A stretch of DNA of 64,000 bases, from positions 248,001 through 312,000 of the forward strand of contig CM074140.1 in assembly GCA_037178625.1 (NCBI GenBank). Direction: 5' to 3'. The notes under the pieces were generated by a model that saw nothing but the letters and a program-made list of their open reading frames with translations, was not told the DNA's origin and ran no database searches. The stretch comes from Skeletonema tropicum (Eukaryota > Bacillariophyta > Thalassiosirophyceae > Thalassiosirales > Thalassiosiraceae). The position numbers were made by a program, and so were the translations under genes. Positions 1 to 64,000 of this stretch are shown here, in pieces; the first letter of the stretch is position 1, and each line of letters begins with the position of its first letter.

Positions 1-185
1 CGAAGGTGCAGATTTTATGTCTACGTCGATTGGAGCCGTATACCATCACAGCAACTTCGATTCTACCGCTGCCGCTTACATAATCGGAATCTACGCAAAA
101 AATAGGGTTAGATAGAGTGTTGTTTATCATGGTTTTGGGTGTGTTGACCCGATAGTACCAATGTTTTTTGGGGTCTTCGATTCAT
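1..185 (-). repeat. Diverged inverted copy of 3785-3965
   Basis: Read on the minus strand, this stretch aligns with about 3785-3965 on the plus strand with many substitutions; shared words include parts of 'ccaaaaccatgataaa' and 'attccgattatgtaagcgg'. It is an old dispersed repeat, cut by the window edge. No coding capacity is seen. Confidence 0.7.
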
Positions 186-3100
186 TTGCTACGCACGTGG
201 GGTAGTAGAATTGTGATGACGATCGTGGTGGTAGAGGCCTTTTTTTGTGGTTCAGCCCATTCTTTTATGTGCCCTGGGTGCGTCGTACATCATTCAATCA
301 AGTCAAGTTGAAGTGGGAAACAGACAGAAGTAAGAAATATCCAATAACCTTAGTGAACTAAAGAAGAACGTGAAACCGAGAGTTGTCTCTCGGAGCCATG
401 AACCGCAGAGCATCGCAGCAACCAGCGATAACTCTGAAAACTATTGAGGGGGGAATTCGCCCAGCCCGAATTCCTATCTTGATATATCTAGATCAGTGAG
501 GCCTTGATCTAGGCATTTGTAGAAGGGATTTGCCGAATCTTGAGATTGGGTCCTTGACTTGTAGAGGAACCAATCTCGCTTCGATCCTTGTTATTCACTT
601 CGAAATTTCAGAGAGAACCTTGCATCCCAGATGTGCATTGAAGAGTAGAATCCAACTCAAACAGCACTTCAATTTTGCACTCTGTTTTTATCGTGGACGT
701 GGATAAGATACAAGGGCCCGCTTACTCGATCAAATTTTAGCCATACCTCAATCGAGGCTAGTATGGATGACCACAACAGGTTTAACGACAGACCATCTTC
801 AGAACACGCTCTCTGAGCTGCCCCCCTCATAATTCATCCCAGATGCAAATGGTGTAACCATCTGGGGGAGTGAAACCGTACCTACGTATTGCTTTGATTG
901 CTCATACCCCGACTATGCTCGGTCATAGTCTCAAGAGCGTAGGAAACAGCAACACCCATCGCACTGCATTACAGTCTACAGCTTGATGTAGTTTTTAGCC
1001 TCAGCATTCGAACCATCTATTGTCCGAACCTGAGCTGAAGAAATTAACTCCAATGAGTCTGACTGCTCATTTCTGGTAATTGGCAGAGACTACAGGTACC
1101 TGTCCATTTCCGTCTTTCATCCAGCTGATTGCATCTCAACAACAAATCAGCACCACTCGGGTGACCATCTTGGTTGATGAAGTGCACGCATACACCGCTG
1201 GATAGAATCGCAGATCATGAACCTTTAATACCTTCCCTGATAGCTGTTACTCTCTTCCCCAGAGTAACTAATTCTGTACATGATGTGGCATACCGTAGAG
1301 ATCGCTGAAGTACTTGCAATCTCTTGCTGAAAGTTCTACTCATCCCCGATGATGAAGTACATGGAGGGAGACTGTAACCCCCATTGGATCTTCCCCTTGC
1401 TATGCCATCATTCCCCGGCCTATTGAGAACTGGATACTTGAATCCAATTCAGGGCTTCGTCCCCGTGAGAATACAATTCTCCCGAGTACTCAGCAAAAAA
1501 AATGAGAGAATTAAACTTATGTCTCGAGATGTATGTGCCAATCCAATCGCCACAATACAATCAACGAGACAAATTGTTTGATGCGTCCGCAAAGTGTGAC
1601 ATTAGAAGGAATGCCATAGTGGGGGGGGGCTTTCTGCAAAGTGTTCGTGATGAGTCCAAATCTGTCGGACAAATGCCCTATACTCACGCGAACCATCCTA
1701 TCGCATAGACGATGAAGTGCAGAAAAGACTTGTAGTGTTTGACAAGTTTTGGTACTGTTGCGAAGTGAGAAGTAAATCGTCTCACAGACCCAGTAGTAGT
1801 ATCGATCAGTGCATCAAACCGCGAGGTATTGAAATGCCAGATCCAACCTTGCCCCCCTCTACCAATCCCCAAAACATTGTCGAAGAGACGTCAACCAATC
1901 AAGTCCCAACAGTTAAAGATGGGAATGATTTGTCCAAACGTTAACAATCCCCCCAACAATCAGATTGGTCACTGACTTCCTTGCATCTACATACTACGGC
2001 GGCAACATAGCCGTCCATGGTACTTCGATGCATCCAACGAAGAAGTACTCAAGGTAGAAGTATTCAAGCCGAAGAGCAAAACTCTTTCGTCCGACTACCT
2101 CCATCTACTTTGAATAAGTGAGAGTATGTCCCTGGCGTAGATGGGAAATGTCTACCCATCCCCGACCCGAGTGCGAGAGTCATGTACATGTGCTCACACC
2201 TCCCCCCCTTCAACATTATCCAAAGCAGCATCCTTCTTTTCCAAAGTCACTTGCCTTGATACTCTCACCATGATGAAGAAGTGCATTGCACCCCCAGAAC
2301 TCCCCGTCGTTGATTTATCCCCCATGCAGCATATAACGTAGAATGCGCAGAAGAGGGAAAGGGCTCTTGAGGGAACTCGTAGACTACACTTTTCAATTCA
2401 TGGCGGTAGGAAGAACAAACTCAGCTTGGTCTTCCACTATTGTCCTCCACAATAGGAGAGTACGGTAGAGCGATGCATGACCAATGCACCATCTATCAAC
2501 CCAAGCTCTCATGGCTCTCAATCGAGGAATTAATAGTGTACTTCCCCGTCGTGATAGATTTGCGAATGTTCATTGTTCATGAGCGCATCACTCATCAGCG
2601 GACTGCACGGAAGTGATAATAATAGATATCATCCCGTGCACCCACCCCACCGTGTAACCAAAGCCAACTGCTGCATAAATCTCTCAAGCATAGATGTCGC
2701 TTTGATACTCTTAAAAACTAGAGAAGAGTATTCCATTGTGTTGTGAGACCAAACCAACCAAACCTGGGTGCGATCTGGGAAATAATAGCTACTGCAGTAC
2801 ATGTTCGTTATCACTTAGCGTAGATAATGTCGCCTCTTGAGGGCCCACCAGACGTACTTTAAAATTTCTGTTACATATGAGACCAACCAAACCATTGACA
2901 TAGAACATGTTGTTGTGTCATTAACAAATATCTAATGTCATCCAACCCCCGTCAAACCCACCCAAAGCGACGGCAATCGCTTCAAGGGACGGGTACAGAT
3001 CGTAGATGAACCAAACTGGCCACTGCATGAAGAATATTGCATGAAGATTATTGGCCTGCTGTTCAATTCACGTTCTTAAATCTGTATTATTTCACCGTTT

Positions 3101-3580
3101 CCACCAACACACGCAACATCCATGATATCCCTGTTCATATCCCATCAAAAAACCCCCCAAAGCTCCCGTCACAAAGACGGTTGCGTGTGGACACTGCGAG
3201 ACAACGGAGGTCATGTCGATAGACACGGCGGTAGCAAATCTCCGGAACGTTATATTACACGTCATCACGTCATTACGTCAAGCAGCCACGAAGGAAATAA
3301 AGACAAAAAGGAACCCAGTGACAAACTTTAGTAAGTAGCGCATAAAAAATTCGAATCTCTGCCACAAGCAATGCTATTGATGATCAACTTCGACAGTAAT
3401 TGCTCTGACAGTAGACTGGACCGATGAATTTGCTGACAAACAAAAGTTGTAAGCTTGCTGGATCATTGTTTTCTTCCCAGCCAAATCTTGTACGTAGCGG
3501 ACCTGTATGTGATTTTCCTCAAACGCTTAACCAGAAGATGCCCAGCCCCGGGTTTCCCCGGGTTAGCGTCTTTACAGCAT
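186..3580. other. Stretch without a recognisable gene
   Basis: All reading frames are short (at most about 75 codons) and none shows a motif I recognise. A 50-bp dispersed repeat lies at 2828-2880. The rest may be decayed mobile-element DNA, but I could not align it to a family by eye. Confidence 0.5.
2828..2880 (-). repeat. Short dispersed repeat around 'aaagtacgtctg'
   Basis: A word of about 50 bp beginning 'taacagaaattttaaagt' and continuing through 'cgtctgatgagccctct' occurs here (minus, diverged) and again near 16340-16400 (+), 23935-23990 (-), 39559-39620 (+) and 42346-42410 (+). A fragment occurs near 9178. At 42346 it lies inside another element. It may be the end of a larger element or a small repeat of its own. 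Confidence 0.6.
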
Positions 3581-3589
3581 AACTTCGTC

Positions 3590-5690
3590 AATAATAGGCC
3601 GATTCTTATGGTTCAAAGACCAACAACTTTCCATTTAGTGAGTTTAGAACGCCTCTGCAACGCGCCATGGTGGTATTCCGACCATTCCCCGAGATCTTGG
3701 GGGTGCCATTTCAGTAGTATCGACATCGGCCGGCGGCGGTGCTCGGCCATCACGCATCACACACTAAAAAAAAAAATCTCCACCATGACGAATCCGACGG
3801 CAAACCATGGTACTATTGGGCCAATGCACCCAAAACCATGATAAATGACACTCCGTCTAATCCAATTTTTTATGTAGATTCCGATTATGTAAGCGGCGGC
3901 GGTCGAATCAAGGTCATTGTGATGGTATGCGGCTCTAACCGACGCAGACATAAATTCTGCACCTGCCGGGCAACATCATGATATACTCATATTTAATACA
4001 ATTCGGTTATTAATAGCCATGGTGCGTCACAGACACCTTCTATATATTATGATAATTGATAAATATTATCAGTTTTATTAATGACTTGCCAATTAGACGT
4101 AATAATGGAGTAGTAGGCTGAATCATCCGCTGTTGCTTTGATGCCATCTGGTAGGAATGGTGCTGTTAGGAGTCATATGATACCCTGAAACCACAGTATA
4201 ATGCTCGCAACAGATGGCCATTGGTGTTGTGTGGTGAAAGGTCCCCTATTTCGCGGAGTGAATGCACTCAATATCACTTCAAATACTCGTGTATGTGACG
4301 GAATAGGGCTCCTGATTTTCCATGAAAACATGCTATATTCCAACCAGTCCAATTATGTTGTAGCCGCAATGAAATAGAGAAACCTGGTCAAACATCGTTG
4401 ATTGTTATATAATAGTCATCACCTCACTGACTTTTGGCACCTCTACATCTTGTATTCTGTCAGATATATGCATTCTCCTTTTTGATGTATTTTGTGGAAA
4501 TTATCCATTTTCACCACCTGTATTCACCATACCACTGCATGCGTCATATAACGCCCAGGCACACTCTAGAGGGAACTGATCGCCGCTTAATAGTATATAG
4601 TTGGCGTGTGCAAACCAGTTCGGTGGCAGAGTAGCTCCGTCTATTCATCTGAAGACCATATTGAAAGTGTATCATCACACCGATGTCAAAGCGCAATTTT
4701 CCGACACCTCTACTTTGGTGCCATGATATGTAGCAATGGCGTCGGTCGATGACCAACTGAGGACATCACTTCACAGAAAGGCTATTGGAGAGGGAGTTAC
4801 TGCAGTGGGGCTGTCTAATTTTATGTGTAGCTAGTGTTGTTGATGTCAGCACGTACGGGGTCGAGGTGCGCCATGGTGATCGCTAGTGATTTTTTTCATT
4901 ATCCCCTGGGCATCTTCTGGTTAACCCATCCCTGCCGCGCGCGCCTCTTTTTTTTTTCGTCCATCATCATGGTGCACCTCCACCCCCTACATGCCGACAC
5001 CATAATACACTACGTAAACATAAATTTAGACGGCCCCGCTGCAGCAACTCACTCTCCAATAGCATTTCTATGAAGTGGTGCCCTTGATTCTTTTTCGGCC
5101 GACGCCATCGCTACATGCATGGCACCAAAGTAGAGGTGCCGGAAAATGGCACGTTGACATCGGTGTGATGATGCACTTCCGTCATGGTCTTCAGGTGAAT
5201 AGTAGGAGTTGCTCCGCCATCGAACTGGTTTGCAGACGCCAACATTATACTATTAGGCGGCGATCTATCCCTTTGATAGCGTGTGAAGGCGTTCTCTGAA
5301 GCATGCAGTGGCATGGTGAATATAGAGGGTGAAAATGGATATTTTCCACAAAATACATCAAAAAGGAGAATGCATATATTTGACAGAATATGAAGTGCCC
5401 GAAGATGACTTTTTCACTGTCACATCAGAAAATGCTAGCTGTTCGCTCAATATCGTTAGACACTTTTTCTGTAATTCACGTTTTTTGACCCCTGTAGCGT
5501 GATGGCCGAGCGTACCGCCCGACCGATGTCAGTGATACTGAATTGGTACCCCCAATATCTCGGGGAATGGTCGGAATACAAACATGGCGCGTTGCAGAGG
5601 CGTTCTAAACTCACTGAATGGAAAGTTATTGGTCTTTCAACCGTGAGAATCGGCGTATTATTGATGAAGTTATGGGTGGGAGGCAAAAGG
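3590..5690. repeat. Nested degenerate inverted repeats (old fold-back element)
   Basis: Two nested inverted-repeat pairs can be read. The inner pair is 4436-4745 (+) against about 5105-5400 (-), roughly 300 bp and around 85% alike, sharing 'tatgcattctcctttttg' and 'ttttccgRcacctctac'. The outer pair is about 3590-3770 (+) against 5495-5670 (-), sharing words around 'agtttagaacgcctctgc'. Left and right halves differ in length because about 650 bp, including the copy of 1-185, lies only on the left. This looks like a fold-back or TIR element damaged by later insertions. No target duplication was found. Confidence 0.65.
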
Positions 5691-5859
5691 CGGTACAAAG
5701 GCGGTACGCGGCAGGGATGGGTTAAAGTGACAGTGACGCCACAAATTGTTGACAGACCGCCATACAAATTTCCAGCTGCTGTTCCTCTCTTCACCTTGGC
5801 TTTCTTTCTCTACTTCCCTCCTCCCCACCAGCTTAACTTGAATGCAGTACACGTTGATT

Positions 5860-6640
5860 TTGATGATCGCCACGTCTTCAACGACTTCTAAAAGTTCAAC
5901 ACATATCAGCTGCACCTATATAGAGAGTAAATTTGAGCTTGAACTCATAAGTAATACCAAAGGAATAGAACAACAATAATCATCATTCACAAACATGGCC
6001 GCTGAGTTGATCGTAGACTTCCCTCCCAAGCGCAACCATGACGTTGTGAAATTTGCCGTAACATCACAGCTTTACATAGTTGAGCGGCACGAGGGCATCA
6101 ACGAGCTGTGGTACACCAAGGCAGAGTACAAATCAATGAAACGCAACATCAAGCGAGATGTCCTCCAAGCTCGTGCAAGTGATTCTGTGTCCGAAGAAGA
6201 TAGCGGCTTCTGGATTGGCATTGCTCATTTACTCACACCAGCCTGTATGCTCGAGGTGCAGACTTGCAGACGTCGATGCGTAGGTGTAGTCCTCGCGGAG
6301 CAGGCGAGACAAGATCGCTCTGTAAGTTGGAGATGGGAGCATATTGCACTTGCTTCCTTAGCTGAAACCAGAAAGGCCGTATTGAGAGCGAGGATGCTTG
6401 GTAGGCTCCACAAAGAATCCATTTGAGAATATCAATCTTCTCTCTAGAGACGGTCGTGGTGTACACTAGCAATAAATATGTACAATGAAAATGGTAATTG
6501 AGTAATAGTATAAGTTAGAATCATTGCTATTATCTACTATCTCACTATCGTAACACTCAGATTCAGATTGTTACGGTGCACATCAGATTGAGCTGCTCAA
6601 CATCAATTATCTTTGAGCAATTGCATGGATGGAGAACATA
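5860..6640 (+). repeat. Outer inverted repeat, left copy
   Basis: This segment, holding the small gene at 5995-6426 with its flanks, is present in inverted orientation at about 62088-63835. Identity outside the insertions is very high, for example across 'ctatcgtaacactcagattc' downstream of the gene and 'gatcgccacgtcttcaac' upstream. The right copy is interrupted by about 1 kb of inserted DNA. Confidence 0.85.
5995..6426 (+). CDS. Small two-exon gene of unknown function (intact member)
   Basis: The product is not recognised. I read it as exon 1 5995-6244 and exon 2 6362-6426, joined over a 117-nt phase-1 intron with donor GTATGC and acceptor CTTCCTTAG, giving 104 residues. Reading through gives 143 residues, also open. 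The spliced model is preferred because the diverged relative at 15826-16320 has splice sites at the same place (donor GTACGT, acceptor CTTCGTTAG) and only the flanking exons are conserved between them. The protein begins MAAELIVDFPP, has a charged middle ending in a DSGFWIGIAHLL segment, and ends in a basic TRKAVLRARMLGRLH helix-like tail. No signal peptide or membrane segment is seen. An inverted copy lies at 62303-63704. Resemblance to a regulatory or stress-responsive family cannot be judged by eye. Confidence 0.6.
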   Translation: MAAELIVDFPPKRNHDVVKFAVTSQLYIVERHEGINELWYTKAEYKSMKRNIKRDVLQARASDSVSEEDSGFWIGIAHLLTPACMLEVQTCRRRCVGVVLAEQARQDRSVSWRWEHIALASLAETRKAVLRARMLGRLHKESI

Positions 6641-6755
6641 TCGTAATGACTTGCAATGTTCTCCTGCTGCTTGGGAGCTTGGATCCGGAGAAACAAATAG
6701 TGCAATACTGCCTGGATAGCAGAGGCGTTATTGTACCATTTTGTAAGTCACCTTG

Positions 6756-7316
6756 CTACCGCGCAAAAAAAATGCATTTGCATTTAGGTCCCGAGTTGGA
6801 ACTCGTGAATCCTTATTTTTACTAGCGAACCTCACACAAAACTCCCCACAAAACAACTACACACTCCCAACAACCATGTCAACAAACCTACTCCACAGCC
6901 TGATAAAGAGTCATGGTAGGATTGTAACACCATCAACCAGCCATTATATGACAGCCCATATTATTAGCTTTCTATAGAGCCACTGGTCAGCATCTCAACT
7001 ACTATATTCGCCATGCAGTAGTTGCGCAACATTGGACATGTGGCGTCAGGAGGCGATTTTTGTTAGTGATTTTTACATGGTAAAAATGACGAAATCGCTA
7101 CTATGTTATCTCCATCAGTGATAGATATAAATTGTTCAATTAAGGAATAATCATATTCGGATAGACTTCAGTTTGGCATCCTCAATCGACGTTTTTGTCG
7201 AAGGTCTATTTTTGTGCCTTATATAGTGGAGGTACTGACATGGTTGTTTGCTGCTTTTTGTTAGTGTTTATTACTATTTGCATTTTTTTCCCATTCGCAT
7301 TTTTTTTGCGCGGTAG
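6756..7316 (-). mobile_element. Non-autonomous TIR element, CTAC family, copy 1
   Basis: A 561-bp element bounded by perfect inverted ends CTACCGCGCAAAAAAAATGC, flanked by the direct repeat CTTG (6752-6755 and 7317-7320). Its interior matches, in the opposite direction, the two other members at 7882-8393 and 42193-42985 around 'ccactggtcaRc'. It has no coding capacity. The superfamily is not assigned: a 4-bp duplication with CTAC...GTAG ends did not match one I could name with confidence. Confidence 0.8.
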
Positions 7317-7881
7317 CTTGCATGTGAGAACCCTCCTAGCCTTTACATAAAAAGCAGCAGGCAGAGGAAATAGACAGCTCGCTGGTCAAGTGCGAGGGTG
7401 ACAAAGATCATGCAGTTCTCTCGAGTTTTATTTATGTACCTGATCGACATATTTACCTGATCGACAAACCCACCGCCCATCGCACGCAGGGAACCCCAAT
7501 TCTGGGGGCTTCCCCGTCGCCCCCTTGTAAAAAAGCCTATCCGAAAATATTTTTGCGAATCATTGAAAATGTATGAGTTCCTACGTTAGAATTTTTCGCA
7601 ATATTTTTCGCAAAAGTTCTGTTTTGCGAAAAAATCTCAGAGATTTTTTCATGTTTGTTTCGGAAAACGTCATCAAAAAATTCCACAACTCACAAGTTAC
7701 GTCATTCGAAGCGAAAAATAGGATTTTTCGGAGGTTAAGGACGCTCTACTCATGCATGACTATTTTCTCCGTGATATGGTACATATGGTTAACTCTTCCT
7801 CGCGCTGACTCGCGCAAAGCGACAAGAGAATTATTTTTTCTTCAGTGGCATTACGGGAACCGTGGCATCTAAAAGAAGTAG

Positions 7882-8393
7882 CTACTGGCGGGAACTAAAT
7901 CGTACCTCGCCGCGGTACGATTTATCAAATTTTACGCACAAAACACTAACAACATGAAAAAGGTCATAAATTTGGCCATGCTACTCGACGAAAATACATA
8001 GAGAGGTCTAAAAATAGAATCCCAAACAGTATTTATACATTATATGATGCATAAGAGACTATAGTTCGTCGAGATGGAGCACCTATCGACAAATTTGGGA
8101 CCAATAACTGCTATTTCGATCTAGAATGACGCATGTCTACGGCATATCTGCATGCCTGTGCTGCTGCTGCTATGCGAGTATACTACATACAACGTTGACC
8201 AGTGGTTCTATCGAAAGCTACTTGTCTATACTATCATATTATGGTCGATTATTTGGGATAGGCGTTGACATGGAGGCTCAGAACCATGATATTAGTGTGT
8301 AGAATGCGTCTTTTTTGTGTTTTGTTAGTGATTTGTGTGGGGATTTCTCCGTGGTACGATTTATTTCCGGTACGATTTAGTTCCCGCCAGTAG
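7882..8393 (+). mobile_element. Non-autonomous TIR element, CTAC family, copy 2
   Basis: A 512-bp element with inverted ends starting CTACTGGCGGGAACTAAATC, flanked by GTAG duplications (7878-7881 and 8394-8397). Its interior shares 'ggccatgctactcgac', 'aatgacgcatg' and 'gttgaccagtggttctatcg' with the member at 42193-42985. Non-coding. The different target duplication at each copy shows independent insertions. Confidence 0.85.
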
Positions 8394-8599
8394 GTAGTAT
8401 TTACCCGACACCGACCGACATCCGATATCCGACGCGACGGACTGCAATTCGATTCCAGTAGCCTTCCAGTAGCAATCGTAAAATTTGTTAGGTAGAATGA
8501 TGGATGTCGAATGTATCGCTCGATAAGGGGTATCTAAGACGCTTTGAAAGATGGTTGAAAGAGAAGAGGTATCGTTTTTGCGGCGTCTAATCTTTCTTG

Positions 8600-8965
8600 G
8601 TGCGTTGGTGAGTGTTGAGTGTTGCGTTTGCCGCTCTGCCTGCCATTGGTTAGTGTTGCGTTTGCCGCATGATGCCTAAGATAAAAAGTCAATCTGGTGA
8701 GTGTTGCTTTTGCCGATCTGCCTGCCTTTTGGTTAGTGTTGCGTTTGACGCTATATGCCTGCATGCTCTTTGGTCAGAGTTGCGTTTGCCACTTGCCATT
8801 TTAATGTATGCTGCTCTTTGGGCAGTGTTGCGTTTGTTACTATGCCGCTTTATAAATGAATACAAAGTTAATCAGATTAGATATCCCGCTCTCTTAGGTT
8901 AGTGTTGCAATTGCTACTATACCTGCTCTTTGGTGAGTGTTGCGTTTGCCACTATGTCTGTCTTT
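8600..8965 (+). repeat. Degenerate minisatellite, 'gttagtgttgcgtttgcc' unit
   Basis: About eight imperfect copies of a unit built on 'ttggttagtgttgcgtttgc' followed by 'cgctatgcctgct'-like sequence, with spacing of roughly 35-60 bp because some units carry extra DNA. The array gives small spurious frames but no gene. Similar words recur weakly to about 9240. Confidence 0.7.
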
Positions 8966-9685
8966 TCTTGCTGTTACTGGCTTACTTGTCGGAGCGATGA
9001 CTCCTTAGAATACATAATCAATGATAGGATAGCTTTTTGACGCTTTGGTTAGCGTTGCTGCCTGCCACTGAGAAGTATAAGAAGACATTATTGGCTCGCT
9101 TGTCGAAGCTCTTGACTCTTGGTCGAAAGGATGACTCCTTAGATCGAACAATCAGAGAAGGACAGCTTATATATATGTAACAGAAATTTCAGCTTATAGC
9201 TTCTTGGCGCTTTGGTTAGTTTTGCCTAGAAGGCTGTCAGGTATTCGTGCACGAGTTATCTTGCCTATTTTACAGAATGATCAATTCTATATCACCAGCA
9301 AAATCCGTCGAACTTGATGTGATGCCGGGGTATTCTCGAAGGACGCGATGAATACAAGTACACTCGATGGATGCCCGAAATAACTCCACAGACGCGCTTG
9401 GTCGTTATCTTGCTGTAAGTATCTTGCGAGCACGATCACCAAATGGAGAGTGACAGTGTTTTATCTTGGTGGACTAATTCGTTCATTCGTCGCTGGCAAA
9501 TCCGCACACACAACAAATCGGATTGAATAATCAACTCATTGTTTTGTGGGTGTGGGGAGATACTTACCCTGCCTCTAGAGAGAGAGCTAAGTACATAAGT
9601 ACATAGTGTACATAGATAAAGTATGAAGGTACTTAGCGCAGATGAATGTGAATGGGAGAATTTTCCTGTGCTATGTGACGAAGTA
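8966..9685. other. Stretch without a recognisable gene
   Basis: No frame above about 100 codons and no motif recognised. It contains weak echoes of the minisatellite and a short GA-rich tract near 9585. It lies upstream of the SDR-gene promoter region. Confidence 0.4.
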
Positions 9686-9689
9686 GCGT

Positions 9690-9880
9690 CGGTGCTTGTG
9701 AGGTCGGAACGGTACTCAAACACCTCTATAAACAAGAACAAAGACAGGTACAGATAAAAGCAAGAACCGGTTCAAAGCAAGATGATGTTGCTGTAAAAAG
9801 CAAGAGCAAACTCACATCCTTCTCCTCCACCTCTCGTGCAAAGCGCTCATAAAATCAAAAAGCAATCAAGTCAATAAACA
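9690..9880 (+). promoter_or_regulatory. Promoter and 5'UTR of the SDR gene, copy 1
   Basis: This stretch matches 15147-15345, which directly precedes a truncated duplicate of the SDR gene start, so it is the ancestral upstream region of the SDR gene. In copy 1 it is separated from the start codon at 13922 by the 4-kb retrotransposon inserted after 9880. The uninserted arrangement is seen at 15330-15385, where 'caataaacactacatctc' is continuous. The upstream region contains repeated 'aagcaagaac' words. Confidence 0.75.
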
Positions 9881-10099
9881 TGACGAGGTACAGAGAGTAC
9901 TGGCATAGTACAGTATTTATGTATCGAGCTTTTCTATCTACTTGCACGTGCGTGTCTTCTACCACGTCGCCTTCTTCCTCACAGTTGTAACTTCAATCAA
10001 CTCATCAACTTCGGTACCATGACACCGGTGCCTCCGTAGAATAATTATAATCTCTTAGTTAGAACACTTCAATCTTACTGTATACAGCCAAGTAGGTCA
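9881..10099 (+). repeat. 5' LTR of gypsy element
   Basis: 219 bp, TGACGAGGTAC... to ...AAGTAGGTCA, essentially identical to 13664-13882. The near-identity implies recent insertion or sequence homogenisation. Confidence 0.9.
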
Positions 10100-10150
10100 T
10101 TGATATATATCAGCACCAAAACACATTGTTAAATACGATCACTGTCAAAA

Positions 10151-11562
10151 ATGGAACTACCAGAAGCAAGAACCACACCAGTTAGATTTTCAAGAATCAT
10201 CCTCGACCTCAAGAGCACCATCTATGAGGGACACAAGAAAGACTTAATCGTCGCGGGTGCACACAACTACGTCACCCAAGCAGTTGGTAAACCGGAGGAA
10301 CTCGAGTACATTGTTAAATTGATGAAGCAGGTTATTCAGTGGTGCGTTACCACTGGGGTCAACCACAACCAAAGATGGAGCCACGTGAAGCAGTGCTTTG
10401 TTTTTGATGGCAAGGCCGATCACCTCTGGGAGAGTATTGTCAATAGGGACTATCCCGGTCACCTTCAACGAACCAACGCAGCCTTGGTTGATGAAATGAT
10501 GCCGAAGATGTTGGATGCAATTTTGGGATCTTCTAATAATGCACGTAAGTTGTACATTTACATTGGCAATCTGAAGTTGGAGGTTTTCCCGATAGGATTA
10601 TTGAGCTTTACAAGCTAGCGGACGTAATGAGTTGCGTCGCAAATTTGCGCCCTAGGCAGCTTGAGCGGATCAGGCTCTACACTGAGTCGGTAGGAGAGGA
10701 CTTAATGGATGAGGTCAAGGGCCGAGCAGGGTTTGATGATATTTTTGATGACGCCAACAACGGCGCCAATCCCAAGTCAATGCAGGAAATTGGTTTACAA
10801 GTAGCCACTGTCCAGCGCAAGCAGAATAAGGCCAAGGGTCTAGTCCTTTCCCAAGATCTTACACGCTTCGAGAAGAAGGATGGAAGTAGTGGCGGTAGAG
10901 GTTCCGGTGGTGGAGCCCCTAAGAATGGCAGCCGCTACAACAACCGTGGAAATGGCGGCGGTGGCAAGAGGAGCTGGCAATCAGGTGACAACGATCAGGG
11001 GAGCAAGAGGAGACGATACAACAACAATAGCAACAATTACAATCGGAACAACCAGCAACAGGGTGGAAACCAGTATGGTGGAAACAGGTTCAATCATGAC
11101 GAGAAGCTCTGTGAACTTCCGGGTCACAACCGTAGTCACAAGTGGAAGGACTGCCGCTGCAACTACAGAAATAAGGATTACAACCATCAGCACGCATTGA
11201 GGATGGCAGAAAAGGAAGATGCTCCTGGTTGGTTCAAGGGGCAGGTACGACATTCACAGATGAGAAGGAACGGAGGTAATGGCAACGATCAGCAAAACCA
11301 GTCGCATTATCAAGACAACAGTAACTACCACAATTGGCAGCAACCACCAGTCGGTCCTCCTCCTCCAGGGGCTCCTCCTCCTTCGTTCAACTATCATTAT
11401 CAACAGCCTTCGCAACAGCAGATGCCTCCACCATCGCAATCCTATATGCAAGTGCCTCCTCCTCCGCCGCAGCAGGCAGCCCGAGGTCCAGGAAGAAGCG
11501 GTCCTTCTTCTAATGGCCAGCATAGCGGTGGTAAATGGGTATTTCAGCCTAATCAGATGTGA
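10151..11562 (+). CDS. Gag polyprotein region of gypsy element
   Basis: A first open stretch (10151-10618) encodes a capsid-like N-terminal part. A second (from 10627) continues the same protein in a shifted frame. The shift is repaired if 10545-10582 (GTAAGT...GGAG, 38 nt) is removed, so a very short intron or a 38-nt insertion are both possible. The C-terminal half is rich in G, N, Q, R and P (RNA-binding character) and carries a Cys/His cluster of the form CELPGHNRSHKWKDCRCN, a zinc-knuckle variant seen in such elements. The reading frame ends at a TGA at 11560-11562 and is followed by the protease region in the same frame. Confidence 0.8.
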
Positions 11563-11583
11563 AACGACGACCCGCAAGGGGAC

Positions 11584-13197
11584 TTGGATTCTTTTTATTT
11601 TGGGCATCATTGTGAGCAAGTATTGTCTAACTACTCGGCCCAGCAAGGAGACGTCCAAGCTGAAGCCATTGAGTATTCCGCTGTAGCACCAGCCAGTTTG
11701 AGGGTCCCAGCGTCGGATCCTCGTTTTCAGCCCAAGAGTGGCAGTCGCGGAGAGTCCAGCGTCGACTCCTTTGTCCCAGCGTCGGATCCGCTTGGTTTGG
11801 AATCAGACCTCTTTTCTACTCCAGCGTCGAGTTATGTCCTTGAGCTCGAAGAGCAAGATTATTATGGATTTGGTCCTGGTGATTGTTTCACTTTTACTAA
11901 TGAGGACCTTCAGGAGATCTATTCATCTCATTGTCAGAGCGAGCTAGAGTCTTATGTCATGCATTTAGGGACTGCTACATTGCAGTCGCAAGTGGAGTAT
12001 GTGCGTCGATCAAACCCAGAGTATTCAGCATTTACACATCATGATCTTCAAGATCTCTTCATGGAAAACTAGGTCCATGATTACTGCATGGAAACTTTTG
12101 CAACGACTTGGCAGGATGAATTTGTCAATGATGTCTCAGTTACTGGTCAAGAATATCTCTTTAAGGTTGAGGAGGATGATAAAGTTCTCGATTCGATCAA
12201 CATCATTCAGGGTCCAGATGTAGTATTTGTTACTGGACAAGACGGAAAATCTGTTCCACTTGCAATGGTCATCATCCAAGTTCGATCTATTCAAGGCAAG
12301 GGTACGGCTAGATATTTCAGAGCCTTGCTAGATACAGGTTCCAATGTCAGTCTTGCACACTCAAGGGTACTTCCGCAAGGTACTCAGATGGATCTCGTGA
12401 CGGAGAAGAAACTGGTTAGCACGGCAGCAGGCCTCATGTCCCCTAGTGGTCTATTGACGATAGATGGTCTTCGCCTTCCCGAGTTCAACAGGAATGCAGT
12501 TATTCAGTCACATGAATTCCAAGTATTCTCTGCCGACTGTCGTTTCGATCTTATTCTTGGAATGGATTTCATGAAGAAAGTGGGTGTAGATATCCTATTG
12601 AGTTCCTTGGAGGTGGAAGCATTTGGAGTACGGTTACCAATGTCTTCATACGGCTCAGCCCCCAGGACTTCCACTCTTATCGACAGTCTTCAAGTTGAAG
12701 ATGATATCGACTTCATTGGTGACGACGTATTTACTACTCAGATTGCAGATGCCAAGTACGAGGAGGTGAATCTTGATAACTTCGTGAAAGAATATTGCAC
12801 GCATCTCAATTCGTCGCAGCAGGAACAACTGCGTCTGCTCCTCGTCAAGCACAAGAAACTTTTTGATGGATCATTGGGAAGATTCGACGACGAAGAAATG
12901 GATATTGAACTACAACCAAACGCTCGTCCAGTTTGGAAGCGCCCGTATCCGGTACCTCATAATCACTTGGAAGTTTTTCGTAAGGAATTGAATCAAGTGG
13001 TTGAAATAGGAGTGCTTGCACCAGCTCATGGTGCTACAGAGTGGAGTCTGCCGACCTTCATAATTCCGAAAAAGCCGGAGGCGTTCTCTATGATTGGGCT
13101 ATTACTCATGCATGCACTACTGCCCGCAATCCTGCCGGCAATGGTATTGTCGAGAGAATGCATCTCACTATTGGAAACTCCCTACGTGTCCTCTTGA
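11584..13197 (+). pseudogene. Pol: protease and truncated reverse transcriptase, joined to integrase tail
   Basis: The frame from Gag continues unshifted through two stops, TGA at 11560 and TAG at 12070, into the aspartic protease, with the active-site triad in LLDTGSNVSLAHS near 12325. It then reaches the first part of reverse transcriptase (the TFIIPKKPEA segment near 13060). At 13083 the coding is cut and fused out of frame to integrase DNA, ending at 13197. Integrase coding resumes in another frame to 13691. The intact continuation of reverse transcriptase is visible in the inverted copy at 27402-28550, which shows this is a deletion. Confidence 0.8.
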
Positions 13198-13691
13198 AGG
13201 ACAATATCTGTCAGACTATTAGCGAAGCTCACAGGCTTCTTGAACGTGCCCTCGGTTCCGCATTACACGCAGTTCGTTGCAATGTCTCAGAATCAACAGG
13301 GTATTCTCCAGGTGCATTGGTCTTTCAACGTGATATGCTTCACAACGTCAAGTTGGAAGTTGATATGGATTCGATCAATGAACGTCGTCAACTTCGTGTC
13401 GACAAGGATGCTATCAGAGCAAATGCGAAACGCTTTTCCTATGATTACAAAGTTGGAGATAGAGTTCTGAAGAAGATTTACATTTTTCGCAAGCTTGATG
13501 AACGATGGATTGGTCCTTATCCCATTACACAAGTTCATGTCAACGGAAACATTTCTATTCAGATCAGACCTGGCGTTATTGAACGCATCAACATTCGACG
13601 GATCAAACCTTACAAAACTCCTACAGATACATCCCTTTTCACGCTCGATCCATGGGGCAGCAATGACGAGGTACAGAGAGTACTGGCATAG
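13085..13691 (+). pseudogene. Integrase C-terminal half of gypsy element, copy 1
   Basis: The coding reads LYDWAITHACTTARNP, then the catalytic-core segment NGIVERMHLTIGNSLRVLL (with the glutamate of the DDE triad upstream lost at the deletion), and then a C-terminal GPY/F-type module around DERWIGPYPITQVHVNG. The first two catalytic aspartates are absent because the join at 13083/13084 removed them. The reading ends at 13691, inside the 3' LTR. Confidence 0.8.
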
Positions 13692-13882
13692 TACAGTATT
13701 TATGTATCGAGCTTTTCTATCTACTTGCACGTGCGTGTCTTCTACCACGTCGCCTTCTTCCTCACAGTTGTAACTTCAATCAACTCATCAACTTCGGTAC
13801 CATGACACCGGTGCCTCCGTAGAATAATTATAATCTCTTAGTTAGAACACTTCAATCTTACTGTATACAGCCAAGTAGGTCA
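13664..13882 (+). repeat. 3' LTR of gypsy element
   Basis: 219 bp matching 9881-10099. It ends 39 bp before the SDR start codon, so an LTR promoter could drive or alter SDR transcription. This is inference from position only. Confidence 0.9.
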
Positions 13883-13921
13883 AAACACAACATCTCAACA
13901 ACTACTTACTACAATAAACAA

Positions 13922-15067
13922 ATGTCCATGTCAATGTCAACTTCCAATACTAAAGATGCAGGCAACCATAACATCAAGTCAACTTCAACAATTTCCAAAC
14001 CAAAAGTTCTCATCACCGGCGTAAGCGGATATGTCGGATCCTACGTCTGCAAAACATTCCTCGAGAACGGCGGATTCCAAGTCCGAGGGACAGTCCGAAA
14101 TAAAGCCAATCAAAGCAAGATTGAACCTCTCAGACTTGGATTTGGCGCTGAGTTATTCTCACGCCTGGAGCTAGTCGATGCTGATTTGATGAATGAACAA
14201 TCCATCCTGGCAGCGGCGGAGGGTTGTGATTACATTGTTCATACGGCTTCACCCGTGTGCGATATTGGCACTGTGTATGAAAATGAGGATGAAATTATCA
14301 AGCCAGCTGTGGATGGGACACTGGCCATTATGAAAGCTGCGCAGAAGAACAAGGTGAAGAAGGTTGTGATAACAAGCTCCATAGCTGCCATTGTGGGAGG
14401 GGACGAGGATAGTGGCAAGGTCTTCACAGAAGAGGATTGGACGGACCTTACGAAAGAAGGTATGCCGACATACTTAAAGTCCAAAACTTTGGCAGAAAAG
14501 GCTGCATGGGGCTTTGTTGCCAACTTACCACACGACGAGAAGATTCCACTTGTCACTATCAATCCAGCGCTTGTCTTTGGCCCGAACGTTTCCACAGGAT
14601 CTTCCGAAAGCATCGATTTTGTAAAAGACTTGATGCTGGGAAAGTGGCCCATCTTTCCAAAGCTAAAGTTTGCAGTTGTGGATATTCGCGATGTTTCTAA
14701 GGCACACCTCGAGGCCGTACTTCGAGATGAGGCAAATGATAAACGATTCATCTTGTGTGCCGATTCTCCTGAAATTGTGAAACTTGCCAGGCCACTCGAG
14801 GCAAAGTACGGTAAGGATTACCCTGTCAGGGCGAAACAAATGCCCAAGCTTATGCCTATGATCATGAGACTTTGGGATCCTAAGATGAATTATGTATATA
14901 ATAGGTGGGGAAAGGGAGCTGTGTATGATGGTACTCGAGCTGTAGACATTTTGGGCATTGATTACATTGGACATGAAAAGTCGTTCGTAGATATGGCAGA
15001 AAGCTTGATTGCCACCGGATGCATCGAAGATAAGAGGACGGCTAAAAGAGAGAGAGAGAGAGAGTAG
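13922..15067 (+). CDS. Dihydroflavonol-reductase-like extended SDR, copy 1
   Basis: A 381-residue NAD(P)-dependent reductase of the extended short-chain dehydrogenase group that includes dihydroflavonol reductase, cinnamoyl-CoA reductase and yeast methylglyoxal/aldehyde reductase. It shows the Rossmann motif TGVSGYVG (T32-G39), a Ser pair at 152-153 in VVITSS, and the catalytic YLKSK (Y184, K188). The physiological substrate cannot be read from sequence. The start is set by the first ATG after the conserved 5'UTR; the first 26 residues are a Ser/Thr-rich leader before the fold. The C-terminus is odd: the last residues alternate Arg-Glu because the frame runs through a GA microsatellite (about 15049-15064), so repeat-length change would alter the end. 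Identical copies lie at 25260-26405 and 37141-38286. Confidence 0.9.
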   Translation: MSMSMSTSNTKDAGNHNIKSTSTISKPKVLITGVSGYVGSYVCKTFLENGGFQVRGTVRNKANQSKIEPLRLGFGAELFSRLELVDADLMNEQSILAAAEGCDYIVHTASPVCDIGTVYENEDEIIKPAVDGTLAIMKAAQKNKVKKVVITSSIAAIVGGDEDSGKVFTEEDWTDLTKEGMPTYLKSKTLAEKAAWGFVANLPHDEKIPLVTINPALVFGPNVSTGSSESIDFVKDLMLGKWPIFPKLKFAVVDIRDVSKAHLEAVLRDEANDKRFILCADSPEIVKLARPLEAKYGKDYPVRAKQMPKLMPMIMRLWDPKMNYVYNRWGKGAVYDGTRAVDILGIDYIGHEKSFVDMAESLIATGCIEDKRTAKRERERE

Positions 15068-15146
15068 CTGTACAATACCTAAGTACATAACTAAAATAAT
15101 ATAAGTATGTCCCTATATAGCCATTTGCAACGCTTGTTGTGGCTTG

Positions 15147-15480
15147 TTGGTGCTGTGAGGTCGGAACAGTACTCAATCAAACACCTCTAAAAAGCAAGAA
15201 CAAAGACAGGTACAGATAAAAGCAAGAACCGGTTCAAAGCAAGATGATGTTGCTGTAAAAAGCAAGAGCAAACTCTACATACATCCTTCTCCTCCACCTC
15301 TCGTGCAAAGCGCTCATAAAATCAAAAAGCAATCAAGTCAATAAACACTACATCTCAACAACTACTTACTACAATAAACAAATGTCCATGTCCAGCTGCA
15401 GGCAACCATAATATCACGTCAACTTAAACAACTTCCAAACCCAAAGCCAAAGTTCTCATCACCGGAATCGAGCGATCTCG
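15147..15480 (+). pseudogene. Truncated tandem duplicate of the SDR promoter and start
   Basis: 15147-15345 repeats the SDR promoter (compare 9690-9880), followed by the same 5'UTR and a diverged start of the coding region. Recognisable are 'aaatgtccatgtcc', 'gcaggcaaccataa' and 'ccaaagttctcatcaccgg', but with internal deletions and an early stop. Homology ends near 15467, within the glycine-rich loop. It shows the 5'UTR without the retrotransposon. Confidence 0.75.
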
Positions 15481-15825
15481 AAATTGTACATAGTACCGAT
15501 CGATGTAAAGAATTTAAATGACTTGTCATGCCAATTGCCAAGCAAAGCACCTGATGAATAGTTGCCCTTGCCTGCCTAAAAGTCGTGGATTTACCCAGTG
15601 TTTTTGAGAACCCATAGTTACTTCAGTGGCAAGCAGGCAAGACAAGAACGAGAGTAGAATTAGATTATTTTAGTTTTAGTTCCTACTCTCTCTAGACTAG
15701 ACATCACAACTTACATACTCTTCATACATACTCTTCAATCATTACTGACGCTCCCTCACTCAGCTTGACAGCTACATAGCTTTGAATCATAATCATAATA
15801 TGCACAGCAAAGATAGAACAATACC

Positions 15826-16320
15826 ATGGCGTCTGCATTGATCGTAGACGTAGACTTCCCTCCTCTCAGACTCAACCATGACGTTGTGCGATTTGCTGAA
15901 ACGGCACAGCTTTACATAATTGATCGGCACGAAGACCAGAACGAGCTGTGGTAGAACAAGGCAGAATACAACTCAATGAAACGTGATATAAGGCGAGATG
16001 TCCTACAAGCTCGTGCAAGAGACTCGGCTTCAGATTCCGAACAAGATAGTGGCTTCTGGATTGGTATTTCTCATCTACTCTCACCGGCCTGTACGTTCTG
16101 CTCTTTGATGTACTTTTGCTGATCATATGCGAAAGTCGTACCACTGTGGCTCATTGGTACGACTTTCGCATATGATCAGCACGTTCGAGGTGCAGGCCTG
16201 CAGACGTCGATGTAATATCCTTCGTTAGCGGAAACAAGGAGGGCCGTATTGAGAGCTAGGAAGCTTGGAAGACTTCACCAGGATTTCATAAAAGAATATT
16301 GTAGTCAATCTTCTCGTTAA
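15826..16320 (+). pseudogene. Two-exon small-gene relative with a nonsense codon, copy 1
   Basis: Diverged relative of the gene at 5995-6426. Exon 1 15826-16090 begins MASALIVDVDFPP, exon 2 is 16229-16320, and the intron is phase 1 with donor GTACGT and acceptor CTTCGTTAG. The frame is interrupted by TAG at 15952-15954, just after the conserved ELW, in all three segment copies, so the change predates the triplication. Without that codon the product would be 118 residues and longer at the C-terminus than its relative. The intron carries a hairpin insertion. Confidence 0.7.
16093..16185. mobile_element. Tiny hairpin insertion in the pseudogene intron
   Basis: A perfect 26-bp inverted repeat, GCTGATCATATGCGAAAGTC..., lies at 16118-16143 and 16155-16180 with an 11-nt loop. 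In copies 2 and 3 the stem is 29 bp with a 5-nt loop. The insertion is flanked by ACGTT at 16093-16097 and 16181-16185, and the relative at 6245-6361 lacks it, so it behaves as an inserted unit of about 83 bp. Confidence 0.65.
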
Positions 16321-16339
16321 GGTCGTGTGTATAATAATA

Positions 16340-17560
16340 TAACAGAAATTTTAAAGTACGTCTGATGAGCCCTCTCTAGGGGCGAAATTATGACTAACCA
16401 ACATGTGTGCTGCGTCGTCAGTATTGATACTTCATATAATTATTGTACAAGTTAGAATATGCCAGAGTGCTCGTCAAATTGAGATTGTATACTCTAATCA
16501 ATATCAATCATCTCTAATGTGACATTTTTACTGTTCTACTATCTTTTACAAAGTATCTTCAGTCCTACACGGTGACATTTCCATTTTGTGACTTACTGCT
16601 GTGTAGCAGCATATACCAGACCAAACAACTTGGAGAAGTCAAGATCAATATGCTCCAAAGCTGATTTATCATATTCCTCGTCTTCGAAATCTTCCAAAAA
16701 TCAGCCATCAGGAGATCCGTATGAAACTCATAGACACTCCTGTTCGTCGCTTGACGATAGTGGATCCTTTTAAGCTCTCTTTTAAGCTTGTAGGTGTAGG
16801 AGACATATCGGGCTCCTCAGACTGAACACAGCCCTTCGGACAACGGGGATAGAATAGTAGAGGTACGGGTTCTTGTTTCAATGATTACAGTTCTTTTGTA
16901 CTCAGGGACCAGTGTCGATTTCTATCGGCTCTGGGGAGTAGGTGCAGTAGTTGTGTGCACTGACGCTGCCCTATTTACAGGCCTGGATTGGCAAGCGCAA
17001 CAAGCACTATGTACTTCTAACTTCTCTTCTCATACAAGTACATACATCCAATAACGTCAACAAACAAAATGGCAAGCGTGAGAAGCTGTTCCGCCGCCCG
17101 CACCGAATTTTGAGAACTCGAGAATTCGATATTTGCAAAAGGAAGTCAATAACGATCGGAGTAAAGAATTTAAAGACTCCTCATCGGTTAAGTAAAATGT
17201 GTCACGTCAAATGAGGAGAAGAACATCACAAAGGATTCCAAGGTGAATTTAAACGCGCTGACAAGTCACAAGTACCGAGGAACGACGTGAAAATGCGTGG
17301 GCGCGTGGCCGCAAAACGGCTTTCAGCAAGGAACAAGAAGGAACAGCCACGTCCTTACGAGCGAAGTGTAGGTACAAAAGTTCAGAGCGCAGTGAAGTGG
17401 CTATGTTAAGTACAGCGAGCGAGCAGCAGACCTGTATTACATTGAATTATCTCTCTAGAGAGCAACGAGGTGTAGAGAGGCAATTCCACATTCACAACTC
17501 TTCCTCACATCGGTATCAACATCAACTTTCGACATTGAATACTACTTATCACCACACAGT
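16340..17560. other. Intergenic region upstream of the HMG-box gene
   Basis: It contains the short dispersed repeat (about 16340-16400), a Ser-rich open stretch at 16588-16773 that I do not accept as a gene, and the HMG promoter region. That promoter region includes the palindrome TCTCTCTAGAGAG at 17450-17462, about 110 bp before the start codon. A block at 17100-17240 is repeated in diverged form at 42000-42150. Confidence 0.5.
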
Positions 17561-17569
17561 CTACAGAAA

Positions 17570-18420
17570 ATGACGAAAATCAAGAAGTTACTAACCTCAA
17601 CCTCAGCTCAGTATCGTCCTTACACGGCGTATAATGTATTCTTCCAGCTCGAACGAGAGTTCATACTCCAAAGCATTCTTGATGTGACGCCTTCTGTGGA
17701 CACTGTATTCGACCAAGCTGTTGATGATGTGATACCCATGCTACCTCAAAAGTACCAAGAGATTATCCTCTCCTATGACTGGTACATTCCAGGAAAGGCT
17801 CAACGCAAGAAGAGGAGACATCGGAAGAGCCACGGCAAGATTAGTTTCAGTGGTAAGTAGCTGTTGCCTTCCCCACTGCACCATCACATCCCAATGTGTA
17901 TTGATCGTTTATGCTTATGCCCCAATTTTTGCAAGCAGATCTCTCCAAGAAAGTGGCCACATCTTGGCATAACGCTGATGATGAGGTAAAACTATTTTGC
18001 AACGAGGTATCAGGTATCTTAATGCAGGAGTACAAGAAGGCTCTTGACCGCAAGAGGAAGGATGGCATCAATAATGGTAAAGAGGAGTTATCGCCCCAAT
18101 CACATGGAACTAAGGAAAATAGTGACAAGAAGCAGAAAAGTCTATGCAATACCTTGCCACCAAGTAAAGTAGTGGTAGCATCCTCAACCTCAATAGCAGC
18201 AGAGGAAGTTGGCATCAATCAAATCATCTCTTCCACAACCCCAGCTACAGTCACCCCAGCTCCTAGTACGTCAACGGCGACTAGTGTTTTAGATACATTG
18301 GTAGAAATTACCTCTTGGTCATCGCTCTTGCTCCCTTCATATCATTATAATCATTGTTCTACCAGACAAGTCGATATTGACGACGACGTCATCAGGGACA
18401 TGTGGATGGCTTGTGATTGA
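17570..18420 (+). CDS. HMG-box protein, two exons, copy 1
   Basis: Exon 1 17570-17852 and exon 2 17939-18420, with an 86-nt phase-1 intron (donor GTAAGT, acceptor TTGCAAGCAG). The spliced product is 254 residues. An HMG-box-like fold is split by a long insert: the first helix reads YNVFFQLERE (residues 24-33), and the rest reads ISFSDLSKKVATSWHNADDE and then EYKKALDRKRK after the splice. The two parts join only after splicing, which supports the intron. The C-terminal half is Ser/Thr-rich and low in complexity. Such proteins bind DNA non-specifically or as transcription factors in the nucleus. Copy 2 (21906-22756) is intact; copy 3 (40794-41642) has a 2-nt deletion in exon 1. Confidence 0.8.
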
Positions 18421-19022
18421 ATTGTAGACATTGAAGCAGATGCGCATGTAATGTATAGAGCGCAATAGGCTTATGAACTGGATAATTATAATGACTTGAG
18501 TAAAAGCGATCTCTTTGGACTCTAGCTCTAGCAATCTCTTTGCCCTTCTTGGGCATTCGTTACTCCTATCAATCTATCTCAAACGCACGGAACATTTCCG
18601 ATTCCGAATTCCGAACAGACATGAATTTTGAGTCGATGAGAAGGAGAATGACTTCTCACTTTTGACAACTTTTTGATTACCGCACGTGATGCCGCGCAAA
18701 TTCAGGTGTATGTCATTTTGACAACTTTTTGATTACCGCACGTGATTTAAGGCGGGGACAATTTAATCTTTGAGTTACTATTAATACCCCCCCACCTAGA
18801 CACCGGTTTTAGGGCTAGTGGTTCCCCTGAGTGGATTTTTACCCCCGCTGTGAGAACCACTAGATAACAAACCACAAACCTCCAACTGGTTAGTTGGCAT
18901 CGAGCACACAACACCAACACAATGGTACAATGGTAGTACTACCCTTTAACAACACTATTAGTTGAGTTATTTTTTACATCGCTTGGTTCTAAACTCATCG
19001 GCTGCCGCCCCCCAGCATCGCC

Positions 19023-19241
19023 ATGGTGCTCATTGACGTGCATTTCTATAGGAGCACGAAAACAGTTAATGCAAAGATCTGTACGAAGGTGCGGGCAAAT
19101 GATGACCATTCGGATCTTCTGCTGACTGTTGTGAAGAAGGGTGTCAAAAAGCTCTTTGAAAAGGAAGGAAAAGATGTGACAGACGATGCTCTAGATGCCG
19201 CCATCGGGCGTATTGAGACAATCACTTGCAGATGCGTCTGA
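19023..19241 (+). CDS. Short ORF 1 of the TAA element, copy 1
   Basis: 72 residues beginning MVLIDVHFYRS, partly charged, overlapping the next frame by 16 bp. It could be the 5' exon or an earlier frame of the Cys-rich protein that follows, or an independent small product. Not recognised. Confidence 0.4.
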   Translation: MVLIDVHFYRSTKTVNAKICTKVRANDDHSDLLLTVVKKGVKKLFEKEGKDVTDDALDAAIGRIETITCRCV

Positions 19242-19993
19242 CCCAGGTGCTTGCAATCTTGTTGAATTTCTCCAGTGAATTGACTCCTCCACACAATTCC
19301 GTAATGTTGCCCTACAGAGACAGCCAACACCAATCATTAATCCCAGACGGACGGAGCATTTTTATTCTCGCGATGAAGATCGCAGGGAATGAGGATGCTC
19401 TCACAGATTTTTCTGATCTACCTTCTTACAAGAGTCAAGGAGCAGAGACAAAAGCACAACGTGATAGAGCTGTCGCCAAAGAGCTCAAGCTTAAAAGTTG
19501 GGACCCGAAGAAATTAAGAAGTTTTATTGTCTGCTACTTTTGTGGAAAACGTCGCTGCATATATTCCCCTTCGGATGCGGATTTCGCTAGAGGAAGCGCA
19601 GCTCTGAAGGCAAAGCTTGAGTCTTTGTCTGATAGGTATTCGTGTGGTGATTTGATATTTGGCGATGAAGATGATATGAGTAAGATTATTGTTCAGAAGC
19701 TGAACTTGACCTGCGAGTCTCAAATTGAACCAAGCTACTACAAAAATGATAGTCGCACATTGAAACTGAAACCTATTCGTGTTCATTGTGGAGAGTCAGA
19801 GTCGGGAGCTGCTGGAAGTTTTCTTCTGGGGCAAGAGCAATTGAGACAACGCAATTTGACGGGTTGTTACAAATGCTTACCCATTTGTATCATGTGCCTT
19901 CAGAGTGGCAAGAAGGTTGTCAAGGGGAAGGCGAAAGATAAATTGGAAGCACGAGCGGAGCAGGCACGTGCAAATGCAATGAGTAACAACTAA
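19226..19993 (+). CDS. Cys-rich protein of the TAA element, copy 1
   Basis: 255 residues, function not recognised. A zinc-ribbon-like block runs from CYFCGKRRCIYS (about residues 103-114) through YSCGDLIFG (about 137) and LTCESQIEPSYY to a C-terminal cluster CYKCLPICIMC (about 218-228), followed by a basic Lys/Arg/Ala tail. Similar C-x2-C-x3-RC-[IV]-[YE] modules occur in uncharacterised, often mobile-element-linked proteins of marine eukaryotes, which I state from memory only. No DDE catalytic pattern is evident, so it is either an accessory DNA-binding protein or cargo. The mirrored copy at 20333-21100 differs by one residue (Ile against Phe). Confidence 0.6.
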   Translation: MQMRLTQVLAILLNFSSELTPPHNSVMLPYRDSQHQSLIPDGRSIFILAMKIAGNEDALTDFSDLPSYKSQGAETKAQRDRAVAKELKLKSWDPKKLRSFIVCYFCGKRRCIYSPSDADFARGSAALKAKLESLSDRYSCGDLIFGDEDDMSKIIVQKLNLTCESQIEPSYYKNDSRTLKLKPIRVHCGESESGAAGSFLLGQEQLRQRNLTGCYKCLPICIMCLQSGKKVVKGKAKDKLEARAEQARANAMSNN

Positions 19994-20120
19994 GATCATA
20001 CACAACCATGCCCACACGACCTACTCTACTACAGCCTCTACACCGGGGGTAAAAATTACGGGGGTAGAAAAGTTGACCCCCCCCCCTCACCACAGCAAGC
20101 TGCGCTTAATAGTAACTTGA

Positions 20121-20206
20121 TTGTCTTCTTTTAAGCTTATCGGATTCTCAAGTTCTCAAAAATACAGATCGCAGATTGTCTCCATTAGGCGGGGACAATT
20201 TAATCT
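20121..20206. other. Asymmetric centre of the 14-kb palindrome
   Basis: 86 bp not shared by the two arms: about 65 bp (20121-20184) of inverted flanking DNA, identical to the reverse complement of 41973-42037 from copy 3, then TTA, then the terminal 19 bp of the right TIR element. The join at 20120/20121 has one base of overlap at most. This is what end-joining of two inverted sister segments or a template switch would leave. Confidence 0.8.
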
Positions 20207-20332
20207 TCAAGTTACTATTAAGCGCAGCTTGCTGTGGTGAGGGGGGGGGTCAACTTTTCTACCCCCGTAATTTTTACCCCCGGTGTAGAGGCTGTAGTAG
20301 AGTAGGTCGTGTGGGCATGGTTGTGTATGATC

Positions 20333-21100
20333 TTAGTTGTTACTCATTGCATTTGCACGTGCCTGCTCCGCTCGTGCTTCCAATTTATCTTTCGCCTTCC
20401 CCTTGACAACCTTCTTGCCACTCTGAAGGCACATGATACAAATGGGTAAGCATTTGTAACAACCCGTCAAATTGCGTTGTCTCAATTGCTCTTGCCCCAG
20501 AAGAAAACTTCCAGCAGCTCCCGACTCTGACTCTCCACAATGAACACGAATAGGTTTCAGTTTCAATGTGCGACTATCATTTTTGTAGTAGCTTGGTTCA
20601 ATTTGAGACTCGCAGGTCAAGTTCAGCTTCTGAACAATAATCTTACTCATATCATCTTCATCGCCAAATATCAAATCACCACACGAATACCTATCAGACA
20701 AAGACTCAAGCTTTGCCTTCAGAGCTGCGCTTCCTCTAGCGAAATCCGCATCCGAAGGGGAATATATGCAGCGACGTTTTCCACAAAAGTAGCAGACAAT
20801 AAAACTTCTTAATTTCTTCGGGTCCCAACTTTTAAGCTTGAGCTCTTTGGCGACAGCTCTATCACGTTGTGCTTTTGTCTCTGCTCCTTGACTCTTGTAA
20901 GAAGGTAGATCAGAAAAATCTGTGAGAGCATCCTCATTCCCTGCGAACTTCATCGCGAGAATAAAAATGCTCCGTCCGTCTGGGATTAATGATTGGTGTT
21001 GGCTGTCTCTGTAGGGCAACATTACGGAATTGTGTGGAGGAGTCAATTCACTGGAGAAATTCAACAAGATTGCAAGCACCTGGGTCAGACGCATCTGCAA
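20333..21100 (-). CDS. Cys-rich protein of the TAA element, copy 2
   Basis: Mirror of 19226-19993, 255 residues, one substitution (Phe for Ile near residue 52). It keeps every Cys of the two clusters. It lies in the structurally complete element copy, so this is the form to use for family searches. Confidence 0.6.
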   Translation of the reverse strand: MQMRLTQVLAILLNFSSELTPPHNSVMLPYRDSQHQSLIPDGRSIFILAMKFAGNEDALTDFSDLPSYKSQGAETKAQRDRAVAKELKLKSWDPKKLRSFIVCYFCGKRRCIYSPSDADFARGSAALKAKLESLSDRYSCGDLIFGDEDDMSKIIVQKLNLTCESQIEPSYYKNDSRTLKLKPIRVHCGESESGAAGSFLLGQEQLRQRNLTGCYKCLPICIMCLQSGKKVVKGKAKDKLEARAEQARANAMSNN

Positions 21101-21303
21101 GTGATTGTCTCAATACGCCCGATGGCGGCATCTAGAGCATCGTCTGTCACATCTTTTCCTTCCTTTTCAAAGAGCTTTTTGACACCCTTCTTCACAACAG
21201 TCAGCAGAAGATCCGAATGGTCATCATTTGCCCGCACCTTCGTACAGATCTTTGCATTAACTGTTTTCGTGCTCCTATAGAAATGCACGTCAATGAGCAC
21301 CAT
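21085..21303 (-). CDS. Short ORF 1 of the TAA element, copy 2
   Basis: Mirror of 19023-19241 with the same 72 residues. It starts just before the Cys-rich frame and overlaps it by 16 bp. Confidence 0.4.
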   Translation of the reverse strand: MVLIDVHFYRSTKTVNAKICTKVRANDDHSDLLLTVVKKGVKKLFEKEGKDVTDDALDAAIGRIETITCRCV

Positions 21304-21905
21304 GGCGATGCTGGGGGGCGGCAGCCGATGAGTTTAGAACCAAGCGATGTAAAAAATAACTCAACTAATAGTGTTGTTAAAGGGTAGTACTACCATTGTA
21401 CCATTGTGTTGGTGTTGTGTGCTCGATGCCAACTAACCAGTTGGAGGTTTGTGGTTTGTTATCTAGTGGTTCTCACAGCGGGGGTAAAAATCCACTCAGG
21501 GGAACCACTAGCCCTAAAACCGGTGTCTAGGTGGGGGGGTATTAATAGTAACTCAAAGATTAAATTGTCCCCGCCTTAAATCACGTGCGGTAATCAAAAA
21601 GTTGTCAAAATGACATACACCTGAATTTGCGCGGCATCACGTGCGGTAATCAAAAAGTTGTCAAAAGTGAGAAGTCATTCTCCTTCTCATCGACTCAAAA
21701 TTCATGTCTGTTCGGAATTCGGAATCGGAAATGTTCCGTGCGTTTGAGATAGATTGATAGGAGTAACGAATGCCCAAGAAGGGCAAAGAGATTGCTAGAG
21801 CTAGAGTCCAAAGAGATCGCTTTTACTCAAGTCATTATAATTATCCAGTTCATAAGCCTATTGCGCTCTATACATTACATGCGCATCTGCTTCAATGTCT
21901 ACAAT

Positions 21906-22756
21906 TCAATCACAAGCCATCCACATGTCCCTGATGACGTCGTCGTCAATATCGACTTGTCTGGTAGAACAATGATTATAATGATATGAAGGGAGCAAGA
22001 GCGATGACCAAGAGGTAATTTCTACCAATGTATCTAAAACACTAGTCGCCGTTGACGTACTAGGAGCTGGGGTGACTGTAGCTGGGGTTGTGGAAGAGAT
22101 GATTTGATTGATGCCAACTTCCTCTGCTGCTATTGAGGTTGAGGATGCTACCACTACTTTACTTGGTGGCAAGGTATTGCATAGACTTTTCTGCTTCTTG
22201 TCACTATTTTCCTTAGTTCCATGTGATTGGGGCGATAACTCCTCTTTACCATTATTGATGCCATCCTTCCTCTTGCGGTCAAGAGCCTTCTTGTACTCCT
22301 GCATTAAGATACCTGATACCTCGTTGCAAAATAGTTTTACCTCATCATCAGCGTTATGCCAAGATGTGGCCACTTTCTTGGAGAGATCTGCTTGCAAAAA
22401 TTGGGGCATAAGCATAAACGATCAATACACATTGGGATGTGATGGTGCAGTGGGGAAGGCAACAGCTACTTACCACTGAAACTAATCTTGCCGTGGCTCT
22501 TCCGATGTCTCCTCTTCTTGCGTTGAGCCTTTCCTGGAATGTACCAGTCATAGGAGAGGATAATCTCTTGGTACTTTTGAGGTAGCATGGGTATCACATC
22601 ATCAACAGCTTGGTCGAATACAGTGTCCACAGAAGGCGTCACATCAAGAATGCTTTGGAGTATGAACTCTCGTTCGAGCTGGAAGAATACATTATACGCC
22701 GTGTAAGGACGATACTGAGCTGAGGTTGAGGTTAGTAACTTCTTGATTTTCGTCAT
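21906..22756 (-). CDS. HMG-box protein, two exons, copy 2
   Basis: Inverted duplicate of 17570-18420: exon 1 22756-22474, intron 22473-22388, exon 2 22387-21906. It encodes the same 254-residue product with intact splice sites. Its promoter is part of the arm, so expression should match copy 1 if the palindrome is real. Confidence 0.8.
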
Positions 22757-24006
22757 TTTCTGTAGACTGTGTGGTGATAAGTAGTATTCAATGTCGAAAG
22801 TTGATGTTGATACCGATGTGAGGAAGAGTTGTGAATGTGGAATTGCCTCTCTACACCTCGTTGCTCTCTAGAGAGATAATTCAATGTAATACAGGTCTGC
22901 TGCTCGCTCGCTGTACTTAACATAGCCACTTCACTGCGCTCTGAACTTTTGTACCTACACTTCGCTCGTAAGGACGTGGCTGTTCCTTCTTGTTCCTTGC
23001 TGAAAGCCGTTTTGCGGCCACGCGCCCACGCATTTTCACGTCGTTCCTCGGTACTTGTGACTTGTCAGCGCGTTTAAATTCACCTTGGAATCCTTTGTGA
23101 TGTTCTTCTCCTCATTTGACGTGACACATTTTACTTAACCGATGAGGAGTCTTTAAATTCTTTACTCCGATCGTTATTGACTTCCTTTTTGCAAATATCG
23201 AATTCTCGAGTTCTCAAAATTCGGTGCGGGCGGCGGAACAGCTTCTCACGCTTGCCATTTTGTTTGTTGACGTTATTGGATGTATGTACTTGTATGAGAA
23301 GAGAAGTTAGAAGTACATAGTGCTTGTTGCGCTTGTCAATCCAGGCCTGTAAATAGGGCAGCGTCAGTGCACACAACTACTGCACCTACTCCCCAGAGCC
23401 GATAGAAATCGACACTGGTCCCTGAGTACAAAAGAACTGTAATCATTGAAACAAGAACCCGTACCTCTACTATTCTATCCCCGTTGTCCGAAGGGCTGTG
23501 TTCAGTCTGAGGAGCCCGATATGTCTCCTACACCTACAAGCTTAAAAGAGAGCTTAAAAGGATCCACTATCGTCAAGCGACGAACAGGAGTGTCTATGAG
23601 TTTCATACGGATCTCCTGATGGCTGATTTTTGGAAGATTTCGAAGACGAGGAATATGATAAATCAGCTTTGGAGCATATTGATCTTGACTTCTCCAAGTT
23701 GTTTGGTCTGGTATATGCTGCTACACAGCAGTAAGTCACAAAATGGAAATGTCACCGTGTAGGACTGAAGATACTTTGTAAAAGATAGTAGAACAGTAAA
23801 AATGTCACATTAGAGATGATTGATATTGATTAGAGTATACAATCTCAATTTGACGAGCACTCTGGCATATTCTAACTTGTACAATAATTATATGAAGTAT
23901 CAATACTGACGACGCAGCACACATGTTGGTTAGTCATAATTTCGCCCCTAGAGAGGGCTCATCAGACGTACTTTAAAATTTCTGTTATATTATTATACAC
24001 ACGACC

Positions 24007-24501
24007 TTAACGAGAAGATTGACTACAATATTCTTTTATGAAATCCTGGTGAAGTCTTCCAAGCTTCCTAGCTCTCAATACGGCCCTCCTTGTTTCCGCT
24101 AACGAAGGATATTACATCGACGTCTGCAGGCCTGCACCTCGAACGTGCTGATCATATGCGAAAGTCGTACCACTGAGCCACAGTGGTACGACTTTCGCAT
24201 ATGATCAGCAAAAGTACATCAAAGAGCAGAACGTACAGGCCGGTGAGAGTAGATGAGAAATACCAATCCAGAAGCCACTATCTTGTTCGGAATCTGAAGC
24301 CGAGTCTCTTGCACGAGCTTGTAGGACATCTCGCCTTATATCACGTTTCATTGAGTTGTATTCTGCCTTGTTCTACCACAGCTCGTTCTGGTCTTCGTGC
24401 CGATCAATTATGTAAAGCTGTGCCGTTTCAGCAAATCGCACAACGTCATGGTTGAGTCTGAGAGGAGGGAAGTCTACGTCTACGATCAATGCAGACGCCA
24501 T
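24007..24501 (-). pseudogene. Small-gene relative with nonsense codon, copy 2
   Basis: Inverted duplicate of 15826-16320 with the same in-frame TAG (24375-24373). The intron hairpin, at about 24147-24209, has the longer 29-bp stem and 5-nt loop, matching copy 3 rather than copy 1. Confidence 0.7.
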
Positions 24502-24847
24502 GGTATTGTTCTATCTTTGCTGTGCATATTATGATTATGATTCAAAGCTATGTAGCTGTCAAGCTGAGTGAGGGAGCGTCAGTAATGATTGAAGAGTATG
24601 TATGAAGAGTATGTAAGTTGTGATGTCTAGTCTAGAGAGAGTAGGAACTAAAACTAAAATAATCTAATTCTACTCTCGTTCTTGTCTTGCCTGCTTGCCA
24701 CTGAAGTAACTATGGGTTCTCAAAAACACTGGGTAAATCCACGACTTTTAGGCAGGCAAGGGCAACTATTCATCAGGTGCTTTGCTTGGCAATTGGCATG
24801 ACAAGTCATTTAAATTCTTTACATCGATCGGTACTATGTACAATTTC

Positions 24848-25181
24848 GAGATCGCTCGATTCCGGTGATGAGAACTTTGGCTTTGGGTTTGGAAGTTGTT
24901 TAAGTTGACGTGATATTATGGTTGCCTGCAGCTGGACATGGACATTTGTTTATTGTAGTAAGTAGTTGTTGAGATGTAGTGTTTATTGACTTGATTGCTT
25001 TTTGATTTTATGAGCGCTTTGCACGAGAGGTGGAGGAGAAGGATGTATGTAGAGTTTGCTCTTGCTTTTTACAGCAACATCATCTTGCTTTGAACCGGTT
25101 CTTGCTTTTATCTGTACCTGTCTTTGTTCTTGCTTTTTAGAGGTGTTTGATTGAGTACTGTTCCGACCTCACAGCACCAAC
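24848..25181 (-). pseudogene. Truncated SDR duplicate, copy 2
   Basis: Inverted duplicate of 15147-15480: SDR promoter, 5'UTR and a broken coding start. Confidence 0.7.
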
Positions 25182-25259
25182 AAGCCACAACAAGCGTTGC
25201 AAATGGCTATATAGGGACATACTTATATTATTTTAGTTATGTACTTAGGTATTGTACAG

Positions 25260-26405
25260 CTACTCTCTCTCTCTCTCTCTTTTAGCCGTCCTCTTATCTT
25301 CGATGCATCCGGTGGCAATCAAGCTTTCTGCCATATCTACGAACGACTTTTCATGTCCAATGTAATCAATGCCCAAAATGTCTACAGCTCGAGTACCATC
25401 ATACACAGCTCCCTTTCCCCACCTATTATATACATAATTCATCTTAGGATCCCAAAGTCTCATGATCATAGGCATAAGCTTGGGCATTTGTTTCGCCCTG
25501 ACAGGGTAATCCTTACCGTACTTTGCCTCGAGTGGCCTGGCAAGTTTCACAATTTCAGGAGAATCGGCACACAAGATGAATCGTTTATCATTTGCCTCAT
25601 CTCGAAGTACGGCCTCGAGGTGTGCCTTAGAAACATCGCGAATATCCACAACTGCAAACTTTAGCTTTGGAAAGATGGGCCACTTTCCCAGCATCAAGTC
25701 TTTTACAAAATCGATGCTTTCGGAAGATCCTGTGGAAACGTTCGGGCCAAAGACAAGCGCTGGATTGATAGTGACAAGTGGAATCTTCTCGTCGTGTGGT
25801 AAGTTGGCAACAAAGCCCCATGCAGCCTTTTCTGCCAAAGTTTTGGACTTTAAGTATGTCGGCATACCTTCTTTCGTAAGGTCCGTCCAATCCTCTTCTG
25901 TGAAGACCTTGCCACTATCCTCGTCCCCTCCCACAATGGCAGCTATGGAGCTTGTTATCACAACCTTCTTCACCTTGTTCTTCTGCGCAGCTTTCATAAT
26001 GGCCAGTGTCCCATCCACAGCTGGCTTGATAATTTCATCCTCATTTTCATACACAGTGCCAATATCGCACACGGGTGAAGCCGTATGAACAATGTAATCA
26101 CAACCCTCCGCCGCTGCCAGGATGGATTGTTCATTCATCAAATCAGCATCGACTAGCTCCAGGCGTGAGAATAACTCAGCGCCAAATCCAAGTCTGAGAG
26201 GTTCAATCTTGCTTTGATTGGCTTTATTTCGGACTGTCCCTCGGACTTGGAATCCGCCGTTCTCGAGGAATGTTTTGCAGACGTAGGATCCGACATATCC
26301 GCTTACGCCGGTGATGAGAACTTTTGGTTTGGAAATTGTTGAAGTTGACTTGATGTTATGGTTGCCTGCATCTTTAGTATTGGAAGTTGACATTGACATG
26401 GACAT
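25260..26405 (-). CDS. Dihydroflavonol-reductase-like extended SDR, copy 2
   Basis: Inverted, protein-identical duplicate of 13922-15067 (381 residues), including the Arg-Glu tail from the GA microsatellite. Here the upstream neighbour is an inverted LTR (26445-26663). The original SDR promoter block found at 9690-9880 is not present on this side, so any transcription would have to start in or near the LTR. Confidence 0.88.
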   Translation of the reverse strand: MSMSMSTSNTKDAGNHNIKSTSTISKPKVLITGVSGYVGSYVCKTFLENGGFQVRGTVRNKANQSKIEPLRLGFGAELFSRLELVDADLMNEQSILAAAEGCDYIVHTASPVCDIGTVYENEDEIIKPAVDGTLAIMKAAQKNKVKKVVITSSIAAIVGGDEDSGKVFTEEDWTDLTKEGMPTYLKSKTLAEKAAWGFVANLPHDEKIPLVTINPALVFGPNVSTGSSESIDFVKDLMLGKWPIFPKLKFAVVDIRDVSKAHLEAVLRDEANDKRFILCADSPEIVKLARPLEAKYGKDYPVRAKQMPKLMPMIMRLWDPKMNYVYNRWGKGAVYDGTRAVDILGIDYIGHEKSFVDMAESLIATGCIEDKRTAKRERERE

Positions 26406-26444
26406 TTGTTTATTGTAGTAAGTAGTTGTTGAGATGTTGTGTTT

Positions 26445-26663
26445 TGACCTACTTGGCTGTATACAGTAAGATTGAAGTGTTCTAACTAAGAGATTATAAT
26501 TATTCTACGGAGGCACCGGTGTCATGGTACCGAAGTTGATGAGTTGATTGAAGTTACAACTGTGAGGAAGAAGGCGACGTGGTAGAAGACACGCACGTGC
26601 AAGTAGATAGAAAAGCTCGATACATAAATACTGTACTATGCCAGTACTCTCTGTACCTCGTCA
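26445..26663 (-). repeat. Inverted gypsy LTR, copy 2
   Basis: Reverse complement of 13664-13882, adjoining integrase sequence as a 3' LTR. No second LTR of this copy remains. Confidence 0.85.
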
Positions 26664-27430
26664 TTGCTGCCCCATGGATCGAGCGTGAAAAGGGATGTAT
26701 CTGTAGGAGTTTTGTAAGGTTTGATCCGTCGAATGTTGATGCGTTCAATAACGCCAGGTCTGATCTGAATAGAAATGTTTCCGTTGACATGAACTTGTGT
26801 AATGGGATAAGGACCAATCCATCGTTCATCAAGCTTGCGAAAAATGTAAATCTTCTTCAGAACTCTATCTCCAACTTTGTAATCATAGGAAAAGCGTTTC
26901 GCATTTGCTCTGATAGCATCCTTGTCGACACGAAGTTGACGACGTTCATTGATCGAATCCATATCAACTTCCAACTTGACGTTGTGAAGCATATCACGTT
27001 GAAAGACCAATGCACCTGGAGAATACCCTGTTGATTCTGAGACATTGCAACGAACTGCGTGTAATGCGGAACCGAGGGCACGTTCAAGAAGCCTGTGAGC
27101 TTCGCTAATAGTCTGACAGATATTGTCCTTCAAGAGGACACGTAGGGAGTTTCCAATAGTGAGATGCATTCTCTCGACAATACCATTGCCGGCAGGATTG
27201 CGGGCAGTAGTGCATGCATGAGTAATAGCCCAATCATAGAGAAGTTCTTGGAATTCTGGGCCAATAAATTCACCTCCATTATCTGATCCACACACCTCAG
27301 GTTTTGGAAAAAGAGAAAGCCAACATGCTTCGAATGCTTGCGCTACTTCTTCGCTAGTCTTCCGAGAGATGATTTTTGCTGTTGGATATCCTGAAGCACG
27401 ATCAATGGAAGCAATAGAATTGCATACTCA
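26636..27430 (-). pseudogene. Integrase core and C-terminus, copy 2
   Basis: Longer than copy 1: upstream of the shared part it keeps the core segment CGSDNGGEFIGPEFQELL (one catalytic Asp plus following residues) and, further upstream, ASIDRASGYPTAKI. The segment NPAGNGIVERMH supplies the conserved glutamate. The N-terminal side is cut near 27420 and fused to reverse transcriptase. Confidence 0.75.
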
Positions 27431-28752
27431 AGTCAAGACACGTGGCAAACTGATACCCATGATGCTTACGCAAAACATCCGTGATGACCGGGAGTGGATA
27501 GTTCTTCCTGACAATGACTTTATTCAATTCTCTCAGATCGCTCACCCATCGGACACGTTGTATCCCAGTGCCAGCCTCCGGCTTTTTCGGAATTATGAAG
27601 GTCGGCAGACTCCACTCTGTAGCACCATGAGCTGGTGCAAGCACTCCTATTTCAACCACTTGATTCAATTCCTTACGAAAAACTTCCAAGTGATTATGAG
27701 GTACCGGATACGGGCGCTTCCAAACTGGACGAGCGTTTGGTTGTAGTTCAATATCCATTTCTTCGTCGTCGAATCTTCCCAATGATCCATCAAAAAGTTT
27801 CTTGTGCTTGACGAGGAGCAGACGCAGTTGTTCCTGCTGCGACGAATTGAGATGCGTGCAATATTCTTTCACGAAGTTATCAAGATTCACCTCCTCGTAC
27901 TTGGCATCTGCAATCTGAGTAGTAAATACGTCGTCACCAATGAAGTCGATATCATCTTCAACTTGAAGACTGTCGATAAGAGTGGAAGTCCTGGGGGCTG
28001 AGCCGTATGAAGACATTGGTAACCGTACTCCAAATGCTTCCACCTCCAAGGAACTCAATAGGATATCTACACCCACTTTCTTCATGAAATCCATTCCAAG
28101 AATAAGATCGAAACGACAGTCGGCAGAGAATACTTGGAATTCATGTGACTGAATAACTGCATTCCTGTTGAACTCGGGAAGGCGAAGACCATCTATCGTC
28201 AATAGACCACTAGGGGACATGAGGCCTGCTGCCGTGCTAACCAATTTCTTCTCCGTCACGAGATCCATCTGAGTACCTTGCGGAAGTACCCTTGAGTGTG
28301 CAAGACTGACATTGGAACCTGTATCTAGCAAGGCTCTGAAATATCTAGCCGTACCCTTGCCTTGAATAGATCGAACTTGGATGATGACCATTGCAAGTGG
28401 AACAGATTTTCCGTCTTGTCCAGTAACAAATACTACATCTGGACCCTGAATGATGTTGATCGAATCGAGAACTTTATCATCCTCCTCAACCTTAAAGAGA
28501 TATTCTTGACCAGTAACTGAGACATCATTGACAAATTCATCCGCCTTGTGCCCTGGATGATTGAGCAACTTGTGGTAGAATTCAATGGTAGGATCAAGCG
28601 TTTCGTCGGTGAGGACAATTTTCCAATACTCATCGGGGTCGTTAGGATCCCTGCAATAAGAGCATAAGTCAATATCTTTGAAGGTCTTCAACTCATAGTT
28701 CAGATTCTGAGGATCATCACATTTCTGACGTAACTCTTGATCTTGGTTTTGA
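27402..28752 (-). pseudogene. Scrambled gypsy pol: integrase linker + protease + partial reverse transcriptase
   Basis: One open frame (28691-27402) reads in an impossible order: a linker and the integrase H-x-H start (FYHKLLNHPGHK), then at about 28550 the protease region (DTGSNVSLAHS), then reverse transcriptase up to TCLDLSMQFY, where it is fused to integrase core sequence. Relative to a normal gypsy pol this is two internal joins. It keeps reverse transcriptase sequence that copy 1 lost (RWVSDLRELNKVIVRK). Confidence 0.75.
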
Positions 28753-29371
28753 GAACTTCTCTATGATTGGGCTATTACTCATGCATGCACTACTGCCCGC
28801 AATCCTGCCGGCAATGGTATTGTCGAGAGAATGCATCTCACTATTGGAAACTCCCTACGTGTCCTCTTGAAGGACAATATCTGTCAGACTATTAGCGAAG
28901 CTCACAGGCTTCTTGAACGTGCCCTCGGTTCCGCATTACACGCAGTTCGTTGCAATGTCTCAGAATCAACAGGGTATTCTCCAGGTGCATTGGTCTTTCA
29001 ACGTGATATGCTTCACAACGTCAAGTTGGAAGTTGATATGGATTCGATCAATGAACGTCGTCAACTTCGTGTCGACAAGGATGCTATCAGAGCAAATGCG
29101 AAACGCTTTTCCTATGATTACAAAGTTGGAGATAGAGTTCTGAAGAAGATTTACATTTTTCGCAAGCTTGATGAACGATGGATTGGTCCTTATCCCATTA
29201 CACAAGTTCATGTCAACGGAAACATTTCTATTCAGATCAGACCTGGCGTTATTGAACGCATCAACATTCGACGGATCAAACCTTACAAAACTCCTACAGA
29301 TACATCCCTTTTCACGCTCGATCCATGGGGCAGCAATGACGAGGTACAGAGAGTACTGGCATAGTACAGTA
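28748..29371 (+). pseudogene. Integrase C-terminus and broken LTR, copy 3
   Basis: Direct repeat of 13084-13690, starting head-to-head with the minus-strand fragment at about 28748. It encodes the integrase tail again (28831-29364) and stops inside the LTR after 'catagtacagta', where the Helitron is inserted. Confidence 0.8.
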
Positions 29372-29464
29372 TCCAAGCTTCGACTGAGTCGAGCGTAGGC
29401 TTATTCCGGAAATCTGAGGAGCTCCAACATAAATAGCTCGTGTGTGTTACATTGTACGCGTGGG

Positions 29465-29755
29465 CAGACCCGTATCCCACGCAAGAGATGTTGACCGGTA
29501 TTTGCAAAATCTCATTTCACGACTCTCACTTCAGGAATAGGCTACACTATTCCCACGCAAGAGATGTTGACCGGTATTTGCAAAATCTCATTCCACGACA
29601 TTCACTTAAGTAGGAATAGATGTTGACCGTAGGCTATATACACTATTCCTACGCATTAGATGTTGACCGGTATTTGCAAAATCTCATTCCACGACATTCA
29701 CTTAAGTAGGAATAGGCTGGCCTATTCCATCATGGAATAGGCCAGCCTATTCCAT
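29465..29755 (+). repeat. Subterminal tandem repeats and cruciform of the Helitron
   Basis: Three copies of a roughly 85-100 bp unit containing 'agatgttgaccggtatttgc' and 'aaaatctcatt' occupy 29470-29710. They are followed by a 22-bp perfect inverted repeat (29709-29730 and 29732-29753, GGAATAGGCTGGCCTATTCC...), each arm of which is itself nearly palindromic. The position between the 5' end and the coding frame suggests a role in replication initiation or promoter control. Confidence 0.75.
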
Positions 29756-29908
29756 CGAAAACCTAAAATTATTACAGACAACTTCATAATTTTTCAAAAA
29801 AAAAACAATAGAGAACTCAATAAGTATGCATAGAGGTTACTATTTCTTCATTGAAGGAATAATAATTCACCCGAGAGTCAACTTTGTGTGTCAAGATAAT
29901 CTTGGTGT

Positions 29909-32900
29909 ATGTACCTGATGTCGACAAGCTATCCAGAGGAGACTAATGGAGCCGGTCATACTGCAGAGCTTGTACGGCAACGCAAGAATGCCTCTATCAG
30001 CCCAGAGGAGAGGGCAGCTCAAAGGGCTAAGGCCGCCGCTAGAGTAAAGCTTTACCGTCAACGCAAGCATGCCTCGATGAGCGCAGAGGAGAGGGCAGCT
30101 CAGAAGGCAAAGAAGGCCGCTGCAGAAAAGATCTATCGTCAACGCAAGAATGCCTCGATGAGCGCAGAGGAGAGGGCAGCTCAGAAGGCAAAGAAGGCCG
30201 CTGCAGACAAGATCTATCGTCAACGCAAGAATGCCTCGATGAGCGCAGAGGAGAGGGCAGCTCAGAAGGCAAAAAAGACCGCTGCGGCAAGGCTTTGCCG
30301 TCAACGCAAGATTGAGTCGATGAGCGCAGAGGAGAGGGCAGCTCAGAAGGCAAAAAAGACCGCTGCGGCAAGGCTTTACCGTCAACGAACGAATGCGATG
30401 AGCGCAGAGGAGAGCATTGGAAAGAGTTGTGATTACGAGATCGTTGTTGACAGAACACATCCAGTCCAACAGGCACGCAATCATGACCAAAAGAAAATAA
30501 TGAGAGTCGATAGCAATCCAAATGCATTTCGCACTGCTGTCTGTGTACTATGCGATAGGCTAATAATTGGGTGTGAGGCTATCCACAAGATAACAGTTGA
30601 TTCGCTTCGTTCTCAGAAAAATAGGATAAGCGTCAAATCCTATGAGGACTACCACCAAGTCACGCTGAAAGATGAGCTTATTTCACAGTATGAAATCAAA
30701 GGCCAAGAGCTCGAAGGCCTTCTGCTATCACCAAGAGCCAAGAAGACCAAGAACAAGAACGGATGTGTAGCATTTGAGGCATGCAGCCAATGTTACAGTG
30801 CGTGGCACAATGATAGCGATTCACCGCCCAAGTATGCCATCAGTAACGGCTTTGCCATCGGCCACATCCCCACGGATATCATTGCCAATGAGGAAATCAC
30901 AGAGCAGATGTGTTCGCTATTAGCTCCTGTCCGCCATTTTGCCTACATATTCGCGTATACAGCTGGTGCTCACAAAGCTATCCGTGGTCACTTTAGCTTT
31001 TTCGAGGTTGATCTTACCCATACTGGTTCTGTAATTAATCACTTCTTGACAACAGGTGCAAACCCGCTTGTTTATGTCGTGTTATGTGGACGAATGACTC
31101 CGAAACAGAAGGAAATAGTGAAAAAAAGAGCAAGGCTTGACACAGAGAAGATGATGGAAATATTAGAATGGTTCGTTAATGAGTCTGGCCACCCAGGATA
31201 TGAAGGAGTTACCGCACCATCACAGTGCCCTCAGCCCAACATTATCGTCGACGAAGAAACACCCAACAATACTGATCAAGAACATGATCCAGATCTAGAA
31301 GCAGAGTTTGCTGGAGCTTCGTTCCACTTTACCAGCATCCATGAGCCGCAAGATGATACAGGAGTTTACGAATCCAACCAGAAGTTTACCAAAGCTATGA
31401 TTGATCGTACAATGCCAACACTTCTGGTCAATGGTAGCAAGTATGCAGATCTTAGAGAACTTCTTCTCGAGAATATTGCGCCACTGCAATTTCCTTTTGG
31501 TCAAGGGGGGCCAAAGGCAAAGCGGAGGACTCACATATCTCCGGTGGAATGCTATCGTTACTACTGCCGACTCTCGCTTCCTCAATTCATGAGGGGGGAC
31601 TTTCTCCTCTTGCTGAACCACATGTTCAATCGGCAGCGCAGTTACGAGACAGCCGTGGTCACTTGCAAATCCAGTTTATTCGGCCAGTCACTTGCCGAGA
31701 AGATGTCAAAACTCAAAATGAAAGACCTCGATCAGGCATTGTTTCAAAAACAAACCCGCCAAAGGGTAAATGGAACGGCTGGAGAATACATCAGGGCAGT
31801 GGAGGCAGCGTGCAAACCAGTCGGGTACACTGCTTTGAGTGCCAAACAAAATCGCCGCAAGCATTTCGCAATGGATAACTACTTCGGAAGCCATTCCATT
31901 TTCTTAACTACGACTCCATGTGATGAATGCACCATCAGGGTCCAAGTCTTCGCCAACGCTGGCAAGGAGGTGGTGCTGCCAAATCTTGGTGTCTGGGATG
32001 ACGAAGACCACTTGAAAGAATGTAGATTCAACTTTGAGCTGAGAAAGGAGACCAGACGTCTGTATCCAGGGGCATGTTCTCTTGTTTACCAGCATTTGAT
32101 GCAGATTATTACAGAATGTTTGATAGGTTGGGACCCAAAGAAACAAACAGGGCGACTAGGCGTGTTCGGAGTACCAATAGCGTACTCAAGAACTGACGAA
32201 GAGCAAGGCAGGAAGACACTTCATAGTCACTGGCAAATATGGGTAAAAGACTTCAACAAAATTAGAGATGCTCTATTTCATAGTGATGACAGAAAAAAGA
32301 AAGCCGCAAGGTATGCTCTCATATCATACATTGACAAAGTTGTCTGTGCCAGCTATGGGACTGATTTTGTTGTGACTCACAATTGTGATGAAGATAGCCC
32401 TGTTACGATGCCTATGCACGAAATACTCCAGGAGGTAGAAGATAAGAATATCCTTCGTAAAGCACATCACCAGGATCATTGCCTTGATGTTAAGGGCAAA
32501 GTATTGGAATGCAAACAGTGTGGGAAAACATTTTCGCCATCAGAGTGTATTAACATGGGTATTAGTCACTTACGTCAAAAAACACTTCAAGTTCAAGATC
32601 ATGCAGATAGCAGTAAAGAAGACGCACCAGACTCTTCAACAAAGATGAAAAAGGAATGGCTCGATCAAGCAGCGATTCGCTACCCTTTTGATTTTGAAGA
32701 GGAAGGAAGTCCTACTGAAGCGCTGAAACAACAACACATCATAATGGATGCGGACGGAGACGGAGATGGAGCCAACGAACAAGAACAAGTAACTCATGAA
32801 TGGCTACATGATAGAAACCTACGCAGGGACCTCCTGCATCTTGTTTTTGACGAGCATGATTATACACATCGGGGAACATGTTTCAAGGGTGGGAAAGCAG

Positions 32901-35900
32901 AATGCAGAGGGCATTTGCCAGAGATGGCAAGTGAAGATTCCATCATTTTCGACAATGAAGCCATAGCTGCCGTGAAAGAAGGCCTGAGAGACGATGATCA
33001 TCGCAACACAAGCGACGCCAATGGGGTCAAGGTCATCCTTCACCACCATCTGAATGGTGAGGTAGAAGAAAAATCTCAGTATGCAATCTTACCGAAAAGA
33101 CAGAATGGCAGTCAGTTTCTCAACCAACACAGCTTGGCGATTTCAGATGTTATTGGAAGCAATACCAATGTAACACTGGGTGATTGGAGCCACTCCTATT
33201 ACACCACGCTGTACAAGTCCAAAGACACACAATCCGAAGACAAGATGGCATACCGTCGAGTCCATGCCTCAATGGCCAGAAGGCTGTATAGAGCACATGA
33301 ACACCAGCAACATCGAGATCGACAAGAAAATGAGGAGAAGGAGGAGGAGAGAATGCAGAACCAGCCAGCAGAAGATATCACAGCCACAGCTCTAGCAGAA
33401 GGCAGCACAACCACAGACAAAGATGACGACGAAGAAGAACGTGCATGCTATATTGAAGGGCTCGGGAGAATAATTACTGGAGTGAACGCACTTCTTTCCA
33501 GAGACGTTGTAAGCTCCACTATGGCTCACTTACTCATCTCCCAAGGGGGAGAAAGATTCACTTACTCACATGATTTCTCACACATTTCAGTGCAGAATGT
33601 GGAGAATGTGCTAGAAGAGAAGGAAGGCATGCATTTCCGTTTGCGGAGGAATTGGAATGACGACACAAAGGAAACAATTGCATGGGCTGATTGCGCGGCT
33701 TATGACTACATTCACAGGCCAACCGAGCTCAACAACTTGTGCCTTTACGAGTACACAATGTGGTACAAAAAGGAATACAAGAGCTTCAAGCAATTGAACG
33801 CCAGGAGCAAAAGCACTACTACCACATCCTACAAGTTTGCCGACCTCCATCAAGGTCAAAAATATTGCTACCTTACGAGACGAACACATCCAGTCATTCC
33901 CATCATATACATGGCCACAGACCTTTGCGACGTGAAGTCATTAGATGTGCTTGAGGATATCCCCAACAGTGGAACTGTGCAGCACAGAGAAAGGTATGCA
34001 AAAACAGCAATGCTGCTATTCTATCCATTCAGCAAAGCAGAAGATCTGGTGAAGAATGGGACCTACTGGCAAAAGTTTGTTGATGTAGGAGGGACGAAAG
34101 AGTATAGTGAAGCGATCATCGACGACACACTTGGTTTGAATCCATTGTCAAAACAATTTTGGAACCGCGGTAGGATGATTCTGGAAAACATTGAAACGAG
34201 GCGCATGGCCGAAAAGGAAATGAAACGTCCCAAAAGCAAGATCACATACTTGACGGACACTCCAAAGAGTACTGGGAAACGAAAGAGAGAAAACGTGGAC
34301 AACGATGATGGATATGATATTGACATAAGTGACTTCTTTGATAATATGAATGACGAGGGTTTACAACAATTCCAAGCCTTAGAATCACGGCCACTTTCTG
34401 ACGCCGACCTCAGGTCTCATGCCAAGATAATGAAAAGAGCAAATGTTCGCGCATGTAGCGCTATCAAAACTCACGTTGATGACAATGTGTCCGTACTTGC
34501 AACTGCAAACAAGCCATCGACATCAACCACAAATTCAGAGCACACTCAAAACAACGTCGACGCCAACAATCATCAACAGCAGCAGTCTGCATCCTACAAT
34601 GTTCGTGTCCGATATGAGGACATCCTCACTTTCATTCAAGGATCTTTGCTTGTTAGTAGCAGTGATGAAGGTACCTTTGATAGAGACATGGATGATGGAG
34701 ATGAAGATGGAGATGGAGATGGAGAAGAACCTTCATCGTTAAAGTTAAGGCAGCAATGTCTCAAACAGATTCCCACCATGTACGAGATTGCAAGGGGCAA
34801 GAGCAGTAAGTACAACCTCGACAACAAACAATTTATTGCCTATCAAATAGTGTGTTGTACATTTCTGCTCCAGCTCGTCATGGAAAGAGATCACTATGAT
34901 ACCAAGCTTGGAGAATTGCTAGGAGCAACGCTCGGTCCCTTGGCGGAAAGCGTGCAACATACAAAAGACAGTCTAGTCCGGGATCTCAAAGCAAAGGGAG
35001 GAAAGGAGCACCTCGTTATGTTCATCACAGGTCCCGCTGGTTGTGGCAAGAGTACAACTATGGAAGCAGCCCAATACTACTGTCACAGATTTTGCACTGC
35101 TATCGCAACCGCCTTCAATGATTATACCTTCTACTTCACTGCAACGACTGGGTCAGCTGCAGCTCTCTTTGGAGGAACAACAATCCACAGCGCAGCCCAC
35201 TTGAACAAAAGTAGGATCAATGATGAGATGAGGGCTATTTGGCGCGATGATGTGCGAATCCTCATTATTGATGAAATATCTTTTTTCAAGGCAAACGATG
35301 TCGTAAAACTTGACAAACAGCTGAAAAAGCTGACAGGCCGATATGAAATGGTTTATGGGGGGGTTTCAATAGTCTTCTCTGGAGACTTCCACCAACTGAA
35401 GCCAATCTGTGCAGAAGATGATGTCCTCTACTCAGACTCCGATGCAGCTTCAATTTGGGAGAATACTATCAACTGTGCCATCTTTCTTGATAATAGCCAC
35501 AGATTCAAAGACGACCCCGAGTTTGGGGAAATACTCGCTAGAATGAGAATAGGGGAGGATACACGTGAAGATAGAGAGCTAATAAACAAGCGTGTCGTCA
35601 GCACTAGTACTAGCTCCACTTCCACTCTAACATTGCCCGAACACGCACCTGACGCATGTTTTGCATGCTCTACCAACAAAGAACGAAATGGCGTCACGGC
35701 AGCATCATTCAAAATGCACATCGATGAATCGCATCCTACCATTGATGACGATAGCCCACCTCCTGATCACACTCTCATAATTGAGGCATCAGTATCTATA
35801 TCCAAAACGACTGAGAATGAAAACGGCAACAGCAAGAAGAGGAAACGAAGGCAGCGTATAAAAGTTTCCGCGCATTTCCATGACACTGTCATCACGCAGC

Positions 35901-36577
35901 TGGGAGATGATGACATAAGGTCAACCGAGTTTGCAGCAAAAGGAGCTAAAATCGAGCCTGCCCTACGCATCTACCCCGGATCCCACCATATGTGCATAAC
36001 GAATGAGGATCTTGACCAAGGGCGAGGCAACGGGACTCTTTGCAAGTGCTTGAAAATCAAACTTAGAAAGGATGGGCGGGAGAGGAGGTGGAAAAATTGG
36101 GATGGAAAGAAGGTATGGACTGTGTCGGTTGACGACGTCGAGTGGGTGGAGTTCGAGCATTACCCAACCACCGGCACCAAAGCACGGACCTTCAAGCTCA
36201 AACCACAAGAATTCTCAGCCACAATCAAGTTCCCTCTGACTGAAACAATCAGTACAACCATCGGCAACGCCAAGGTCAAACAGGTTCCTGTCAACTCTAA
36301 CATAGCAACAACAGGCCACAAGCTCCAGGGAATGTCCAAAGACATCCTCATCGTCAATGACTGGAATTATCGATGCGTGAACTGGGTCTACGTTGTCTTG
36401 TCGAGGGTGAGAACACTAGCTGGACTGTATCCGATGAAACCCTTAGACCTGGAACGCGGCTTCAATATTCCTCAAAATCTCATTCGCTTCGAGCAACGTT
36501 TGAAGGACACCAAAGAACGACCAGTTCTCGACATGTTGGGTTACCAATCAAATGCAGAGATCGATACAATGCAGTGA
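29909..36577 (+). CDS. Helitron Rep-helicase (2222 residues)
   Basis: A single uninterrupted frame. Residues about 22-160 are five or six near-identical 27-residue repeats (RQRKNASMSAEERAAQKAKK), highly basic and helical. A Cys pair follows in VCVLCDRLIIGC. A domain around 340-410 (FFEVDLTHTGSVINHFLTTG, then NPLVYVVLCG) resembles the DUF6570 region found in Helitrons. The HUH endonuclease shows GRKTLHSHWQIWV with H772 and H774, and the nicking tyrosines are most likely Y802 and Y807 in YALISY. The C-terminal PIF1-type SF1 helicase has Walker A GPAGCGKST (G1708-T1716), Walker B LIIDE (D1788, E1789) and a C-terminal HKLQGMS motif. It would nick and unwind its own ends. With no stop or frameshift it may be active. 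Confidence 0.9.
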   Translation: MYLMSTSYPEETNGAGHTAELVRQRKNASISPEERAAQRAKAAARVKLYRQRKHASMSAEERAAQKAKKAAAEKIYRQRKNASMSAEERAAQKAKKAAADKIYRQRKNASMSAEERAAQKAKKTAAARLCRQRKIESMSAEERAAQKAKKTAAARLYRQRTNAMSAEESIGKSCDYEIVVDRTHPVQQARNHDQKKIMRVDSNPNAFRTAVCVLCDRLIIGCEAIHKITVDSLRSQKNRISVKSYEDYHQVTLKDELISQYEIKGQELEGLLLSPRAKKTKNKNGCVAFEACSQCYSAWHNDSDSPPKYAISNGFAIGHIPTDIIANEEITEQMCSLLAPVRHFAYIFAYTAGAHKAIRGHFSFFEVDLTHTGSVINHFLTTGANPLVYVVLCGRMTPKQKEIVKKRARLDTEKMMEILEWFVNESGHPGYEGVTAPSQCPQPNIIVDEETPNNTDQEHDPDLEAEFAGASFHFTSIHEPQDDTGVYESNQKFTKAMIDRTMPTLLVNGSKYADLRELLLENIAPLQFPFGQGGPKAKRRTHISPVECYRYYCRLSLPQFMRGDFLLLLNHMFNRQRSYETAVVTCKSSLFGQSLAEKMSKLKMKDLDQALFQKQTRQRVNGTAGEYIRAVEAACKPVGYTALSAKQNRRKHFAMDNYFGSHSIFLTTTPCDECTIRVQVFANAGKEVVLPNLGVWDDEDHLKECRFNFELRKETRRLYPGACSLVYQHLMQIITECLIGWDPKKQTGRLGVFGVPIAYSRTDEEQGRKTLHSHWQIWVKDFNKIRDALFHSDDRKKKAARYALISYIDKVVCASYGTDFVVTHNCDEDSPVTMPMHEILQEVEDKNILRKAHHQDHCLDVKGKVLECKQCGKTFSPSECINMGISHLRQKTLQVQDHADSSKEDAPDSSTKMKKEWLDQAAIRYPFDFEEEGSPTEALKQQHIIMDADGDGDGANEQEQVTHEWLHDRNLRRDLLHLVFDEHDYTHRGTCFKGGKAECRGHLPEMASEDSIIFDNEAIAAVKEGLRDDDHRNTSDANGVKVILHHHLNGEVEEKSQYAILPKRQNGSQFLNQHSLAISDVIGSNTNVTLGDWSHSYYTTLYKSKDTQSEDKMAYRRVHASMARRLYRAHEHQQHRDRQENEEKEEERMQNQPAEDITATALAEGSTTTDKDDDEEERACYIEGLGRIITGVNALLSRDVVSSTMAHLLISQGGERFTYSHDFSHISVQNVENVLEEKEGMHFRLRRNWNDDTKETIAWADCAAYDYIHRPTELNNLCLYEYTMWYKKEYKSFKQLNARSKSTTTTSYKFADLHQGQKYCYLTRRTHPVIPIIYMATDLCDVKSLDVLEDIPNSGTVQHRERYAKTAMLLFYPFSKAEDLVKNGTYWQKFVDVGGTKEYSEAIIDDTLGLNPLSKQFWNRGRMILENIETRRMAEKEMKRPKSKITYLTDTPKSTGKRKRENVDNDDGYDIDISDFFDNMNDEGLQQFQALESRPLSDADLRSHAKIMKRANVRACSAIKTHVDDNVSVLATANKPSTSTTNSEHTQNNVDANNHQQQQSASYNVRVRYEDILTFIQGSLLVSSSDEGTFDRDMDDGDEDGDGDGEEPSSLKLRQQCLKQIPTMYEIARGKSSKYNLDNKQFIAYQIVCCTFLLQLVMERDHYDTKLGELLGATLGPLAESVQHTKDSLVRDLKAKGGKEHLVMFITGPAGCGKSTTMEAAQYYCHRFCTAIATAFNDYTFYFTATTGSAAALFGGTTIHSAAHLNKSRINDEMRAIWRDDVRILIIDEISFFKANDVVKLDKQLKKLTGRYEMVYGGVSIVFSGDFHQLKPICAEDDVLYSDSDAASIWENTINCAIFLDNSHRFKDDPEFGEILARMRIGEDTREDRELINKRVVSTSTSSTSTLTLPEHAPDACFACSTNKERNGVTAASFKMHIDESHPTIDDDSPPPDHTLIIEASVSISKTTENENGNSKKRKRRQRIKVSAHFHDTVITQLGDDDIRSTEFAAKGAKIEPALRIYPGSHHMCITNEDLDQGRGNGTLCKCLKIKLRKDGRERRWKNWDGKKVWTVSVDDVEWVEFEHYPTTGTKARTFKLKPQEFSATIKFPLTETISTTIGNAKVKQVPVNSNIATTGHKLQGMSKDILIVNDWNYRCVNWVYVVLSRVRTLAGLYPMKPLDLERGFNIPQNLIRFEQRLKDTKERPVLDMLGYQSNAEIDTMQ
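29968..30405 (+). repeat. 81-bp coding minisatellite in the Helitron gene
   Basis: In-frame tandem units of 81 bp around 'gagcgcagaggagagggcag', five to six copies, the central ones nearly identical. Copy-number change would keep the frame and only lengthen or shorten the basic N-terminal region. Confidence 0.85.
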
Positions 36578-36917
36578 AGAGTTTTACTATTACTAGTACG
36601 ATAATCAGAAAGTTCATAAGAAGAAACTGCTCAGCAGATTGTAATTGTAGTAAGAAAAAACAGGCTCTTACAGGCTCTGCGCTCTGTAAGGCAAAGAACA
36701 GTTCTTCACATGTTGGCATACTGATCAGCACCAATCTCATAATCATATAATAACAACTAGAGAATACATTATACAGATAAACCTTTTGGATCTACGAAAG
36801 CACCTACCCAAAAAACAAGTGCTCTATTATGCTCACTTTTATGCAGCAAGAGAATTTCGTTCAGCAAGAACAGAAGCACGAAAGCCGGGAGAAGCTTGCC
36901 CTGCCGCCGCACGCCAA
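36578..36917. other. 3' non-coding end of the Helitron
   Basis: 340 bp between the stop codon and the insertion boundary. Near the end 'gggagaagcttgccc' could form a short stem, but I see no convincing hairpin of the usual Helitron kind. No gene. Confidence 0.5.
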
Positions 36918-37101
36918 TTTATGTATCGAGCTTTTCTATCTACTTGCACGTGCGTGTCTTCTACCACGTCGCCTTCTTCCTCACAGTTGTAACTTCAATC
37001 AACTCATCAACTTCGGTACCATGACACCGGTGCCTCCGTAGAATAATTATAATCTCTTAGTTAGAACACTTCAATCTTACTGTATACAGCCAAGTAGGTC
37101 A
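36918..37101 (+). repeat. Right part of the split LTR, copy 3
   Basis: Matches the LTR from 'tttatgtatcgagc' to its CA end (13699-13882). With 29336-29371 it restores one 219-bp LTR. Confidence 0.85.
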
Positions 37102-37140
37102 AAACACAACATCTCAACAACTACTTACTACAATAAACAA

Positions 37141-38286
37141 ATGTCCATGTCAATGTCAACTTCCAATACTAAAGATGCAGGCAACCATAACATCAAGTCA
37201 ACTTCAACAATTTCCAAACCAAAAGTTCTCATCACCGGCGTAAGCGGATATGTCGGATCCTACGTCTGCAAAACATTCCTCGAGAACGGCGGATTCCAAG
37301 TCCGAGGGACAGTCCGAAATAAAGCCAATCAAAGCAAGATTGAACCTCTCAGACTTGGATTTGGCGCTGAGTTATTCTCACGCCTGGAGCTAGTCGATGC
37401 TGATTTGATGAATGAACAATCCATCCTGGCAGCGGCGGAGGGTTGTGATTACATTGTTCATACGGCTTCACCCGTGTGCGATATTGGCACTGTGTATGAA
37501 AATGAGGATGAAATTATCAAGCCAGCTGTGGATGGGACACTGGCCATTATGAAAGCTGCGCAGAAGAACAAGGTGAAGAAGGTTGTGATAACAAGCTCCA
37601 TAGCTGCCATTGTGGGAGGGGACGAGGATAGTGGCAAGGTCTTCACAGAAGAGGATTGGACGGACCTTACGAAAGAAGGTATGCCGACATACTTAAAGTC
37701 CAAAACTTTGGCAGAAAAGGCTGCATGGGGCTTTGTTGCCAACTTACCACACGACGAGAAGATTCCACTTGTCACTATCAATCCAGCGCTTGTCTTTGGC
37801 CCGAACGTTTCCACAGGATCTTCCGAAAGCATCGATTTTGTAAAAGACTTGATGCTGGGAAAGTGGCCCATCTTTCCAAAGCTAAAGTTTGCAGTTGTGG
37901 ATATTCGCGATGTTTCTAAGGCACACCTCGAGGCCGTACTTCGAGATGAGGCAAATGATAAACGATTCATCTTGTGTGCCGATTCTCCTGAAATTGTGAA
38001 ACTTGCCAGGCCACTCGAGGCAAAGTACGGTAAGGATTACCCTGTCAGGGCGAAACAAATGCCCAAGCTTATGCCTATGATCATGAGACTTTGGGATCCT
38101 AAGATGAATTATGTATATAATAGGTGGGGAAAGGGAGCTGTGTATGATGGTACTCGAGCTGTAGACATTTTGGGCATTGATTACATTGGACATGAAAAGT
38201 CGTTCGTAGATATGGCAGAAAGCTTGATTGCCACCGGATGCATCGAAGATAAGAGGACGGCTAAAAGAGAGAGAGAGAGAGAGTAG
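37141..38286 (+). CDS. Dihydroflavonol-reductase-like extended SDR, copy 3
   Basis: Protein-identical to copies 1 and 2 (381 residues). Upstream are 39 bp of 5'UTR and the split LTR, so its transcription start region is LTR sequence with the Helitron behind it. Confidence 0.88.
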   Translation: MSMSMSTSNTKDAGNHNIKSTSTISKPKVLITGVSGYVGSYVCKTFLENGGFQVRGTVRNKANQSKIEPLRLGFGAELFSRLELVDADLMNEQSILAAAEGCDYIVHTASPVCDIGTVYENEDEIIKPAVDGTLAIMKAAQKNKVKKVVITSSIAAIVGGDEDSGKVFTEEDWTDLTKEGMPTYLKSKTLAEKAAWGFVANLPHDEKIPLVTINPALVFGPNVSTGSSESIDFVKDLMLGKWPIFPKLKFAVVDIRDVSKAHLEAVLRDEANDKRFILCADSPEIVKLARPLEAKYGKDYPVRAKQMPKLMPMIMRLWDPKMNYVYNRWGKGAVYDGTRAVDILGIDYIGHEKSFVDMAESLIATGCIEDKRTAKRERERE

Positions 38287-38365
38287 CTGTACAATACCTA
38301 AGTACATAACTAAAATAATATAAGTATGTCCCTATATAGCCATTTGCAACGCTTGTTGTGGCTTG

Positions 38366-38699
38366 TTGGTGCTGTGAGGTCGGAACAGTACTCAATCAAA
38401 CACCTCTAAAAAGCAAGAACAAAGACAGGTACAGATAAAAGCAAGAACCGGTTCAAAGCAAGATGATGTTGCTGTAAAAAGCAAGAGCAAACTCTACATA
38501 CATCCTTCTCCTCCACCTCTCGTGCAAAGCGCTCATAAAATCAAAAAGCAATCAAGTCAATAAACACTACATCTCAACAACTACTTACTACAATAAACAA
38601 ATGTCCATGTCCAGCTGCAGGCAACCATAATATCACGTCAACTTAAACAACTTCCAAACCCAAAGCCAAAGTTCTCATCACCGGAATCGAGCGATCTCG
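38366..38699 (+). pseudogene. Truncated SDR duplicate, copy 3
   Basis: Direct duplicate of 15147-15480 with no informative differences. Confidence 0.7.
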
Positions 38700-39044
38700 A
38701 AATTGTACATAGTACCGATCGATGTAAAGAATTTAAATGACTTGTCATGCCAATTGCCAAGCAAAGCACCTGATGAATAGTTGCCCTTGCCTGCCTAAAA
38801 GTCGTGGATTTACCCAGTGTTTTTGAGAACCCATAGTTACTTCAGTGGCAAGCAGGCAAGACAAGAACGAGAGTAGAATTAGATTATTTTAGTTTTAGTT
38901 CCTACTCTCTCTAGACTAGACATCACAACTTACATACTCTTCATACATACTCTTCAATCATTACTGACGCTCCCTCACTCAGCTTGACAGCTACATAGCT
39001 TTGAATCATAATCATAATATGCACAGCAAAGATAGAACAATACC

Positions 39045-39539
39045 ATGGCGTCTGCATTGATCGTAGACGTAGACTTCCCTCCTCTCAGACTCAACCATGA
39101 CGTTGTGCGATTTGCTGAAACAGCACAGCTTTACATAATTGATCGGCACGAAGACCAGAACGAGCTGTGGTAGAACAAGGCAGAATACAACTCAATGAAA
39201 CGTGATATAAGGCGAGATGTCCTACAAGCTCGTGCAAGAGACTCGGCTTCAGATTCCGAACAAGATAGTGGCTTCTGGATTGGTATTTCTCATCTACTCT
39301 CACCGGCCTGTACGTTCTGCTCTTTGATGTACTTTTGCTGATCATATGCGAAAGTCGTACCACTGTGGCTCAGTGGTACGACTTTCGCATATGATCAGCA
39401 CGTTCGAGGTGCAGGCCTGCAGACGTCGATGTAATATCCTTCGTTAGCGGAAACAAGGAGGGCCGTATTGAGAGCTAGGAAGCTTGGAAGACTTCACCAG
39501 GATTTCATAAAAGAATATTGTAGTCAATCTTCTCGTTAA
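39045..39539 (+). pseudogene. Small-gene relative with nonsense codon, copy 3
   Basis: Direct duplicate of 15826-16320 with TAG at 39171-39173 and the intron hairpin at about 39337-39399. One base near 39122 differs from copies 1 and 2. Confidence 0.7.
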
Positions 39540-40793
39540 GGTCGTGTGTATAATAATATAACAGAAATTTTAAAGTACGTCTGATGAGCCCTCTCTAGGG
39601 GCGAAATTATGACTAACCAACATGTGTGCTGCGTCGTCAGTATTGATACTTCATATAATTATTGTACAAGTTAGAATATGCCAGAGTGCTCGTCAAATTG
39701 AGATTGTATACTCTAATCAATATCAATCATCTCTAATGTGACATTTTTACTGTTCTACTATCTTTTACAAAGTATCTTCAGTCCTACACGGTGACATTTC
39801 CATTTTGTGACTTACTGCTGTGTAGCAGCATATACCAGACCAAACAACTTGGAGAAGTCAAGATCAATATGCTCCAAAGCTGATTTATCATATTCCTCGT
39901 CTTCGAAATCTTCCAAAAATCAGCCATCAGGAGATCCGTATGAAACTCATAGACACTCCTGTTCGTCGCTTGACGATAGTGGATCCTTTTAAGCTCTCTT
40001 TTAAGCTTGTAGGTGTAGGAGACATATCGGGCTCCTCAGACTGAACACAGCCCTTCGGACAACGGGGATAGAATAGTAGAGGTACGGGTTCTTGTTTCAA
40101 TGATTACAGTTCTTTTGTACTCAGGGACCAGTGTCGATTTCTATCGGCTCTGGGGAGTAGGTGCAGTAGTTGTGTGCACTGACGCTGCCCTATTTACAGG
40201 CCTGGATTGGCAAGCGCAACAAGCACTATGTACTTCTAACTTCTCTTCTCATACAAGTACATACATCCAATAACGTCAACAAACAAAATGGCAAGCGTGA
40301 GAAGCTGTTCCGCCGCCCGCACCGAATTTTGAGAACTCGAGAATTCGATATTTGCAAAAAGGAAGTCAGTCAATAACGATCGGAGTAAAGAATTTAAAGA
40401 CTCCTCATCGGTTAAGTAAAATGTGTCACGTCAAATGAGGAGAAGAACATCACAAAGGATTCCAAGGTGAATTTAAACGCGCTGACAAGTCACAAGTACC
40501 GAGGAACGACGTGAAAATGCGTGGGCGCGTGGCCGCAAAACGGCTTTCAGCAAGGAACAAGAAGGAACAGCCACGTCCTTACGAGCGAAGTGTAGGTACA
40601 AAAGTTCAGAGCGCAGTGAAGTGGCTATGTTAAGTACAGCGAGCGAGCAGCAGACCTGTATTACATTGAATTATCTCTCTAGAGAGCAACGAGGTGTAGA
40701 GAGGCAATTTCACATTCACAACTCTTCCTCACATCGGTATCAACATCAACTTTCGACATTGAATACTACTTATCACCACACAGTCTACAGAAA

Positions 40794-41642
40794 ATGACGA
40801 AAATCAAGAAGTTACTAACCTCAACCTCAGCTCAGTATCGTCCTTACACGGCGTATAATGTATTCTTCCAGCTCGAACGAGAGTTCATACTCCAAAGCAT
40901 TCTTGATGTGACGCCTTCTGTGGACACTGTATTCGACCAAGCTGTTGATGATGTGACCCATGCTACCTCAAAAGTACCAAGAGATTATCCTCTCCTATGA
41001 CTGGTACATTCCAGGAAAGGCTCAACGCAAGAAGAGGAGACATCGGAAGAGCCACGGCAAGATTAGTTTCAGTGGTAAGTAGCTGTTGCCTTCCCCACTG
41101 CACCATCACATCCCAATGTGTATTGATCGTTTATGCTTATGCCCCAATTTTTGCAAGCAGATCTCTCCAAGAAAGTGGCCACATCTTGGCATAACGCTGA
41201 TGATGAGGTAAAACTATTTTGCAACGAGGTATCAGGTATCTTAATGCAGGAGTACAAGAAGGCTCTTGACCGCAAGAGGAAGGATGGCATCAATAATGGT
41301 AAAGAGGAGTTATCGCCCCAATCACATGGAACTAAGGAAAATAGTGACAAGAAGCAGAAAAGTCTATGCAATACCTTGCCACCAAGTAAAGTAGTGGTAG
41401 CATCCTCAACCTCAATAGCAGCAGAGGAAGTTGGCATCAATCAAATCATCTCTTCCACAACCCCAGCTACAGTCACCCCAGCTCCTAGTACGTCAACGGC
41501 GACTAGTGTTTTAGATACATTGGTAGAAATTACCTCTTGGTCATCGCTCTTGCTCCCTTCATATCATTATAATCATTGTTCTACCAGACAAGTCGATATT
41601 GACGACGACGTCATCAGGGACATGTGGATGGCTTGTGATTGA
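40794..41642 (+). pseudogene. HMG-box gene, copy 3, frameshifted in exon 1
   Basis: Exon 1 40794-41074, intron 41075-41160, exon 2 41161-41642. A 2-nt deletion near 40956 (GATGTGACCC where the others have GATGTGATACCC) shifts the frame after VDDV and ends it at 40998-41000. The splice sites and exon 2 are otherwise intact. The product would be a 68-residue fragment lacking the second half of the box. Confidence 0.8.
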
Positions 41643-41969
41643 ATTGTAGACATTGAAGCAGATGCGCATGTAATGTATAGAGCGCAATAGGCTTATGAAC
41701 TGGATAATTATAATGACTTGAGTAAAAGCGATCTCTTTGGACTCTAGCTCTAGCAATCTCTTTGCCCTTCTTGGGCATTCGTTACTCCTATCAATCTATC
41801 TCAAACGCACGGAACATTTCCGATTCCGAATTCCGAACAGACATGAATTTTGAGTCGATGAGAAGGAGAATGACTTCTCACTTTTGACAACATTTTGATT
41901 ACCGCACGTGATGCCGCGCAAATTCAGGTGTATGTCATTTTGACAACTTTTTGATTACCGCACGTGATT

Positions 41970-41972
41970 TAA
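41970..41972. other. Empty target site (TAA) of the TIR element
   Basis: Reads GATTTAATGG without interruption, where copies 1 and 2 have the 1.4-kb element between duplicated TAA. This fixes the element ends and the size of the target duplication. Confidence 0.9.
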
Positions 41973-42188
41973 TGGAGACAATCTGCGATCTGTATTTTTG
42001 AGAACTTGAGAATCCGATAAGCTTAAAAGAAGACAATACCGATCGCAGTAAAGAATTTATAAAAGACTTGTCATCAGTTATTAAACTGTGTCACGTTAAA
42101 TGAGGAGAAGAAGATCAGAAAAGATTCCGACGTAGATTCAAACGCACTCAAAGTCACTACAGACAGGAAGTTAAAATCGATTAGTCTT
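41973..42188 (+). repeat. Diverged duplicate of the HMG upstream region
   Basis: Shares an ordered series of words with 17105-17240, including 'gtaaagaattta', 'cgtWaaatgaggagaagaa' and 'gattccRa'. The first 65 bp also appear, inverted, in the palindrome centre. No gene. Confidence 0.65.
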
Positions 42189-42192
42189 CAAG

Positions 42193-42985
42193 CTACTGGC
42201 CGGCGGGAAAAAAGTGGCACCAGTGCCAATCTCAAATCTCAAATCTCACACAAAACAGTCATAAATATGGCCATGATACTCGACAAAAATACATAGAACA
42301 GCCTCAAGATACCATACCAATCATTAATAATAATAATAATAATATAACAGAAATTTTAAAGTACGTCTGATTAGCCCTCTAGGGGCGAAATTATGACTAA
42401 CCAACATGTGCGCTGTGTCGGTAGCATTGATAGTGCTCTATACTGCCTCCACAACTGTTTCTCAGATCGCACTCCAAGCCAGAAGACCTAAATAGTCTCC
42501 TGGCCAGGATTAGTTCAACCATACGGTTGTTTACGTCGTCGATTTCTCGAGTTCATTGAGGGCTGCGTCTATTGTCGGCTGCATACCAATCAATATATAT
42601 ACATAATCTGCTTCAGAATCAAAAGAAACTATAGTTCATCCATAATATAGAAATGAATATCTATTGATAGAGCAACTACATATCTACAATTTTGGCACCG
42701 ATAACTGCTATTTTGATCTAGGATGACGCATGCCTACGGCATCTTTGCATGCGTGTGCTGCTGCTGCTATGCGAATATACTACATATAACGTTGACCAGT
42801 GGTTCTATCGAAAGCTATTAGTCTCTTCTATCATATTATGGACGGAGATGGGGTCGGGAGGGCGATATTGACGCGCAGAACCACCATAGTAGGGGTTTAA
42901 AATCGATGGTTGTGTTTTGTTAGTGTTTTGTGTGAGATTCTACTTGGTGCCACTTTTTTCCCGGTGAAACTTTTTTCCCAGTAGC
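42193..42985 (+). mobile_element. Non-autonomous TIR element, CTAC family, copy 3
   Basis: 793 bp starting CTACTGGCCGGCGGG and ending CCCAGTAG, flanked by CAAG (42189-42192 and 42986-42989). Its interior matches 7882-8393. It is longer because it contains an added segment with the short dispersed repeat (about 42346-42410) and neighbouring DNA. Non-coding. Confidence 0.85.
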
Positions 42986-42989
42986 AAGC

Positions 42990-44017
42990 AAGGGCCGAAA
43001 TGTGGCCCGAAATGTGCGACTGGTAATGGTTCTTCATATCCCGTTTGGTCAAAGGGTGGGGAGTGGGACGCCTACAACTCCTGTGCCGAAAAACCCACAC
43101 ACTACAATTGCAATGAGTGCATTGGCTTGGCTTGGTTGACGAACAACCAAAAGAGAATGGGACGGTAATAGTCGCAGCACTTTTATTGTCCTGTTCGCAA
43201 CCTTTCCGATCACAGTTATTGTCCGAGTGAAATTGGGTGAACATCAATTTACCAGTACCTGTTTGTAAATACGTAGTTAGTAGGCGGCGAAGTGACGAGT
43301 TGAACCTTACTTGCATGACAATAACTGGCATTGATCTACTAACACTCCCAAGTGCTGCCGGCTCTCTTTGCAACGCAACCGATGATATTATGCTTGGGAA
43401 TCACCGCTGCTGTATATGCGTAAGAAGTTTGCACACGGTGTCGGTGTCTTTTACATTAACGAAGCTGCAGTCTCTCCAGAGACATTACAGACACTTTTAG
43501 CGGTCTAATTGGTGGATCATTCCATAAAACATGTCTAAAATGTGTACATACAGGAAGCAAAAGACAATCTACCCTCGCTAGCTTTGATTGGCCCCAATAA
43601 TCGTACTAGTACAAGTTCATCACCCAAATTTTGAGTCACGCACTGGCCGCAAATTTGATGCATTCTCTCGCTCACCACGACTGAGGAGCCACACAGCGGT
43701 TCACGCCTCGCGTAATTTGATGGTTAACGTCTCTCGTCATTTTCCTCTTTTTTATCACATTATAGTAAATACTACTTATTCACATGTCATAAAGACACGG
43801 AATAATCAAGATCGTCATAGATTTATGTCACGTTATTGGACTTTTTCCAAAAAGTCCAAGAGAAGCTAACCGTCGCCGTGAACCGCCGTGGTCGATCGCG
43901 AACTCAACGGTTCAGGACGGAAGCAAGAACAACAATCAAGCCAAGACAAAGCACGGCTCAAATAAATCAAGTGAAAGTGGTTCAAGGCAACCAAGACGAC
44001 ACAATATTATATTGAAA
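42990..44017. other. Intergenic region without a recognisable gene
   Basis: Short open stretches only (at most 158 codons, none with a motif). The last 150 bp are the presumed promoter and leader of the membrane-protein gene. Confidence 0.5.
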
Positions 44018-45934
44018 ATGTGCACTACGGAACAAACTTTCGCATGGGTCGGCGCCATCGTCGTCAATATCGCATTCATCTCCATCATTGCATGGGGGGC
44101 CTCGACGATATGGTGGATTGGATTCCTCATTTCCATCCTCTACACCGCCATATTGTTCGGCCTGGCCAGGACGGTGGATAAGAAGAGCGGTTGGGATGTT
44201 GATACCGATGCTGCTGATGCCGCCGCCGCCGCAACATTTGCAAATGAGAATAATGATCAAAATGGTAGGAATGCGTCGGGAGAGAACTCTGATGACAGCT
44301 CTGTACACAACGAGACCGAAAATGTTGTGGTCACCGCGGTAGCAGCAGATCTTCCTACACAGCGCAGCAGGATCAGTCGAATGTTACCTAGATCTACAAC
44401 AAATTCTGAGCGAAGGATGCCAATACTAGCCAATTTGCTGTACGGATTATTCACTCTTGCACTTGGCGTAACTGGATATTTCTTGCCAATGAATCTTTTT
44501 TCTTGCTACGGAGGATCGAGTGGACCGTATGAACCATCGCCTAGTGGACATTGGTCTACGGATATCTCGACGTTGCCGAGTAAAGTTCGTGCATGGGCAT
44601 CATCTACCCAACCTAATGGCTTGTCACATGCTACATTCGTGTACATTTCTAGTGCTGGAGCAGAACAAAATTTCACCTTGTTTCAGGGGAGTGATGATGC
44701 AAACGGCTATCATCCTCCTACGCTTTGGTCTGCAGCAACAATGGGTAGAGAACCATTCAATTTCCCTGAGATACAAAATCCATCACAATTCATTGCCACA
44801 GGGTCTGGTTGGGCGTGCTTTACTGGTATCGATGCAACTCCTACGTCTGATGTTAAACAGCAATATTATCCACAATCCAAGAGTAACTTAGTGGGCTGCA
44901 GCAATGGGACGGTAGTGCAAACGACGGATTCAACTCAGCATTCATTTCAAGGTCCCCATGATTTGTTCATTAACAACAGCACGCTCTGGTTCAAGGATTA
45001 TCCTCCTTGGTCTGAAGATCAGGCTGGTTCGGGCACTCTCATTTACTCAATCGACAATTATGACGGAATGGAAGTGGAGCTTCATAGTACTTACAGCAAG
45101 TCCAGTTCGAAGCAGTATGATGCAGAAGGATCATTCCAGACGTCACTATCCTACGAAGATGAGGCTGCAAATAATGACGAAGATGACATTTGCTGGACAA
45201 AGCATTCCGCATTCGCAATGTTCGTCTCTGCAGTACCTGTTACTTTGGCATCAATCGTTTTGTGGCTCAAGAGAAAGGCTCCTTCAATGGCAATTACCAG
45301 CTATATTGGTATAAGCGCTTGTGCAAACTTTGTTTTTCTTGCCATTGCAGGAAGAGAAAATGATTTGGATGTGTTTTGGCGATGGTGGCTTTCTATTAGT
45401 GCAGCTCTGTACTTGGCCATTTTATGTGATTTGACTCATTGCAAACGAGACATTGCTCGAAGTCCTCTCATTTGGGGGATTAATGTTTCTGCAACAGCAT
45501 TCTTCATTGGAATGATAATTCTTACTGACATTTTTGGATCGACGGTGGCATGGCCTTGGATTGTATTCAATGTGTTTACACTCATTCCTCTTGTATTAGT
45601 GGGCATTGGATATAGTCAAGTGTTATTGCTGGTACTCTGTGCAGTTGGGTGGCTAATGACTGCGGTCAAAATTGCATCTGCGTTAGCCGCTCTTGCTGCA
45701 CCTGCCGCCAATGTACCGATCTACTTCGTTGTTCTCGCTGCAAGTGGACTGCTTATTGCTGGGGCTGGCTGGTGGTTGAATAAGAATCAAGATGAGTTTG
45801 GCAGCGTAATATGTTATCACATGGAGAGAATTTCTCTATCTAGGAGAATGCTCCCGGATGAGGAGTTGGAAGAATCAGCTAGAAGAGATCAGGGCGATGC
45901 CGATGCCGAATTGCAGGGAGAAGTATCTGTATAA
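44018..45934 (+). CDS. Polytopic membrane protein of unknown function
   Basis: 638 residues from the ATG at 44018 (MCTTEQTF); the codon at 44012 is TTG. Two hydrophobic segments lie at the N-terminus (about 9-30 and 32-52), one at about 137-158 (NLLYGLFTLALGVTGYFL), then a long Ser/Thr/Asn-rich region of about 230 residues with several NxS/T sites that is probably lumenal or extracellular. A block of about seven segments follows at 398-590, ending in a short acidic tail. No family recognised. Fragments of its 3' end recur at 49130-49260 and 54370-54670, each beside a MYND gene, so the region has been duplicated. Its 3' end faces the MYND gene at 46080-46820. Confidence 0.8.
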   Translation: MCTTEQTFAWVGAIVVNIAFISIIAWGASTIWWIGFLISILYTAILFGLARTVDKKSGWDVDTDAADAAAAATFANENNDQNGRNASGENSDDSSVHNETENVVVTAVAADLPTQRSRISRMLPRSTTNSERRMPILANLLYGLFTLALGVTGYFLPMNLFSCYGGSSGPYEPSPSGHWSTDISTLPSKVRAWASSTQPNGLSHATFVYISSAGAEQNFTLFQGSDDANGYHPPTLWSAATMGREPFNFPEIQNPSQFIATGSGWACFTGIDATPTSDVKQQYYPQSKSNLVGCSNGTVVQTTDSTQHSFQGPHDLFINNSTLWFKDYPPWSEDQAGSGTLIYSIDNYDGMEVELHSTYSKSSSKQYDAEGSFQTSLSYEDEAANNDEDDICWTKHSAFAMFVSAVPVTLASIVLWLKRKAPSMAITSYIGISACANFVFLAIAGRENDLDVFWRWWLSISAALYLAILCDLTHCKRDIARSPLIWGINVSATAFFIGMIILTDIFGSTVAWPWIVFNVFTLIPLVLVGIGYSQVLLLVLCAVGWLMTAVKIASALAALAAPAANVPIYFVVLAASGLLIAGAGWWLNKNQDEFGSVICYHMERISLSRRMLPDEELEESARRDQGDADAELQGEVSV

Positions 45935-46079
45935 CAACATCATTGAATACCGCAGCTTGCCATCTAGGATGTAATTTCAATTAGTATATTTGTCTTATTT
46001 GACGTGGATACAAGAGAGCTTCGAGCTACCGTAAGCCCTTCTACTTCGATCCTCATTTACGTCGCTTCTGCAGCTGAAA

Positions 46080-46820
46080 TCAAGACTGCTGCTCGGAATC
46101 AAACTCGGCCTTCAACTCCACAACCATGCCGCAAGGCTCCCTGTGTCTTTTCCAGTCGGCCTTTTGGCATTCAATCGAACAGTAGTTTACCGCACCACAT
46201 CGAGTGCAACAGAACATCTTGCCGCGTTCCACAGTCTGATTCGGCCTACTGCAATTTAGGTTGAAGCAATATCCTAACTTCTTGACGCACTTGACTTCTT
46301 TGTACTTCTTGTCCAGACAGGCACATGGAATACGCTTCCTGTAGTATGCAACGAGAGTGTGGTCATCAGCTCTATTCATTTCAAATATCTTTGGCCAATT
46401 GAAGAGAGCTTTAGTTCTGCGCACGAAAACTTCAGTGTATTCCTCGAAGTGACAAGCCAATACTGCGTTGCAGCGAGCAGCATCACTGTTCCCATCGATA
46501 ATACTTTGTGTCCCACTGGACAAAAGCAGTGAAATTACTGTATCCATCTTGGAAGAGTAAACCTCGTCATATTTGTAAATACTCCTAGTAGTTACGCAGG
46601 CTGCTCTGAATGCATCCACCAATTCGTCTTGTGCAATGAACAGAGCAATGAATTCGTTGATAAATTCTAGGCAAATTTCCTCATCACCAGGTGAAAATAG
46701 AGGACTAGTATGTTTGCACCTTTTTGGAGGAGTGGCGTTGATTCCCAGCCGGCGCATTCGCGCTTGAACTTGAAGATTACCCACCTCCACCTGCCAATTA
46801 TTGGTCGCCTCCGCCGCCAC
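46080..46820 (-). CDS. MYND zinc-finger protein, paralog 1
   Basis: 246 residues from the ATG at 46820. The C-terminal MYND finger runs from CFNLNCSRP through FCCTRCGAVNYC to CQKADWKRHREPC (about residues 184-232), the usual protein-protein interaction Zn2 module. Residues 40-170 form a conserved helical region shared with paralogs at 49389-50195 and 54764-58992, including ADDHTLVAYYRKRIPCACLDKKYKEVK. In the paralogs a Lys/Ala-rich basic leader beginning MPS/GRKKAKGKAR precedes this. Here that leader starts at 46910 but is put out of frame by one extra 5-bp CCTTG unit (three units near 46880 against fewer in relatives), so translation probably starts later or the gene is damaged. Confidence 0.8.
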   Translation of the reverse strand: MAAEATNNWQVEVGNLQVQARMRRLGINATPPKRCKHTSPLFSPGDEEICLEFINEFIALFIAQDELVDAFRAACVTTRSIYKYDEVYSSKMDTVISLLLSSGTQSIIDGNSDAARCNAVLACHFEEYTEVFVRRTKALFNWPKIFEMNRADDHTLVAYYRKRIPCACLDKKYKEVKCVKKLGYCFNLNCSRPNQTVERGKMFCCTRCGAVNYCSIECQKADWKRHREPCGMVVELKAEFDSEQQS

Positions 46821-47101
46821 TACTGCCGTGCTGTCCTCCTCTTTGACTTTGGCGGCCTCTCTGGCCGCCTTCCTTGCCTTGCCTTGCCTTTGGCCTTCTT
46901 CCTCGACGGCATTGTTACTGCTATCTCTCCGAGAGTGATTTCAGACTGCTTTCGCCAGCGAGCGTCGGTCGTCCTACCCTTGGGGTCGTCCGTCATTGTG
47001 GAAAGATTTTTGGCGCCGAAGTATGTATTGAGATTTTATATCACTCATCACTCACTTCCGTCTCGACTTTACTTGTCATTCTTCAACATAAACATCATCT
47101 T

Positions 47102-48940
47102 ATGACATACAATAGCTCGGTCTCAACGTATCCCTATGAAAATCCTCCTCCCACACCAATGGGCGACGCTGAACTATCTCCCGATGGTTTTGTAAATGAG
47201 AGTTGCGGAGACATTATCTGCCCAGATTATGAGTCACTGTCGGCCGATGACAATTTTTATGGCGATGAAGATCATGATACACTCAGCATTGCCGGAATGT
47301 TGTGTGATGATGATGCCTACATGTACGAGCCCTATGATTGGTCAGCACACGAGCATCAACATGAATGGGCGGTAGATGAAAATCACCAGCTACTGAAGCG
47401 ATGCAGAGCGAAATATACCAAGGCGACCAAAGTCCGTACACAAAAGCACACTGACTCTGATAAAGTAGTGAGATGCACCGTTGCTGGATGCAGTCAGTTT
47501 GCCAAGAAGGGGAGAAAGTGTCTGAAGCATAGAAAGCAGAAGAAATTCAAAGATGAGCATTTTGCAAAGTCGTCATATCTTTTGCCAAATGTGGAGAACA
47601 ATACTCTATATGGAGACGACACAGGCTTTGATTATGAAGATGAATTTGGTTCAGAAAAAGATACCTGTGATTCTGGAAATCGTCATGAAACTGTTAGCAT
47701 CAAAATAGTTGACAATGATGGTGATGCTCTCCCTCAATACTACAGAGTCAACAAGAATTCAAATTTAGACAAAATCCTTGAATTGTATTCCCGACGAGTG
47801 GGTATACCTAGGCATTTGCTAACTTTCAAGTGTCGGAAACCACGTTGTGTCGAGAAGTTCCGCTCGGCTATGGCAATTGATTCTCCATATAATTCTCCTG
47901 CTAGCCTTGGCATGGAGGAATATGCCGAAATGATTGCATCAAGAATAAAACCCAAACGCCCAATACGCATGCCATTACCAAAAGGACTCGATGAGATTAC
48001 TATCAAGATAAAAGATGCTAACAGCTTGAACATCATTGGATGCTATGATATAGAAAGAGATGATACAGGACACCCAAAGTGGCTCTTTGAAGAATATGCA
48101 AGGTCAGTGAATACGAAAATTAAGTTTGTGCGCTTCAAATACAAAGATCGACCTCTCTTCTTGAGCAGCGTCAAAAACAAATCAGCATCTGATCTGGGTA
48201 TGCAAGACAATGATGAAATACATGCGTGGCATATCACTGACAGGACTTTCGAAGCATCAACGAAAGTGCAGAGGAGCGAGAAGAAGAAGAAGAAGAAGCA
48301 GTCGAATTGTAAAGCCCATTCAGCAAAAAGAGGTAAGAAAGCGAGAGGGAAGAACAGTGCCTCGCCAAAGAAACTACCTTACCACGACATCGATATCGAG
48401 AAGAAATGGAAGCGGCTACACTCTAGGGCGATCTCTCGAGTCTCTGAAGAGGCTGCAACAATCTTTAAAGAGATTAGACAAAAGCTTGATGCTCTGAATC
48501 TAGAGCGAACCAAACCCAAGTCAAAAAGGATCAAAATCAAAACCAATCTGGCAACATCTGCTACCAAGCCAATTGACAATCCACCCAGCGAAGGGCTGGG
48601 AGGAAAGGCTGGAAGGACACACTACGCGATCCATGTTGGCGAAGTGAGCAACCTGTACAAGTCTTCCAAAAAGCGGTCTAAGCAACGCAAACATAAATCG
48701 AGAAGAAACATTACAAATGAGAATATAACAATTGATCTCCATGGATTGACATCAGTTGAAGCAGAATCAAAGCTAAACGAAAGCTTACCTGTTTGGGTGA
48801 AAATTGCGATGCATGGTTCGTATCCATTCGTTACTCGTGTCAATATCATCTGCGGTGGAGGTGCTCAAATATTGTCAGAGGTAGTGGAGAACTGGATAAA
48901 GCAAAATGACAAGGTATCAAATGCACCAAAGAAAAGGTAA
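47102..48940 (+). CDS. SUMO-like domain and Smr domain fusion protein
   Basis: 612 residues. Start chosen at 47102, the first ATG of the frame. The N-terminus is acidic. A zinc finger of the WRKY19-like kind, CTVAGCSQFAKKGRKCLKH, lies at about 125-143. Two ubiquitin/SUMO-like folds follow at about 195-265 (TVSIKIVDNDG) and 297-380 (EITIKIKDANS to LGMQDNDEIHAW), close to the Rad60/NIP45 SUMO-like type. Next come a Lys-rich linker with KKKKKK, a coiled coil near 445-480, and a C-terminal Smr domain at 541-605 with IDLHGLTSVEA and IICGGGAQ. Smr domains bind or cleave nucleic acid; SUMO-like pairs act in genome stability. The combination is unusual to me. Nuclear location is inferred from the basic stretches. 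It is divergent with the MYND gene at 46820, sharing a ~280-bp spacer. Confidence 0.8.
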   Translation: MTYNSSVSTYPYENPPPTPMGDAELSPDGFVNESCGDIICPDYESLSADDNFYGDEDHDTLSIAGMLCDDDAYMYEPYDWSAHEHQHEWAVDENHQLLKRCRAKYTKATKVRTQKHTDSDKVVRCTVAGCSQFAKKGRKCLKHRKQKKFKDEHFAKSSYLLPNVENNTLYGDDTGFDYEDEFGSEKDTCDSGNRHETVSIKIVDNDGDALPQYYRVNKNSNLDKILELYSRRVGIPRHLLTFKCRKPRCVEKFRSAMAIDSPYNSPASLGMEEYAEMIASRIKPKRPIRMPLPKGLDEITIKIKDANSLNIIGCYDIERDDTGHPKWLFEEYARSVNTKIKFVRFKYKDRPLFLSSVKNKSASDLGMQDNDEIHAWHITDRTFEASTKVQRSEKKKKKKQSNCKAHSAKRGKKARGKNSASPKKLPYHDIDIEKKWKRLHSRAISRVSEEAATIFKEIRQKLDALNLERTKPKSKRIKIKTNLATSATKPIDNPPSEGLGGKAGRTHYAIHVGEVSNLYKSSKKRSKQRKHKSRRNITNENITIDLHGLTSVEAESKLNESLPVWVKIAMHGSYPFVTRVNIICGGGAQILSEVVENWIKQNDKVSNAPKKR

Positions 48941-49007
48941 AGTGCAACTTTACACTAAAAATTATTCTATGAACAAGTCAACTAAAATAATGCTAAAGAG
49001 ATTCAGA

Positions 49008-49115
49008 TTCAACTGAGCTGATCGGCGTTGGGGCAGTTGGTCAGTTACTCTTTTGAATTGCTAGCAATGATATATTCAGATAGAGCACTATGCTCTTTCG
49101 AGAATCGATTGTAAG
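49008..49115 (+). pseudogene. Fragment of homoserine dehydrogenase exon 1 and intron
   Basis: The words 'ctgatcggcgttggggcagt' and 'ctctttcgagaatcgattgt' match 60373-60395 and 60480-60500, in order and similar spacing. This is exon 1 (the nucleotide-binding loop) plus intron sequence of the homoserine dehydrogenase gene, with no exon 2. It lies between two duplicated units and marks a duplication end. Confidence 0.65.
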
Positions 49116-49129
49116 CATAATATGTATTC

Positions 49130-49262
49130 ATCTTGTGATATATCTACTCATCTGAGGAGCTGGAGGAATCAGTACAAGAGATCGGTCGATGCCGAATTCC
49201 AGGGAGAAGTATCTACATTTCAACGTCATTGAATACCACAGCTTACTATCTATAGGATAAAA
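49130..49262 (+). pseudogene. 3' end fragment of the membrane-protein gene
   Basis: Matches the last coding part and the 3' flank of 44018-45934 (compare 45855-46000), for example 'gaattgcagggagaagtatc' against 'gaattccagggagaagtatc'. It ends just before the convergent MYND paralog 2. Confidence 0.65.
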
Positions 49263-49388
49263 TAATTTCATTTCAATTAGTAATATTTGTCCTATTTCAC
49301 GTGGATACAAGATGGCTTCGAAACAATACCAGATACCAGCTAGCCCTCTCCATTCAAATTCAATCCTTGCATGTGTCGCTTTGGGCAA

Positions 49389-50195
49389 TCATGACTGCTG
49401 GTCTGAATCAAATGCAGACTTCAATTTCATAGTTCTGTAACAGAAATCCTTGTGAATTTTCCAGGCGGCCTTTTGACATTCAATGGAACAGTAGTTTGCC
49501 TCGCCACATCGAGTGCAGTAGAACATCTTGCAGCGTTCTGCATTCCTCCCAGGTAGACTGCAGCTTGGGTTGCAGCACTTGCCCACCTTCTTGGCGGACT
49601 TGACTTCTTTGTATTTCTTATTCAAGCAGGAGCAAGGAACACGCTTCATGAAAAATCTAATCAGTGTGTGGTCATCAGCTTCATCCAATTCAACAATCTT
49701 CGCCCAACTAAGAGTAGCTTTAGTTTTGCGCATCGTGACTTCTCTCCATTCCTCAAAAAAGCAGGCCAATGCAGCGTAGACGCGAGCACGATCAGTGATT
49801 CCATTGAGAATACAATGTGTCCAATTTGCCAATAGCGCTGAAATAACTATCTCAATCTGGGAATAATACACGTCACTATATTCGTCTTTTGTGGCTTCGT
49901 GCGCTGCGTAGAACGCATTCCCCAAGCTCGCACCGGCTTCTGAATAATTATATGCGACGTCAACGAATTCGTCGATGAAATCTTGAAGAATATTCTCTTC
50001 AACATGTGATAATACAGGACTACCATGCTCACACTTAACATTGATTTGCAGCCGAAACATTTGCGCTTCAAGAGATCCTTTCTCCTGCTGATTGGCCGCA
50101 ACCAGTGCCTGGCCCTCTTTGGCTTTTGCGGCTACTTCTTTTGCTTCTTTGACCGCCTTCCGCACCTTGCCTCTGGCCTTTTTCTTTGACGGCAT
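49389..50195 (-). CDS. MYND zinc-finger protein, paralog 2 (intact)
   Basis: 268 residues, starting MPSKKKARGKVRK with a Lys/Ala-rich leader of about 40 residues (helical, basic). Then a helical region (about 55-190) contains CFFEEWREV and ADDHTLIRFFMKRVPCSC, and a MYND finger runs from CCNPSCSLP through FYCTRCGEANYC to CQKAAWKIHKDFC (about 205-252). This is the best intact member of the local family. The upstream region carries 'ttggcgtcattgtg' near 50254, shared with other members. Function unknown; MYND proteins usually serve as adaptors. Confidence 0.88.
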   Translation of the reverse strand: MPSKKKARGKVRKAVKEAKEVAAKAKEGQALVAANQQEKGSLEAQMFRLQINVKCEHGSPVLSHVEENILQDFIDEFVDVAYNYSEAGASLGNAFYAAHEATKDEYSDVYYSQIEIVISALLANWTHCILNGITDRARVYAALACFFEEWREVTMRKTKATLSWAKIVELDEADDHTLIRFFMKRVPCSCLNKKYKEVKSAKKVGKCCNPSCSLPGRNAERCKMFYCTRCGEANYCSIECQKAAWKIHKDFCYRTMKLKSAFDSDQQS

Positions 50196-50352
50196 GCCAG
50201 AAGTATACGGAAATCGGAAATAGCGCCGATGTACCAGGTTTGGGATGATTTGGCGTCATTGTGGCAATTTTTTCAGGCTGTGGGCTTCAACAAATTTGGG
50301 GGCGAGAAAAGGGGAGAAAAAAAGAGGAGAAAACTCGCCGGCACAAACATCC

Positions 50353-50930
50353 ATGGCCGGCGGAGACGTCGACGCTCCGGAGAGGGTACTTATCATCGAA
50401 GTCATTACAGTGCACTGGTGAGTCCTTTGGCATTATCTATCACACAAGCGCCAAGCCAGGTTGGTGACGATTCCGATGTAGATGATGAGGAGCTGACAGA
50501 ATGGCGGCAGCCGCTGCGGATGATCTCTCCGATGATGGACTTGATGCTGGAGTGGAGGCTGCCATCGATATGCCTCCTTCTTCGAGTTGGTTGTCGAAAC
50601 TTGCTGGAAGAAATCGTTCCACAGAGAGAATGCATTCAAACTACGAGTGGGAATACTTGAAAGCCAATGTCGGTCGATAACTACTCCGGAATAAGATTGA
50701 CTGACTTCGCTACAAGCTGGTACAATTGGGTCGATACTCTTGGGCATTCCAAGCCAACAGTGACGCACAAGTGCCAGTCTCTTCAGGAGGCCTATAAAAC
50801 TATGAAGAGCAGGGTGGTAGAGGCAGCCACTCTTCGTCCTCACACCAAGGCTATCCACAGTGCTCCTGCAAGAATAACTGGTATAATGTTCATTGCAGTT
50901 ATATATAATAACGTAGCATATGTGTAGCAG
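50353..50930 (+). pseudogene. Probable damaged gene, divergent to MYND paralog 2
   Basis: A start at 50353 (MAGGDVDAPERVLIIEV) runs to a possible 44-nt intron (GTGAGT...CCAAGCCAG, about 50418-50461). After it, coding-like sequence appears in three different frames: DDSDVDDEELTEW, then WLSKLAGRNRSTERMHSNYEW, then IRLTDFATSWYNWVDTLGHSK. The frame changes imply several indels or introns I could not place. Family not recognised. Confidence 0.35.
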
Positions 50931-52570
50931 TAACCGCTCTACTTAGCGCATAGACGCATTCTTAACAATATTTGATTGATAAACTGCTATGGAGTAGCAT
51001 TTGTGCACTATGTGAAGTGAGGTGGTGAAAATTGTGCAAAATTACAAGCATCGTAACTATGTAATAATAAGACAGCGACCGTTGCAGTTACCAGCCTATG
51101 GGGGGCAACAATGAAATCTGCATGATATTTTGGTATTGCGGGTAATCTAGATTACTATTTGACTCACCATCAGTGGCGTTTTATGCGTCGTGAAGTTGAT
51201 GTAATATTGCATCATTGCGCCGACATCGAGTTGCAGCGGTGGTAAGTTTCGCAAGGGGGCAAGCCCCATGCCCTCCAGCAAGAGATCTGGGATGTCACGT
51301 TAATGATGGGTGTCAACAAATGTGATGGAACGGATCTTGAATTTTAACTAATCCCACATAGACGAGAGTTACATTGTGTGATCATAGCGTGACGAGAGTT
51401 GCATCTTCTACGTGACGAGAGTTGCAGCCCCAACGTGACGAGAGTTGCAGCCCACAGACCACCGTCACATTCAAAACCACGCGGACTCGGCATCATCTCC
51501 CCCGTCGTAAAGCAATCCCTTTATCAATCCTGTCAGCCACCGGAGCCCGAGTCTTCCTGGATTACCCGCAACAACGATACCAATTACCACAACTCGTATC
51601 CTCTCTCCACACAGACACAGAAACCCAACCATCAACAACCGTCCAAATCTTCAACACATTTGCACCAACATTTGTTTCTGTTCATCCGCGTCGCTCTCAC
51701 TTCCTTCCAAGTCTCAGCGCTACTTTATCGTGCCGCTCACTAGTTCAAGTGGCTGCCCATATTTTTGACCTCTATGTTATGCAGTCTGTTGTTGTGTTCC
51801 ACACTATCGCTTGATAAGTTGTTGTACCTCCTTCGCACCTCGTCTAGCCCTCTAGGTGCTACGTATCGTTTTTCCTCACCACTGCACATGTTACCAACGA
51901 TCCCACTATAATATCTAACACCACGTACATAAACCCAATCTCCCGTCCATCGATCCCAACTCGTTCTAATGATTTTCTGCGCAACTGCCGGCATCCATTC
52001 CTAAGATATTAAAACCAACATATTGTTCACCATACCTCCTATTCGTATTGCTCTCCGCATCCTTCGTTCTCTCGAGAGTAGGACCCTCATTGTTTGACAG
52101 GAACCTACACCACATCACCAATATCGTCAAAAAACAATTACCCACGTCTAATTGAAACCCCACTGTAACGGCAGTAGCAATGCTTTTCCAATGCGAGACC
52201 CTGTGAAGCATGTCCCGCAACTGCAAGGAAAAATGTAAACGCTAAGACACAATGTTAGTAGAAGCATGCATGAGTTGTGATTCTTGCGGGTTGTCCTTCG
52301 AAACTCCAAATACTTCCGTCCCCGGTGGTTCTTCCACTAATCAATCGTAGGGTGTTGCTGTTCCAGCTTTGCTCATCACGTCGGGATTGTCTAGCAACAC
52401 AACTCTCCCCCGTGTTCGACCAGCACACAGTACGTTTCAAAAGTTCCCTTCCCTACAGCCCTTAAAATTCAGTTGAGGTCAACGTAGTCACGCAAAGATA
52501 ATCTTCTCAAGAGGCGGTTCAACTTCCATACTATGGAAGGTCCCTGATCCCTCTGAGTTGTCGGGCACAC
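50931..52570. other. Intergenic region with short iterated repeats
   Basis: 51362-51463 holds three or four copies of a 23-bp unit around 'cgtgacgagagttgcag'. The same block recurs in direct orientation at 53688-53758. The rest has only short frames and nothing I recognise. Confidence 0.5.
51362..51463 (+). repeat. Iterated 'cgtgacgagagttgcag' block, left
   Basis: Units of about 23 bp, followed by 'cccacag'. A shorter version is at 53688-53758, 2.3 kb away in the same direction, with the same leading 'ttRcattgtgtgatcatag'. They may be the direct ends of an unrecognised element or shared promoter repeats. Confidence 0.7.
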
Positions 52571-52574
52571 TGAT

Positions 52575-52870
52575 GTGGCCCCCCACATTGCCAGGCTTTC
52601 CCCACTCAGTGAGGCGACCCCTGGACTTTCCGTCGGCACACCCTTGTGGCCACCCGCATTGCCAGGCTTTTCCCATTTTTGTGGGACGACCCCTGGACTT
52701 TTCCCACCCGCATTGCCAGGCTTTCCCCACTCAGTGAGGCGACCCCTGGACTTTTCCCACCCGCATTGCCAGGCTTTTCCCATTTTTGTGGGACGACCCC
52801 TGGACTTTTTCCACCCGCATTGCCAGGCTTTTCCCATTTTTGTGGGACAACCCCTGGGCTTTTCATTGTT
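52575..52870 (+). repeat. Two-type minisatellite, ~55-65 bp unit
   Basis: Five or six units of 'cccgcattgccaggctttt' plus one of two alternatives, 'cccatttttgtgggacgac' or 'ccccactcagtgaggcgac', then 'ccctggactttt'. The two unit types alternate. A further diverged unit lies at 52968-52995. All six frames are open because of the repeat, which does not indicate coding. Confidence 0.85.
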
Positions 52871-53135
52871 GCGTCTTGCTTACTGCTTCCCTTCCTCTTT
52901 TTGCGTCGGTGTCGTCTTTTGTTGCGTATTGACTGCGTCAGCACACTATTGTCCAGTCGTTTCCCACCCTTGTGGGACGACCCCTGGACTTTTCATTGTC
53001 ATGTCTCTCCCACTGGCAATATTATTCATGTTCACGCCGCATCCAGCTTTGCTCTTTTGTGCTACTTTGTTACTTGCGGTGATAATTATCTTGTCATCAG
53101 ATGTGTTTGCGTCTAGTTAGACAGCACAAGTTTTA

Positions 53136-53402
53136 GTCAGAGGCGTCCGTAGTCGTGCTTCTGTTAGTTTTGAGCAATATACCGATCCTTACCCAACGGA
53201 CCTCTTTAGGGAGCAATTTCGTACTTTCATGTTGAAAATACTACTGAAGCTCTCAAACCAAGAGCATCGGAAGGTTCTCGTGAAGGTATTTACCACTCTT
53301 TACCCAAAAGAAGATCCTGTGTGGGATCAAGTATTTTCATACGTTCCCAAACCGGCGGACACCTTCAGAAGGTTATCGGAAATGGCATCTCGCAACCAAC
53401 AG
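53136..53402 (+). CDS. Possible internal exon of an unrecognised gene
   Basis: Open between a good acceptor (AAGTTTTAG at 53135) and a consensus donor (GTAAGTTG at 53405). Coding-like residues include YTDPYPTDLFREQF, LLKLSNQEHRKVLVKVF and DPVWDQVFSYVPKPAD. No partner exon was found, and the downstream 53460-53760 is not coding-like. It may be an orphan exon or part of a decayed element. Confidence 0.3.
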
Positions 53403-53687
53403 AGTAAGTTGTTGTGTCGGTGGTGAAGGTGGCGGATCTCAAAAATATTGTCGTGTGAACTCGAAACTTCGCCACCAACGATGAAGCCGCCAGCCCCATG
53501 GCACAGCGGTAGGATTCTCTAGGGCACTAGCATTGGTTGACGCTTAAAAGCTTATTAACTACAGTCTAGAAGTCACCCTACCAACAACGTCAGCTTGGTA
53601 CGCCTCTGCCAACAGAAAATGGGAGAGGTCATGGAGCACACGGCATCAAGAATGCACATGCTCATCTCGTCTGTCATCACCTCAAAC

Positions 53688-53758
53688 GAGAGTTGCATTG
53701 TGTGATCATAGCGTGACGAGAGTTGCAGCCCCAACGTGACGAGAGTTGCAGCCCACAG
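53688..53758 (+). repeat. Iterated 'cgtgacgagagttgcag' block, right
   Basis: Direct repeat of part of 51362-51463; see there. Confidence 0.7.
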
Positions 53759-53984
53759 CCTGAGAACGTTGCCGTCATTGTGCGTGCGGCTTGACGCTCT
53801 CTAGAGATTTTCCCGAGTGGGGGTGGTACCGCTTATCTACGTTTGTACGACAAAATCCACGTAACTTCGTGCGTACAAATACTGTATAAGATACAATACC
53901 TTAAAATAATCTATCTATCTATCTACCTAAAACCCAAAACAAACTCAAGCTCCAATCAATCAATCAAAGATGACTTTGTGTGCA

Positions 53985-54115
53985 CACGAGCAACAGCATA
54001 TTGGCCGACGCTGCAACCTCTGCCTGGCTCTCTTTGGCTGTGGCTTCTGCGTTAGCGGCTTCTTTGGCTGCCTTCGCGCCTTGCCTTTGGCCTTCTTCCT
54101 CATGGCATAATTTAC
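53985..54115 (-). pseudogene. N-terminal fragment of a MYND-family gene
   Basis: On the minus strand from 54104 the sequence encodes a basic leader like that of the MYND paralogs (RKKAKGKAR), then is frame-broken and ends near 53990. The upstream side keeps the family's promoter elements: TCTCTCTAGAGAG at 54119-54131 and 'ttggcgtcattgtg' near 54172. No MYND finger remains. Confidence 0.6.
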
Positions 54116-54369
54116 TGTATCTCTCTAGAGAGAATAGGCCGATGGACAGAGTTACGAGCAGATTGATTTTGGCGTCATTGTGCGTGCTCCCCTTTGCGTG
54201 CGCTCCTTCAAAAAGTGGTGGTAATACGATGATTACGTATCTATCTTCTGGTGGTATCGAATGATTGCGGAAGTACGTACTTACAATGTAGCCTCGGAGG
54301 ATTATTAATAATTTTTCAGTTATGTGTTTGTAGTTTGCACTCACTGCTATCTTAATAGTGTGCATTGGA

Positions 54370-54720
54370 TTTTCAAGCCTTCTTACTGGTACTCTGCGCA
54401 GCTGGCTGACTTGACTACAGTCCAAACTGCAACTGCATTAGCCACTCTTGCTGCACCAGCTGCCATAGTACTAATCTACTTCGTTGTCCTTGCTGCAAGT
54501 GGATCAGTGATATTGCCGGAACTGGAAAAGAATCAAGATGAGTTTGGCAGCGCAATCTAGTATTATGGTATGGTGACAATATCTGTACCGAGGAGATTGC
54601 TTCCGGGTAAGGAGTTGGAGGAGTCAGCTAGCGATGCCGAATTCCAGGGAGAAGAATCTGAATAACAACAGTATTGAATACCGCAGCTTGCCTTCTAGGA
54701 TGCAATCTCAATTTGTATTA
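54370..54720 (+). pseudogene. 3' end fragment of the membrane-protein gene, second copy
   Basis: Aligns with 45625-46005: a stretch encoding ALATLAAPAA and IYFVVLAASG, then KNQDEFGSAI followed by a stop, then the tail 'gaattccagggagaagaatc'. Interrupted and diverged. It lies directly before the convergent MYND paralog 3, as in the other units. Confidence 0.7.
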
Positions 54721-55229
54721 GTAATATTCATTCTGCTTTACGTGGATACAAGAGATTTCTGAACTATCGCAAGCCCCTCTCCATACAATCCAGGATTGTA
54801 TCGCTTCGGCTGCTAACATCATGATTTCTGCTTTTGGAATCAAATGCAGCCTTCGCCTTCACATCAATGTCGCAGAACTTCCTGTGTCTTTTCCAGTCGG
54901 CCTTTTGACATTCACTCGAACAGTAGTTTACCTCGCCACATCGTGCACAACAGAACATCTTGCAGCGTTCTACAAAATGGCCCGGCCTACTACAGTTTGG
55001 GTTGTGACACCAGCCCAACTTCTTGACGCACTTGACTTCTTTGTATTTCTCGTCCAAGCAGGCACACGGAATGCGCTTCCTGTAATATGCAACAAGTGTG
55101 TGATCGTCGGCGCCATCCAGTTCAATTATCTTTGTCCAATTAAAGACAGCTTTAGTTTTGAGCATCTTGACTGCTGTCCATTCCTCAAAAAAGCAGACCA
55201 CTGTAGCGGAGACGCGAGCAGTATCAGTG

Positions 55230-55541
55230 CAAGGGAATAACTATGGGGGTCAAACGTGCCGTTCCCGCCAGAATGACATTCGAGAAATTTTTTGACGCTT
55301 CAAAAAGGGGTCAATTCGTCACGCTAACTAACACCGTGTTAATTAACCTTTCGACATGGCACTACAATTCGATCGAGCTCTTCCAATGGACCAATTCAAT
55401 GGCAGAACCTTGCTCTACACTCGTAGCCCCACCACTCTAGCCCTTATTTGGCCGTCATAGCTGCTATATTCGCCGAGAACGAGACCCTCGAAAATTCCCA
55501 ATTGTGGCCGACGCCGAAATCCACCACTTTTAAACATGTCG
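55230..55541 (+). repeat. Left terminal inverted repeat with promoter of gene A
   Basis: Pairs with 58238-58560. Homology runs through the leader ('ccaccacttttaaac') and includes the ATG and next two bases of gene A. The repeat thus holds the complete upstream region of that gene. It contains 'cgtcacgctaactaac' and a GAGAACGAG word that could be promoter elements. Confidence 0.85.
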
Positions 55542-56915
55542 GAGTCTTCTGATACAGATAATGATTCGGATGATGAATTTGACCCCATCGACGTCTACTC
55601 AATGGATCTCTTCGACCGAGCAGCGACTGCATCGGACATTCGAGAGAAAATTAGGGGGCATCCAACCTTCGTGAGTATGCGAAGTTTTGCCGAGAAGGAT
55701 TGTTGTTTGCTTAATGCAGAGCAGATTGATGCAGCTCTTGACGTGAAACATGTGAATTGGGATGATTTCCATACGAAAGTGCTAGAATCCATTGTAGAGC
55801 ACAAGGGGAAGAACAAAACAAGCGCAACCCGTAATGCAGGTGGCCATGTGAACAAATGCACCGAATTGAAGAAGGTCATATCTAGAAATAATACTCCTGA
55901 GTTTGCTAGAAAGAGCGAGCATCATTTAACCGAGTGGAGGAGCGCTGTTTTCACGTTCGCATGTTTATTCATTTAGGAACTTGAACGCAGTGCCAATAAG
56001 GCCATAGACGATTTATCAAAAAAAATTGATACAATTCTGGCGACGGCATGGGAGCCGCTTAATGATATTCATGCAGAGACAATATATTACATCGTCGGCG
56101 CTATGCTAGAAGCGGCGAAGCAGAAGATGGAGGATAAGAGGACAAGCGATGCCCTGAGACATTCTCTAGGTGTGCTAATAAAACTACAGTCTTGTTCGAA
56201 GGAAGAAGCAACAGCAGCCGGGGCACCAACACGACGTGTTGCAGACCGCGAGGCTGTCTCCCTCAGATATGCCTCAAACGAATTATATGGTGTTGTATGC
56301 AAATATGAGTCTGTATTTCGGGCAGTGCTCAATGATGATGACATACAGATGCATGGAGAGGGTGTGTTAAGAGCTGTGAGTAGACTGTTGAGTCAGAAGG
56401 ATGTAGGGTTGAAAGATCTTCTGGACACTTGGGTGGACGAAAACGAAGTAACGAAGTTGTCCGTCTTTCTATTGAATTATTACACAGGCCTTCGTGGGAA
56501 AGATTTCGTAAAGAAACAAAATTCCCAAGTTGTAAGGACTGGAGAAACTCATCGAGCTACAATTGGTGTGATACATGATCTGAGAAAGAAGGAACATGCG
56601 AATGCAAGAGCAGCCGAAAAGGAGTCTAATGAAGAGCACGAGGGGCACGGGGGAGGTGATGGAGAAGACTCGCCGTCAATGTCAATGTTGAGAGACCAAC
56701 TCGTAGCACTTTGCAAGCAATATGGCTTGCCCTATTCAGGTAAGAAAGAAATACTGCTTGGGCGCATTCTAGAGCATATGCAGACGGAGAAGGACAAAGA
56801 CCAGTCAAATGAATTGGAGTCTGAGAATGCAGATGAAATGGAGTCTGATGTTGTGGCGGCTATAGATACATTTGAGAAGGAAGTGTACGAATCATCATAC
56901 GGCGAGGAGGAATAG
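55536..56915 (+). CDS. Gene A of the two-gene element: SAP-domain protein
   Basis: One frame with a single TAG at 55974-55976, which coincides with a strong acceptor (TTTATTCATTTAG/G), so an in-frame intron ending at 55976 is likely. Possible donors are at 55875 (102 nt) or 55848 (129 nt). Without the intron the frame would be 459 residues plus the stop. The N-terminus is very acidic (SESSDTDNDSDDEFD), the middle is helical (YYTGLRGKDFV around 56485), and a SAP DNA-binding helix pair, LRDQLVALCKQYGLPYSGKK, lies at 56690-56790. The C-terminus is acidic. SAP domains bind AT-rich DNA. A recombinase function cannot be shown. Confidence 0.7.
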
Positions 56916-56952
56916 AATGAATAAGAATAAAATTATATGAATTAGTACCAAA

Positions 56953-58243
56953 TCATTTCCGCCTTTTGCTTTTCCTTTTCCGGCTTTTGCTTTTACTTTT
57001 CCGCCTTTTGCTTTTACTTTCCCGTTTGATCTTTCCAACATCCAGTTCATTGCTATAATATGTTGTCTTCTGTCCTACATTGCCGTTTCTACTAGCAGCC
57101 AAATTTGATATGATACCACCATGTAGACCAGCCATGATGTGGTCTGTATCTTTCTTAGATGCATTTGGATTTGCATTTCGACTCAAATTGAAAGTCGTTT
57201 CGCACGGATCTGACCCAAGGTGCATTTGGTTTATTGTGTGCCCTGGATGCTTCGGTAAATAATGTAGAGCGAGCACCACCGGCCCAAATGAAGTCCAACA
57301 GTTCGTAAAGTTTATATTGCTTTCGGAAACATGCCCCACACAGCTGTTTGCCTTCAAGTTTTGCACCCGAACAATCCCTATGACTGAACGCATACGTAAC
57401 AATGTTTGGATCGTCATCGACTTCGATGCACTTCCATGTAAACGGGGGTTCATCTTCGGCGTCATCTTCATCATTCTTCTTGGCGTTGTGATTTACGATA
57501 AAGCCTGCAACATCACGCCCATAGGGCCATACACACCGATTGTTTGATAAGTAGCTAGCCTTGTAGCGAAAGACATTCCCCACCAAGTGATTGAATCCAT
57601 CATTCACTTTATCCTTGTCTTTAATGTTGGTTCCATCTATGGTGAACGTTGAAATTCCCCGACATTTGGTGGAGTCAACTGGTTGATACGTTATCGTCTC
57701 CTCGTGTTCTACCTCCAGCGGATCAGTTGGTCGATGAAAAAGCGGTGGTGAGGAAACGCCTTCTCCCCCCGGGACAAGCCGATCTACTTCATTGTCATCC
57801 CCTCCCCCGCCCTCTTCCCTATCCACTCTCCTCTTTTTGGCTGTACTAACTTTATTCGGCGGCGATGCATACTGCTGTTGACTGCCGTCCTTTGCAGGAA
57901 CATCATCGCTGTGCTCCTCTTCCACACTAGCTCGACCACTAGCACGACGTCTTCTTGAGGTCCTTTTCGCCTCCTTCCTTTGCTGCTCCTCGGCCTGATC
58001 AATTTTGTATTGCTGATCACCCTTGCCTATCTTTCTCCATTCTCGCACTCGCTCGGCAGACGTCAAGTAAGTTATAGGTGGATGGAGTTTACCATATTTT
58101 TTGTCATAAGGAAAGAGTTTGACGAGGATATTCTCTTCAACCCCTACCCAATTGAGGCTCTCGAACCGATCAGTATTCCCTGCCAGAATTCCTTGGAGTT
58201 GTTTGAGCGACAAGTCCTTTGCCAGTTCGTCTCCGGCGGACAT
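56953..58243 (-). CDS. Gene B of the two-gene element, Cys/His protein with basic tail
   Basis: Starts at 58243, the ATG inside the right TIR (MSAGDELAKDLSLKQ). The first frame is open to 57155 (362 residues): a helical N-terminus, a basic Arg/Lys block (KRTSRRRRASGRAS), and a fold with STFTIDGTNIKDKDKVNDGF, NNRCVWPYGRD, SHRDCSGAK and LCGACFRKQYKLYELLDF. Beyond about 57270 the overlapping second frame looks more coding-like (LHYLPKHPGHTINQMHLG, HIMAGLHGG) and ends in a Lys/Arg/Ser tail at 56953. A frameshift, or an intron I could not place, probably joins them near 57260-57290. The Cys/His pattern suggests metal binding. Not recognised. Confidence 0.65.
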
Positions 58244-58560
58244 GTTTAAAAGTGGTGGATTTCGGCGTCGGCCACAATTGGTAATTTTCAAGGGCCTCGT
58301 TCTCGGCGAATATAGCAGCTATGACGGCCAAATAAGGGCTAGAGTGGTGGGGCTACGAGTGTAGAGCAAGGTTCTGCCATTGAATTGGTCCATTGGAAGA
58401 GGTCGATCGAATTGTAGTGCCATGTCGAAAGGTTAATTAACACGGTGTTAGTTAGCGTGACGAATTGACCCCTTTTTGAAGCGTCAAAAAATTTCTCGAA
58501 TGTCATTCTGGCGCGCCCCGCGTAAATCAAGCACGTTTGACCCCCATAGTTATTCCCTTG
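58238..58560 (-). repeat. Right terminal inverted repeat with promoter of gene B
   Basis: Inverted partner of 55230-55541, ending with the ATG of gene B. The 33-bp block near its tip ('gattacgcggggcgc'-like) replaces 22 bp at the left tip. Confidence 0.85.
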
Positions 58561-58992
58561 ATCAGTGTTTCCATCGAGAATGCTTTGAGTACCACCTGCC
58601 AATAGCGCTGAAATAACTACTTCCAATTTGGAAGAATAGATGTAGGCATATTCTTCTAATGTGGCTTGGTGCGCTGCATTGAACGCATATCCCACGCGCA
58701 AACTGGGTTGTGAATGAAGTGTGGTAATGAATGCGTCGATAAAATCTTGAAGAATCTTCGCAAATTCAGGACCACCATGATCACACTTTTCGAGATAACG
58801 ATAATTGACAGCATTTACTTCCAGTTGTTGCAACTGTGCATCAAGCGATCTCTCCTCCTCCTGCCGCTGATCGGACGACGCTTCAACTTCTTTAACCACT
58901 GCCTTGCTCTCTTTGGCTTCTTTCTTCTTGGCTTTTGCTTCTTTGGCCGCCTTTCGCGCCTTGCCTTTGGCCTTCTTCCTCCTCCCCGGCAT

Positions 58993-60352
58993 TATATACT
59001 GTTATCTCCTCTCTCTAGAGAGGATAGCGCCGATGTGTACCAGCCGTTTTCGGATAATGATTCGGCGTCCTTTGTGCTGTTGTAATAATTTTCCAAAAGT
59101 GGTATCAAAACTGTGCCCCCCAACAACTTGGACCAAAATGTTGTCCCCCCTCATTGATACACTAAAAGACTTACTAGCTGACAAAGGGGGTCCTCAAATC
59201 TCATGCTAGCCAAAATATTTGTCCCCCGGGAGTCCGTCGTTATCTATTGTCTAACTTCTGTGCCTTACCAAGCTACCAATTTCCTAAACCATTCAACTCT
59301 CCAACAATCCAAGTAGCAAGCTGTCCAATCGATCCAAGCTATCTTGCTAGTCCAATCGATCCAAGCTATCTTGCTATAGTGGCCGACGCTTCAACCTCCG
59401 CGGTAGCTTGGCTGTCTTTGACATCTCCTCAGTCTCAGTGCCTTGTGATTGGCCTTCATTCTCGATGGCAACAGCACTCTAGTTAAAAGTACTGTTCCCT
59501 ACCTCAACCGTCATCCGTGCCCGCCGAGCCGCTGTAGAATGCAAAAAACGTTTGAATGGCTCTTCTTGATCGTTTTTGACTTTTGAAAGGGTGGATTGGA
59601 TGATCACATATTTTTTCTCTTAAATTGCTGTCAGTTTTCCTTTTGTGCTTGCAATAGAGTCCTCCATCACACCACCACCAAGCACACAATCACAATAGTA
59701 ATAGGTCATCCTAAAGATAGGGGAGTTGTCGCCCTGTGGTTGCTGCGCTGCATCCTACTGTTACTGTTTTATCTTTTGTATGACGGCAAGATGCACTCTT
59801 ACAAAACTTCATAACTTCTTTTGAAATGCATCTGCATGTATTACCTGTATATTCGATACCATTCGGAATGTTTTGTTCTGCGAACTATGTCTGCCTCGCC
59901 TTCCCAGCCCAGTCTAACGTTGATGGAGGATACTATTTAGGCCAAAACAACAGCCATAAGACCAAGAAGCTTCGTGCTGGTATTAGACTTTGACGATGAT
60001 TTTACGGAGATGAATTTGTTTTGAGCGAATGGAGAGCCTTTCAAGAACAACAACAACAACAACAAAAGTTGACAGTATCACTAATACTTGCACTATTATT
60101 GAGCTGGTTTGAAGCAGGTTGGTTGATAGTCTATTGATAGTCCTTCTATCAAAATAAGATGCCTATCTCAAGCCTGTCCGCTTCCAAGAAAAATTCTGAC
60201 CGCTTGCCGCTCGCGCGCTTGTAGCTTGTAGCTTGCTAATTGCTAATGAAAACATCCATGCGATGCCTCGCTCGGTAGCATTGCAAGGCAGCAGTTAGAG
60301 AGATTCAACAGAGCACTTTAGCCTCTTAACTGCACTGGACAAATCAGTAAAT
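58993..60352. other. Intergenic region between MYND paralog 3 and homoserine dehydrogenase
   Basis: It holds the MYND promoter (TCTCTCTAGAGAG at 59010-59022, 'ttcggcgtcctttgtg' near 59054). A degenerate fragment of a MYND leader lies near 59385-59465 (minus; compare 53995), with a short doubled 'tccaatcgatccaagctatc' at 59318-59375. An (aac)n run is at 60048-60065. No gene seen. Confidence 0.5.
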
Positions 60353-61842
60353 ATGGCGACTCGAATCGGAATGATCGGCGCTGGGACAGTTGGTGAGTTT
60401 TTGACTTCGAAGAACTCAGTCGAATCGGGCACACATCTCATGATGTAGTATGATACGTTTCTGGTGGAGCGCTAACTCTGCTCTGTCGAGAATCGATTGT
60501 AAACATCGCTTTTATAATATCTTATGCATGTATCTGCTCATCTCTTGTCGTTCGTTCATGTTTCGACTGATGATAATTAGGAGGAGGAGTCTACGAAATA
60601 ATAATGAACCGTCTCAAATCCTCCTCCGCCACCATCACCAAAATATGCGTCCGTGATGCCAACAAACCTCGTGATTTTCAAATCGACCCCTCCACCACCC
60701 AAGTAGTCACGGACGTCTCCTCCATCCTCAACGATGATTCGATCAATTTGGTAGTGGAAGTTGCTGGTGGGACCACCTTTGCCAAGGATGCGGTATTCAC
60801 TGCCCTGAAGGGGGGGAAGAGCGTGGTGACTGCGAATAAGGCGCTGATTGCGGAATATTTGGATGAGATTGTTAGCTTGGTCGATGAGGTGAACGATGGT
60901 AAGAGTGAGAAGGATGCAGTCAAGTTTGGATATGAGGCAAGTGTTTGTGGAGGGATTCCAATTATTCATACCTTACAATCGACGTACAAGGGGGATATTA
61001 TCAATGAGGTCTCTGGAATATGCAACGGTACGACCAATTATATGTTGGGTAAAATGGAAGAGGGCGCGGATTACGATGATGTATTGAAAGAGGCGCAAGA
61101 TTTGGGATTTGCGGAAGCAGATCCTACCGCTGACGTTGCTGGGCATGATGTTCGTGCCAAGATTGCTATATTGGCGAAGTTGGCCTTTGGAATTACCGTG
61201 CCCATTGATACGATTCCATGTATGGGTATCACGGAGATTTCAGTAGTTGATTTTGACTATGCCAAGTCGATGGGGTGTACGATCAAATTGGTGGGGACGG
61301 CAGTGCGGCAATCTGAATTTGGGGAGCATGATGGTGCACTTAGCGTGTATGTTTCTCCCAAATTGGTCCCGTTGAATCATTTGTTGGCCTCAGCGACTGG
61401 GTGTGGAAATGCTGTAGCGGTGGACAGTTCTAATTTGGGTACGGCGAGCTTTACTGGACCAGGTGCAGGACGGTATGCCACGGCTAATTCTGTTGTTGCA
61501 GATGCGATGAGGGTGGTCAATAATACGTGTCCATCGTCTCCATTTCCCATGTTATCGACCAGTATTGATATTGACAATGATTTTGTATCGGCATTTTACA
61601 TCCGCATCTCCTTCCAGGATGGATTGGGAATTATCCGAAGTGTGGGTGACTTAGCTGAAAGTCAGGGAGTGAGCATTCATAGCATTTTGCAGCAACCAAT
61701 TACAGACAGGATGGCAGCTGACACGGTGGTGACTACTGAGGCATGCAAGTATTCACAGGTCAAGGCTTTGTGTGATTTGATTGAAAAGGAAGATTTTGCA
61801 AACTCTGCCCCAGTATTCTTTCCCATGATTTCGGATTATTAA
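60353..61842 (+). CDS. Homoserine dehydrogenase, two exons
   Basis: Converts aspartate semialdehyde to homoserine with NAD(P)H, the branch point to threonine, methionine and isoleucine. Exon 1 60353-60392, intron 60393-60580 (GTGAGT...AATTAG, 188 nt), exon 2 60581-61842; the product is 433 residues. The intron cuts the nucleotide-binding loop GAGTVGGGVYE inside codon 14. Further marks are VVTANKALIAEY, substrate-loop NGTTNYMLGKM, and EADPTADVAGHDVRAKIAILAKLAFG with the catalytic Asp/Lys pattern. A C-terminal ACT region (about 345-425, SFQDGLGIIRSVGDLAES) suggests feedback control by an amino acid. No transit peptide is seen upstream of the glycine loop. Monofunctional, without an aspartate kinase part. 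Confidence 0.92.
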
Positions 61843-62087
61843 AGACAACATGATCGGTGCGAGGAAAAATGGATTTGAAAGTCATGTAGTTTGATAATGG
61901 GTGATTATATGGTTTAGCGTATGTTCAACTGTTCTCTCCACTGTCAGTAGATAGAGGTATGTGTTTGAAGTGTGCGTCTTAGGTTTGATTTCAGTACAGT
62001 ATTTTTCTTTTCTTCTGTGCCGTTTTCATTCATGCCGTTGCGGTTCTGAGCCCAACATCAAAAGCAGGAGAACATTGCAAGTCACTA
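61843..62087. other. 3' flank of homoserine dehydrogenase
   Basis: No gene or repeat noticed up to the start of the outer inverted repeat. Confidence 0.4.
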
Positions 62088-62368
62088 CTATGTTCTCCAT
62101 CCATGCAATTGCTCAAAGATAATTGATGTTGAGCAGCTCAATCTGATGTGCACCGTAACAATCTGAATCTGAGTGTTACGATAGTGAGATAGTAGATAAT
62201 AGCAATGATTCTAACTTATACTATTACTCAATTACCATTTTCATTGTACATATTTATTGCTAGTGTAAACCACGACCGTCTCTAGAGAGAAGATTGATAT
62301 TCTCAAATGGATTCTTTGTGGAGCCACCAAGCATCCTCGCTCTCAATACGGCCTTTCTGGTTTCAGCT

Positions 62369-63009
62369 ATAAGCGGGGTTCCAGACGCTCACCCGCCCCG
62401 TACGTAGAACTCTGGTACAAAATCCACGTCAAAAAAAATCGACGAAACGGGACGGGCCCTCTTCCCGCCAATTTTTTTATTAGTGAAATGCTCTAACTTT
62501 GGGCCATGATGGCCAAAATTAAGTTTTGGGGGGTTGTTTCATATGCTTTTCCAGTAGCACCATCCTTTTGTCAACCGTAATGGGGGTTCTATACATATAC
62601 TGGTTGGCCGATAATTCCAAATCCCCGCTGAGAAATGCATGTGAGATTACACTAGGTTTTTGCTAGACAAATTTGGCCGGCCATCAGCCATCACAACTAG
62701 CATGAAGCTAGAGGGTACCTTCGAATGCATATCTCGACGAAAATATACGCTTTCATCACATACCCAGCAGGGTATATACTCACATAATAGTCACCTAAAG
62801 GATAGTATCTCGGGACTAGCATATAAACCACTTCCCTGAAACTTAATTTTGGCCGCTCAGACCCAAAGCTAGAGCGTTTCACTAATAAAAAAATTGGCGG
62901 GAGGGGGGTCCGTCCCGTTTCATCAAGGTTTTTAATTCCTACAGGTACAACTCAATTCCTACGGTGAGCGGATTCTACGTGAATTTTGTACCAGTGGAAC
63001 CTCGCTTAT
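62369..63009. mobile_element. Fold-back element with long inverted arms
   Basis: 641 bp with ends ATAAGCG[GA]GGTTCCA and inverted arms of about 150-190 bp. The left arm contains 'gacgggcc' and 'cgccaatttttttattagtg'; the right arm contains the same in reverse, around 62880-62920. The element is non-coding. No target duplication could be set because the flank is rearranged. Confidence 0.7.
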
Positions 63010-63016
63010 GGTAAGG

Positions 63017-63352
63017 AACCATTTTGAAAACTGTACCTCAGTACAGTTTTCGTGTTGGGCCCAGTACCCGTAGGCATTGAAAACTGTACTTCGGTACAGT
63101 TTTCAAACTCAACTTTGTTAGCGGGCAAAGCTAGGCAGCTCCTAACGGCATTTTTTCAAAAAACCTTTAGCCCTTGTACGCAATAATAAGACCTATAGGC
63201 CACATGACGTGTAATGCTTTATTCACACAAATATCACGAGGCCTATTACCTTTTTTGAAAACTGTACCGAGGTACAGTTTTGCCCTTCACGTAGAAACAT
63301 ACCAGAGGTCTACGCAAAACTGTACTGAGGTACAGTTTTCAAAAAATGGTTG
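63017..63352. mobile_element. Small element with four copies of a 10-bp-stem hairpin
   Basis: Inverted ends AACCATTTT...GAAAACTGTAC. It contains the self-complementary word AAAACTGTAC-NNNN-GTACAGTTTT at about 63026-63051, 63078-63105, 63256-63281 and 63315-63345. Two of them form the ends; two lie inside with loops TTCG and CGAG. Non-coding. Confidence 0.75.
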
Positions 63353-63835
63353 GGATATGCTCCCATCTCCAACTTACAGAGCGATCTTGTCTCGCCTGCT
63401 CCGCCAGGACTACACCTACGCATCGACGTCTGCAAGTCTGCACCTCGAGCATACAGGCTGGTTTGAGTAAATGAGCAATGCCAATCCAGAAGCCGCTATC
63501 TTCTTCGGACACAGAATCACTTGCACGAGCTTGGAGGACATCTCGCTTGATGTTGCGTTTCATAGATTTGTACTCTGCCTTGGTGTACCACAGCTCGTTG
63601 ATGCCCTCGTGCCGCTCAACTATGTAAAGCTGTGATGTTACGGCAAATTTCACAACGTCATGGTTGCGCTTGGGAGGGAAGTCTACGATCAACTCAGCGG
63701 CCATGTTTGTGAATGATGATTATTGTTGTTCTATTCCTTTGGTATTATGAGTTAAAGCTCAAATTTATCTAGGTACAGCTGATATGTGTTGAACTTTTAG
63801 AAGTCGTTGAAGACGTGGCGATCATCAAAATCCAC

Positions 63836-64000
63836 GACTACATACAAAACTTTCTCCGAATTCTGTAAAAAAAAATGGTAAGCGTGCGTCTCTCTAGGCT
63901 AGGGGAGGCGCATAAGTACAGGGAAACTCCGCGAACTATACCCACCTACTCGGCTTATACCCACCCTCGAAATTACAGCCTAGCCAAAGTATTTATACCC
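63836..64000. other. Window end
   Basis: No gene seen. The outer inverted repeat has ended and the last 150 bp show nothing I recognise. Confidence 0.4.

Follow-up and report, generated by a model that had tools for sequence, protein, structure and literature searches.

What kind of element splits the MYND-finger gene at this locus of Skeletonema tropicum, and how does it move? The insert occupies 55230-58560 (3,331 bp) of the window, by which we mean the whole 64,000-nucleotide stretch analysed, and carries two convergent genes, A and B, with start codons at the inner edges of its terminal inverted repeats (TIRs). A sequence-only reading of this DNA had seen no known transposase pattern in either protein and had proposed a new superfamily or a non-autonomous carrier of two cargo genes. 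The element and its surroundings have the following features.

54764..58992, minus strand: frame of the host MYND-finger gene, split by the element
55223..55229, no strand: target duplication ATCAGTG, left copy
55230..55540, plus strand: left TIR on the gene-A side, the "short" end, with the core CAGAATGA 39 bp from the tip
55536..56915, plus strand: gene A, a SAP-domain frame of 459 codons with one in-frame TAG
55974..55976, plus strand: premature stop (TAG) in gene A, where copies C3 and C5 have GAG
56688..56798, plus strand: SAP domain of gene A (PF18953, E 5e-8)
56956..57303, minus strand: what is left of the C-terminus of the putative transposase, with the SDPCE motif and basic tail, in a different frame from the N-terminal part
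57296..58243, minus strand: gene B, 316 N-terminal codons of the putative transposase still in frame (Cys/His region)
57298..57301, no strand: junction of an internal deletion, with ACAG on both borders
58239..58560, minus strand: right TIR on the gene-B side, the "long" end, with the core CAGAATGA 50 bp from the tip
58561..58567, no strand: target duplication ATCAGTG, right copy

The TIRs, about 311 bp (left) and 322 bp (right) in length, pair through a perfect 30-bp tip, a short unequal stretch and then a 275-bp arm at 99% complementarity. The ATG of gene A is at 55536 and that of gene B at 58243, leaving 306 and 317 bp outside, respectively; these are the lengths at which the inverted ends had been put. 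Both ATGs fall in sequence common to the two TIRs. Because both genes start inside a TIR, the same sequence precedes A and B, which bears out one half of an earlier proposal of a duplicated promoter; that this shared sequence acts as the promoter of both genes is plausible. The ATCAGTG duplication flanks the element as had been described. Removal of the element and one duplication in silico restored a host frame of 299 aa, open throughout, with a recognizable MYND finger (PF01753, E 1.3e-7), in agreement with the claim that an open MYND frame had been interrupted. The uninserted paralog that had been noted is likewise real: relatives of the MYND gene without the insertion lie on the same contig, and the four longest of them (the gene itself excluded) are 66-71% identical.

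Elsewhere in the window, positions 13084-27243 form a near-perfect palindrome, with 7,038-bp arms (13084-20120 and 20207-27243) that are 99.93% identical and lie 86 bp apart; it is either a real inverted duplication or an assembly artefact. About 5 kb of the palindrome recurs at 36917-41972 (99.8%), and for this reason a 381-aa NAD-epimerase-like gene is present three times. An open frame of 2,222 aa at 29909-36577, flanked by copies of the duplicated segment, matches PIF1 helicase (7e-13), DUF6570 and, weakly, Helitron_like_N; it encodes a Helitron-type protein. Frames for retroviral-type aspartyl proteases (PF13650, PF00077) at 12088-13197 and 27402-28391 mark the outer edge of both palindrome arms and are probably a piece of a retrotransposon.

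We searched the host assembly (78.4 Mb, 125 contigs) for other copies of the element. The left 331 bp gave 30 matches, and the 19-bp tip with up to 2 mismatches gave 44, as compared to 0 for a reversed-pattern control. The two ends were compared in 14 copies, which together account for 27 of the 44 tip hits; the count does not include the partial copies on C12, C15, C6 (1.64 Mb) and C2 (0.63 Mb). An exact 7-bp duplication was found at nine of the 14, and all nine are different: ATCAGTG (C14, the window copy), GTACGAC (C22), CTTTTAC (C14b), CTCCCAT (C19), ATTGGGC (C5), GTAGCGA (C117), CCAGCAG (C2), AGCAACC (C6) and CTGGAAG (C4b). In this small sample, position 2 is T in seven duplications and position 6 is A in five. 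The TIR matches, the excess of tips over the control and the nine different duplications identify a mobile element rather than a chance arrangement, as the sequence-only reading had supposed. Its view that the element moved fairly recently is supported by the sister copy on C5, which is 99.0% identical to the window copy over 3,338 bp.

The other five copies (C9a, C8, C3, C4a and C9b) have no 7- or 8-bp duplication. One tip is damaged in each of C9a and C8, and the tips of C3, C4a and C9b are intact; the latter three may be recombinant, since Galileo copies with non-matching 7-mers were chimeric. Among the 17 further tip matches, 11 were read as short stretches; three of these proved to be lone long ends belonging to a second, diverged family, and eight have no core motif. 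The remaining six are five sites of a tandem array on C106 and one site on C8. Some copies have had histories of their own. The C2 copy (L021:3587-4950; C2:1822586-1823949) has kept its duplication and is missing almost an entire TIR; at the damaged end, some 15 bp of tip sequence are fused to transposase sequence. The C117 copy (L018/L019, C117:41162-51423) is split by a 7.8-kb insertion within one TIR. At C106:104059-123869, six near-identical tip-like sites (CAAGGGAATAACTAAGGGG) with about 4 kb spacing make up the tandem array; the one site read has no core motif, and the array may be unrelated to the transposon.

The nature of gene B became apparent from the copy on C3 (L012; 4,808 bp), which holds about 2 kb extra at window position 57298-57301. 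Alignment of the two copies showed that the borders of the deletion share the 4-bp ACAG. The window and C5 copies have this same deletion and sit at different 7-bp targets. In C3, exon 1 of gene B consists of 528 codons plus one base and exon 2 ends at 4205; a 71-bp GT..AG stretch (L012 2492-2562) lies between them, and the joined product has 1,075 residues. Splicing over this putative intron is the predicted route to a complete protein. Similarity stops at the predicted donor in 10 of 13 partial database proteins (P0016-P0028), and P0001 spans the splice site without a gap. C3 is the only copy seen with a complete gene B; its 7-bp duplication is absent and part of its gene A is missing. Because gene B of the window copy runs out of frame after 316 codons, this copy cannot make a full transposase, and it is a non-autonomous internal-deletion derivative. 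Gene B had been described as a Cys/His protein with a basic tail. The Cys/His region is there; the tail is the C-terminus of the putative transposase, in another frame behind the deletion.

A database search with gene B returned four relatives out of 5,891 scored candidates, and a four-protein profile returned 14 proteins out of 7,987. P0001 is 61% identical to gene B. The motifs of the C3 protein (D520, D671, D789-x2-H792, D993, E996) come in the order given for P (D230, D303, D528, E531) and Galileo, and its predicted parts are a Cys/His region at the N-terminus, an HTH region of the P type and an RNase H-type core carrying the D, D, D-x2-H and E motifs. When the four first relatives were tested, PF21787 was matched by P0003 (2.1e-12), P0004 (1.3e-12) and P0001 (2.2e-4). 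Among 17 aligned relatives, at E <=0.05, PF12017 (P-type HTH) was matched by 14 (best 3e-6), PF21787 by three and PF21788 (GTP-binding insertion) by three (best 2.9e-4, below the curated cut-off). The element's own exons gave sub-threshold Pfam matches only (PF12017, E 0.067) and none to PF21788. In the PDB, the relatives' profile ranked P transposase 6p5a first (E 0.0021; next match E 0.6), with an alignment covering the DGATEN and HP...H..K..RN regions; single gene B exons did not match P transposase. No THAP domain was found at E <=1 in the two C3 exons, the window frames and P0001-P0004, or at 0.05 among the 17 aligned relatives. Nothing was drawn from structure models, because those of the B relative P0001 (mean pLDDT 50) and the A relative P0006 (mean pLDDT 56), each with 0 Foldseek matches at E <=0.001, were too weak. 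By tblastn, no gene B relatives were confirmed in viral contigs and no gene A relatives in viral contigs or prokaryote genomes. Judged by its relatives, gene B is a probable P-like transposase that has lost its catalytic middle in the window copy, and the statement that neither protein shows a transposase pattern can no longer be upheld for B. A match of this kind to a known transposase such as P is what the sequence-only reading had named as grounds for giving up its proposal. At C15 (L045:2880-5006), amid two copies of an unrelated gene, lies a degenerate relative of the transposase (about 40% identity, frames broken) with no recognisable TIRs and no gene A.

Gene A contains the SAP domain that had been recognized in it. 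Its TAG codon reads GAG in the C3 and C5 copies, thus no intron is needed, and an intron in gene A was dropped as a candidate. The C8 copy has the TAG as in the window copy. Gene A has a frameshift beyond the TAG site in C5, an early frameshift in C9a and, in C3, an in-frame deletion that takes out the SAP domain. Four 2.2-kb copies (C22, C14b, C19 and C4a) have another pair of deletions in common, and A and B are both intact in none of the 10 copies translated. A database search with gene A gave 11 relatives among 7,994 scored candidates, 41-61% identical, all of which match SAP (E <=0.05); one is named Skeletonema marinoi. In the second family (C6, C9b and C4b), gene A remnants adjoin a TIR in all three copies, and no gene B relative was found in the stretches read. 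Given the 11 SAP relatives and these remnants, gene A is a recurrent part of such elements, and most likely it encodes an accessory protein of the element with a DNA-binding or regulatory role. As the SAP protein of a P-like transposon, it looks new. In one open-licence library we found no account of a SAP domain with a diatom transposon or a P-element transposase, or of the P superfamily among diatom transposable elements. At C18 (L046:4179-4580) lies a sequence distantly related to gene A (about 27% identity, E 2e-14), perhaps a host gene or part of an older element.

The two ends of the element are unequal, the shared core CAGAATGA being 39 bp from the tip at the short end and 50 bp at the long end. 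One short and one long end were found in 8/8 measurable copies with a target duplication, which are not eight independent trials because the copies share descent. The ninth duplicated copy, C2, was excluded since it has lost one TIR; the end that remains is of the long type, extended by 10 bp to a reading of 60. The short side reads 41 in C5 and 43 in C4b because of small insertions near the tip. Among the copies without duplication, C3, C9a and C9b are short/long, C8 has a short end cut by 12 bp plus a long end, and C4a is long/long. Between the two families, the TIR interior and about 11 bp after the tip have diverged and both spacer sequences are conserved. Gene A adjoins the short end in the first family, except in C117, where it adjoins the long end, and the long end in 3/3 copies of the second. 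The C117 pieces, 7.8 kb apart, were counted as one copy, which is supported by the GTAGCGA common to both. Recombination between TIRs would flip the interior and might explain this switch in orientation. Unequal ends of 39 and 50 bp look new, and pairing may require one end of each kind.

We are highly confident that the element is an internally deleted, non-autonomous cut-and-paste transposon whose gene B, as far as homology can tell, shares the catalytic core of P-element and THAP9 proteins. In the proposed mechanism, transposase from a copy with an intact gene B would pair two element ends, excise the element and insert it elsewhere with a 7-bp stagger. Where repair ended prematurely and the strands were rejoined at a short homology, here ACAG, deletion derivatives would result, which could still be moved in trans. 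The SAP protein of gene A, read towards B from the opposite TIR, would act as an accessory or regulatory protein. The new superfamily proposed by the sequence-only reading, with A, B or both as an unrecognised transposase, now seems very improbable. The weak scores of the element's own proteins against known families, the missing THAP domain and the 7-bp duplication speak for it, but relatives of B match both the sequence of the P structure and three Pfam models for P transposases, and Galileo, within the P superfamily as described in the cited sections, already joins long TIRs with 7-bp duplications. It was dropped once the missing middle part of the transposase had come to light in the C3 copy. 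Interest remains in the P-like lineage lacking THAP, in the SAP gene that converges on gene B and in the conserved pairing of a short with a long end. The carrier of two cargo genes fared better in part, as the element is non-autonomous, although B is the probable transposase and not cargo. We regard it as unlikely that the element captured gene A from a host as cargo or carries it as a passenger outside the transposition machinery. No examined copy keeps A intact, and within the 9 kb read at C18 the distant relative is accompanied by no recognised transposase, as would suit a passenger; however, the 11 SAP-bearing database relatives and the remnants beside a TIR in 3/3 second-family copies argue against it.

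The short/long difference itself may have been inherited by chance with no role in pairing, an explanation to which we give slightly less than an even chance. The copies are related by descent, the ends differ in both the length and the sequence of the spacer, so that the two are confounded, and C4a has two long ends. On the other side, every measurable duplicated copy has one end of each type in either gene orientation, the two families kept both spacers alike while their TIRs diverged, the long/long copy C4a is one without a duplication, and P ends likewise differ (9 and 21 bp in the cited sections). Beyond the P-like transposon that we prefer, a bolder interpretation is tentative and somewhat doubtful at present: a THAP-less, two-gene branch of P-like elements in diatoms, in which the transposase would act jointly with a SAP protein expressed from the opposite TIR, under a rule of one short and one long end that is kept despite a flipped interior. 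The two spacings under this rule differ by 11 bp, about one helical turn, like the 9/21 of P and the 12/23 of RAG. If true, it would add to the diatoms a P-like lineage with a second gene not seen for P or Galileo in the cited sections. It would also give, in two families that keep the same two spacers despite diverged TIRs, another natural example in which to ask why unequal ends are paired by P and by RAG-type recombinases.

Other known systems invite comparison with the element. MuDR, En/Spm and PIF/Harbinger elements carry, besides the transposase gene, a second gene for a DNA-binding-type protein. They share the two-gene layout and differ in having unrelated transposases and other duplication lengths. 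The Dada superfamily, named in the sequence-only reading beside P as a known transposase, has a Dada-type transposase and inserts into multicopy small-RNA genes; at Rfam gathering scores no RNA family was found in the window, and the insertion target here is a MYND protein frame.

The closest comparisons are with P, THAP9 and Galileo, as described in the cited sections of PMC7776569, PMC2775673, PMC4168063, PMC3573991, PMC3688188, PMC12477816 and PMC1562414. P and zebrafish THAP9 elements have duplications of 8 bp, TIRs of 31 or 13 bp and a THAP domain, which is stated for all P transposases in PMC1562414, a paper whose cited part does not treat diatoms. Our element resembles them in the catalytic-core homology seen through the relatives of gene B, in internally deleted non-autonomous copies and in two end spacings, those of P having been likened in review to the 12/23 V(D)J recombination signals; residue D528 of P lies at the GTP. 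Our element differs in its 7-bp duplications, TIRs of more than 300 bp, second convergent gene and lack of a THAP match. Galileo has TIRs of up to about 1.2 kb, 7-bp duplications with the consensus GTAGTAC, deletion derivatives, copies that are chimeric and lack matching duplications, and a transposase with a THAP domain and D, D, D-x2-H, E motifs. The long TIRs, the 7-bp duplications, the deletion derivatives and the motif order are shared by our element, whose duplications also tend towards the second and sixth letters of that consensus, T and A. Its TIRs are shorter and unequal by 11 bp, its gene B has no THAP match, and it has gene A, whereas no second gene is described for Galileo in the sections cited. 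Because its duplication is not 8 bp and no THAP domain was matched, we do not file the element as a classic P and, for the latter reason, not as Galileo. The relatives of gene B place it in the broad P-like group with a TNP-like core, and it would work like a P/Galileo cut-and-paste transposon with deletion derivatives.
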